Source: a virus
IMG/VR virus record: IMGVR_UViG_3300022748_000028
Span: 1-37,820 of that record
Reading direction: 5' to 3' (one strand)
Length of the DNA: 37,820 nt
The translations under genes were made by a program, and so were the position numbers. Shown one piece after another: positions 1 to 37,820 of the stretch (its first letter is position 1; every line of letters begins with the position of its first letter). The notes below the pieces were generated by a model that was given only the letters and a program-made list of their open reading frames with translations, did no database searches and had not been told where the DNA came from.

Positions 1-132
1 AAATTGCAAATTCACAGCAGCGGCAAAAGGCGGCTGAATGCCAGCAAGCGCCACGGCATCCGCCAATGTGGCGCCTTGCGGCAAGGTGTGCTGGGATTGG
101 TTGATCAGCACTTGGAGGGGGGTATCAAACAT
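1..132 (-). CDS. thiS: ThiS-like sulfur carrier protein, 5' part (host gene, cut by window edge)
   Basis: The first 44 codons of a minus-strand gene run off the left edge. The translation starts MFDTPLQVLINQ and continues with TLPQGATLADAV and PPFAAAVN. This fits the small ubiquitin-like sulfur carrier ThiS, whose C-terminal Gly-Gly (outside the window) is adenylated and thiocarboxylated to supply sulfur for the thiazole ring of thiamine. The start is the ATG at 130-132. No strong ribosome binding site is visible upstream, where phage DNA now lies. A ThiO-like 3' end on the same strand at the other window edge supports a thiO-thiS operon split by the prophage. The family call rests on pattern and context because the C-terminus is missing. 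Confidence 0.75.
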   Translation of the reverse strand, partial: MFDTPLQVLINQSQHTLPQGATLADAVALAGIQPPFAAAVNLQF

Positions 133-303
133 GTTCAAACTTCAATTGGTGAGAGGGAGTGAGATATTTAATTGAATCCAGCGAGATAAATCAGGATTTA
201 TTGGGACTGAGCTGGAAATAACAGGACAAGAATTGAAAATAACTTTCGTAGAGCGAAAAAATTGGCCGCGAGGTTTTTTCAAAAGATTTGGGCATAAATC
301 AGA
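133..303. repeat. Left prophage end: non-coding, candidate transposase-binding repeats
   Basis: No gene is seen here. Reading inward, GTGAGATATTT (159-169) and GCGAGATAAAT (181-191) start 22 bp apart. At the right end, again reading inward, GCGCGATATTT and GCGCGATAAAT also start 22 bp apart, matching at 9/11 and 10/11 positions. A further block at about 249-265 (CGTAGAGCGAAAAAATT) loosely resembles the right-end CGCTCAGAGAAAACAA repeat. Transposable phages carry several transposase-binding sites per end, so these are candidates. The exact first phage base and the target duplication were not identified. Confidence 0.4.
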
Positions 304-840
304 TCAAAGACCGTCCATCAAATAGTCGTTGAGCGACTGAATGATCAGGTTTTCCTCCTGTGGGTAAAGTGTACCGTCTGGCCTGATTGGCATGTAAGGG
401 CGTGCCTCAAGCGTCACTTTATTGCCCCTGCCAGTTTTGGCTCCAAACTGGTTGGGGGAAGCATAGATCGGATTTGACCTCACGGTCAGGGCTCCTGATA
501 TCACGGAGCGATCGAACTGCCGACTCAACTCCCGGGTAGCGATCAAGGGCTTTTTTGAACTAAGCCGTTGCTGCCCCTTCGCATTCAATGCCCCGCTTTT
601 TGTCCTGTTTGAGCCGACCTTAGCCAAACTATTGGCAAAAGCGCGGAGTGTGGCTAGTGAATTGGGCTTCCAAGCAACGCCATCGGGACCTGTGCTGGTG
701 ACAAACCGCCTCTTAGTGCGCTCAATGATGTCGTCTCCAAGCCCCTTCAGAAACGTATTTTGATGCTGGGTGCGGTCAATCAGCTTGGCAAGCTTCTCCT
801 GAACTTCCTTGCTCTCGACTTTGATATCGAATGTCGCCAT
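304..840 (-). CDS. Phage virion morphogenesis protein (Mu gpG-like)
   Basis: A 178-residue protein starting MATFDIKVESKE. The start at 840 is chosen because GGGGGAG lies 6 nt upstream; the reading frame stays open to 921, but the extra residues look non-coding. Basic central segments, an RELSRQFD-like stretch and a C-terminal RPYMPIRPDG segment fit the phage virion morphogenesis family (Mu gpG, Pfam Phage_tail_S), thought to act in head-tail joining or tail completion. It follows the MuF gene and is the last gene of the leftward late block, next to the phage end. The family call is by resemblance and order. Confidence 0.75.
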   Translation of the reverse strand: MATFDIKVESKEVQEKLAKLIDRTQHQNTFLKGLGDDIIERTKRRFVTSTGPDGVAWKPNSLATLRAFANSLAKVGSNRTKSGALNAKGQQRLSSKKPLIATRELSRQFDRSVISGALTVRSNPIYASPNQFGAKTGRGNKVTLEARPYMPIRPDGTLYPQEENLIIQSLNDYLMDGL

Positions 841-929
841 AATTCTCCCCCGTGGGTGGTAGTTTCCAATAGGAACGGTTGGGGTCAATGACGTCATTAT
901 CCGGTTCGAGTCCGGCGCCACCTGCCCTT

Positions 930-2204
930 TTATTTTTTCAACAGCAGCACATACTGCGATCCGCTGTTCAAGTCGACTTCATTCACCACACTTCCGGTTC
1001 TCACGAAATTTGAGACCATGCGGTCGCGAACACCATCCAGTCGAACCCGTTCCCCAAAGTTGACCCGCACTACAACTTTTGCCGATTTGCCATCAAGGGG
1101 CAGTGCATAGATCAAATTGTTGTTAATCGTGTCAATGTAGGCAGATGCGTTTTCCATCTTCGTTGGCAACTCGCGCCAGAAGTCTGTGGATAGTGCCGTA
1201 CCGCGATCTGTTTTGCTGTCACGGATGGCGTGCAACAGCTCGGTGTCACGCATCCAGATGGCTGCGTTTTCTAATGTGATGCCACGATCGGACAACAAAG
1301 AAACCACCTCAGGTTCAACGGTATGAACCTGCTGAGCAGAATTGGTGGACTTCATGGACTGCGCAGTCCCGTCCACCAGCGTGTGCCATGAATTCAACCT
1401 CTCGGACGCCAAAGCTGGTCCGAGCGATTTCCACATGGCTGCACCAATAGGCGCATCGAGATTGATCAACTTGCTGGCGATGAGGTCTGAGAACGATCTT
1501 TTGACGCTTGCACCTGGCGCATAGTCAAACCCTTTATCGATCCCAACTGGAGCCCCTGTTTTAGGGTCAATTTGGTCCCATCCTTCAGGTGGTGAACCCA
1601 TGCCTGCCTGTGCACTGGCAAGCCCATCTTTTTTGCTTACAGAAATAATCCGGCATTCGCAGCCCCATCCATTGGGCGCAAAATGGGTCTTCCAAAATGG
1701 GTGGTCATGTAGAAGCGTCAAGCCATTCCACGACAAATGAAGTGGCCGTGGATGAATCACGCTGTCGTTGTGGACATAGCGCCAATATGGACGAAGCCTC
1801 AAATAATCTGGCTCAGTCATCTGCTGCCAGCGACCAGCTGCGTAGCTGGTGGCCATGTTGGTTTGATAGATGATCCGGGCACGCCACGCTTCACCTTCTG
1901 GCGTGCCCTCACCAGTCCAGCCTGACCATCCATGTTTGGCCACAAGGGACTTGAATGATTTTTGGAATTCACGTTCACCTTTGCCAGATGCAGCAGCTTG
2001 AATGACTGCCTGATGAAGATCATTCAAAAGATCAGCCTTTGCTGCTCCAGCCACAATGAAGGCACGGTCATGCGCGCTGCGCTGAATGTCATCCCATCGG
2101 TCTGTAGGCAATTGCAGCTTATTGCGCAAAAAATTAATCTGCAGTTCAAACGGTGTTCCAAAGCCAACATTGAGCTCTGCGGTATTGCTTGGCATTTTTA
2201 GCAA
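930..2204 (-). CDS. MuF-type head morphogenesis protein with nuclease-like C-terminal extension
   Basis: A 424-residue minor head protein. The central part (about residues 100-190) has the MuF signature, including ARIIYQTNMATSYAAGRW and, near the end of the domain, APNGWGCECRI. MuF proteins sit with the portal at the DNA entry vertex and help load or mature the head. The C-terminal third, after a variable linker, has conserved-looking segments (WRELP, YIDTINNNLIYALP, VVVRVN) resembling the PBECR-type nuclease domains often fused to MuF proteins. That part is inference, and a dedicated toxin role is not shown. It begins 6 nt after the portal stop, in one transcription unit with the terminase. 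Confidence 0.85.
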   Translation of the reverse strand: MLKMPSNTAELNVGFGTPFELQINFLRNKLQLPTDRWDDIQRSAHDRAFIVAGAAKADLLNDLHQAVIQAAASGKGEREFQKSFKSLVAKHGWSGWTGEGTPEGEAWRARIIYQTNMATSYAAGRWQQMTEPDYLRLRPYWRYVHNDSVIHPRPLHLSWNGLTLLHDHPFWKTHFAPNGWGCECRIISVSKKDGLASAQAGMGSPPEGWDQIDPKTGAPVGIDKGFDYAPGASVKRSFSDLIASKLINLDAPIGAAMWKSLGPALASERLNSWHTLVDGTAQSMKSTNSAQQVHTVEPEVVSLLSDRGITLENAAIWMRDTELLHAIRDSKTDRGTALSTDFWRELPTKMENASAYIDTINNNLIYALPLDGKSAKVVVRVNFGERVRLDGVRDRMVSNFVRTGSVVNEVDLNSGSQYVLLLKK

Positions 2205-2210
2205 TCCCTT

Positions 2211-3653
2211 TTACGAACCAGACCCAGACTGTGCGTCGACCATCCCCTTGAGCTCAGCCAATGCAAATGCAGCAGCCATGATTTTTTCAAGATCAGCACT
2301 GTCAAGACTTGCGTAGGCTTTAACGAGCTCTTGCTGCACTTGCAGAAAAGAGTCCGAACGATTCACAAGCGCCTGAATTGAACCGATCATGGAGTCCAGC
2401 GATGGCTTGGTTGCCTCCATCAACAAATCGGTTTGCGATTTTGTTGGATCGGTGGCTGTCGATGAATCAGCAAAGCTGGCAAATGTTGCCGCAGGAACTG
2501 GCGCAACTTGGGCAGTATCAGGGGCCAAGTCGCCCTCGATGTAACCATAGGATCGCTGCCAGTACGCGTTTGTAAATCGTGCACCAGCCTCATAGTTGCT
2601 CTTGTCCCGATCGGCTTGCAATTTGTCACGAGATTGCTGATCCCACATGCTAAATACGGGAGGTGCAGACGATGCCCAATTTGCTTCGCAAATCCATCGA
2701 ATCAGCTGATTGATTGTTGCCGCCACAATCTCTGCATCACCGTCGCGCAAATCTTTGGTGACCTCAAGTCCAGCAGAGGCGCTAGCCCGGTTGGCCGATG
2801 ATTCAGTTGTTTGATTTTGACCAAGCAAGGCGATGGAGATTTCACTGCGGCAATGCAAAACCAGTTTTTCATATAGGTCGGCACTTGCAGCCTTTCCTGC
2901 CATTTCCTTGATCTCAATGCTGCCATCATCAGGTATGACTGCGGAGCCATCTTGTATCAATGCGTCAAGGCTATCAAGCAACTCGGCACGTTCCTGATCT
3001 GTTGCTGCTCTTGGCAACTTGCCAACAGGCCAAGCACTGCCAAATTTTTCTGTGAATGACAGCCAAAATTTCAGTCCACCTTTTTTGAAAGCCAATGGCC
3101 AAAAGCACATGCTCAGGTCAGGAAAACCGTATGGGTTTTTGTAGGTTGGGTCTTGTCTTGGGAGAAGGAACTTACGCTCAGGCAGTAGTTCGCCAAAAAC
3201 GGGGTTTTGACGGGTCTTGAATCTGAGGTTGTTTTCCGGGTCAAAACAAAACCACTCAGGGGGTTTGGCAACCACATCATCAGGGACAAGAACACCGCCA
3301 ACATATTTCCACATTACCTCCATTGGCTGATAGCCATAAAGGGTTGCCTCAAGAATTTGACCAATGATTCGTTCAAGATCGAGGTCATCCAAAATAGACT
3401 GAATGGATTTCGAAGTGCGACTTGCAGCCTGCCCACGGTCAATACCCCACTCAAGCGATTTCACGGCGCTCTTACGGCGACGAATGCTCCCGCCAACAAG
3501 CGCGTCTGTGCGCAAATCGCGGTACACCTCAATGTCTCTGCCCTGCGCTTTGAGAATCGGGTCGGGATTAGGCAACAGCAGACCAAATGCGGTGAAATCT
3601 AAGCTACGTGCACGAGTTGCAAAGTGGTCAGAGAGGAGGGCTTTAATTGACAT
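2211..3653 (-). CDS. Portal protein, DUF935 family (Mu gp29-like)
   Basis: A 480-residue protein matching the Mu-type portal family. The N-terminus has DLRTDALVGGSIRRRKSAV, and the middle has ALLGQNQTTESSANRASA, a conserved-looking stretch in this family. Portals form the dodecameric ring through which DNA enters the capsid and to which the terminase and tail bind. The gene overlaps the end of the large terminase by 11 nt and is followed 6 nt later by muF, the usual Mu order terL-portal-F. Length and order agree with the family. Nothing looks broken. Confidence 0.9.
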   Translation of the reverse strand: MSIKALLSDHFATRARSLDFTAFGLLLPNPDPILKAQGRDIEVYRDLRTDALVGGSIRRRKSAVKSLEWGIDRGQAASRTSKSIQSILDDLDLERIIGQILEATLYGYQPMEVMWKYVGGVLVPDDVVAKPPEWFCFDPENNLRFKTRQNPVFGELLPERKFLLPRQDPTYKNPYGFPDLSMCFWPLAFKKGGLKFWLSFTEKFGSAWPVGKLPRAATDQERAELLDSLDALIQDGSAVIPDDGSIEIKEMAGKAASADLYEKLVLHCRSEISIALLGQNQTTESSANRASASAGLEVTKDLRDGDAEIVAATINQLIRWICEANWASSAPPVFSMWDQQSRDKLQADRDKSNYEAGARFTNAYWQRSYGYIEGDLAPDTAQVAPVPAATFASFADSSTATDPTKSQTDLLMEATKPSLDSMIGSIQALVNRSDSFLQVQQELVKAYASLDSADLEKIMAAAFALAELKGMVDAQSGSGS

Positions 3654-5208
3654 GTTCGTAACCGATTAAGTTGATGCCACCAACACGCTTTGAGCGTGAT
3701 CGTGGCCGTGTAAGAGCCTTCACGGGGCCCTTGGTCATCTCTCGACTGGCGAAGTACGCCAAAGCCAAAGCGACAGCTGCATCGCCATGTCGCTTGGCAA
3801 CATCTTCCCTTCCGTCAGATGAGCTTTTTTCGCTGGTGCGTGTATCCGGTATCCGTGGCACACCTTTAATGACTTGAACCAAGCGAAGGTCACCTAAGAA
3901 GTCTTCATCCTTGGGAAGCTTGTCCAAATTTCCATCTTCCAATGCGGCTTTGACAGGTGGCATGTGCTCCCGGTACCAGCCTTCAGTCAACATCACCTGT
4001 TGAATGCGGCTGGGCCCATAGCGTTGCATAGCAAACTCAGCCAGAAACTGCCCGTTACCACGTGCGTCAAATGCGCCACCAATGAAGTTTGGCAATCTGT
4101 CTAACAAATAGAAAGCCACTTGCTCTTGCTGCCTGAAAGGAACATTGCGCAGCTCAATCACAAACGGCACTCGTCGCACCAAGTTCTTTTCTTGGATCAG
4201 CGGGATATGCACCGTCAAGTCGCCAGAGCGTCCAAAGTCTTCACCGTTGAAACTTTTTGCATCCGCTGGCAACACCTCCAGTCGTGGCGCCAGGTGCTCT
4301 TGAAGCCAATCCTGACACTCCGCTTTTCTGATGTGCTCAGGCAGCAGCTCAAAACCTTGTTTGCACTCCCAGCGCAACACGGGCGTATCGCTGGACATGC
4401 GAGATTCGATCAGTGCACGAGACAACCACGCGCCACTCGAATTGGATGGAATGCAGTCAAGCTCTTCCTGTGCGCCAACACCATAGAACGAATAAACGCT
4501 TTGAATCCAAGCAAGTTCTTCTTCTTGCTTCCATTCTTTGCCTAAACGCAAACAAACGCGACGATAAAGACCATCAGCAACAGCTTCTTGAAAAGTGACC
4601 CGATGCACAGATCCACTGCGTTTTTCAGCGCGAATGTCGGTGATCAATTCATTGAACGGGTTTTCTGTCCCATCGTGCGTGCTGATGATGCGAACCTTCC
4701 CGCCCCAAATCAACATGGCCATCGCCGCCTTGAGCAGTTCGGACAGCTTGTCATGGAACGCCGCCTCATCAATCACAATGACGCCTTGGCGACCGCGCAA
4801 GTTAGAGGGGCGGCTGGTCAGGGCAACGATCCTGAAACCAGAATCCGGGAAACGAATGGTGAAGGTCTTGATGTGTTTGTCTTCATCCTCTCCATCCCAA
4901 AAACCATCTTCGACTTCGCTGGCCGCGTAGTTATACACACGAGCCCACATTGCTGCGGCTTGAATGTATTCAATCGTCATGTCTTGGTTGTAGGCGATGT
5001 AGTAAACGTTTTGCCCACCCACATTTCGATTGGATGCTGCAATCAAAACATCATCAGCGGCTTCGGCCCATGTGATACCAGTACGTCGAGATTTCTCAAA
5101 AACCTTGAATGGCGATGGATCAGCAACCCATCTTTGCTGGTATCCCATCAACACAGCAGGCGCACTTACCTGCGCGGTGTTTGGTACTTTGGCCGGAACT
5201 TTTGTCAT
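3643..5208 (-). CDS. Terminase large subunit (Mu gp28-like)
   Basis: A 521-residue packaging motor. Residues 38-47 (EKSRRTGITW) look like the terminase version of Walker A, and residues 144-150 (VIVIDEA) form Walker B with its catalytic glutamate. The C-terminal half carries RNase H-fold nuclease features with acidic residues in GEDFGRSGDL, GGAFDARGNG and KRHGDAAVALALA. It uses ATP to pump DNA into the prohead and cuts it; Mu-like enzymes package headfuls that include host DNA. It starts in a 4-nt overlap with the small subunit, suggesting coupled translation. Confidence 0.9.
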   Translation of the reverse strand: MTKVPAKVPNTAQVSAPAVLMGYQQRWVADPSPFKVFEKSRRTGITWAEAADDVLIAASNRNVGGQNVYYIAYNQDMTIEYIQAAAMWARVYNYAASEVEDGFWDGEDEDKHIKTFTIRFPDSGFRIVALTSRPSNLRGRQGVIVIDEAAFHDKLSELLKAAMAMLIWGGKVRIISTHDGTENPFNELITDIRAEKRSGSVHRVTFQEAVADGLYRRVCLRLGKEWKQEEELAWIQSVYSFYGVGAQEELDCIPSNSSGAWLSRALIESRMSSDTPVLRWECKQGFELLPEHIRKAECQDWLQEHLAPRLEVLPADAKSFNGEDFGRSGDLTVHIPLIQEKNLVRRVPFVIELRNVPFRQQEQVAFYLLDRLPNFIGGAFDARGNGQFLAEFAMQRYGPSRIQQVMLTEGWYREHMPPVKAALEDGNLDKLPKDEDFLGDLRLVQVIKGVPRIPDTRTSEKSSSDGREDVAKRHGDAAVALALAYFASREMTKGPVKALTRPRSRSKRVGGINLIGYEHVN

Positions 5209-5768
5209 GACGCGATGCCAAGAATTTCTCGACGAAGCTGATCAACTGTCTCAGCAGACAAGCCGCCTTTTTTGGCGATCTTTTCCACGTTTGCAGCTGC
5301 TGCCTGCGCGCGCTCTTTGACCTCAGATTGGAATTTCTTAAGGTTGACGCTGCTGCGCGTGAGAGTGGCAATGTTTTTGGCAGCAGCGCTAAGCATGCCA
5401 ATGCGATCGCCAGCATCAACATCTTCATCACTGGCTTCTTGCAGGGAAATGATGGCGTCAAACAACTCGGTCTGAACCAGCGCGGTCAAAGCCTCGCTGC
5501 GTGCATCTTCATCGTCGCCAGCTTGGGCGCGAATAATCTTGGCTGCTTCGGTGCTGGCCCTGATAGCCGTTAAACGACGCTCAAGCTTTTGGCCATACCG
5601 ATGCATGGCTGAGCGGCTTGGCAGATCACCTGCAATTTCATGTCCGGGAAATTGATTCCGCAAATCTGAAATCAGCTCATCTAGTGTCATTGAGCCCTCT
5701 GCGATCCTGCCCTCAATATAGGACTTGACCTCAGAAGGTAAACGAGAAAGTTTGGATTTGCGCCCCAT
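5205..5768 (-). CDS. Terminase small subunit, DUF3486 family (Mu gp27-like)
   Basis: A 187-residue protein beginning MGRKSKLSRLPSEVK. The frame is open to 5810, but the ATG at 5768 matches the typical N-terminus of the family. The N-terminal part (MTLDELISDLRNQFP, then SRSAMHRYGQKLE) looks like a DNA-binding helical domain and the rest is helical. It probably recognises the phage packaging site and hands DNA to the large subunit, whose gene overlaps it by 4 nt. Confidence 0.85.
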   Translation of the reverse strand: MGRKSKLSRLPSEVKSYIEGRIAEGSMTLDELISDLRNQFPGHEIAGDLPSRSAMHRYGQKLERRLTAIRASTEAAKIIRAQAGDDEDARSEALTALVQTELFDAIISLQEASDEDVDAGDRIGMLSAAAKNIATLTRSSVNLKKFQSEVKERAQAAAANVEKIAKKGGLSAETVDQLRREILGIAS

Positions 5769-5770
5769 GC

Positions 5771-6094
5771 TTATGTCCCAGCAGATGGACGTGCAATGCC
5801 GGGCTCGCAATCCACGGTGTACTCAACCATGTCAATGCCAAATCGCTCCAGCTTGGCACGAACCTGTCCAAGTGGATCGGTGCGAAGAGAAATCAGTTCG
5901 CGACTCTCTAAATAGTCAAGCTCACGGCGAACTTCCATTTCAGTCACGTCAGGATAAGTCGCTGAAATGACGCCACGCATCATGCGAATCGTTGCATCGC
6001 TTGGGCGCGCAATATTCATGGTCAACAACAACAGCCAGCGCATCGTCTCGCGTCGAGCGCGCTGCGCGACCAGGTGCATTTCTTCTTCTTTCAT
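5771..6094 (-). CDS. Mu gp26-like small protein, winged-helix-like
   Basis: A 107-residue protein with MRWLLLLTMNIARP near the N-terminus, then EVRRELDYLESRELI and the C-terminal YTVDCEPGIARP segment, which recurs in Mu-like phages immediately upstream of the DUF3486 terminase. The middle reads like a winged helix-turn-helix. Function is unknown; position suggests a part in packaging or head assembly. It ends 2 nt before the small terminase start and overlaps the upstream gene by 4 nt. Confidence 0.7.
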   Translation of the reverse strand: MKEEEMHLVAQRARRETMRWLLLLTMNIARPSDATIRMMRGVISATYPDVTEMEVRRELDYLESRELISLRTDPLGQVRAKLERFGIDMVEYTVDCEPGIARPSAGT

Positions 6095-6462
6095 AGATTC
6101 CGTCCCTCTTTCAAGAGCAAGTTTTCAAACCGTAGTGCAATTGCATCCAGCTTGGTCATGATGGTGGCAACTGCTTGCACGTAGTCTTCTCTGCGCACGT
6201 AGTGCAATGGAAGATCTGCCTTGAGGTTGAGCAGCTCACGCTCTACCCGCTGCCACTGGCCTGCATCTGTCTTGATGGCCTCATCCAAGGTATTGAGTCG
6301 ATCTGAAAGTTGAATGTGCTGAGCAGCTCTGGTTGTTTCTAGTGAAGTGAAGCGTTCATCCAAATGCCGCTGCATTTGCCCAAGCAGAAGTTTCCCAACG
6401 GCACCGCATGCGCCAAAAAAAGCAAGCAGCAACAAAATCAGGTGCCAAAGTTCAATCGTCAT
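6091..6462 (-). CDS. DUF2730-like membrane-anchored phage protein (Mu gp25-like)
   Basis: A 123-residue protein beginning MTIELWHLILLLLAFFGA, with one N-terminal transmembrane helix. A predicted coiled coil follows (LETTRAAQHIQLSDRLNTL and on) and then VRREDYVQAVATIM. This shape and its place between lysis and terminase genes match the DUF2730 family of Mu-like phages, whose role is unknown. The start at 6462 is preferred over 6501 because the hydrophobic segment then begins at once and AAGAGAAA lies upstream. It overlaps the end of the Rz-like gene by 11 nt. Confidence 0.7.
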   Translation of the reverse strand: MTIELWHLILLLLAFFGACGAVGKLLLGQMQRHLDERFTSLETTRAAQHIQLSDRLNTLDEAIKTDAGQWQRVERELLNLKADLPLHYVRREDYVQAVATIMTKLDAIALRFENLLLKEGRNL

Positions 6463-6979
6463 TTTTTTCTCTTGTGGTTGGTTGATTCGTGTGCCATGCA
6501 ATCAAGGCGCTGAGCCGTGCGCGACATTGCCCGTATTGAGCTCCTGCCTCTGTGATCCAGATGGCGATGTCGGTATCGGTGGCAATGGCCCCATTGGCTG
6601 CAGAAGTTCGATTGGGGGCTTCAGGTAAATCACTGACGTTGATTTCTGTGGCGTTGTTGAGCACCCGCAAAGCAGGCTCGTCAAGGCAAGCGCGGTTATG
6701 CGTGACTTCGGTGAGGGCATTGCGTTTTTCCTTTTTTAAGACCTCAATTTCCTGAGTCTTCTTTGTCAGAACCAGATAGAGGTCATCACCATTTTTTTTG
6801 GCAACTTGCAGCGCCTCAAGCGTGCTGGAGAGCGTCTCAATTTGTTCTTTTTGATGGTCGGCCTTGAGCTGTGAAATTTCAGCTTTGAGTGGGTAGTGAC
6901 CAAGTGACCACCCCAAAGTTGCCCCAAGCAAAAGGGAGCTCAGCGCTGATGCAAAAAGCGCAATGAATTCACGATTCAT
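6452..6979 (-). CDS. Rz-like inner-membrane spanin
   Basis: A 175-residue protein starting MNREFIALFASALSS, with an N-terminal signal-anchor helix to about residue 28 and then a long charged coiled-coil region (about residues 33-95). This is the classic i-spanin layout: anchored in the inner membrane, spanning the periplasm and fusing it with the outer membrane at lysis together with Rz1. A matching Rz1 is nested in another frame. ATG at 6979 overlaps the transglycosylase stop; an alternative ATG at 6994 would add five residues. Confidence 0.85.
   Translation of the reverse strand: MNREFIALFASALSSLLLGATLGWSLGHYPLKAEISQLKADHQKEQIETLSSTLEALQVAKKNGDDLYLVLTKKTQEIEVLKKEKRNALTEVTHNRACLDEPALRVLNNATEINVSDLPEAPNRTSAANGAIATDTDIAIWITEAGAQYGQCRARLSALIAWHTNQPTTREKNDD
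6502..6720 (-). CDS. Rz1-like outer-membrane lipoprotein spanin, nested in Rz
   Basis: A 72-residue protein lying wholly inside the Rz-like gene in a different frame. It has a short lipoprotein signal (MPSPKSRITALALTSLLCGC) with a lipobox ending at Cys-20, then a short mature part rich in proline (KPPIELL, PMGPLPPIP). That is the signature of o-spanins such as lambda Rz1, which pair with Rz by their C-termini. A random overlapping frame would hardly give both a lipobox and a proline-rich body at the right place. Confidence 0.88.
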   Translation of the reverse strand: MPSPKSRITALALTSLLCGCSTTPQKSTSVIYLKPPIELLQPMGPLPPIPTSPSGSQRQELNTGNVAHGSAP

Positions 6980-7572
6980 ACGCTGGGCCCCCATGTTGCG
7001 TAAATTGGTTGCAACTCAATCAAGATGCGTTTTGGATAAGCTCTGTTTTCTTGCCAATTGACAGCGGCGCGTCCTGCGTTGACAAGCTCGACCGACCCAA
7101 ACCACACCAGCGGATCAAGCCCCTTACTTGATGCCAGTTTTTTATCGCGCTGAATCCATCCAAGGCCACCGTTGTATGCAGAAAGCATGAAGGCATGTTG
7201 GTTGCGTGAATCTCTGGCTTTGATGCGGTCAAACAGCCAGCGGTCATATCCCACCAATGCACGAATTGCCCACACGGGATTTGTCGGTTGGCAATCTTGC
7301 TTTGCAAGACCATTGAGCTCACACCACCACGATGCTGTACCTGGCATGAATTGAGCCATGCCAATCGCACCCACGCGACTGACTGCATTGCTATTCCAGC
7401 GACTCTCTTGATGCAGTTGTGCGGCCAGTGCTGCGATGGGCGCATCGAGACCCCACTGCGCATGCGCAGCGCGCGTTAAATCTGCACGCCATCGATTTGC
7501 AGCAGATGGAATTTGCGCGAAGGAATTTGCAGCAAAAAACACCACAAAGAAGATTGAAGCGATGAACTTCAT
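6976..7572 (-). CDS. Lytic transglycosylase endolysin (SLT domain) with signal peptide
   Basis: A 198-residue peptidoglycan lytic transglycosylase. The start at 7572 gives a clear Sec signal (MKFIASIFFVVFFAANSFA) with likely cleavage before Gln-20, and AAGGTGG lies upstream. The catalytic glutamate is Glu-56 in LHQESRWN, followed by GAIGMAQFMPGTA and AYNGGLGW, the standard SLT motifs. It cleaves the glycan strand to a 1,6-anhydro product during lysis. An exported endolysin need not rely on a large-hole holin. The gene sits between a small Cys-rich protein and Rz. Confidence 0.9.
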   Translation of the reverse strand: MKFIASIFFVVFFAANSFAQIPSAANRWRADLTRAAHAQWGLDAPIAALAAQLHQESRWNSNAVSRVGAIGMAQFMPGTASWWCELNGLAKQDCQPTNPVWAIRALVGYDRWLFDRIKARDSRNQHAFMLSAYNGGLGWIQRDKKLASSKGLDPLVWFGSVELVNAGRAAVNWQENRAYPKRILIELQPIYATWGPSV

Positions 7573-7844
7573 GCATCCACCTTGATGAAGTGGCCTGATT
7601 CGCATCCACTTGTGATGTTGGGGCATTCCCCGCAATCAACACGGGATTTCTGCTCATCCGTCAGCAGATTGCGTTGTTTGCTATTGCGCTGCTTTTCTCT
7701 CACATTTGCTATGTGTAGAACGTCTGCCAAGCACTCTGCGCTGTCGGCCAGTTCTTGCGCCACTTTTGTTCCGTCTGGCGTGTCATAGGTCGCAGTGAGC
7801 GGGTTGTATTTCACCCATTGGTCATGTCCGATTTTGATGCTCAT
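7569..7844 (-). CDS. Small hypothetical protein with C-terminal cysteine cluster
   Basis: A 91-residue protein of unknown function. The N-terminus (MSIKIGHDQWVKYNPLTATY) is not recognised. The C-terminus has DCGECPNITSGC followed by HF, a possible metal site with three cysteines and a histidine. It overlaps both neighbours by 4 nt (transglycosylase downstream, next small gene upstream), so it belongs to the lysis transcription unit. It shares the wording LTDEQK / LTNEEK and NSK with its upstream neighbour, hinting at a common motif. Confidence 0.65.
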   Translation of the reverse strand: MSIKIGHDQWVKYNPLTATYDTPDGTKVAQELADSAECLADVLHIANVREKQRNSKQRNLLTDEQKSRVDCGECPNITSGCESGHFIKVDA

Positions 7845-8131
7845 GGACTTTCCTTAGTGCCGTGGGCAGCTTCGTCGATTAGGTCAAAGTAACGCTGTGC
7901 ATCAGTGAATCGGCCAGTTTGACGGTCAATAACCGTGTTGTCTCGGCGTTTTTCAAGTCCAAGGTGCTTTTGAATGAGTGCATACTTCTCCTCATTCGTC
8001 AGCGGCTTGCGTTCCTTGCTGTTGCACAAAGCTTCGATAGCTCGGCCAAACTGGATAAATTCTTTGACATATGTTGGGAACAGTTGGGCTGGCATCTGAT
8101 CCAATATCTGTTCATTAGTCAGCGATCTCAT
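7841..8131 (-). CDS. Small hypothetical protein in the lysis cluster
   Basis: A 96-residue soluble, mostly helical protein beginning MRSLTNEQILDQMP. The start at 8131 is chosen because GGGAG lies 7 nt upstream; the open frame to 8173 would overlap the holin gene. It contains CNSKERKPLTNEEKY, similar to NSKQRNLLTDEQK in the following gene. No function is recognised. It begins one base beyond the putative holin stop codon and overlaps the next gene by 4 nt, so translation is probably coupled. Confidence 0.65.
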   Translation of the reverse strand: MRSLTNEQILDQMPAQLFPTYVKEFIQFGRAIEALCNSKERKPLTNEEKYALIQKHLGLEKRRDNTVIDRQTGRFTDAQRYFDLIDEAAHGTKESP

Positions 8132-8132
8132 A

Positions 8133-8468
8133 TCAAGCTCCCAATCCCATCGCCAACATGGCACAGCCAACAATGACTGCGCGTCGAATCATGCTGGCTG
8201 CCAGTGCAGCCGCAGCAATGGCACTCTCATAACTTTGGTATTTGTGCACATTTACCAGCCACATGAAAAAATCGGGTCTTGCATAGGGAAAGAGACTTCG
8301 ATCTAGCCAATAGCCCACCACTGCGGCAAGCGATACAAGACTGAGCTTGTAAAGGCTGACGGGTAATTGCTGGGGGGCCAAGAGCCCAACCAAAAAGAGC
8401 AGGGCGATCGTGATAATGAGCCAGCCACTCAGCCGGGGCAAACGTTGGAGTAGGGTGTGTTCAGTCAT
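8133..8468 (-). CDS. Putative holin, multi-span membrane protein
   Basis: An about 111-residue membrane protein, first gene of the leftward late block. Hydrophobic helices lie at about residues 16-34 (LSGWLIITIALLFLVGLL), 40-57 and 83-108, with GYWLDRSLFPYARPD between the second and third. Holins of Mu-like phages have this size, topology and position ahead of the endolysin, and time the collapse of the membrane. ATG at 8468 is preferred (8477 also possible), because the late-promoter motif then lies 33 nt upstream, as it does before the other late block. Confidence 0.7.
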   Translation of the reverse strand: MTEHTLLQRLPRLSGWLIITIALLFLVGLLAPQQLPVSLYKLSLVSLAAVVGYWLDRSLFPYARPDFFMWLVNVHKYQSYESAIAAAALAASMIRRAVIVGCAMLAMGLGA

Positions 8469-8501
8469 ACGCAGCATGGTGCCGCGCGCGCGCGATCTAA
8501 T

Positions 8502-8523
8502 CTAAATAAAGCGTTTTAAAAAA
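8502..8523 (-). promoter_or_regulatory. Candidate Mor-dependent late promoter for the leftward block
   Basis: On the minus strand the 22-nt stretch reads TTTTTTAAAACGC then TTTATTTAG. It matches the plus-strand stretch at 20449-20470 at 20 of 22 positions and lies 33 nt before the holin start, against 32 nt at the other site. An 8-bp inverted repeat (CGCGATCT at 8491-8498, AGATCGCG at 8523-8530) flanks it. A shared element ahead of the only two late blocks suggests the binding site of the phage late activator Mor. No -35 box is obvious. Confidence 0.6.
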
Positions 8524-8660
8524 GATCGCGTATGTAGAATGAGGCCACAATCCTTTTGCAGCGTCATTAAGTTGGCTCTCGCTCAAGGCAAAAAGGCCAT
8601 CGGAAGTGAACTGCACCCCAAAAGTTGGACACATGTCCAACGAAGTAAGGTGCAGTTTTT

Positions 8661-8783
8661 ATGTCCAAATATTCAAAGGAATTTAAGCTCAAGGTGAGGT
8701 ATTACAACCACGACAGGATCAAGGAAAAACTAAAGGGACTGAGTCCTGTGCAATACAGGATTCAGTCCCTTAAAGTAGCCTAG
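8661..8783 (+). pseudogene. Fused OrfA start / OrfB end remnant of an IS150-type transposase
   Basis: A 40-codon frame beginning at the OrfA start codon. Codons 1-12 (MSKYSKEFKLKV) match OrfA N-termini, and from about codon 13 the frame continues with the OrfB C-terminal tail (YYNHDRIKEKLKGLSPVQY, ending SLKVA). The junction is in frame. All catalytic parts (the DDE domain) and most of the helix-turn-helix are deleted, so it cannot be a transposase. Confidence 0.8.
8733..8771 (-). terminator. Long hairpin within the IS remnant, T-rich tail on the minus strand
   Basis: AAGGGACTGAGTCCTGT (8733-8749) and ACAGGATTCAGTCCCTT (8755-8771) pair over 17 bp with one mismatch around a 5-nt loop. Read on the minus strand, the stem is followed by TTTAGTTTTTCC. 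IS150-type elements often carry a hairpin at the end of orfB. Here it could replace the interrupted terminator for transcripts leaving the accessory genes to the right. Termination activity is inferred. Confidence 0.55.
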
Positions 8784-8841
8784 TTAAACCGTCCAACTAT
8801 TGGGGGTCAGTTCAAAGATGGCCTTTTTTTATAGGGATTTC

Positions 8842-9102
8842 TTATGGAACTTTTATAAAAATTGTCCTTTGAACGGTTCCGTCTTGAAATGTTTCATCAA
8901 ATGCCTGCCATTCATCGCAACCTCTAACGGCAACTTGAGTGCTCACATCGTCCACTTTAACTCCTGATTTAATCTTCCCCTGCATCCAATCAATAAAGTC
9001 ATCAATGACGACGCCATAATTCTTTATCCTATAGATTTTTTGGTTTGTTTTTATATTTTGAGGTGATGTGTCTTCTTCGTACTCGATTTCTTGATAAGGC
9101 AT
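8842..9102 (-). CDS. Small hypothetical protein of the accessory cassette
   Basis: An 86-residue acidic protein starting MPYQEIEYEEDTSP, with CAGGAG 8 nt before the start. It contains IDDFIDWMQGKIKSG, EWQAFDE and a C-terminal VQRTIFIKVP. No family is recognised. It follows the membrane protein at 9130 by 27 nt and precedes the interrupted terminator, so the two probably form one small leftward operon. Base composition is more AT-rich than the virion genes, which suggests separate acquisition (a moron). Confidence 0.65.
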   Translation of the reverse strand: MPYQEIEYEEDTSPQNIKTNQKIYRIKNYGVVIDDFIDWMQGKIKSGVKVDDVSTQVAVRGCDEWQAFDETFQDGTVQRTIFIKVP

Positions 9103-9129
9103 TTTTGTCTCCTGTTGTTGATGAGTTTT

Positions 9130-10086
9130 TTAATTTTGAGTCCCATGCGGAATAAGATCCCCACCGCATTTGATTGAAGGACATGGAAGTTTTGGGAAGT
9201 GCAGTAGCGCATCTCGAAGAGGCATAACTTGCCCATTAAATTTCATGCATTCTGTATCAACGGATGGGTGATCGCTATCACAACGAAATTGGCAGTTAGG
9301 TTTGATTTTTAAGTAGGCAGGGTTATTCAGACAATCTAAACGGTCATTTCGTATTTTTTGTCGATGAATGATGGCGCCAATCCTACTTACAATCCAAGCC
9401 GCAATCTGTGTCCTATTGCTGCGAAGTAAATCGTGCAATACACGCATCCTGATTTCTTCAAGTCCATCATGCAAATCCGCTGAATTGGCATTTTCTTCTA
9501 GCCATTCACACAAATCTTTTATGGTGCTTCTCTTGGGTGGCTTCCCACCAAAACGAATCACCAATGAATTCAATTCGTTTTTATTCGCACGACTCATCAG
9601 ATCAATTTTGGTCATCGCTTTGACTTCTGTGCGAACTGTATTAAGGCTGTTTTCGTCGTATTGATCAGCCTGTTTCTCCCATGCCCTGTGATGCCAATTC
9701 AGATGAGATAAAGAATCTCTTAGCATGCGACCAGTTTTTTGTGGGTCATTAACTGCATTAAGTATCGGTACTCGAAATGACTCTAGCAAAACATGATCAA
9801 GTGCTTTGTCGTCTTGGTCTACAAGATCATTCATTACTTGCCAGTACGCGTTCACTTTCTGTGATTCTTCAAAATTAGCTTGGTTGGGTGTTTGAGTTGA
9901 AGTTGAAATCAATCTTCGATGCGGTGAAGCGTTATACCTAGCAATTTCGTGTTCATCAATTAATGGTTTTTCCTTGAACTCATCTTGTTGGTATGAACGG
10001 GCTTTGCCTAAAAAAATAACAAGCCAAATTACAAACCCCAGAAGAAGCAAAACCACGATGAAAAACCAAAAGATGAATGTGACCAT
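9130..10086 (-). CDS. Membrane-anchored hypothetical protein, accessory (moron) gene
   Basis: A 318-residue protein with one N-terminal transmembrane helix (FIFWFFIVVLLLLGFVIWLV), then a basic stop-transfer and a large, probably cytoplasmic, helical part (residues about 35-260). The end has several cysteines (DRLDCL, NCQFRCDSD, TECMKF, LPCPSIKCGG), possibly a metal site. No family is recognised. It lies between the lysis block and the repressor, where Mu-like prophages often carry genes expressed in the lysogen, and is AT-rich relative to its neighbours. A role in superinfection exclusion or host alteration is a guess from position and topology. No clear ribosome binding site is seen. Confidence 0.6.
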   Translation of the reverse strand: MVTFIFWFFIVVLLLLGFVIWLVIFLGKARSYQQDEFKEKPLIDEHEIARYNASPHRRLISTSTQTPNQANFEESQKVNAYWQVMNDLVDQDDKALDHVLLESFRVPILNAVNDPQKTGRMLRDSLSHLNWHHRAWEKQADQYDENSLNTVRTEVKAMTKIDLMSRANKNELNSLVIRFGGKPPKRSTIKDLCEWLEENANSADLHDGLEEIRMRVLHDLLRSNRTQIAAWIVSRIGAIIHRQKIRNDRLDCLNNPAYLKIKPNCQFRCDSDHPSVDTECMKFNGQVMPLRDALLHFPKLPCPSIKCGGDLIPHGTQN

Positions 10087-10114
10087 ATGTGTATTTCATT
10101 TTGATTGGTGATTG

Positions 10115-10240
10115 CTATTCTGAGCTGAGATTAGCTGAGCCTTCAATGAAGTGTTTTGCATCGTCATCACACACCCGATAGTCATCCAGCAGGGCGAGCT
10201 CTTGTGGTGGCAGTGATCGCTCTGTGCGTTGTCCCGTCAT
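10115..10240 (-). pseudogene. Relic of a second, diverged repressor C-terminus
   Basis: The minus-strand frame here reads TGQRTERSLPPQELALLDDY then RVCDDDAKHFIEGSANL. This aligns with the end of the intact repressor just upstream (TGQR, then LPPRERALIDNYRACDDD and IEGAARL). There is no helix-turn-helix part and no ribosome binding site. It is a leftover 3' end of a paralogous repressor gene, probably from recombination that brought in the adjacent accessory genes. It lies between the repressor and the 318-aa gene. Confidence 0.75.
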
Positions 10241-10301
10241 TTTGCATGAGGTTGCTCCCTGATGACCAGAGGCTGACAATTTTGATTAGTTTTCTTTGAG
10301 G

Positions 10302-10634
10302 TCAGGCCGCTTTGGATTGCGAGCCGAGACGAGCTGCGCCCTCAATGACGCGTTTTCCATCGTCATCGCAGGCCCGGTAGTTATCGATTAACGCTCGCTC
10401 GCGTGGAGGCAAGGCCTGAGCCTCATCCACTGGCGCACTTCGTTGACCCGTCAGTATGTAAAGAACATCTGCACCAACGGCAGAAATGGCTGTTAAGTAG
10501 TCCATATCAGGCTTCCTTGTGCCTGATTCGTACATGTGCTGAGCCTGCTTGCGCACTCCACCTATTTCGCCCAATTCGGCTTGTGTCATGCCCAGACGCT
10601 CGCGCTCCTCACGCAATCGGTCGTGATTACCCAT
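10302..10634 (-). CDS. XRE-family phage repressor (c-like)
   Basis: A 110-residue protein with an N-terminal helix-turn-helix of the XRE type (residues about 5-60: REERERLGMTQAELGEIGGV, then YESGTRKPDMDYL) and a short C-terminal helix region (LPPRERALIDNYRACDDDGK). There is no LexA-like protease domain. It is transcribed away from the early genes, and palindromic operator candidates lie directly in front of it, so it is the probable lysogeny repressor controlling both promoters. The start overlaps no good ribosome binding site; the transcript may be leader-poor. Confidence 0.85.
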   Translation of the reverse strand: MGNHDRLREERERLGMTQAELGEIGGVRKQAQHMYESGTRKPDMDYLTAISAVGADVLYILTGQRSAPVDEAQALPPRERALIDNYRACDDDGKRVIEGAARLGSQSKAA

Positions 10635-10638
10635 TTGA

Positions 10639-10683
10639 ATTACTCAAGTAATGCTTGCAGATACGCAAATGCGTATTCATAAT
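10639..10683 (+). promoter_or_regulatory. Early promoter with two palindromic operators
   Basis: Two perfect inverted repeats lie side by side: ATTACT-CA-AGTAAT (10639-10652) and ATACGCA-AA-TGCGTAT (10661-10676), centres 23 bp apart. A sigma70-like promoter points right: TTGCAG (10655-10660), a 17-bp gap, CATAAT (10678-10683). The second palindrome fills the gap, so a bound repressor would block polymerase directly. The first lies 4 bp before the repressor start codon and could mediate self-repression. Confidence 0.7.
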
Positions 10684-10734
10684 CACACCTACCAAATCCA
10701 AACCAAACCTAAACACACCACCTAAGGCAAAAAA

Positions 10735-11136
10735 ATGAACCAAGACAAATCCCTTGCAGTTACCGCCCTTGAGACCCTCGCTCTTGAAACCCTCAACGAG
10801 GCGATCAAGGACGGAGCTGAGTTTCCTGATGCATGTCACCAGGTAGCCAACCAGTACTGCGTAGATCAAAAGCAACTGGAAGAAGCCTACGACGCGCAGT
10901 TTCATGCGATAGCTGAACAAGCCTGCCCTACTGCTCAAGAGACAAAGTCAAACGGCACACAGGTTTTGCCCCTTTTGCGTAATCAAAGTGGCGAGCTATG
11001 CATACGAACTGGTGTTCAACCATGTCAGGCGCAAAGCGAAGACGCACCGTGTCCCCAATGCAAAAACCTCCCACGGGGACATCAAAGTGGACAACCCCCT
11101 CGTAGCCACGAACTAGCACCTCAGCCGTTGGGCTGA
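10735..11136 (+). CDS. First early gene: small helical protein with an antisense-overlapped tail
   Basis: The first plus-strand gene after the early promoter, with AAGG upstream. Residues 1-64 (MNQDKSLAVTALETLALETL and on to EEAYDAQFHAIAEQ) look like a real helical protein. From about codon 65 the frame runs antisense to the gene at 10928-11158 and becomes Gln/Pro-rich, typical of non-coding frames. The 133-residue length may thus reflect insertion of the minus-strand gene into its 3' end. Position suggests a Ner/Cro-like regulator, but no helix-turn-helix is evident. Confidence 0.5.
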   Translation: MNQDKSLAVTALETLALETLNEAIKDGAEFPDACHQVANQYCVDQKQLEEAYDAQFHAIAEQACPTAQETKSNGTQVLPLLRNQSGELCIRTGVQPCQAQSEDAPCPQCKNLPRGHQSGQPPRSHELAPQPLG

Positions 11137-11158
11137 ATACGACTTCATATTGTTCCAT
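10928..11158 (-). CDS. Small antisense-oriented hypothetical protein
   Basis: A 76-residue beta-rich protein beginning MEQYEVVFSPTAEVLVRGYE, with a perfect AGGAGG 6 nt upstream, which fixes the start at 11158. It contains VPVGGFCIGDTVRLRF, resembling a small barrel-like fold, and CIARHFDYAKG. It points against the surrounding early genes and overlaps the tail of the first early gene by over 200 nt. Function is unknown. Opposing transcription could make it expressed in the lysogen or act against the early transcript. Confidence 0.65.
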   Translation of the reverse strand: MEQYEVVFSPTAEVLVRGYEGVVHFDVPVGGFCIGDTVRLRFAPDMVEHQFVCIARHFDYAKGAKPVCRLTLSLEQ

Positions 11159-11212
11159 TTCAAGCCTCCTATTAGCTTTTATTTGCTCACACCAAACAAC
11201 ACTGATTTTCCC

Positions 11213-11482
11213 ATGAAAAAACTTCGTACTCATATTGAGGCACGTGCTTGGCTGGATTACCAAGGCATCTCGATCAGCCAGTGGGCCCGAGAGAACAAGG
11301 TTCATCACAGCTTGGTGCGGGAAATCTTGGCGGGGCGCAAAAAGTGCTCTCGCGGCATAAGCCACAACATTGCCATCTTGCTTGGCATGAAGGCAGGCGT
11401 TCTGACCACGCGCCCCGGTCGCATCAGTCCAAGTCGACGCGGTCGCAAAACCAACTCGGCTCATGTAGGAGCAATGGCATGA
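11213..11482 (+). CDS. BcepMu gp16 family helix-turn-helix protein
   Basis: An 89-residue protein starting MKKLRTHIEARAWLDYQGIS, then SQWARENKVHHSLVREILAG and SRGISHNIAILLGMK. This layout (helix-turn-helix followed by a basic Gly-rich segment) matches the phage-associated BcepMu gp16 family found in early regions of transposable phages. It probably binds DNA; its role is not established. It overlaps the next start by 4 nt. The start at 11213 is chosen over 11150 because the extra residues lie in intergenic sequence. Confidence 0.8.
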   Translation: MKKLRTHIEARAWLDYQGISISQWARENKVHHSLVREILAGRKKCSRGISHNIAILLGMKAGVLTTRPGRISPSRRGRKTNSAHVGAMA

Positions 11483-11967
11483 ATAAGACATCTTGCTTGT
11501 CCAAATGTGATGTTGATGAGACAGGTCTTTGTACCGATCAAAACGTGCTTGCTGAGCTAGATCGAATGATTGAGGTATCACGTAGAAAAAATGGCAAGCT
11601 GCTGCTTACTTGCCAGCAGGCGTACCAAATTCTTTGCGCTTCAACAAAATGTCATAGAGCACCTTGCGAGGTCGCAAAAGCTCAAGCGTCTGATCAAAGT
11701 CAGGATGCTGACCATCCAATTTTTCAATCTGGTCAAACTGGCGAGACGCCTCTCCCCACGTTTTTGCCAGAGTGCGCGAAATGCCCTCATCTGCTTTCCA
11801 TATATGGGGCAACACCTCGGCCAGAGCCAACAACAAGCCATTGCAAAAGTCATCCAACTCATCTAGTTCACGCTGAATTGGCTCAAGGCGTTTTTGCAAC
11901 GCGGACTCAACGCGCTCGTCAATTGTGGCGAGCATTTGCCAAATTTCTTCGGGGGTTTGGTTCATGA
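11479..11967 (+). CDS. Possible small early protein whose 3' part is antisense to the next gene
   Basis: It begins in a 4-nt overlap with the gp16-like gene. Codons 1-43 (MNKTSCLSKCDVDETGLCTD, then ELDRMIEVSRRKNGKLLLTC) look plausible, with a cysteine cluster. After that the frame is antisense to the minus-strand gene at 11606-11965 and resembles shadow sequence. Either a short protein lost its own stop, or the whole frame is fortuitous. The same arrangement occurs at 10735-11158. Confidence 0.35.
   Translation: MNKTSCLSKCDVDETGLCTDQNVLAELDRMIEVSRRKNGKLLLTCQQAYQILCASTKCHRAPCEVAKAQASDQSQDADHPIFQSGQTGETPLPTFLPECAKCPHLLSIYGATPRPEPTTSHCKSHPTHLVHAELAQGVFATRTQRARQLWRAFAKFLRGFGS
11606..11965 (-). 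CDS. Antisense-oriented coiled-coil hypothetical protein
   Basis: A 119-residue helical protein beginning MNQTPEEIWQMLATIDERVE, with GGAGAAG upstream, followed by a coiled coil (KRLEPIQRELDELDDF) and further helices ending LKRKEFGTPAGK. The start at 11965 is set by the ribosome binding site; the longer open frame to 12574 is a shadow of the genes on the other strand. No family is recognised. It runs against the early transcript, as does the gene at 10928. Confidence 0.65.
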   Translation of the reverse strand: MNQTPEEIWQMLATIDERVESALQKRLEPIQRELDELDDFCNGLLLALAEVLPHIWKADEGISRTLAKTWGEASRQFDQIEKLDGQHPDFDQTLELLRPRKVLYDILLKRKEFGTPAGK

Positions 11968-12088
11968 CTTTTCTTCTCCAAGATTTGTTGCAGTTGCCAC
12001 TACTTTGCCAGATGCGCAGCAACTTTTCTATGCGCACAAACGGTATTTGTTTGGAATCGCAAATCACGATGGCCGGGAGGCCTTTCCA

Positions 12089-12565
12089 ATGAGCCGCCGC
12101 AATTGGAAACGGGTGCGCCCCAACAGCTTGACCGAAGCGCTGCGTCTGTGCAAAGAGTTCGCGCAGGCCAAGGCCAATATGTCGATTGAGCGCATTGCGG
12201 ATCGCATGGGCGTGACGCACGACAGCCTCTACAAGTGGCTGGCTACAGGTCGACTGCCAGCCATCTTGATTCCAACGTATGAGCATGCATGCGGCTGTCA
12301 CTTTGTGAGCGAGTGGCTGGCTGCAAGCGCAGGCCGATTGGTCATTGATATGCCCAAGGGCCGAACCGTGAGCCAGTCCGAGCTGGTGGAGCTCAACAGT
12401 GGATTTGCAGCAGCCCTGCAATTGCTCACCAACTTTTATGCCAGCGAAGGCAAGGCCGACCCGATTGAAACGCTGGATGCGTTGACCACTCATTTGCAGC
12501 AGGTGGCATGGCACCACGCCAATGTTCATGTGCATGCAACGCCTGAATTGGAGTTTGACGCATGA
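12089..12565 (+). CDS. Helix-turn-helix regulator, possibly CII-like
   Basis: A 158-residue protein starting MSRRNWKRVRPNSL, with GGGAGG 8 nt upstream. Residues about 28-50 (MSIERIADRMGVTHDSLYKW) form a clear helix-turn-helix. The following ATGRLPAILIPTYEHACGCH, then SEWLAASAGRLVIDMPKG, matches small regulators common in Mu-like phages and recalls the phage CII/CP76 layout. It probably binds DNA in early control. The gene overlaps the next by 4 nt. Confidence 0.7.
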   Translation: MSRRNWKRVRPNSLTEALRLCKEFAQAKANMSIERIADRMGVTHDSLYKWLATGRLPAILIPTYEHACGCHFVSEWLAASAGRLVIDMPKGRTVSQSELVELNSGFAAALQLLTNFYASEGKADPIETLDALTTHLQQVAWHHANVHVHATPELEFDA

Positions 12566-12879
12566 CCAATACAAAGACCGATTACACGAACTCAGCGCAG
12601 CAACGCTTGATCAAGGTGATCTTGGCATTGTTTGGTGATGTGGTGCATGGCCTCTCACCTGGTGCGATTGCCAAAAGTGTCGGATGTAGCTCACCCATGG
12701 TGACGCGCGATCTGGACAACTTGGCCAGTGCAGGCATCGCCCAGCGTGATGAGGCCACGGGCCTGTGGCGCTTGACGCCACGACTGCCCCAGCAAGCCAT
12801 CAAGGTGTGGACCGCAATTGATCGCGCTGAGCAGCGCCTTGCAGAGTCACGCCAGAGATTTTCCCGTAACCCAGATTAA
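12562..12879 (+). CDS. Winged-helix (IclR-like HTH) early regulator
   Basis: A 105-residue protein with an N-terminal winged helix: QRLIKVILALFGDVVHG, then GAIAKSVGCSSPMVTRDLDN and the wing IAQRDEATGLWRLTPRL. Similar IclR-type HTH proteins occur just before the transposase of Mu-like phages. The ligand-binding part of IclR is absent, so it is a plain DNA-binding protein. Start codon overlaps the previous gene (ATGA). Confidence 0.7.
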   Translation: MTNTKTDYTNSAQQRLIKVILALFGDVVHGLSPGAIAKSVGCSSPMVTRDLDNLASAGIAQRDEATGLWRLTPRLPQQAIKVWTAIDRAEQRLAESRQRFSRNPD

Positions 12880-12899
12880 CCAACCCAAGGAGTTTTGAA

Positions 12900-13877
12900 A
12901 TGAGTAAGGCAGGAAGAAAACCAAACCAAACGACCGCTGTGGATCTTGTGGATCCATCGCTTGATCAGGATCGTATTGGTGATGCCATGGAGGCCATGCG
13001 TGCAAATGGTGCAACTGAACAACAAGTGCATGAGGCTGGTATTTTTGATCTTGGGCGTCAGGTTGGAGCGATCCAAATGGCGCGCATGCAACGTGATTTT
13101 TGCGCCGTGGCGCAAATCCGATTATTCGAAGAGGCGAAAAAGTCTAATAAATTCAAAGAGTTATCGATTCAGACACCAGATGGAAAGTGCGCCACGGCGC
13201 AAAATTTCGAAGATTTCTGCAAGCTGGTGTTTGGAACTGGATACAGGGCAATGGCCGAAGAATCTCAGAACCTTGAGATGCTTGGGCAAGCATCCTTTGA
13301 ATCGGCCAAACGAATTGGCCTGAATCGCCGCGAGATTCGGATGATCCGCGCACTGCCCCAAGAGCAGCGCGCAATTGTTGACGACGCCCTCAAGTCAGAA
13401 AGCCGAGCCGAAGTGGTCGCGGCCATTGAGGACTTGGCATCGCAGCTCTCCAAAGCGCAAAGCGACACAGAAGAGGCTCTGGCCGAGCTTGAAGCGGAAC
13501 GTGAGCTCTCGGGCAAGAAGACGCAAAAAATCGAACAGCTCAAGCGCGACAAGGTCCGCATCAATAAATTGCCACCTGAAGATGCGTTGATTGAATTGCG
13601 CAAAGAGGCAACCGCCATTGCCCTCGACTCAGAAGCCTCCATTCTTGGTGGGCTGCGCCAAGCCTTCATTGTCTTGAGCGAACACGAGGGTGAAGACAAC
13701 ACCATTTTCATGGCGGGTCTTGCTGGTCAGGTCCAGCGCAGGCTCAATGAGTTGCGCGAAGAGTTCGAACTGCCTGACTTGAGCAATGCGGACGATGTGG
13801 AGCTTGCGAAACAGGTAGCGCAATGGGCCACTGGCGAAGTCAAGAGCGCCAAGGGTGGCAAAGGGTCCAAAGGCTAA
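12900..13877 (+). CDS. Phage early protein with long coiled coil (conserved in BcepMu-like phages)
   Basis: A 325-residue soluble protein. The N-terminal half includes FDLGRQVGAIQMARMQRDFC and FEDFCKLVFGTGYRAM; then RREIRMIRALPQEQRAIVDD; then a strong coiled coil (about residues 175-225, SQLSKAQSDTEEALAELEAE and on). The C-terminal tail is Lys/Gly-rich (SAKGGKGSKG). It resembles hypothetical proteins directly upstream of the transposase in BcepMu-like phages; function is unknown, perhaps an accessory to transposition. AAGGAG lies 8 nt before the start. Confidence 0.7.
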   Translation: MSKAGRKPNQTTAVDLVDPSLDQDRIGDAMEAMRANGATEQQVHEAGIFDLGRQVGAIQMARMQRDFCAVAQIRLFEEAKKSNKFKELSIQTPDGKCATAQNFEDFCKLVFGTGYRAMAEESQNLEMLGQASFESAKRIGLNRREIRMIRALPQEQRAIVDDALKSESRAEVVAAIEDLASQLSKAQSDTEEALAELEAERELSGKKTQKIEQLKRDKVRINKLPPEDALIELRKEATAIALDSEASILGGLRQAFIVLSEHEGEDNTIFMAGLAGQVQRRLNELREEFELPDLSNADDVELAKQVAQWATGEVKSAKGGKGSKG

Positions 13878-13907
13878 AGCGTACTGGCCTGATTACATAG
13901 ACCCACT

Positions 13908-15689
13908 ATGCCTTTCAAAAACCCCGTCATGGTTCAACGCTTGATGCGAGTTGCACAGGATGCAGCTGCCGCACCAAGCGGTGGCAAGCAGGCAATTTAT
14001 GCCGCTGCGTGCCAAGAGCTCGACATGAGCCTTGCAACCTTGCATAGACATTTGAAAAAAATCACTGTGAAACCAGAACGTAAAAAACGAAGTGATGCCG
14101 GGCGCGTTTGGTTGACTCGCAATGAAGCCGTTGCTATCAGCGCGGTCTTGATGGAGAGTCATCGCAAAAACAAAAAACGTTTGATGGCGATTGGTCAAGC
14201 AGTTCAGCTTTTGCGCGCCAACGACAAGGTTCGTGCAGAGCGCGTTGACGCCATCACGGGCGAGTGCGTTCCACTCTCAGATAGCGCCATTGCAAGATCG
14301 CTCAAGCAGTATGGTTTGCATCCTGATCAACTCAATCAACCCACGCCATCGGTGCAGCTCAAAAGCCTGCATCCCAATCATGTGTGGCAAATCGACGCTT
14401 CCATTTGTGTGTTGTATTACCTCAAGAAAAGCGTCAATGACACAGGTGGCTTGCGCGTGATGGAGCGTGAGGCTTTCAACAAAAACAAACCTAAGAATCT
14501 CAAACGCATTGAGTCCGATCGCGTTTGGTCTTACGAGGTGACCGATCATTATTCGGGCGCGATCTTTGTCCACTATGTGTACGGCTCGGAAGACAGCGCC
14601 AATTTGATCGAGAGCTTCATCGAAGCAATTCAAAAGCGTCCCGATGACCCCATGCACGGGGTGCCGTTTCATTTGATGATGGACATGGGCTCGGCCATGA
14701 CCAGTGGCATGTTCAAGAATTTGGCCCGTCGACTGCAGGTCAATCTGATCGCTCACTCGCCCGGCAATGCGCGTGCCACAGGTCAGGTGGAAAAAGCGCG
14801 TGACTTGATTGAAAAGAGTTTTGAATCAGGTCTGAAATTCAAGCCCATCAAAGACTTGGCCGAGTTGAATGCGCAGGCGCAGTGCTGGTCTCGTTGGTAC
14901 AACGCCACCCAAATTCATTCGCGTCATGGCAGAAGTCGTTTTGACCAGTGGATGAAGATCACTGCGGAACAGTTGCGCATTGCACCCGATGTGCAAATGT
15001 GTCAGGCGCTGGTGAGCCACAACCCCGAAAGCCGCAAAGTCACCACCGAGCTGACGGTCAGCTTCAAAGGCCAAAGCTATGACGTGCGCGATGTGCCCAA
15101 TGTGATGATTGGCGAGTCATTGCAGGTCTCTATCAACCCTTATGCCGAAGAAGCCGCGTTGGTGATTTACGCCGACGCTGAAGGCAACGAGGTGTTGCAC
15201 AGCGTGCCCCTGATCAAGAAAGATGAGGGAGGCTTCCGTGAGGATGCCAACGTCATCAATGAAGACTACAAGCGTCCCAAGAACACGGTGCTTGAAGCCA
15301 ACCGCGATGAGGTGCGCCGTTTTGCCATGCAGGCCTCAACCAATGAAGAGGCGCAAGCCAAGGCTAAGGCCAATGTCACGCCATTTGGTGGTCAGCTCGA
15401 TCCATTCAAGGTGATTGAGCAAGCGCCTGAGCGTACTTATTTGCCCAAACGCGGCATTGCATTGCCATCCTCCACTACGACAAGCCAAACGGCCACGCCA
15501 GTGCGTGTGCTTAGTTTGTTTGAGATTGCCGCCGAGTTGGTGCGCCGTGGCATGACCATGAATCGTGAGCGCAATGAGCAGATTCGTTTTTGGTATCCGG
15601 ATGGTGTTCCAGAAGACCAGATTGACGCGCTGCGTGCTCGTTTAGAGGTGCGCGGGAATTTGCGAGTCGTCGCTGCAGGTGGCGCGTGA
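13908..15689 (+). CDS. DDE transposase (MuA/BcepMu TnpA functional analogue)
   Basis: A 593-residue transposase. An N-terminal DNA-binding region (LDMSLATLHRHLKKI) leads to an rve/RNase H core with Asp-163 (WQIDASI), Asp-259 (MMDMGSAM) and Glu-295 (ATGQVEKARD), a D,D35E triad with 35 residues between the last two. A MuA-type C-terminal beta domain follows (about residues 380-460, VSFKGQSYDVRDVPNVMIG). It binds the phage ends and joins them to target DNA in integration and replicative transposition. The arrangement with an AAA+ partner directly downstream is that of BcepMu, Tn552-like elements and Mu. Confidence 0.93.
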   Translation: MPFKNPVMVQRLMRVAQDAAAAPSGGKQAIYAAACQELDMSLATLHRHLKKITVKPERKKRSDAGRVWLTRNEAVAISAVLMESHRKNKKRLMAIGQAVQLLRANDKVRAERVDAITGECVPLSDSAIARSLKQYGLHPDQLNQPTPSVQLKSLHPNHVWQIDASICVLYYLKKSVNDTGGLRVMEREAFNKNKPKNLKRIESDRVWSYEVTDHYSGAIFVHYVYGSEDSANLIESFIEAIQKRPDDPMHGVPFHLMMDMGSAMTSGMFKNLARRLQVNLIAHSPGNARATGQVEKARDLIEKSFESGLKFKPIKDLAELNAQAQCWSRWYNATQIHSRHGRSRFDQWMKITAEQLRIAPDVQMCQALVSHNPESRKVTTELTVSFKGQSYDVRDVPNVMIGESLQVSINPYAEEAALVIYADAEGNEVLHSVPLIKKDEGGFREDANVINEDYKRPKNTVLEANRDEVRRFAMQASTNEEAQAKAKANVTPFGGQLDPFKVIEQAPERTYLPKRGIALPSSTTTSQTATPVRVLSLFEIAAELVRRGMTMNRERNEQIRFWYPDGVPEDQIDALRARLEVRGNLRVVAAGGA

Positions 15690-15723
15690 TGATTTTTTCA
15701 ACCACAACCAAAGGAGAGTGTCC

Positions 15724-15804
15724 ATGTCAACACAGTTCGCCAAAGGATGGCGCAAGCGCCAAATTCTGGCAAAGAAAAAACCAATCGTCAGGACTGGCTC
15801 ATGA
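15724..15804 (+). CDS. Short leader ORF translationally coupled to the transposition ATPase
   Basis: A 26-codon frame starting MSTQFAKGWRKRQILAKKKP, with AAAGGAGAG 6-8 nt upstream, the best ribosome binding site in this interval. Its stop overlaps the ATG at 15801 (ATGA). The peptide is strongly basic. It either codes a small protein or serves to bring ribosomes to the ATPase start, which has no good site of its own. It may also be a decayed gene end. Confidence 0.5.
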   Translation: MSTQFAKGWRKRQILAKKKPIVRTGS

Positions 15805-17000
15805 GCATCGCCCAAACATTACCCGCGCTGGGATTGAGTCAAAGAAGTTTGGCGCGTGCGGTGGGGCTGAGCTTGCCCACATTGAATCGAATCATCACGC
15901 AAGGTCGCTGGCCCACGCGTGGTGCTGCGCAAGTGCGTCAGCGCTTGGAGTCCTATTTGCGCGAACAAGGCGCAACGTCCAACCAATTGCTGGCACTTTT
16001 TGTGCCGCAGAAAGAAGTTGGCCTCGATGAGCAGCAACCCATCGAGGCCGTCCCCGCCCTAGCGGCAAATCCAAACCTGAAACCAGAACCGGAGGAATTT
16101 ATGTTACTTCAAAACCAATCTTTGACACAAGAAGCCCGTCAGCACTTCAATTTGCCACGCAATCCCTTTGTGGATGATGTGCAGTCTTCAGACGATGTTT
16201 TCCAAACATCCAACGTGCGCTACGTCCGTGCCGCATTGATGGATTGCGCCAACCACCATGGCTTCATGGCCGTGATTGGTGAGTCAGGCGCAGGCAAGAC
16301 CACGCTGGCCGAAGACTTGGAAGAGCGCATCAAGGCAGATGGGCGAGACGTCTTGGTGGTTCGCCCCTATGTGCTGGCGATGGAGCAAAACGACCAGACG
16401 GGTAAAACGCTCAAGAGCAGCCACATTGCTGAATCGCTGTCGATCGCGCTTGATCCTCAGCTTAAGGTCAAAAGCAGTCCCGAGGCGCGTTTTCGCCAAA
16501 TGCACGAGCTGCTCAAGTCCAGTCGAAAAATGGGGCGACGCCATTTGCTGGTGATTGAAGAGGCGCATTGCTTGCCAACGGCAACACTCAAACACCTCAA
16601 GCGATTCTTGGAGCTCAAAGATGGGATGCAGCGTCTGCTGGGCATTGCGCTTGTCGCCCAGCCCGAATTGCGCGATCGCCTTGGCTCCCAAAACGCCGAG
16701 GTACGCGAAGTGATGCAGCGCTGTGAATTTGTCGAACTGGCCCCGCTGGACGATGAGCTTCAAAACTACCTGCGCCACAAGTTCAGCCGATTTGACTTGA
16801 AGTATGAGGATGTGTTTGCACCAGATGCTGCAGATGCCATGCGCGCACGGTTGATTCACATGCCTCGTGGTGGCAAAGCCAGCGATGCCAAGAGTGTTTG
16901 CTATCCACTGGTGGTCAACAACTTGGTGTGTCGCGCCATGAATGCCGCTGCGCGTGCAGGCTGGCCTCAGGTGGACGCGCAGGTCATTGCTGGCTGTTAA
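15801..17000 (+). CDS. AAA+ ATPase transposition protein (MuB/TnsC-like)
   Basis: A 399-residue protein. Residues about 1-55 form a helix-turn-helix (LGLSQRSLARAVGLSLPTLN). The AAA+ core has Walker A at residues 160-168 (GESGAGKTT) and Walker B ending VIEE at 251-254, then a sensor-like segment (LGIALVAQPELRDRL). MuB-like proteins form ATP-dependent filaments on target DNA, stimulate the transposase and give target immunity. The ATG at 15801 is preferred because an upstream leader ORF couples to it; ATG at 15747 would add 18 residues but its only AAAGG is too close. Confidence 0.88.
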   Translation: MSIAQTLPALGLSQRSLARAVGLSLPTLNRIITQGRWPTRGAAQVRQRLESYLREQGATSNQLLALFVPQKEVGLDEQQPIEAVPALAANPNLKPEPEEFMLLQNQSLTQEARQHFNLPRNPFVDDVQSSDDVFQTSNVRYVRAALMDCANHHGFMAVIGESGAGKTTLAEDLEERIKADGRDVLVVRPYVLAMEQNDQTGKTLKSSHIAESLSIALDPQLKVKSSPEARFRQMHELLKSSRKMGRRHLLVIEEAHCLPTATLKHLKRFLELKDGMQRLLGIALVAQPELRDRLGSQNAEVREVMQRCEFVELAPLDDELQNYLRHKFSRFDLKYEDVFAPDAADAMRARLIHMPRGGKASDAKSVCYPLVVNNLVCRAMNAAARAGWPQVDAQVIAGC

Positions 17001-17010
17001 GGGGCGTCAC

Positions 17011-17157
17011 ATGCGGACATACCAAATCATTGTGACCATGCCTGATGGCCAGCAAAACAAACACACCGGAATTTTTGAATGTGGGGTCGATGCGGCCATC
17101 GACGCCATGGAGAAATTCCCTGAAGCAAGGCGCATTAGCGCAAGGAGGATCCCATGA
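17011..17157 (+). CDS. Small early protein, 48 residues
   Basis: It starts MRTYQIIVTMPDGQQNKHTG, with AAGGGG upstream, and ends ARRISARRIP. The pattern of alternating beta residues, then CGVDAAIDAMEKFPEARR, reads like a small alpha/beta fold. No family is recognised, but similar short proteins follow the ATPase in transposable phages. It overlaps the next gene start by 4 nt and carries that gene's AGGAGG in its own last codons. Confidence 0.6.
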   Translation: MRTYQIIVTMPDGQQNKHTGIFECGVDAAIDAMEKFPEARRISARRIP

Positions 17158-17303
17158 GTCGATCAATCTCTCAGTTTTCACGACCACTGCAATTTGCCCC
17201 GGGTGTCATTGAGGTGTATCGCAGACCCATCTCCAAATCTCAGGTTCGCACCCTTGTTTTGGTTGTGTTGATCGCAAGCCTTGCTTTGTGGAGATTGTCA
17301 TGA
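17154..17303 (+). CDS. Small single-span membrane protein, 49 residues
   Basis: This short frame begins MSRSISQFSRPLQFAPGV, with a perfect AAGGAGG 4-5 nt upstream. The C-terminal third is one transmembrane helix (RTLVLVVLIASLALWRLS). It overlaps both neighbours by 4 nt (ATGA at each side), so it is clearly part of the early operon. Function is unknown; its basic N-terminus suggests it stays in the cytoplasm. Confidence 0.65.
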   Translation: MSRSISQFSRPLQFAPGVIEVYRRPISKSQVRTLVLVVLIASLALWRLS

Positions 17304-17617
17304 TGGCCGTTCATGCACCAGGTGCCAAAAGACGCGTTCGTCATGTTGCTGTTTTGTTGGGGCCCGGGCTGTCGGTGCAGGCCCAAAGCATCTGGATGCT
17401 GCTGCGCGACAAGGGTGGTTATTGGAATGCGGCTGATGTTGCGCGGCACTTTGAGATGTCGCGCATGGACCGGATCGCCATTGCGCAATGGCTGCGTCTT
17501 TTGGCTGAGCGTGGCTACGTCAAGCGTCATGAGTCATCTGATGAAAAGAACTTTTGCTATGGCGTCACCACGCGCTGCAAAGTGCCAGATGGTTTGACGA
17601 TGGAGCTGTCCTCATGA
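17300..17617 (+). CDS. Winged-helix early protein
   Basis: A 105-residue protein from the ATG at 17300 (overlapping the previous stop). A winged helix spans residues about 25-90: VQAQSIWMLLRDKGGYWNAA, then DVARHFEMSRMDRIAIAQWL, and the wing GYVKRHESSDEKNFCYGV. It probably binds DNA and may regulate early genes. No named family is certain. Overlaps the next gene by 4 nt. Confidence 0.65.
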   Translation: MMAVHAPGAKRRVRHVAVLLGPGLSVQAQSIWMLLRDKGGYWNAADVARHFEMSRMDRIAIAQWLRLLAERGYVKRHESSDEKNFCYGVTTRCKVPDGLTMELSS

Positions 17618-17874
17618 TCATTCAATTCCCCACGCTCACCAATCCAGATGCTATTCAGACGGAGGCCGAGTTGAGGCAAGAGCTGACTCGTGTGAATCAG
17701 CTCCTGTTTCAAAACTTCGGTCAATTGGCAACGCTGACTGGTCTGTGCAAAGACCTGAGTGATCACCTTGAGGCATTGACTCGGATGCACATGGCTGGAA
17801 ATACAGATCAGATCACAACGATGCTGGATGCATTTGCCGATCGTCGACGCACATTTGAATCCGCAAAACACTGA
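17614..17874 (+). CDS. Small helical early protein
   Basis: An 86-residue protein beginning MIIQFPTLTNPDAIQTEAEL, with a likely coiled coil (RQELTRVNQLLFQNFGQLAT, then LCKDLSDHLEALTRMH). No family is recognised. It overlaps the upstream winged-helix gene by 4 nt and is followed 18 nt later by the DUF3164 gene, so it is part of the early operon. Confidence 0.6.
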   Translation: MIIQFPTLTNPDAIQTEAELRQELTRVNQLLFQNFGQLATLTGLCKDLSDHLEALTRMHMAGNTDQITTMLDAFADRRRTFESAKH

Positions 17875-17892
17875 CCCATGAAAGGAATCAAT

Positions 17893-18519
17893 ATGTCAGA
17901 AGTTCAAGAGCAGTCCATTCCAAAGGGCTACATGAAAAATGCCAATGGCGCTTTGGTGCCAGATGCCAAGGTCAAGCCGATTGACAAGATCCGGCAAGAG
18001 GTGGTGACGTCCCTGTGTGAAGAAGCAAAGAAACTGGCGGCGCAAATGGTGGGTTACAAGCTGGCCTCGATGAACGCGCTTGAAGAGTTCGTGAATCGCT
18101 CCCTCTCTGACTATGACGTAACGGTGGGCGGCAAAAAGGGCAACGTCACGCTGGTGAGCTTTGATGGCCGCTACAAGGTGGTACGTCAAATGGCAGAGCA
18201 CATCGTGTTTGATGAGCGCCTGCAAGCGGCCAAGCTCTTGATTGATGAGTGCATTCAGGCTTGGGCCAAAGGCAGCAACGCCAATATCAAGGTGTTGGTC
18301 AATGACGCGTTTCAGGTCGACCGCGAGGGAAAGATCAGCACAGGCCGTGTGCTGGGTCTGCGCCGACTGGACATCAATGACGACAAGTGGCAGCAGGCAA
18401 TGCGCGCCATTGCTGACAGCATGAATGTGTCTGGCACCAAACCGTACATCCGTTTTTATGAACGCAACGAACGCTCTGGCGAATACGTTGCGATCAGTTT
18501 AGACATGGCGGCTCTGTGA
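17893..18519 (+). CDS. DUF3164 family phage early protein
   Basis: A 208-residue protein. Start MSEVQEQSIPKGYMKNANGA at 17893 has AAAGGA 6 nt upstream; an in-frame ATG at 17878 would add 5 residues. Segments such as VSFDGRYKVVRQMAEHIVFD, DECIQAWAKGSNANIKVLVN and GTKPYIRFYERN are typical of the DUF3164 family found after the transposition genes of Mu-like phages. Its role is unknown, perhaps in DNA metabolism or sulfur/host takeover; no catalytic motif is visible. Confidence 0.82.
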   Translation: MSEVQEQSIPKGYMKNANGALVPDAKVKPIDKIRQEVVTSLCEEAKKLAAQMVGYKLASMNALEEFVNRSLSDYDVTVGGKKGNVTLVSFDGRYKVVRQMAEHIVFDERLQAAKLLIDECIQAWAKGSNANIKVLVNDAFQVDREGKISTGRVLGLRRLDINDDKWQQAMRAIADSMNVSGTKPYIRFYERNERSGEYVAISLDMAAL

Positions 18520-18695
18520 AGCAGGCTGCGATGGTGGCAAGCGGTGTGTGCCACGGTTTATCCATAGCCGCAACTGCCGCTGGTACTGCACATCTGCGCA
18601 TCGCGTCCGGGCGCTTTGCGTATCTCCTTCCCAATCAAATCTTGGGTGATGTGGCTTTATCCGGTTTCCGGTGTCCGCAAACACTGGTCCTTTGA
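18516..18695 (+). CDS. Possible small early protein with GTG start
   Basis: A 59-codon frame beginning at a GTG that overlaps the DUF3164 stop (GTGA) and ending 7 nt before the next start. The peptide (VKQAAMVASGVCHGLSIAAT, then LRIASGRFAYLLPNQ) has a weakly hydrophobic N-terminus. The tight coupling on both sides supports it, but its composition is not decisive and no family is recognised. Confidence 0.4.
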   Translation: MKQAAMVASGVCHGLSIAATAAGTAHLRIASGRFAYLLPNQILGDVALSGFRCPQTLVL

Positions 18696-18702
18696 GGTGC
18701 AA

Positions 18703-18951
18703 ATGATGGTGACCCAAAAAACGGTTCAGGTGACAGATGCAAACGGCATCCCTTGTGGGCAGCGATACATCGTCGTTGAGTTTGATGCCGAACATCGTCC
18801 AACAGACGTTTGGTACATGGGGGCATGTTGGAAATTCACAGGAAAAGATGGCACCAACCGAGCGACGGGTCGAGATGTGCGGGAAATGGCTGATGCGAAA
18901 GATCGTCGAATTTGGGTTGATTTTGACGTTTCCATGCTTTGGGAGGACTGA
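18703..18951 (+). CDS. Small hypothetical early protein
   Basis: An 82-residue protein starting MMVTQKTVQVTDANGIPC at 18703 (GAGG just upstream), beta-rich at first (GQRYIVVEFDAEHRPTDVWY), then RATGRDVREMADAKDRRIWV. The frame is open further upstream, but those codons belong to the preceding small gene in another frame. No family is recognised. The next gene starts 2 nt after its stop. Confidence 0.55.
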   Translation: MMVTQKTVQVTDANGIPCGQRYIVVEFDAEHRPTDVWYMGACWKFTGKDGTNRATGRDVREMADAKDRRIWVDFDVSMLWED

Positions 18952-18952
18952 G

Positions 18953-19141
18953 ATGCAAGTTGGTTCAAAAAATTGTGTTTTTGAAGCAAAGCGGACATTT
19001 TTGTCGGCATTGAATCTCAATCGTGGTCATGAATACCGATTCTTGGGCCAACAACCCGTTCCAAATCGTTCCAAAACAAAAAACCAAGGGTGTGCCGCAG
19101 CGTTGCACGAAATCGCCTTAAAACGCGCAGGAAAAAATTAA
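18953..19141 (+). CDS. Small basic early protein, 62 residues
   Basis: It begins MQVGSKNCVFEAKRTFLS with GGGAGG 7 nt upstream and ends LHEIALKRAGKN. Rich in Arg/Lys, with NLNRGHEYRFLGQQPVPN in the middle. No family is recognised. It is followed after 2 nt by the membrane protein at 19144. Confidence 0.5.
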   Translation: MQVGSKNCVFEAKRTFLSALNLNRGHEYRFLGQQPVPNRSKTKNQGCAAALHEIALKRAGKN

Positions 19142-19143
19142 CC

Positions 19144-19386
19144 ATGCAACGAGCAATTTTGATTGAGACGATGGCTGCGCTGACTGGCGTAACCGGAGCA
19201 ACTTTGGTGGCCATACCTGGCTTGACCAGTTGGGGCTTCATCGCCTTTTTGCTCAGCAACATCGGATGGCTGGCTTTTAGCCGCGCAAACGGCCACTGGC
19301 GAATGTTTGCTCAACAGCTGGTGTTTTTAGCGACCAGCTTGTTGGGCTTGTGGAATTGGTGGCTTGCACCATTGATGAGGGGCTGA
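19144..19386 (+). CDS. Small inner-membrane protein with two or three helices
   Basis: An 80-residue hydrophobic protein: MQRAILIETMAALTGVTGAT, then WGFIAFLLSNIGWLAFSR and QQLVFLATSLLGLWNWWLAP. The layout recalls a fragment of PnuC-like or YgjV-like membrane proteins, but that is weak. Similar small membrane proteins are frequent in the early/middle region of phages. It lies immediately upstream of gemA. Confidence 0.6.
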   Translation: MQRAILIETMAALTGVTGATLVAIPGLTSWGFIAFLLSNIGWLAFSRANGHWRMFAQQLVFLATSLLGLWNWWLAPLMRG

Positions 19387-19389
19387 TTC

Positions 19390-20016
19390 ATGATGAATGC
19401 TGAAGTTCGTCGTAAAAAAGAGCTGGCCCTCATCCACATGGCCAAGTCCGATCTGCGCATGAGTCGCGAAGACTATGAATTTGTCTTGCATGAGGTCACG
19501 GGCAAAACCAGCGCTGCCTTGCTCAATGAGCGTGAGCGCGCAAGGTTGATCAAACACTTAAAGACGAAGGGTTTCAAAATCAAGTCTGGCAGCTCGGCCA
19601 CCAAATTCAAAGCTCAGCTGGGCCATGAAGGCCTAAAAATTTTGGCCCTCTGGAATATGCTGCATAAGTTGGGTGCAGTTCAAAACCCATCAGAAGATGC
19701 GCTGCACGCCTATATCAAACGCATTACCAAGGTGGATGCGCCCAGGTGGGTAAACGGTGCGCAGGTTGAAACCGTGATTGAGACGCTGAAGAAATGGTCG
19801 ATGCGGTATTTGCCCGATCGGGTCAAGTCAATGGCTCAACATTTGTCTGATGAGATTCGGGCTGGTCGCGTTGTGCTGGAAGATGAAGCCGTTCAAAAAA
19901 TTCATTACTACGTTGCCCAAGCGCAGATTCGCGCAACCTTTGAGCCGACGTGGGACGCGTATGAGTTGCTTAAACAACATGTTGCCTATCCAACCGAGCA
20001 AGGCGGGGTTGAGTGA
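19390..20016 (+). CDS. GemA-like protein (DUF1018, Mu gp16)
   Basis: A 208-residue protein. The N-terminal half (KKELALIHMAKSDLRMSRED, then YEFVLHEVTGKTSAALLNER and ERARLIKHLK) is the DUF1018 signature of Mu GemA, which modulates host gene expression and DNA supercoiling. The C-terminal part includes KWSMRYLPDRVKSMAQHLSD. GAGGGG lies 8 nt before the start. As in Mu-like phages it directly precedes the late activator Mor, overlapping it by about one codon. Confidence 0.85.
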   Translation: MMNAEVRRKKELALIHMAKSDLRMSREDYEFVLHEVTGKTSAALLNERERARLIKHLKTKGFKIKSGSSATKFKAQLGHEGLKILALWNMLHKLGAVQNPSEDALHAYIKRITKVDAPRWVNGAQVETVIETLKKWSMRYLPDRVKSMAQHLSDEIRAGRVVLEDEAVQKIHYYVAQAQIRATFEPTWDAYELLKQHVAYPTEQGGVE

Positions 20017-20447
20017 TGCGCCGTTATATGTCCACCGTTGAATCGGATGTGCTGGAGTCCATGCTGCCGCAAGGGCTCACGGTGGAGATGCGCGACGTGG
20101 CTTTTTGCCTGTATGAGGCATTGGTGATCAATGAAGACCGCTGTGGTGGTGGCAGCGATGCGAAGTGGCGTGAGCAACTCAAGAGCTGGGGCGCGCAGGT
20201 ATTGATGCAGTTGCAGCATCTGACCAATGAAAAAGGTGGTCAGGCCATTTACCTAGCCAAAGGTGTGGCCGTTCATTTGTCGGCACGCGACCGAGAGATG
20301 TGTATGAAATTCAAGGGCAACAACTATCGCGAGTTGTCTAAAGAATATGACCTGACGGAGATGCGTGTTCGTCAGATTGTGAATATCTTTCAGCGTAATC
20401 AATTCCTGTCGCGTCAAGGCCAGTTACCCGGCTTAGACGTTGAATGA
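20016..20447 (+). CDS. mor: Mor-type transcription activator of late genes
   Basis: A 143-residue protein of the Mor/C family. The helical dimerisation part is followed by KGVAVHLSARDREMCMKF, KGNNYRELSKEYDLTEMRVR and QIVNIFQ, the helix-turn-helix typical of Mor. GGCGG lies upstream; starts at 20013 (GTG) or 20031 are also possible. It is the last early gene, and no separate C gene is seen, so it probably turns on both late blocks. The shared 22-nt motifs at 20449 and 8523 are its likely targets. Confidence 0.88.
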   Translation: MRRYMSTVESDVLESMLPQGLTVEMRDVAFCLYEALVINEDRCGGGSDAKWREQLKSWGAQVLMQLQHLTNEKGGQAIYLAKGVAVHLSARDREMCMKFKGNNYRELSKEYDLTEMRVRQIVNIFQRNQFLSRQGQLPGLDVE

Positions 20448-20448
20448 A

Positions 20449-20470
20449 TTTTCTAAAACGCTTTAATTAG
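20449..20470 (+). promoter_or_regulatory. Candidate Mor-dependent late promoter for the rightward block
   Basis: TTTTCTAAAACGC then TTTAATTAG lies just after mor and 32 nt before the protease start. It matches the minus-strand motif before the lysis block at 20 of 22 positions. CTAA and TTAG at the edges of the core form a partial dyad. No good -35 box is present, as expected for an activator-dependent promoter. Confidence 0.6.
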
Positions 20471-20502
20471 TCTCAAAGGGGCGCTTGCACGACAGTGCAG
20501 GC

Positions 20503-21675
20503 ATGACACAAAACAAGCCCTCCTCACTTCACATCTTCAAGCCAGGTAAGCACACTGCGATGAGCGGTGTTCGGTTGGCATTTTCTGAATCTGAGCTTCA
20601 AGCATCTGCTGAGGCTTACGACCCCAAGCTCCATGAAGCGCCATTGGTGGTCGGCCATCCTAAGCTGGATGCGCCTGCCTATGGTTGGGTATCTAGCCTG
20701 AAATTCAGCGATGGCGATATTGACATCGATCCCGGCTTGTATGCATTACCCAGCCAAGTGAATCCCGACTTCGCTGACATGGTGGCAGCAGGCGCATTCA
20801 AAAAAATCAGCGCATCCTTTTTCAGCCCTAGCTCTCCCAACAACCCCGTGCCAGGTGTTTATTACTTGCGTCATGTCGGTTTTCTTGGCGCTCAAGCGCC
20901 CGCTGTGAAGGGGCTTCGCACTCCCAGCTTTGCTTCTGATGAAGAAGGTGTGGTCACTTTCAGCGAGTGGGATGACGTGGACAACGCCAACTTGTGGCGT
21001 GGTCTTCGTGAGTGGCTCATTGGCAAATTTGGCCTTGAAGAGGCCGACAAGGTCGTGCCAGGTTATCGCGTGCAAAGCCTTGAGCAAGGTGCTCAGGACG
21101 AATTACGCGAGGCGCAGGCCGAATCCGCTGCATCTATGACAGGTGCTCCATCCTTTTCCGAACATCAACCTCAGGAGATTTCCGTGACTGAACAAGAAGC
21201 CGCGCGTTTACGCGCAGAAAACGCTGCTCAAGCGCAGCGCATCCAAGAAATGCAGGCCAGTGCGACTGCGCAGCGCCATGCAGACATCCATGCTGAGAAC
21301 TTGGCATTTGCAGACCAGCTCATCAGCCAAGGTCGATTGCTGCCCACGGCACGTGAGGTGATTGTGGCCACGCTGGATCACTTTGCCAAACAAGAGCAGC
21401 CGCTGGAGTTTGGTGAAGGTGAAGTCAAGGCTCCCTTGTTGGATGGTTTGAAAAAGCTATTCGAAGCAGCGCCCCAACAAGTTGATTTCAGCGAATCAGC
21501 CACTGCGCAGCGCGCATCGGGTCAAGCCTCGGATGTCGTGGAGTTTGCTGCGCCCTCGGGATTCCATGTCAATCAAGAAAGCCTTGCCCTGCACAACAAG
21601 GCTTCTGCATGGATGGTGCAAAACAACTGTGACTATGTCACGGCTGTGGCCGCGATTCAAAAAGCTCAGTCCTGA
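20503..21675 (+). CDS. Head maturation protease with scaffold domain (Mu I-like)
   Basis: A 390-residue protein. The N-terminal half (LHIFKPGKHTAMSGVRLAFS, then EAPLVVGHPKLDAPAYGWVS, KKISASFFSPSS and YLRHVGFLGAQAPAVKGL) is that of Mu gpI proteases. The C-terminal half is an Ala/Gln/Glu-rich coiled coil (scaffold). The protease trims the scaffold and capsid during prohead maturation. ATG at 20503 is chosen; an upstream TTG at 20485 lies nearer an AAAGGGG and remains possible. First gene of the rightward late block. Confidence 0.88.
   Translation: MTQNKPSSLHIFKPGKHTAMSGVRLAFSESELQASAEAYDPKLHEAPLVVGHPKLDAPAYGWVSSLKFSDGDIDIDPGLYALPSQVNPDFADMVAAGAFKKISASFFSPSSPNNPVPGVYYLRHVGFLGAQAPAVKGLRTPSFASDEEGVVTFSEWDDVDNANLWRGLREWLIGKFGLEEADKVVPGYRVQSLEQGAQDELREAQAESAASMTGAPSFSEHQPQEISVTEQEAARLRAENAAQAQRIQEMQASATAQRHADIHAENLAFADQLISQGRLLPTAREVIVATLDHFAKQEQPLEFGEGEVKAPLLDGLKKLFEAAPQQVDFSESATAQRASGQASDVVEFAAPSGFHVNQESLALHNKASAWMVQNNCDYVTAVAAIQKAQS
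21184..21675 (+). CDS. Scaffold protein, nested in frame in the protease gene (Mu Z-like)
   Basis: An in-frame GTG start at 21184 has CAGGAG with 6 nt spacing. It would yield a 163-residue protein (VTEQEAARLRAENAAQAQRI, coiled coil, then a helical C-terminus) equal to the scaffold half of the protease. In Mu, the scaffold gene Z is likewise nested in gene I. The independent product is inferred from the ribosome binding site and this precedent. Confidence 0.65.
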   Translation: MTEQEAARLRAENAAQAQRIQEMQASATAQRHADIHAENLAFADQLISQGRLLPTAREVIVATLDHFAKQEQPLEFGEGEVKAPLLDGLKKLFEAAPQQVDFSESATAQRASGQASDVVEFAAPSGFHVNQESLALHNKASAWMVQNNCDYVTAVAAIQKAQS

Positions 21676-21740
21676 TTTTCAGAGCTGATTGGTTTCAAAA
21701 CACATTTCACTCAATTCTGAATCTTTGAAAGGATTTCCCC

Positions 21741-22088
21741 ATGAGTAAACAAAGCGTTTCATTACTCGCCCTGCCTTTGATGCTGAGTGCGACGGTCGCT
21801 GCTTCCCGTTTCGTGACTCCTGCTGGTGCGCAAGCGGGTGCTGGTGCCAATACGTTTGGTGTGAGCCGCAGCGATGGTATTGCTGGTGAGCGCATCACAA
21901 CGGATGTGATTGGCACGGCTGTGGTTCAAGTCGGCGCAGCGGTCGACAAGGATGCCACCTTGAAGTCTGACGCCAACGGCAAAGCCATTGCATGGGTAAC
22001 CAGTGGTGCAAAGGTCGCCATCGCGTTGGAGGCCGCAACCGCAGCAGATCAATTCATTGAGGTGCTGCTCATTCCAAATGCCGCCTAA
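21741..22088 (+). CDS. Capsid decoration-type protein (DUF2190-like)
   Basis: A 115-residue Ala/Gly/Val-rich protein (MSKQSVSLLALPLMLSATVA, then TPAGAQAGAGANTFGVSRSD and GTAVVQVGAAVDKDATLKSD). This repeated beta pattern and the position between scaffold and major capsid match the DUF2190 group, thought to stabilise the head. The hydrophobic N-terminus superficially resembles a signal peptide. AAAGGA lies about 9 nt upstream. Confidence 0.75.
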   Translation: MSKQSVSLLALPLMLSATVAASRFVTPAGAQAGAGANTFGVSRSDGIAGERITTDVIGTAVVQVGAAVDKDATLKSDANGKAIAWVTSGAKVAIALEAATAADQFIEVLLIPNAA

Positions 22089-22129
22089 AAGCTAGGCAAT
22101 CCGAAACTCCTTTTCTCTGAAAGAAAACC

Positions 22130-23068
22130 ATGACTCAAATGACAGCCGCCCAAGCACGCGTAGTAAATCCGGTTTTAACCACCGTTGCTCAGGGTTACAA
22201 AAATGCCGCAATGGTTGGCATGAGCATTTTTCCGTTTGTCCCAACGGGCGTTCGCGGCGGAAAAATCATCACCTTCGGTAAAGAAGATTTCCAGATCTAT
22301 GCCACTGGTCGTACTCCCGGCTCGAACACCAAACGAATTCAGTTTGGCTATTCCGGCGACAACTACGCGCTGGAGCAGCATGCCCTTGAAGGCGTCTTGC
22401 CCATTGAAAACATGCAAGAAGCGCAGGTTGTGCCCGGCATCAATATGGGACGAACCACCATCAATAAAACGCAAAAGGCCATTCGTCTTCGCCTAGAAAA
22501 GGCTCAAGCTGATTTGGCTATCAATCCTGCCAAGTACCAAAGCACAAACAAACTGGCGCTTTCAGGTTCGAGCAAGTGGAGCGATTACGCCAATTCAGAT
22601 CCGATTGGAGATGTGGGCGATGCTCGTTCCTCTGTACGCACGCAAATTGGTCTTCGCCCCAATGTTGGTGTGATTGGTGGCGCAGCATGGGATGTCCTTA
22701 AGAATCACCCCAAAATCACTGACCGCATCAAGTACACCAGCCGTGATACGGCTACGCCTGAGTTGGTTGCCAGCTTGTTTGAGCTTGACCAGTTGCTCGT
22801 TGGTGATGCCGTGTACGCAGATGTCACAGGTGGTTTCCGTGATGTGTGGGGCAAAAACATGGTGCTGGCCTACAGCGAGTTGGGCACTTTGGCCGACCAA
22901 GGTACGCCAACATTTGGATACACCTATCAGCTGGAAAACTACCCGCTGGTTGAGGAGCCCTATTTCGATCGCCCATCAAAGAGCTGGGTCTATCCCGTCA
23001 CCGATGAAGTGCAGCCAGTGATTGCTGGCCCTAGTGCTGGCTTCTTGCTGTCGGATTTAGTGGACTAA
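22130..23068 (+). CDS. Major capsid protein
   Basis: A 312-residue protein located right after the protease/scaffold and decoration genes. Segments MVGMSIFPFVPTGVRGGKII, RIQFGYSGDNYALEQHALEG and RLRLEKAQADLAINPAKY resemble capsid proteins of B3-like transposable siphophages and related phages. The C-terminal YQLENYPLVEEPYFDRPSKS, followed by VYPVTDEVQPVI, is also typical. It builds the icosahedral shell. An HK97-type fold is expected but cannot be seen directly. Confidence 0.85.
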   Translation: MTQMTAAQARVVNPVLTTVAQGYKNAAMVGMSIFPFVPTGVRGGKIITFGKEDFQIYATGRTPGSNTKRIQFGYSGDNYALEQHALEGVLPIENMQEAQVVPGINMGRTTINKTQKAIRLRLEKAQADLAINPAKYQSTNKLALSGSSKWSDYANSDPIGDVGDARSSVRTQIGLRPNVGVIGGAAWDVLKNHPKITDRIKYTSRDTATPELVASLFELDQLLVGDAVYADVTGGFRDVWGKNMVLAYSELGTLADQGTPTFGYTYQLENYPLVEEPYFDRPSKSWVYPVTDEVQPVIAGPSAGFLLSDLVD

Positions 23069-23070
23069 AG

Positions 23071-23355
23071 ATGGCCACGAAAGCCAAAAAGCCAGCCGCC
23101 AAGCTGGCTACCAAAAAAAAGGTGGCTACGACCGTGGCGGCGGTCAGTCCCGAGATCACCGAAGAGGTGATGGTCAATAGCGTTAAGTTGCTTCACCCCA
23201 TCAAGCATGACGGTAAACGTATTCCTGCGGGAGCGGTTATTGAATTGCCCGATGAGGCTGCAACCAGCTTGGTTGACACTGGTATTGCTGATTGGGTTGA
23301 TGCTGAAGCAGATCAATCACAAGAGCAGTCACCTGAGTCTGAGGGCAAAGGCTGA
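23071..23355 (+). CDS. Small head-associated protein
   Basis: A 94-residue protein with a Lys/Ala-rich N-terminus (MATKAKKPAAKLATKKKVAT), a short beta segment (VKLLHPIKHDGKRIPAGAVI) and an acidic tail. The central motif recurs in small proteins between capsid and adaptor genes of phages (DUF7210-like). It may bind DNA or decorate the head. It starts 2 nt after the capsid stop and ends 2 nt before the adaptor. Confidence 0.65.
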   Translation: MATKAKKPAAKLATKKKVATTVAAVSPEITEEVMVNSVKLLHPIKHDGKRIPAGAVIELPDEAATSLVDTGIADWVDAEADQSQEQSPESEGKG

Positions 23356-23357
23356 CC

Positions 23358-23777
23358 ATGACATACGCGACGCAGGATGACATGGTCAAGCGCTTCGGTG
23401 AAACCGAGCTTGCGCAACGCACCAATCGTGTTGATGGAAGCTCCATTGATGCGGTGGTGCTGACGCGTGCGATCGGGGACGCCGAGGCTGAGATCAATGG
23501 TTATCTTGCGGTGCGTTATCAGCTCCCATTGGCTGAGTTGCCAAGCGTCTTGGTGCGGGTGGCCTGTGACATTGCTCGCTACCACTTATATGACGATGGC
23601 GTTCCAGAAACGGTGCGCACTCGTTACCAAGACTCGGTCAGTCTGTTGAAGCGCATGAGTTCTGGTGAGGTTCAGTTGGCGGGTGGAAATCCAATTCCAG
23701 TCGCCAGTGGTGGCAGAACGGTTGCATCAAGAAGTCCTGCTCGCGTTTTCTCAAACGACGTGTTGTCAAAGTTCTGA
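23358..23777 (+). CDS. Head-tail adaptor, DUF1320 family (Mu gp36-like)
   Basis: A 139-residue protein with MTYATQDDMVKRFGETEL, then DAEAEINGYLAVRYQLPLAE, VACDIARYHLYDDG and VRTRYQDSVSLLKRMSSGEV, the DUF1320 pattern. These proteins form the connector ring below the portal. Length and order fit. Confidence 0.85.
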   Translation: MTYATQDDMVKRFGETELAQRTNRVDGSSIDAVVLTRAIGDAEAEINGYLAVRYQLPLAELPSVLVRVACDIARYHLYDDGVPETVRTRYQDSVSLLKRMSSGEVQLAGGNPIPVASGGRTVASRSPARVFSNDVLSKF

Positions 23778-23788
23778 GGCAGCTGAGT

Positions 23789-24214
23789 ATGGATTTGACA
23801 TTCGTCATCGATCGCATTAGGTCGCAAAACATCGGCTTCAAGCAGCTCGGTGGCAGTGCCGATCTGGATGCTGCGATGTCGGGTTCTGTCATTGCGCCTG
23901 CGGCGTTTGTGATTCCGTTGCGTGAAAAAGCTGATCCAAGCGAGATCACGATGGTGACGCGTCAGCGAATCACGACAGTTTTTGGCGTGGTGATGGCGGT
24001 CGTGAATCGCAGGGATGCGCAAGGTGCCGCATCGTTGGTTGAGCTCAATGCGTATCGGTCTCCGTTGCGCACGGCATTGGCTGGCTGGATTCACGATGAC
24101 GAATCTGGTGAGCCTATGCAGTATGAGAGCGGCAATTTGTTGCGGCTCGATGGCGATGGCCGACTTTGGTGGATCGACGAATTTTTCTACATGAGCACAT
24201 TCAGGAGCAATTGA
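23789..24214 (+). CDS. Tail terminator-like protein (Mu gp37-like)
   Basis: A 141-residue protein: DLTFVIDRIRSQNIGFKQLG, then SGSVIAPAAFVIPLREKADP, RQRITTVFGVVMAVVNRRDA and a C-terminal RLWWIDEFFYMSTFRS. The pattern (variable interval, then a beta sheet ending with YM-like segment) matches tail completion proteins that follow DUF1320 in transposable phages. It likely caps the tail tube at the head end. Confidence 0.75.
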   Translation: MDLTFVIDRIRSQNIGFKQLGGSADLDAAMSGSVIAPAAFVIPLREKADPSEITMVTRQRITTVFGVVMAVVNRRDAQGAASLVELNAYRSPLRTALAGWIHDDESGEPMQYESGNLLRLDGDGRLWWIDEFFYMSTFRSN

Positions 24215-24215
24215 G

Positions 24216-24428
24216 ATGGCAAAACAAAACCAAACACAAACGTCAGACGTGTATGCGGTTGCAGATATTGATCAAAACCAAGAGGCATCGACTGTCGCAG
24301 ATGCTGATCAAGAAGCCGTGGTCAACACGCAAGGTGCTGTTGTGTTGCCAGATGAGCACCACGGTCAAGGTGGGCTTTATGAAGTTCGTCAAGGTCAGCG
24401 CGTTTTGATTGAGCGCACTGGCGAGTAA
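24216..24428 (+). CDS. Small phage protein between terminator and tail tube
   Basis: A 70-residue acidic protein. The first half (QTQTSDVYAVADIDQNQEAS) is disordered and the end (GLYEVRQGQRVLIERTGE) is the conserved part, as in short proteins upstream of tail tube genes (DUF2635-like position). Function unknown. It starts one base after the terminator stop codon. Confidence 0.6.
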   Translation: MAKQNQTQTSDVYAVADIDQNQEASTVADADQEAVVNTQGAVVLPDEHHGQGGLYEVRQGQRVLIERTGE

Positions 24429-24478
24429 TCGCAACGTTCACAAACAAATTTTTCACAACATTTTTCAGGAAACACATC

Positions 24479-25408
24479 ATGGCAAACAAAAAAATCCGCA
24501 AGATGGTCATTCTGGCAAAGCCAGAAACAACGCGTGGCATTGATGCGGCACCAACGGGTGCGAATGCAATCATTGTTGCCAACGCTAATTTGACGCCGAT
24601 TGAAGGCGATGAAGTTGAGCACAACTACATCAAGCCATTCTTTGGTAACAGCGGGAGCGCTCAGGCGACTGCCTACAACAAAGTGTCATTTGATGTGGAG
24701 CTTGCGGGTTCAGGTACCGCTGGCACACCACCTGGCTGGTCGGCCTTGATGCGTGCTTGCGCATGTGCAGTCACGATTGTGGCGGGAACCAGCGTGACGT
24801 ATTCACCCATCAGCGAATCGCTTGAAAGCATCACCATCTACGCCAACATCGATGGCACCAATCACATCATGCGTGACGTCAAGGGCAATGTGAAGGTGAC
24901 AGCGGATGCCAAAGGCCTCCCGAAATTGAATTTTGAATTCACTGGTTTGTTTACGCCTTTGGCTGCAACTACGTTGCCAGCGGCTACATATTCGAACTTC
25001 TTGGATGCAATTCCAGTTAACAAGACAAACACACAGCTGTCTCTCTTGAGCATTGCTTGTGCGGCCAGTGCCTTTAGCTTTGACATGGGCTTATCGGTTG
25101 TCAAACGTGACTTGACCAATGTGGACTCGGTTGAAATCACCGATCGCAAATCAACCGCCAGCGTTACGTTCGAAAACCATGCGATCGGCACAAAGGATTG
25201 GGTGGGTTCTGCACTTGCCTCTGAGACTGGTGCTTTGCAGCTGATTCATGGAACTGTGGCTGGGAACATCATCGAAATCAATGCGGCTCATGCGCAGATC
25301 AAGAAGCCCAGCTATTCAGACAGTGATGGCATTCAGATGATCACCACGCCTTTGGCTCTGCGTCATGGCACATCGGGCAACGATGAGTGGTCCATTGTGG
25401 TCCGCTAA
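24479..25408 (+). CDS. Tail tube protein (siphophage type)
   Basis: A 309-residue protein starting MANKKIRKMVILAKPETTRG, with KVSFDVELAGSGTAGTPPGW, NIDGTNHIMRDVKGNVKVTA and LPKLNFEFTGLFTPLAA. These are features of tail tube proteins of transposable siphophages. Hexamers stack to make the tube. No sheath gene precedes it, which indicates a non-contractile tail. It is followed by the chaperone pair and tape measure in the standard order. Confidence 0.85.
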   Translation: MANKKIRKMVILAKPETTRGIDAAPTGANAIIVANANLTPIEGDEVEHNYIKPFFGNSGSAQATAYNKVSFDVELAGSGTAGTPPGWSALMRACACAVTIVAGTSVTYSPISESLESITIYANIDGTNHIMRDVKGNVKVTADAKGLPKLNFEFTGLFTPLAATTLPAATYSNFLDAIPVNKTNTQLSLLSIACAASAFSFDMGLSVVKRDLTNVDSVEITDRKSTASVTFENHAIGTKDWVGSALASETGALQLIHGTVAGNIIEINAAHAQIKKPSYSDSDGIQMITTPLALRHGTSGNDEWSIVVR

Positions 25409-25444
25409 TCAATTCCACTCACCCATCCAACCTATCAAGCTGAC

Positions 25445-25822
25445 ATGAATAAATTTGGAATTGCAACATCACTGTGGGCCCACGTTGTTGTGGGGCTTCC
25501 ATCTGATTTGGGCGAGGTCATCGAAGTCAAATTCAAGGCCAAGTTCAAACGACTCAAAACCGATGCTCAAAAAGAGTTGCACAAAAAACTGGCCGAGCGT
25601 GCATTGACTGACCCTCAGGTGCTGGAAATGGTGCTTGAAGATTGGGATCTGAAAGACCACGAAGGCGCATCGATCGCTTTCACGCCGGATAACCTGAAAG
25701 ACACGGTTGAAGAGTTACCCGGCGTTGAACAAGCGCTGGTGCGTTCGTTCTTTGAGTACTGCCTCGTGCCTCACAAGGATGCACAGGTAAAAAACTCACT
25801 GGTGCCGCAGGGCACATCCTAG
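25445..25822 (+). CDS. Tail assembly chaperone, first frame (lambda gpG-like)
   Basis: A 125-residue helical protein (MNKFGIATSLWAHVVVGLPS, then AQKELHKKLAERALTDPQVL and DWDLKDHEGASIAF). It lies between tail tube and tape measure, where the G/GT chaperones always are. A slippery A AAA AAC near its end would shift a share of ribosomes to -1 and fuse it to the next frame, giving a G-T product of about 241 residues. It helps tube subunits assemble around the tape measure. Confidence 0.8.
   Translation: MNKFGIATSLWAHVVVGLPSDLGEVIEVKFKAKFKRLKTDAQKELHKKLAERALTDPQVLEMVLEDWDLKDHEGASIAFTPDNLKDTVEELPGVEQALVRSFFEYCLVPHKDAQVKNSLVPQGTS
25789..25795 (+). promoter_or_regulatory. Programmed -1 frameshift site A AAA AAC
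   Basis: The canonical heptamer AAAAAAC is in the right phase (GTA AAA AAC) near the 3' end of the first chaperone frame. From the shifted codon CTC (25795) the -1 frame is open with no stop through 25849 and on to 26169. This arrangement is the known way long-tailed phages make the G-T fusion. The downstream stimulator structure was not modelled. Confidence 0.75.
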
Positions 25823-25848
25823 GTTTTTCAAATGCATCGCGCCACGTC

Positions 25849-26169
25849 ATGGATGAAGAGCTTCGTGCTCAATGCGTGGCGCTTTGTGTTGACCCCAAAC
25901 AGCTGCTGCCAGATGCACAGCCTACATCTCAGGTCTACGAGGTTTGGGAAGAGCATCTGGATGCGGTCAGGGTATTTGAAGCGAGTCAAAGCCAGTGGCG
26001 CGTGGTGGCCGGATTTTCTGGACTCATGTATTTGGGGTTTGACTACCTTGGTGTCAAAGAGGTTGCGTTTGCCTTAGGCGTCACTAAAAAGCGGTGGCCT
26101 CAAGTGCTCTTGCAATTGCAGGTAATGGAGTTTGAAGGGGTCAAGTTGTTTAATCAACGCGCCTCTTGA
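25849..26169 (+). CDS. Tail assembly chaperone, second frame (DUF1799-like, T part)
   Basis: A 106-residue frame from ATG 25849, but without a ribosome binding site, so it is more likely made as the -1 frameshift extension of the preceding gene. Segments SQSQWRVVAGFSGLMYLGFD and LGVTKKRWPQVLLQLQVMEF resemble DUF1799 proteins in the same slot. The T domain recruits tail tube proteins to the tape measure. Confidence 0.75.
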   Translation: MDEELRAQCVALCVDPKQLLPDAQPTSQVYEVWEEHLDAVRVFEASQSQWRVVAGFSGLMYLGFDYLGVKEVAFALGVTKKRWPQVLLQLQVMEFEGVKLFNQRAS

Positions 26170-26240
26170 TTCTCAAATTCAAGGGGCTTGTGGTGTTGAT
26201 TTTTCAAAAGCAGATGGCTGAGTGGATTGCAGGAACGAGG

Positions 26241-26450
26241 CTATTTGCTTTTGGTCATGTGATTCGCAACTTTGGCGATCACCCACAAAACTGGAAGTGC
26301 GGCCAGCCAAACCAGCTCTTGCAAAAGCACAAGCAACGCAAGCGCCCACAAAAAGTAGGCAACCCACGGATGCACCAAAAAGAAAAGCACCAAGCCAAAG
26401 CCAATCAATGGCAGGCAAATGGATCGACTGATCAAGGGCGGTTGAGACAT
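26241..26450 (-). CDS. Small antisense-oriented membrane protein
   Basis: A 69-residue, very hydrophobic protein: MSQPPLISRSICLPLIGFGL, then FFLVHPWVAYFLWALALLVL, LQELVWLAALPVLWVIAKVA and a basic tail. It is read leftward and its start codon shares the bases CATG with the divergent tape measure start (26448-26451). The plus strand has no good gene in 26170-26448, so this fills a gap. Ribosome binding site is weak (GAGAGAAA). Function unknown; it might be a lysogenic membrane moron. Confidence 0.5.
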   Translation of the reverse strand: MSQPPLISRSICLPLIGFGLVLFFLVHPWVAYFLWALALLVLLQELVWLAALPVLWVIAKVANHMTKSK

Positions 26451-29400
26451 GTCTGAAGTTTCTCTCAAAATCACGGCTGATGGCAAGGCGGCGACCGCCT
26501 CCATTCAGCAGGTGCAAGGCGCACTCAAGGGCGTTGGCGAACAGGCCTCTCAAGCGGCCACCAGCTTACAGGCAACGGGCAAGGCCACGACAGGTCTGAG
26601 CACCTCGTTGTCTGATCTGGGACGTGCCAGCATCATTTTCTCAGCTGTGAGCAATGCGGCTGGCAATCTGGCGGACGCCATGATGCAGCTGCCCAAAAGC
26701 GGCATTGAATTTGCGGCGCAGACGGAGACCACAAAGCTAGGCATTGCGGGCATCTTGTCCAGCATGACTGCGATCAATGGTCAGACCACGACCTATGCGC
26801 AGGGCTTGGCGCTGGCAAGCGAGATCACCGCTAAGTTGCAACGCGATGCGATGTTGACTGCGGCCAGCACGCAGGAATTGGTGTCGGCATTTCAGGCAAT
26901 GGTTGGGCCCGGTCTGGCTGCTGGCATGAGCCTTGATCAAATCCGTCAGTTGTCCACCACGGGTGTGAATGCGGTCAAAGCCTTGGGGCTTTCTGGCACA
27001 CAGGTGGTTCAGGAGTTGCGCGACCTGGTTCAAGGTGGCATCACGCCTGCGAGCTCAACTTTGGCGACTGCGCTGGGCCTCAAAGATGAAGATATCGCCA
27101 AGGCGAAATCCAGCACCGAGGGGTTGTTCAGCTTTTTGATGCAGCGCCTCAAAGGTTTTGATGAGGCTGGCACTGCATTTGCTGACAGCTTTACAGGGCG
27201 CATGCAGGCGCTTTCAGAGCAGCTGGTGCGTTCATCGGCCACCATTTTCGAGCCCTTGGCCAACACGCTCAAAGATCAGGCTAAGGGAATCAGCGATGCG
27301 CTGAGCGATGAGGGCAATGTTGCCCAATTCCAGAAGTTGACCTCTGGTGTTCAGGCTGCGGCCACGGCATTGGGTGAATTGACGCAATTTGCGATCAAGC
27401 ACAGCGATGCCATCGTGACAGTGGCCAGCGCTTATGCGGCCATCCAAATTGGTGTGCGAGTGAGTGGATGGGCAGCCGAGGCAACTGCACTTGTGCAAGC
27501 TACGCTTGCTACGCGCGAGAAGGCGGTTGCAGAGCAAGCTGCACTGATCGTTAAGCGTGAGGCCATTGCGGCTGAACTTGCAGCGGCACAGGCAAATTTC
27601 GCATCAGCCAGCAATGCAGCCCGATATACGGTCTTGCAGCAACAAATCATCCCACTCCAGCAGCAACATGCACAAGCGGTCATTCAGGTCGAAGAGGCTA
27701 CCAAACGGCTCTCCATTGCCCAGAGCATGGCCGCTATGGCCACCAACGGAATGGGTGCCGTGCTGGGCGCTTTGGGCGGTCCTGTGGGCATTGCAATCGC
27801 TGCTACTACTCTTTTGATCGGCAAGCTCATGGAGCTGCGCGGAGAAGCCAATCAAACAGCACTGGTAAATTTGTCAAAGAAGCGGATTGAAGAAGCTATT
27901 GCGGTTGGCAAAAAAGCAGATGACGCTGATCTCGCGCGTGTACAGGCTTCCATCACCGTTTTGAAAAATGAACGAGATCAACTTATCGTTGATCAAGAGG
28001 CGGGTGGTATTGCATCCTGGTTGTTTGGTGCCGACTACGAAAAATATCTGAGTGACTCACTAAAGAAGAGTGCTGCTGGAATCAAAAGCAATGAGGCATT
28101 GGTTGCGGCAGCAACAGCCGTGGCGCAAACAAGTGGTGCGCAGGTGCAATTGCAAGGCAATATGGCCATGCAGCAAATTGACCAGCTGCTGGCTAAATAC
28201 AACACAGCGGCTCAGCTGACTCAGACTGCCAAAAAAGACAAAGACGCGCTGGATACGCAACTCAAAAACGTTAAGAACAGCAATGCAAGTGCTGCTGATA
28301 TCGCGCAAAAAGAAAGAGATGTGGCAGCGGCCAAGGTGCTAATTGAGCGCAAGCTGCAAGACGACTTGAAACAGCTCAGAGAGCATGGCATGGCCGAGAC
28401 ACAGGCGATCGCCAATGCGCAACTGGCTCTTGATAAGGCTCAGGCTCAGCTTCGTTTGGTGCTTGAGCGTTCAATGCTCGATCAAAAAGAGCATGCAGTT
28501 GAAATGGCGCACTCGCGTGGCCTGATGAGCGAAAGCGAGTACTACGCGCAGCGTTTTGATTTGCAACGTCAAGCCATGCAGGCTGAGCTCGATGCGGTTC
28601 AAAGTGAAGTCGACAAGGTCAATGCGTTGCGTGCAAATGCAAATTTGCGTGCAGCAGATCGAATTGGCTTAGAAGAAAAGTTGGTTTCTCTCATGACCAA
28701 AAGCGCGGAGGTTTCTTCTAAGTACAACAAAGCGCAAATGGGCGCAGGCGAAGCTGTTAGCAAGATCGCGTTTGAATACGGAAAAACGATCGACCAATCA
28801 AATGATCGACTGAATCTTGAAATCAGCCTCATGGGAAAAAGCGAACAAGTGCGCGCAACAGCTTTGGCCCAATATGACATCGAGGTGGAGTTGCAGCGCA
28901 AGATTTTGGAAATCAAAAAACAACTGGCTAACCAAGACGAGCAAGATGCAGCTATTGCATCCATCAAGGCTTCAGCCGAGCGTGCAAAACAAGCTGCTGC
29001 ACAGCAGGTCTATTTGAGTGAATGGAAACGCTCGACAGACCAGATCAGTCAAAGCTTGTCTGACGCATTGATGCGCGGTGGCAAAAGCGGCTGGGATTAC
29101 ATCAAAGACTTGGTGCGAACCACGGTCTTAAAACCCATCATTCAGATGGTGGCCACGCCAATCGCTGGCGTGTTGTCGACCGCCCTTGGTTTTGGTGCAC
29201 CTGCCAATGCGGCTGGCGTTGGAACGTCTGGCAGCATGACCAGCTCTTTAGGCATGGCCTCAACGGTCAGCAGCATTTATAAAACCATCACCTCAAGTTT
29301 TACGTCTCTTGGCGACAGCGTTGCATTTGCAGCGCATGACATGGGCGCTTGGTTGGTGAACAACACCACTGGCATTTTGAATCAAGCTGGCGGCACGTTG

Positions 29401-31821
29401 ATGGAGAGTGCTGGTGCGGTGGGTCAGTTTGCAAGTTATGCAGGCGGCGCTTTGGCGGGTTATGGCATTGGCACGGCAGTGAGCGGCAAATATGCTGCAT
29501 TTGGTGATCAAAACGTTGCCGTTGTTGGCGGTACCGCAATTGGTGCAATATTGGGCGGTCCAATTGGTGCGGCCATCGGAGGAGCGATTGGTGGCGTTAT
29601 CAACCGTGCCTTTGGTATGGGCTCGCAAGAGACAACTGACTACGGGATCAAGGGCTCGTTTTCTACTGCAGGTGCAAGCGTTAGCCAATATCAAAATTGG
29701 AAGCAAGATGGTGGCTGGTTCAGAAGCGATCGCAGCGGCACCAATCTGAGTGCGATCAACGCTCAAATGCAAACGCTGCTTGATGCGTCTTTGCAATTGA
29801 CAACCGAAGCTACTAAGGGATATGCCAAATCAATTGGTCTGAGCGCTGACGCTGTCTATGGTTATACCCAGTCAATCAATCTGAGCTTGAAAGATCTGGA
29901 TCAGACTGGGCAAGAAAAGGCGATCGCCAAAGCGCTCAGTGGATTTGGTGAAAGTCTCATTCAAACTGCCTACGGCGAAATCCTTTCTGGATTTTCCAAA
30001 TCAAGCGAGACCTTGAGTCAAACGCTGACACGTCTTTCAAGCAGCTTGTCCGCTGTCAACCAGGTGTTTGATACGTTGAGTTCACGCTTGATCGATATTG
30101 GCGTGGTGGGTGCTGATGTGGCCAGCAAGTTGCTGGATGCGTTTGGCGGTAGCGACACTTTTGTGAAGGCGACAAGCGCTTATTACGACGCGTTTTATAG
30201 CGATGCAGAGCGAGTTGCCACCACCACTCGCCAAGTCTCTGCCGCATTGCGTGATTTGGGCCTTGTCATGCCTGACACCAAAGAAGCGCTGCGCGCACTG
30301 GTGGAGGCTCAGGATTTAACGACTGACAGCGGAAGAAAGAACTATGCGGCTCTGATGTCCATGGTGAGCGGGTTCAAAGTCATATTTGATGCCCAAGAAA
30401 AAGCTGCTGCAGATGCAGCCAAAGCTCAACAAGACTATGTTCGCGCTTTGCAAGATAGCGGCAAAAAAATCTCTGATTGGCTGGCGGGGCTGAGCACATC
30501 CAGTTTTGACAGATCCAATCCTGAGCGATCTTTGGCTGATACGCGAACCAATTACACACAAACCTTGCAATTGGCACGCGGTGGTGATCAAACGGCATTG
30601 GCTGAAATTACTGGCCGTGCTGAGGGGTATTTGCAGGCGGCTATGAGCACGTCCACCAGCAGCAGCCAATACCAAGCGATCTTGGCGCAAGTCAAAGCCG
30701 AACTTGGAGACCTGCCAGCGGCGAAGACTTATCAGCTTCAAACACTGAGCGCCCTTGAGGCCATCAACATGGCAATTGTTGAGGGGTTTGGTGATGGGTT
30801 GTATGGAATCACGACAGGCTTTGCCAAGCTCGATGCCAATGTTGACGGACTGCTGACATTTGATGAGCTGGTCAATGGTCTTCAAGGCAAGGCGACCAAT
30901 AGCCAGATCATGGCGTTGATCAGTTCGGTTGACAGCAATGGTGATGGGCAAATCAGCGCCATCGAAGCGCAGACTGCGGTCAACCAGCTGATTGTCAAAA
31001 ACATCAGCAGCGGACTCTTCAATATTGCAACAAACTTTGCGACCTTGGATTCAGATGTCAATGGCTTGCTGACATTTGATGAATTGAAGCGTGGTCTTTC
31101 AGACAAGGCGAGTGACAACCAGATCAAGGCATTGATTGCTGCCATTGATACGAATGGTGACGGGCAAATCAGCGCCTTGGAGGCTCAAACGGCTGTCACT
31201 CAAATGCTCAAATCATCAACAGATGGTGTTGCTTCTAATACGGACGGATTGAGCACCAACATGGGGGCGCAGCTTCGGACGTTGTTGGCAATCAGCAATG
31301 ATGGCATCTACGCAGTTTCCAAAAACACATCATCTGCTTTGGACTATTTGGCTGCAATCAAGTCGTATGTTGGCAATATTGATATCAGCACGGCCAAGAC
31401 TGCAGCCAACCCGACCACGGTCGTTAATAACGGAGGTGGCGGCGGCATCATCAGCCGTACGCTCAGCGCATTTGGTTTTGCACAGGGTGATGTGTTTGGT
31501 GGGGCTGGCATTTACACCAAGCCCACTTATTTCTCATTTGAGGGGAACCTAGGGGCTCTTGGTGAAGCTGGTCAGCCTGAAGCCGTTATGCCACTTGAGC
31601 GCATGGCTGATGGCGCGTTGGGCGTTCGATCACTTCAGCAGTTGGTGATTGACCGTTATGTGACGATGGGTGACACATCAGCGCTGGAGACAAGAATCGA
31701 CCAACTGATTGAGGATGGTCGACGTCAAGCCTATGCGATGGTTGAAATGCAAATGCGCATGACCAAGCTCTTTGAACGCTGGGATGGCAATGGCTTGCCA
31801 GAAACGAGGGTTATCGCATGA
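26449..31821 (+). CDS. Tail tape measure protein with EF-hand-like insert
   Basis: A 1790-residue protein, by far the longest gene here, as expected for a tape measure, whose length sets tail length. The N-terminal domain (residues about 75-280, GIEFAAQTETTKLGIAGILS and on) matches the tape measure N-terminal family. Long coiled coils follow, then a Gly-zipper membrane-like segment (AIGAILGGPIGAAIGGAIGG) near residue 1030, and near the end PEAVMPLERMADGALGV, the usual C-terminal motif. Residues 1462-1578 hold four EF-hand-like loops in two 72-residue copies. At roughly 0.15 nm per residue the tail would be long, but that estimate is a rule of thumb. Confidence 0.92.
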   Translation: MSEVSLKITADGKAATASIQQVQGALKGVGEQASQAATSLQATGKATTGLSTSLSDLGRASIIFSAVSNAAGNLADAMMQLPKSGIEFAAQTETTKLGIAGILSSMTAINGQTTTYAQGLALASEITAKLQRDAMLTAASTQELVSAFQAMVGPGLAAGMSLDQIRQLSTTGVNAVKALGLSGTQVVQELRDLVQGGITPASSTLATALGLKDEDIAKAKSSTEGLFSFLMQRLKGFDEAGTAFADSFTGRMQALSEQLVRSSATIFEPLANTLKDQAKGISDALSDEGNVAQFQKLTSGVQAAATALGELTQFAIKHSDAIVTVASAYAAIQIGVRVSGWAAEATALVQATLATREKAVAEQAALIVKREAIAAELAAAQANFASASNAARYTVLQQQIIPLQQQHAQAVIQVEEATKRLSIAQSMAAMATNGMGAVLGALGGPVGIAIAATTLLIGKLMELRGEANQTALVNLSKKRIEEAIAVGKKADDADLARVQASITVLKNERDQLIVDQEAGGIASWLFGADYEKYLSDSLKKSAAGIKSNEALVAAATAVAQTSGAQVQLQGNMAMQQIDQLLAKYNTAAQLTQTAKKDKDALDTQLKNVKNSNASAADIAQKERDVAAAKVLIERKLQDDLKQLREHGMAETQAIANAQLALDKAQAQLRLVLERSMLDQKEHAVEMAHSRGLMSESEYYAQRFDLQRQAMQAELDAVQSEVDKVNALRANANLRAADRIGLEEKLVSLMTKSAEVSSKYNKAQMGAGEAVSKIAFEYGKTIDQSNDRLNLEISLMGKSEQVRATALAQYDIEVELQRKILEIKKQLANQDEQDAAIASIKASAERAKQAAAQQVYLSEWKRSTDQISQSLSDALMRGGKSGWDYIKDLVRTTVLKPIIQMVATPIAGVLSTALGFGAPANAAGVGTSGSMTSSLGMASTVSSIYKTITSSFTSLGDSVAFAAHDMGAWLVNNTTGILNQAGGTLMESAGAVGQFASYAGGALAGYGIGTAVSGKYAAFGDQNVAVVGGTAIGAILGGPIGAAIGGAIGGVINRAFGMGSQETTDYGIKGSFSTAGASVSQYQNWKQDGGWFRSDRSGTNLSAINAQMQTLLDASLQLTTEATKGYAKSIGLSADAVYGYTQSINLSLKDLDQTGQEKAIAKALSGFGESLIQTAYGEILSGFSKSSETLSQTLTRLSSSLSAVNQVFDTLSSRLIDIGVVGADVASKLLDAFGGSDTFVKATSAYYDAFYSDAERVATTTRQVSAALRDLGLVMPDTKEALRALVEAQDLTTDSGRKNYAALMSMVSGFKVIFDAQEKAAADAAKAQQDYVRALQDSGKKISDWLAGLSTSSFDRSNPERSLADTRTNYTQTLQLARGGDQTALAEITGRAEGYLQAAMSTSTSSSQYQAILAQVKAELGDLPAAKTYQLQTLSALEAINMAIVEGFGDGLYGITTGFAKLDANVDGLLTFDELVNGLQGKATNSQIMALISSVDSNGDGQISAIEAQTAVNQLIVKNISSGLFNIATNFATLDSDVNGLLTFDELKRGLSDKASDNQIKALIAAIDTNGDGQISALEAQTAVTQMLKSSTDGVASNTDGLSTNMGAQLRTLLAISNDGIYAVSKNTSSALDYLAAIKSYVGNIDISTAKTAANPTTVVNNGGGGGIISRTLSAFGFAQGDVFGGAGIYTKPTYFSFEGNLGALGEAGQPEAVMPLERMADGALGVRSLQQLVIDRYVTMGDTSALETRIDQLIEDGRRQAYAMVEMQMRMTKLFERWDGNGLPETRVIA
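30832..31182 (+). repeat. Tandem duplication of an EF-hand pair inside the tape measure
   Basis: Loops DANVDGLLTFDE (30832-30867), DSNGDGQISAIE (30931-30966), DSDVNGLLTFDE (31048-31083) and DTNGDGQISALE (31147-31182) each follow the 12-residue EF-hand pattern. Loops 1 and 3, and 2 and 4, are exactly 216 bp apart, so the unit of 72 residues was duplicated. Loops 2 and 4 have the classic D-x-N-G-D-G-x-I-x-x-x-E ligands and probably bind calcium; loops 1 and 3 are weaker. Confidence 0.85.
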
Positions 31822-32720
31822 CCTTGACGGTTGTTAAGCCTGCAAGCATTACGGATGCGGTGCTCATCAATACGGATGTAGCTGAGGCTGACTATCCGGC
31901 ATGGTCGGCGTCGACCACTTATGCGGTTGGTTCGCGCGTCATTCTTGTGAGCACGCACAAGATTTATGAGAGCCTTCAAAACACCAACCTCAACAACTCA
32001 CCTGCAACAGCGACCGCTTTTTGGAATGAGGTCACGCCCACCAATCGCTGGAAGCTGTTTGACTTGAGCAACAGCACGCAGACCACGAAATCGGGTTCGA
32101 TGTTCTATGAGCTGAAAACTGGTTCCGCTGTGAATGCGGTTTCAGCGTTGAACCTGAGTGGCGTGCAGAGCATACGAATTCGTTTGACCGATCCAGTCTT
32201 TGGATTGCTCTATGACAAAACCACATCTCTCACGAGCATTCCGAGCGAGTCAAGTTGGTACGCATGGTTTTTTAGTGAGCGCATTGAAAGCGTTCAGCAC
32301 GTTGCGTTGGATTTGCCAAGTTATCCAAACGCCACGGTGCGTGTGGATTTGACGGGTACGTCCACCATGGCCATCGGTGTTTTGATGATCGGCCAGCAAA
32401 AAGTTGTCAGCGAAGAGATTCGTTTTGGCATGCGCATGGGAATTCGTGACTACAGCCGCAAAGAAAAGAATGAATGGGGTGATGTGGTTTTGGTTGAGCG
32501 CGCTTTTTCCAAGACCCGTTCATTCCCTGTGCAGTTGCGCAACGATGACCTTGACCGAGTGGACGCATTGCTGGCTAGTTTGAGGGCCAAACCCTGTTTG
32601 TGGGTTGGTTCAGATTCTTTTTCCAGCATGACTGTTTTTGGCTACCCAAGTAATTTTGAGATCGTCGTTGCTTATGCGCGCTTCTCTGATTGCACCATTG
32701 ATATTGAAGGATTGACATGA
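31818..32720 (+). CDS. Tail protein with carbohydrate-binding-like N-terminal segment
   Basis: A 300-residue protein overlapping the tape measure and DGR target genes by 4 nt each. After the N-terminus there is YPAWSASTTYAVGSRVILVS, then THKIYESLQNTN, a pattern like the chitin-binding (CBM5/12) modules that often occur in tail proteins. Next comes a beta-rich part (VRVDLTGTSTMAIGVLMIGQ) and a C-terminal DCTIDIEGLT. It is probably the distal tail or baseplate element that carries the fibre, but the exact role is not known. Confidence 0.65.
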   Translation: MTLTVVKPASITDAVLINTDVAEADYPAWSASTTYAVGSRVILVSTHKIYESLQNTNLNNSPATATAFWNEVTPTNRWKLFDLSNSTQTTKSGSMFYELKTGSAVNAVSALNLSGVQSIRIRLTDPVFGLLYDKTTSLTSIPSESSWYAWFFSERIESVQHVALDLPSYPNATVRVDLTGTSTMAIGVLMIGQQKVVSEEIRFGMRMGIRDYSRKEKNEWGDVVLVERAFSKTRSFPVQLRNDDLDRVDALLASLRAKPCLWVGSDSFSSMTVFGYPSNFEIVVAYARFSDCTIDIEGLT

Positions 32721-34354
32721 CCACCATTTCCACGTTGCCAACGCCTCCAACGCCAGCGGATACGCCCGCTGATTTCAATACCAAGGCATTCAACCTGGTT
32801 GGCGCTTTGCAGGCCTTTGTCACGCAGACCAATGCCGTTGTAGGCGAGGTCAATGCCAGTGCCGCAAGCGCCTCATCGAGCGCATCAACTGCCACTTCAG
32901 CTAAGACCTTGGCTGAGACTGCAAGAGACACGGCTATTTCCAATGCAAGCGCTGCTGCTTCGGCCAACACGGCTGCGCAAACGGCATTGGCTGCTGTGCT
33001 CGATGCGTATGACAGTTTTGACGATCGCATGCTTGGCAGAAAAGATGCAGACCCGACAGTCGACAACGATGGCAATCCATTGGTTGGTGGGGCCCTCTAT
33101 TTCAACCTAGGCATTTCCAATCCATCGATCAAGGGCATGCGACTTTATGACGGGTCAACTTGGGACATGGCTTATGTCACTGGTGCGAGCTATTTGAGCA
33201 AGGCCAACAACCTGTCTGATTTGCCCAATAAAGCCACGGCGAGGGGCAACCTTGGACTTTCCTCTGTCGCGGCTTCTGGGGCCTATTCTGACCTTTCTGG
33301 AGCCCCTGACACGAACATGTCTTATGGGTTGTTTTATAAGGCCAATCCCAATGCGGTGGCTTTCACCAAAACGGGGGCAGCAACGCTTCAAATCAAAGCT
33401 GGCACCAGAGTTGATGTGGCTGGAACGATGGTGACTTATGCCAGTGCGACCTCGGTGACCATGCCAACGCTGACTGCTGGTGAAGACTACAGCATTTGGG
33501 TGAAAACGGACGGAACCATTCAAGCGGTTGCTGATCCATACAGCGCCCCGGCCAGCGCACCAGGTGCTGGCAGCTGGCGAAAGATTGGTGGTTTTCACTA
33601 TGGTTTGGTAGCGTCTGGCACCACGGTGGCTGGAGGCAGTTTTGCGACGACAGGCAACGGCATGATCTGGACGCAAACTGATGTGGACGCGATCGCAGGC
33701 ATCAATGCGTATAGCCTGTGGGATTTGCGTTGGACCATTAAATCCATTGATCGCCAGCCACGTGGCATGGCATTTGACCCTTGGGTTAACGCATGGGCTG
33801 CAATCTATTTCTGCCCTACAAACCACATCACTAGCGGCATCAGTCGTTACAACACCGATGTGGCCAGCGGCTCTGTGTTGCCTCGTAAACCATTGGCTTA
33901 TGGTGGCAACGGCACCACAACCTATGCAAACGGCAACTGGTGGACATTCAATGAGATTGCGGCAGCATTTGGGTTGCGTTTGCCATCGGAACGTGAGTTT
34001 CAGTCCACCATGTTTGGTGTGACAGAAGCGCAGTCTTTGGGAGGCTCGTCAGTGACCATTCCCTCAACGGGTCGTCAGGCGGGTTATACGAGCCGTATAG
34101 GCTGCGAACAGGCCACGGGGCATATCTGGACATGGGGTGCTGATACGGGCCACTATGGCGAGACATTCGCTTGGTCAGATGTGACTGGTGGACGTGGGCA
34201 ATCCTACACCTCGTACAACACGAAAGTGTTACTAGGTGGCGGCCGCGGTGACGGCTCCTTCTCCGGTTCCCGTGCCTCTCATTGGCACTACTATCCATGG
34301 AACGCGGGCTGGGACATTGGGCTGCGCGCCTTCGGTGACCTCTTGGTCTTGTGA
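32717..34354 (+). CDS. DGR target protein: tail fibre / receptor-binding protein with variable C-type-lectin-like end
   Basis: A 545-residue protein. The N-terminus has Ala/Ser-rich heptad-like repeats (NASAASASSSASTATSAKTL) that form a coiled stalk; then LYDGSTWDMAYVTGASYLSK and NNLSDLPNKATARGNLGL, typical fibre segments; then a C-terminal domain (about 340-545) with LRLPSEREFQSTMFGV and GHIWTWGADTGHY, the look of the C-type lectin / FGE-like folds used by DGR targets. The last residues (about 507-541) are the variable repeat. It should bind the host receptor, and the DGR behind it diversifies the tip. Start overlaps the previous stop. Confidence 0.9.
   Translation: MTTISTLPTPPTPADTPADFNTKAFNLVGALQAFVTQTNAVVGEVNASAASASSSASTATSAKTLAETARDTAISNASAAASANTAAQTALAAVLDAYDSFDDRMLGRKDADPTVDNDGNPLVGGALYFNLGISNPSIKGMRLYDGSTWDMAYVTGASYLSKANNLSDLPNKATARGNLGLSSVAASGAYSDLSGAPDTNMSYGLFYKANPNAVAFTKTGAATLQIKAGTRVDVAGTMVTYASATSVTMPTLTAGEDYSIWVKTDGTIQAVADPYSAPASAPGAGSWRKIGGFHYGLVASGTTVAGGSFATTGNGMIWTQTDVDAIAGINAYSLWDLRWTIKSIDRQPRGMAFDPWVNAWAAIYFCPTNHITSGISRYNTDVASGSVLPRKPLAYGGNGTTTYANGNWWTFNEIAAAFGLRLPSEREFQSTMFGVTEAQSLGGSSVTIPSTGRQAGYTSRIGCEQATGHIWTWGADTGHYGETFAWSDVTGGRGQSYTSYNTKVLLGGGRGDGSFSGSRASHWHYYPWNAGWDIGLRAFGDLLVL
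34233..34338 (+). repeat. DGR variable repeat (VR)
   Basis: 106 nt aligned without gaps to the template repeat at 34795-34900 (offset 562). There are 12 mismatches, at 34235, 34241, 34242, 34248, 34250, 34280, 34286, 34289, 34304, 34307, 34308 and 34313. All are adenine in TR (nine A-to-G, two A-to-C, one A-to-T). All fall in codon position 1 or 2 and alter ten codons (for example Asn to Gly, Asp, His or Tyr). The last 25 nt (34314-34338) are identical, with the GC-rich part GGGCTGCGCGCC as the likely initiation-of-mutagenic-homing region. Confidence 0.95.
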
Positions 34355-34376
34355 TAAGTTGCGAAAGCAACTTATC
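34353..34376 (+). promoter_or_regulatory. DGR target-recognition hairpin with GAAA loop
   Basis: GATAAGTTGC (34353-34362), the loop GAAA (34363-34366) and GCAACTTATC (34367-34376) form a perfect 10-bp stem, 14 bp after the VR end and overlapping the target stop codon. In the Bordetella phage DGR a hairpin/cruciform with a GNRA-like tetraloop at this place is needed for efficient homing. No such hairpin follows TR, as expected for the donor. The nearby run of seven T could also make it a weak terminator before avd. Confidence 0.9.
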
Positions 34377-34389
34377 CGGAAATTTTTTT

Positions 34390-34797
34390 ATGAAGCCAAG
34401 CACAGTCACCAAATCGGTTCGGCAAGAGCCAAAAGCCACGATGGCCATCATTGAAAAGTTTGATGGCTTCGCGCGCTACCTTTATCCAAAACTCACCAAT
34501 ACCAGCAGAGTTCATCGAGTCATGCGAGATGAATTTTTAAAGGCCATATTCGATCAGTACAAACTGTTTCATGCCGCAGGTAAAAGTGGGCAGGTATCGC
34601 GCCTATATGAGGCTGATGCGGGTTTGGCATATATTAGGGAACTTTTGCGATTTATGTCATGGTCTGGGGTCAAGCAGGACGGTAAAGGTCTGATGTCATT
34701 GCGTCAATACGAGATAGCTTCGGTTCATCTCGCAGAGACTGGTGCCATGCTTGGTGCTTGGATTGCGGCATCGCAAAAGAGGTCGGTAGGGGGTTAA
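34390..34797 (+). CDS. avd: DGR accessory variability determinant (Avd-like)
   Basis: A 135-residue basic helical protein: IEKFDGFARYLYPKLTNTSR, then VMRDEFLKAIFDQYKLFHAA, ADAGLAYIRELLRFMSWSG and MSLRQYEIASVHLAETGAML, ending GAWIAAS. This is the four-helix-bundle pattern of Avd proteins, which form pentamers, bind nucleic acid and the RT, and are needed for mutagenic cDNA synthesis. ATG 34390 is used; ATG 34441 is a possible alternative. Its stop codon lies at the very start of TR, so the avd message also carries the template RNA. Confidence 0.88.
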   Translation: MKPSTVTKSVRQEPKATMAIIEKFDGFARYLYPKLTNTSRVHRVMRDEFLKAIFDQYKLFHAAGKSGQVSRLYEADAGLAYIRELLRFMSWSGVKQDGKGLMSLRQYEIASVHLAETGAMLGAWIAASQKRSVGG

Positions 34798-34900
34798 GTG
34801 GCAACCGCGATAACGGCTCCTTCTCCGGTTCCCGTGCCTCTAATTGGAACAACTATCCATGGAACACGAACTGGAACATTGGGCTGCGCGCCTTCGGTGA
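34795..34900 (+). repeat. DGR template repeat (TR)
   Basis: The unchanged template copied by the RT. It begins at the avd stop (TAA at 34795-34797) and contains 24 adenines in 106 nt, 12 of which differ in VR. Asn codons (AAC, AAT) are clustered at the positions that vary, so random replacement of A gives many residues but no stop codons from these codons. After 34900 the similarity to VR stops abruptly. Confidence 0.95.
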
Positions 34901-35055
34901 GGATCAAACGAAAGGTAAAAGCACCCTGTACTGCTACGGCGTTGCAGGGCGACCTGAAAATTGATGGTCAGCCTCTATCGGCCTGCTTCGGCAAACACGC
35001 TTCGAGGTTCGGAAAACGGGGAGTAGGGCTTTGCCCGAAACCCGCGCCGACTGCT
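34795..35055 (+). ncRNA. DGR template RNA (TR plus spacer to the RT)
   Basis: The stretch from TR to the RT start. In studied DGRs the RNA spanning avd end, TR and the spacer is the template and primer for cDNA synthesis. The 155-nt spacer (34901-35055) has no gene of its own; a frame is open through it by chance. It includes GC-rich complementary stretches (around CGGGGAGTAGGGC and GCCCGAAACCCGCG) that may fold. RNA limits are inferred from position. Confidence 0.65.
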
Positions 35056-36039
35056 ATGGGTAAAAAATATAAAAACCTGTTTGACCAAGTTACTGACCCA
35101 GATAACCTTTGGTCCGCCTATAGAAAAGCATCGTTGGGCAAGCGCATGACGATGGGCTTTTTGCTCTTCAAAGAAAACGAAGCGGCAAACCTCTACTACC
35201 TGCGACAAGCCCTGCTCGATGGGACGTATGAGCCAGGTGAGCCTCGTAAGTTCATGGTCTATGAGCCTAAGCCTCGCCAAATATCTGCGCTACCGTTTGT
35301 CGACCGCGTAGCGCAACATGCTTTGTGCAACGTCATAGAGCCAATTTTCGATGGTGTATTCCTGCCTCAGAGCTATGCCTGTCGGCGTGGCAAGGGAACG
35401 CATCGTGCAGCCGTGCAAGTTCAGGCCATGCTGCGCAGGGTGATTAAGTCGGGTGGTTCACCTTGGATTTTGAAAACTGATTTTTCAAAGTACTTCGCCA
35501 GCATCGATCGTGAATTGTTGCACCGAGAAGTTCGCAGAAAGATTTCTTGTGAAAAGACGATGTGGCTGTTTGAACGATTCATTCCAAGGACTGGCACTGG
35601 GTTGGATATTGGCAACCTGACCAGTCAGCTCGGCGCAAACATCACTGGACACATCCTCGATCGCTGGCTGGTCCACGAGGTGGGAATTACCAACTTTGCC
35701 CGCTTCATGGACGATGTGGTGGTTGTTGGGCGCAGTCAAGAAGCCATGATTCTGTTACAGGCGCAGATGGAGTCATATGCCAAACACCATCTTGGCTTGA
35801 AGTTCTCGCACTGGAGCGTCCAGCCGTGGGAGCGTGGCGTCAATTTTTGTGGCTACCGCATTTGGCCAACTCACAAGTTACTGCGCAAAGCCAGCGTGGT
35901 TCGGGCCAAGAAAAAGCTCAAACAGTTTGAAGAGCATGGTGACACAGAGGGTCGCCAAAAGTTCTTAGCCGCTTGGCGTGGACACGCCATGTGGGCCAAC
36001 ACCTACAACCTTCTGAAACGACTCGGAGTAATCAAATGA
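35056..36039 (+). CDS. DGR reverse transcriptase
   Basis: A 327-residue RT beginning MGKKYKNLFDQVTD. Motifs in order: PKPRQISALPFVDRVAQHAL (residues 71-90), catalytic Asp-142 in LKTDFSKYFASID, the DGR-specific motif IGNLTSQ at 185-191 (in place of the Q-G-x-x-x-S-P of other RTs), catalytic FMDD at 217-220 (usually YMDD), and GVNFCGYRIW at 261-270. It copies TR into cDNA with errors at adenines. The frame is open upstream through TR, but those codons are not RT-like. The stop overlaps the next start (ATGA). Confidence 0.95.
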   Translation: MGKKYKNLFDQVTDPDNLWSAYRKASLGKRMTMGFLLFKENEAANLYYLRQALLDGTYEPGEPRKFMVYEPKPRQISALPFVDRVAQHALCNVIEPIFDGVFLPQSYACRRGKGTHRAAVQVQAMLRRVIKSGGSPWILKTDFSKYFASIDRELLHREVRRKISCEKTMWLFERFIPRTGTGLDIGNLTSQLGANITGHILDRWLVHEVGITNFARFMDDVVVVGRSQEAMILLQAQMESYAKHHLGLKFSHWSVQPWERGVNFCGYRIWPTHKLLRKASVVRAKKKLKQFEEHGDTEGRQKFLAAWRGHAMWANTYNLLKRLGVIK

Positions 36040-36449
36040 AGCACTATTTCAGCCCCCATACGGGCGAACACATCGCAACCACCACGCCCGCTGACTGGAT
36101 GGGCAGTACAGACCTTGCGCCACCCGGCTATGACCCGATTTCGCAAAGTGCGATTTATCAGGGCGGCATTTGGCGCATAGCCGATGCACAGCCTTTGCCC
36201 AAGGTGGTGCCCACCTCGGTGTCGATGCGTCAAGCGCGTTTGGCGCTGTTGGATGCGGGGATTTTGAGCAATGTGATGGATGCGCTGGCCGCTATCTCGG
36301 ATGAGAAGCAGCGCATGGCTGCACAAATCGAATGGGAGTACGCCAGAAGCGTCGACCGCAGCTCGCCATGGGTAAGTAGCCTAGTGGCCTCTTTGGGCCT
36401 TTCTGAGGCCGATGTGGACGCTTTGTTCACGAGAGCTGGGGAGTTCTAA
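36036..36449 (+). CDS. Tail-associated protein (fibre assembly-like)
   Basis: A 137-residue protein overlapping the RT stop by 4 nt. The N-terminal part (MKHYFSPHTGEHIATTTPAD) looks like the end of tail proteins. The C-terminal part (SMRQARLALLDAGILSNVMD, then QIEWEYARSVDRSSPWVSSL) is common in phage proteins after tail fibres, perhaps fibre assembly chaperones. Translational coupling to the RT is odd for a tail gene and may keep it with the cassette. Confidence 0.65.
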   Translation: MKHYFSPHTGEHIATTTPADWMGSTDLAPPGYDPISQSAIYQGGIWRIADAQPLPKVVPTSVSMRQARLALLDAGILSNVMDALAAISDEKQRMAAQIEWEYARSVDRSSPWVSSLVASLGLSEADVDALFTRAGEF

Positions 36450-36513
36450 GGCCCCCCACAAAAAAGACAGGGCGAGTGGCTGAAGTGCGCCAACACTCCA
36501 ACCACCCGTCTCA

Positions 36514-36532
36514 GCCGTGATCAAGCCACGGC
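36514..36532. promoter_or_regulatory. Dyad with GATC in the leader of com
   Basis: GCCGTG (36514-36519) and CACGGC (36527-36532) are a perfect inverted repeat with 7 nt between. A GATC (36519-36522) lies inside it. In Mu, GATC methylation controls the mom operon, so a site whose methylation alters regulator binding is possible. The rest of 36450-36587 shows nothing else. Confidence 0.35.
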
Positions 36533-36587
36533 ATCAACCAAAGACCCTGCCACCTGTACAGGCTCGGTCATTATGCTGGATGCCGAT

Positions 36588-36785
36588 ATGGAAACGATTC
36601 GATGTGGTTCATGCCACAGAAAGCTGGCCGAGGCCAGCTATGTTCGACTGGAGATTAAGTGCCCGCGCTGCGGGACTTTGAATGTATTGAGAGCTATAAG
36701 CTCCCCACCTGCGCGCCTTGGAGCGTCAAATGTTGAAAGCAACTATGACAAAGCTCAAGTCCAAACCGCAGGCGCGACCTGTTAA
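36588..36785 (+). CDS. com: Com-like zinc-finger translational regulator
   Basis: A 65-residue protein starting METIRCGSCHRKLAEASYVR, with a zinc site made of Cys-6, Cys-9, Cys-25 and Cys-28 (CGSC and CPRC). This is the Mu Com family. Mu Com binds the mom mRNA and opens its start region for translation. Here the downstream gene is an adenine methylase instead of mom, and the two overlap by 56 nt. ATG 36588 is used; an ATG at 36573 would add five residues. Confidence 0.88.
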   Translation: METIRCGSCHRKLAEASYVRLEIKCPRCGTLNVLRAISSPPARLGASNVESNYDKAQVQTAGATC

Positions 36786-37569
36786 AACCCCTGAAATTCA
36801 GGCCCTTCCTCTTGTCCCTTGGGTGGGCGGCAAACGTCGCCTAGCCCAGCACATCCTTCCCCTGTTTCCCGAGCACTCGTGCTATGTGGAGCCGTTTTGC
36901 GGTGCTGCTGCCCTGTTTTTCCTAAAAGAGCCCGCCAAGGTTGAGGTATTGAATGACGTCCACGGCGAGTTGGTGCGGCTCTACAGGGTGGTGCAAAACC
37001 ACCTCGATGAGTTTGTCCGTCAGTTCCGATGGGCGCTGGCCAGCCGTGAAATGTATGGCTGGTTGCAGGCAGTTCCACCTGATACGTTGACCGATATTCA
37101 GCGTGCAGCCCGGTTCTTTTACCTCCAAAAACTGGGCTTTGGTGGCAAGGTGGACGGGCAGACTTTTGGCGTGGCCACGACCTCCAAGGCTCGCCTGAAT
37201 CTGCTTCGGCTGGAAGAGGATCTAAGCCAAGCTCATTTGCGTCTTCACCAAGTCACCATCGAGAATCTCGATTGGCAGGCCTGTTTGGACCGCTACGACC
37301 GTCCACATACGCTGTTCTACCTTGACCCGCCTTACTACGGCACTGAGGGCTATGGCGTTGGTTTTGGCCTAGAGCAGTACGGTTTAATGGCCGATCGGCT
37401 CAGATCTATGAAGGGCAAGGCGCTGGTGAGTGTCAACGATATCCCTGAGATGCGAGCAGCCTTCAAAGGTTTGCCCATGCGCAAGCTGTCCATCACTTAC
37501 ACGGTTGGGGCCAGTGGACAAGGTCGAGGGGAGCGAGGTGAGCTTTTGATCGCCAATTTCAAGATGTAG
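36730..37569 (+). CDS. DNA adenine methyltransferase, D12 class (Dam-like)
   Basis: A 279-residue N6-adenine methyltransferase. The N-terminal SAM-binding part has PWVGGKRR (30-37) and PFCGAAAL (55-62), and the catalytic motif is DPPYYG at 199-204. The target is probably short (GATC is common in this class) but cannot be read from sequence alone. It would protect phage DNA from host restriction. GGAG lies 7 nt before ATG 36730. Overlap with com suggests Com-dependent translation, as for com-mom in Mu. Confidence 0.9.
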   Translation: MLKATMTKLKSKPQARPVKTPEIQALPLVPWVGGKRRLAQHILPLFPEHSCYVEPFCGAAALFFLKEPAKVEVLNDVHGELVRLYRVVQNHLDEFVRQFRWALASREMYGWLQAVPPDTLTDIQRAARFFYLQKLGFGGKVDGQTFGVATTSKARLNLLRLEEDLSQAHLRLHQVTIENLDWQACLDRYDRPHTLFYLDPPYYGTEGYGVGFGLEQYGLMADRLRSMKGKALVSVNDIPEMRAAFKGLPMRKLSITYTVGASGQGRGERGELLIANFKM

Positions 37570-37581
37570 ACCTGCCTGATG

Positions 37582-37684
37582 GAGTCCTAGCGCCTTATTG
37601 TTTTCTCTGAGCGTAATTTTGTTTTTCTCAGCGAAAATGCTAGGACTCTCCATTTATCGCGCTTTTATCGCTCAAATATCGCGC
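37582..37684. repeat. Right prophage end: inverted and direct repeats
   Basis: GAGTCCTAGC (37582-37591) and GCTAGGACTC (37639-37648) are a perfect inverted repeat. Between them two direct copies, TTGTTTTCTCTGAGCG (37598-37613) and TTGTTTTTCTCAGCG (37619-37633), start 21 bp apart. Outside, three successive 11-bp units on the minus strand share CGATA, spanning 37652-37684. These units match the left end in sequence and 22-bp spacing. They are candidate transposase sites; the outermost unit overlaps the ThiO-like stop codon, so the true boundary is uncertain. Confidence 0.45.
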
Positions 37685-37820
37685 CGCGCTTCAAATTGGA
37701 ATTGTGTTGCCAAGGTCGTTGTGCGCGCTTGCACCCATTCCACCACCACGTCCAGCATGGCAGGGGAGATCAAAAAACCGTGCCGGTACAGACCATTGAT
37801 TTGCAAGGTCCGATCACCCA
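37672..37820 (-). CDS. thiO: ThiO-like glycine oxidase, 3' end (host gene, cut by window edge)
   Basis: The final 48 codons read GDRTLQINGLYRHGFLISPA, then MLDVVVEWV and end FEARRDI. The NGLYRHGFL segment is the conserved FAD-domain end of ThiO, which oxidises glycine to the imine used in thiazole synthesis. It is on the same strand as the ThiS-like gene at the left edge and would lie directly upstream of it without the prophage. The last few residues might be encoded by the phage end. Confidence 0.75.
   Translation of the reverse strand, partial: GDRTLQINGLYRHGFLISPAMLDVVVEWVQARTTTLATQFQFEARRDI

Follow-up and report, generated by a model that had tools for sequence, protein, structure and literature searches.

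The window analysed here, the whole stretch of 37,820 nucleotides, very probably carries a complete BPP-1-class diversity-generating retroelement (DGR) in a transposable, Mu-like prophage from a Burkholderiales host, where it would diversify an Mtd-type tail protein. The preliminary description of this DNA had reported a target gene with a C-terminal variable repeat (VR), a hairpin, avd, a template repeat (TR) and a reverse transcriptase (RT) in one run, and each of these parts was located as described. Read along the plus strand, target(VR) comes first, followed by hairpin, avd, TR and RT. One further part, missing from that description, is a structured RNA located between TR and RT. The cassette comprises:

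32717..34354, plus strand: DGR target, an Mtd-family tail protein of 545 aa (PF21916, E 8e-16; phrog_11262, E 9e-83)
34233..34338, plus strand: VR, 106 bp, at the end of the target gene coding for the C-terminus
34353..34376, plus strand: hairpin with a 10-bp stem and a GAAA loop; overlaps the stop codon of the target
34390..34797, plus strand: avd, accessory variability determinant (PF22296 bAvd, E 4e-21; phrog_3206, 'Avd protein of DGR')
34795..34900, plus strand: TR, 106 bp, with 24 adenines, 12 of them differing in VR
34923..35051, plus strand: structured spacer of the DGR RNA (Rfam RF03022 Phage_DGR, 82.9 bits, gathering threshold 50, model positions 1-127 of 127)
35056..36039, plus strand: DGR RT, 327 aa (phrog_1423, E 1e-108; PDB 8ub7, E 1e-104)

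Components of the DGR cassette

Residues 205-545 of the target align with BPP-1 Mtd (1yu3) to its end (206 bits, phmmer), and the homology to solved Mtd structures runs through VR. The N-terminus of the target (about 200 residues) is unlike that of BPP-1 Mtd. In solved structures Mtd is C-type-lectin-like. The PF21916 match and the alignment to 1yu3 bear out the earlier view of the target as a homologue of such a receptor-binding protein. Both this homology and the location of the gene, second downstream of that for the tape measure protein, support a putative role in receptor binding.

The hairpin, GATAAGTTGC-GAAA-GCAACTTATC, starts 14 nt past VR. For avd the most likely start is ATG 34390 rather than GTG 34351, which had been proposed before. 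The RF03022 RNA was found in BPP-1 and four relatives as well; in BPP-1 the structured spacer located there both brings in RT and Avd and serves to prime cDNA synthesis (PMC12875486). The RT gene itself and its motif IGNLTSQ had been recognized correctly, the motif of DGR RTs being defined as (I/V/L)GxxxSQ (PMC3521204). However, the 413-aa reading frame then assigned to it, from GTG 34798, begins inside TR, and the start was placed at ATG 35056, where homology to other DGR RTs sets in. The active-site box reads FMDD. The YMDD box, usual but not by itself defining for the BPP-1 class, is thus absent, FMDD being a one-residue departure that keeps both aspartates. YMDD or YVDD is found in every other DGR RT of the comparison except that of Hankyphage, in which a simple motif search revealed no box.

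VR and TR differ at 12 positions, every one of them a TR adenine. Hence, 12 of the 24 TR adenines are changed and none of the 82 other bases (p = 1.2e-9 for mismatches placed at random over the 106 positions). Nine of the substitutions are to G, two to C and one to T. VR ends about five codons short of the target-gene stop. Read in the target frame, eight TR codons are of the AAC or AAT type that is classic for DGRs. Up to 13 codons are variable in the target C-terminus, giving an accessible set of about 2.6e12 protein combinations, and no stop codon occurs among the VR variants in this computed set.

Natural variation of VR and the state of the cassette

Related cassettes were compared for differences in VR. 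Among 54 distinct relatives, 641 of 672 VR/TR mismatches lie at adenines. In four near-identical contig pairs (Fisher p < 1e-13) VR differs at 13 of 30 TR-adenine positions versus 1 of 2995 other positions (L034/L069), 15 of 27 versus 4 of 2943 (L027/L029), 19 of 26 versus 8 of 2919 (L048/L050) and, in the fourth pair, 8 of 28 versus 7 in about 3000. The more divergent pair L020/L023, with 287 of 2722 flanking positions differing, shows VR differences at 8 of 25 TR adenines and at none of the 81 other positions. The L023 group bears MuA; adenine-confined VR variation thus includes MuA-bearing phages. Pairs in which VR is cut by a contig end and the coordinates are out of register (L003/L004, L009/L010 and those with L021) were excluded. 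The variation at TR adenines that the preliminary description had called for in related genomes, with a near-constant TR, is present. It is evidence for the DGR class rather than for the copy in the window. When a 27-base core of the repeat was used to search for variants of the window's own phage, one other viral contig was recovered (L082, 9.4 kb; L082/L015), and its VR is identical. This sole close copy of the cassette is 100% identical over 5.5 kb including VR, and since the surrounding 5.5 kb is identical too, the match is uninformative on activity.

It appears unlikely that this DGR has lost its activity and survives as a relic whose VR became fixed at some earlier time, for example through impairment of the RT by FMDD. 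Such a relic would fit the FMDD box, unique among the RTs compared, and the identical VR in the single close relative. Yet every reading frame is open, the catalytic aspartates are retained and RF03022 scores well over its threshold. Furthermore, the mismatches in VR spare all non-adenine positions, which would follow from a last homing event that was recent on the time scale of drift. A shift of the mutation spectrum by FMDD was not apparent either: 9 of 12 substitutions are to G, compared with 56% in the 54 relatives, which is no significant difference (p 0.25).

The carrier is a transposable prophage inserted in a host locus

The DGR lies in a prophage of 37,451 bp, whose features are as follows:

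1..132, minus strand: 5' part of host thiS, truncated at the contig end (by translation; 83% to L172 in tblastn)
197..201: left copy of the target-site duplication TTTAT
202..37652: complete transposable prophage, 37,451 bp, left end TGGGAC..., right end ...CTCCA
13908..15689, plus strand: MuA-type transposase (phrog_310, E 7e-108)
15747..17000, plus strand: MuB-type transposition ATPase (phrog_296, E 3e-63)
20013..20447, plus strand: Mor/C-type late transcription activator (PF08765, E 4e-15)
26449..31821, plus strand: tape measure protein, 1790 aa, with EF-hand pairs near the C-terminus (phrog_25966; PF13499)
36718..37569, plus strand: D12-class N6-adenine DNA methyltransferase (PF02086, E 2e-28)
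37653..37657: right copy of the target-site duplication TTTAT
37675..37820, minus strand: 3' part of host thiO, truncated at the contig end (by translation; 81% to L172 in tblastn)

The window is the complete IMG/VR record and holds one insertion site. Within the permitted interval a single TG..CA pair has matching 5-bp flanks, where 0.02 would be expected. The flanking genes, which from their protein sequences we take to be thiS and thiO, adjoin without interruption in the genome L172 (family of a Rhodoferax relative). The MuA, MuB and Mor-type proteins, the TG...CA ends, the 5-bp duplication and the thiO-thiS junction confirm the earlier identification of a transposable prophage. Terminase and portal genes are oriented leftward and the genes from MuA to capsid rightward, an arrangement shared with prophages from Giesbergeria, Rhodoferax, Simplicispira and others. 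The methyltransferase gene adjoins the cassette at the right end of the prophage. The closest named MuA proteins are those of the Torontovirus JBD25-like Pseudomonas phages (48%), in a phage collection in which BcepMu was not found. No tail sheath or baseplate protein was detected among the tail proteins scanned, several small ORFs excepted; given this and the tape measure protein of 1790 aa, the phage is likely a siphophage. By analogy with phage Mu, headful packaging and a spread of diversified lysogens may be envisaged.

The nearest relatives of the cassette on long records (L002, L004, L009 and L011) carry tyrosine integrases, and MuA was not detected in them. Among 34 genomes with a close relative of the window's MuA, an RT match at the cut-off was obtained in four and a TR/VR pair in two (L163 and L164); the pair of L164 shares a contig with its MuA. 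Because the nearest cassette relatives reside on tyrosine-integrase phages, the simplest reading is that phages with different modes of integration exchange a module of tail tip plus DGR. The same relatives could speak for a chimeric contig, its DGR and transposase originating from different phages, but this we regard as exceedingly improbable. Two halves of one host locus flank the prophage ends together with the 5-bp duplication, the order of a minus-strand left arm and a plus-strand right arm recurs in many independent Burkholderiales prophages, and an independent contig spans, with 100% identity, the stretch from the last part of the tape measure gene through target, avd and RT.

Placement of the RT and origin of the repeats

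Phylogenetic placement of the RT, a check that had been named in the preliminary description, was carried out with 37 RTs. The window's RT forms a clade with five IMG/VR relatives (support 99/97) within the DGR RTs, and group II RTs fall outside the DGR clade (100/100). The branches of Hankyphage and Bise are long and poorly placed in this tree, leaving the DGR placement unaffected. In phmmer comparisons the RT gives E 1e-104 to BPP-1 bRT, its closest counterpart in the set of named phages and solved structures, whereas no hit to an RT of group II or retron type is stronger than E 1e-15. The target likewise finds its closest match in BPP-1 Mtd, and the cassette is therefore, judged by its sequence, a BPP-1-class DGR. 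The weak similarity to retron and group II RTs (E 1e-15 and weaker) leaves a negligible chance that an RT of such a type stands beside the tail gene by accident, a notion refuted by the match to BPP-1 bRT, the SQ motif in place of QGxxxSP, the 100/100 split from group II RTs and the RF03022 RNA. Equally negligible is an origin of the two similar copies, 562 bp apart, by chance or by ordinary duplication of the gene's 3' end without retrohoming, which is refuted by the restriction of all 12 mismatches to the adenines of one copy (p ~1e-9) and by the RT, Avd, DGR RNA and hairpin alongside.

Comparison with known systems

The cassette resembles that of the Bordetella phage BPP-1 in gene order (mtd-avd-TR-brt), in the Mtd target family, Avd and the RF03022 RNA, in its RT (52% identity) and in adenine-specific VR/TR differences. 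A GAAA-loop hairpin occupies the equivalent place, with a stem of 8 bp in BPP-1 versus 10 bp here. In BPP-1 an attachment site is annotated that corresponds to a tRNA-His gene, whereas the carrier in the window is a transposable phage. The repeat of BPP-1 is 134 bp compared with 106 bp in the window, where the target N-terminus is longer and unrelated (about 200 aa) and the RT box is FMDD.

The preliminary description had considered the combination of a DGR with a transposing phage most likely undescribed. This does not hold, as such phages have been published (Hankyphage, Mushu, YPCBV-1) and are present in GenBank. Hankyphage p00 of Bacteroides is Mu-like, generates 5-bp duplications, and has demonstrated DGR activity and VR mutagenesis (PMC6199706, PMC12135933). 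As in the window, its DGR lies close to the right end, acts on a tail fibre gene and precedes an N6-adenine methyltransferase gene; however, its RT is distant, its target belongs to another protein family and its host is a member of the Bacteroidota. Mushu, a Mu-like phage of Faecalibacterium, carries a DGR, has a 5-bp direct repeat and displays VR variation in virion reads (PMC5883640, where a 2013 paper by Toussaint on DGRs of Mu-like phages is cited). The Chromohalobacter phage YPCBV-1 is likewise Mu-like with a DGR (PMC9769972). This isolate shares avd, TR/VR and an RT at the right end (42% identity), its TR/VR pair being 126 bp long with 14 of 14 mismatches at adenines, but differs in its contractile tail, a target annotated as SUMF1/EgtB family and the lower RT identity.

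Three further transposase-bearing GenBank phages have a DGR RT near the right end, with TR/VR mismatches at adenines in Vibrio phage vB-Vv-ZX4290 (12 of 13), Pseudomonas phage Bise (9 of 9) and Bacillus phage BalMu-1 (10 of 11). Their RTs are 35-40% identical to that of the window, and their targets are without Mtd annotation. Bise has the same order of DGR, then Dam, but in contrast to the window a sheath gene. ZX4290 is Mu-like and has tail tube, tape measure and tail tip genes; because it has no annotated sheath, a siphophage version has a precedent in GenBank. Pseudoalteromonas phage ACA1 was rejected as a transposable example, being P2-like with an integrase. For the RT of Burkholderia KS5, a Brt function was judged unlikely by its authors (PMC3091744).

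Proposed mechanism and implications

By analogy with BPP-1, the avd-TR-spacer RNA would be transcribed, and its folded spacer would recruit RT and Avd. RT would then make cDNA from TR with random bases opposite adenines. Replacement of the tail gene's VR by this cDNA would be directed by the 3' end that both repeats share and by the hairpin that closely follows. The expected outcome is variants in the lectin-like C-terminus of the Mtd-type receptor-binding protein; its part in host recognition, like the biochemical steps, is modelled on the Bordetella phage.

In all six transposable phages compared, the cassette is found at the right end. One could speculate that DGR homing is coupled to replicative transposition in such phages, each copying round providing fresh VR targets, although we hold this to be very doubtful. 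If it were true, the right-end position would reflect the coupling, and one induced cell would release many receptor-binding variants.

The DGR in the window is one more well-formed member of a system already known, and several publications describe the pairing of such elements with Mu-like phages. It adds a complete BPP-1/Mtd-class DGR on a Burkholderiales transposable prophage, with exact ends and host junction. Taken individually the finding is ordinary; the wider pattern to which it belongs is that several unrelated transposable phages carry a DGR close to their right end.

Comparison of the DGR region with other phages

The reverse transcriptase (RT) of the window carries the active-site box FMDD at about 35706-35717, whereas the other DGR RTs compared have a YMDD or YVDD box; in the Hankyphage RT no active-site box was found by a simple motif search. 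The cassette is followed by a further gene:

36718-37569, N6-adenine methyltransferase, in the stretch that leads from the DGR to the prophage's right end

An N6-adenine methyltransferase gene occupies the same position in Pseudomonas phage Bise and in Hankyphage. DGR TR/VR pairs are present in the GenBank phages Bise, Vibrio phage vB-Vv-ZX4290 and Bacillus phage BalMu-1, the records of which carry no annotation of these repeats. The Mu-like Chromohalobacter phage YPCBV-1 (L168) harbors a type II hammerhead ribozyme at 7490-7554 (RF02276, 78 bits).

Left part of the prophage

Reading the sequence by eye revealed an internally deleted insertion of 208 bp at 8607-8814, presumably IS3-family-like, with the termini TGAACTGCACCCCAAAAGTTGGACA and CGTCCAACTATTGGGGGTCAGTTCA, a remnant ORF starting with MSKYSKEFKLKV and AAG duplications on both sides. 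Between the lysis and regulatory regions lies a gene (9130-10086, minus strand, 318 aa) whose product had no match in Pfam or PHROG.

Tape measure protein and mosaicism

The tape measure protein (26449-31821) contains EF-hand pairs near residues 1528-1584, an unusual feature in a tail protein, which suggests calcium binding. The same gene was included in a comparison with L082, a second viral contig with a close copy of the DGR cassette, covering window positions 26204-35604. The two are identical over 30056-35604 and clearly diverge upstream of 30056, within the tape measure gene. As judged from this alignment, the pattern is one of mosaicism with a sharp boundary.
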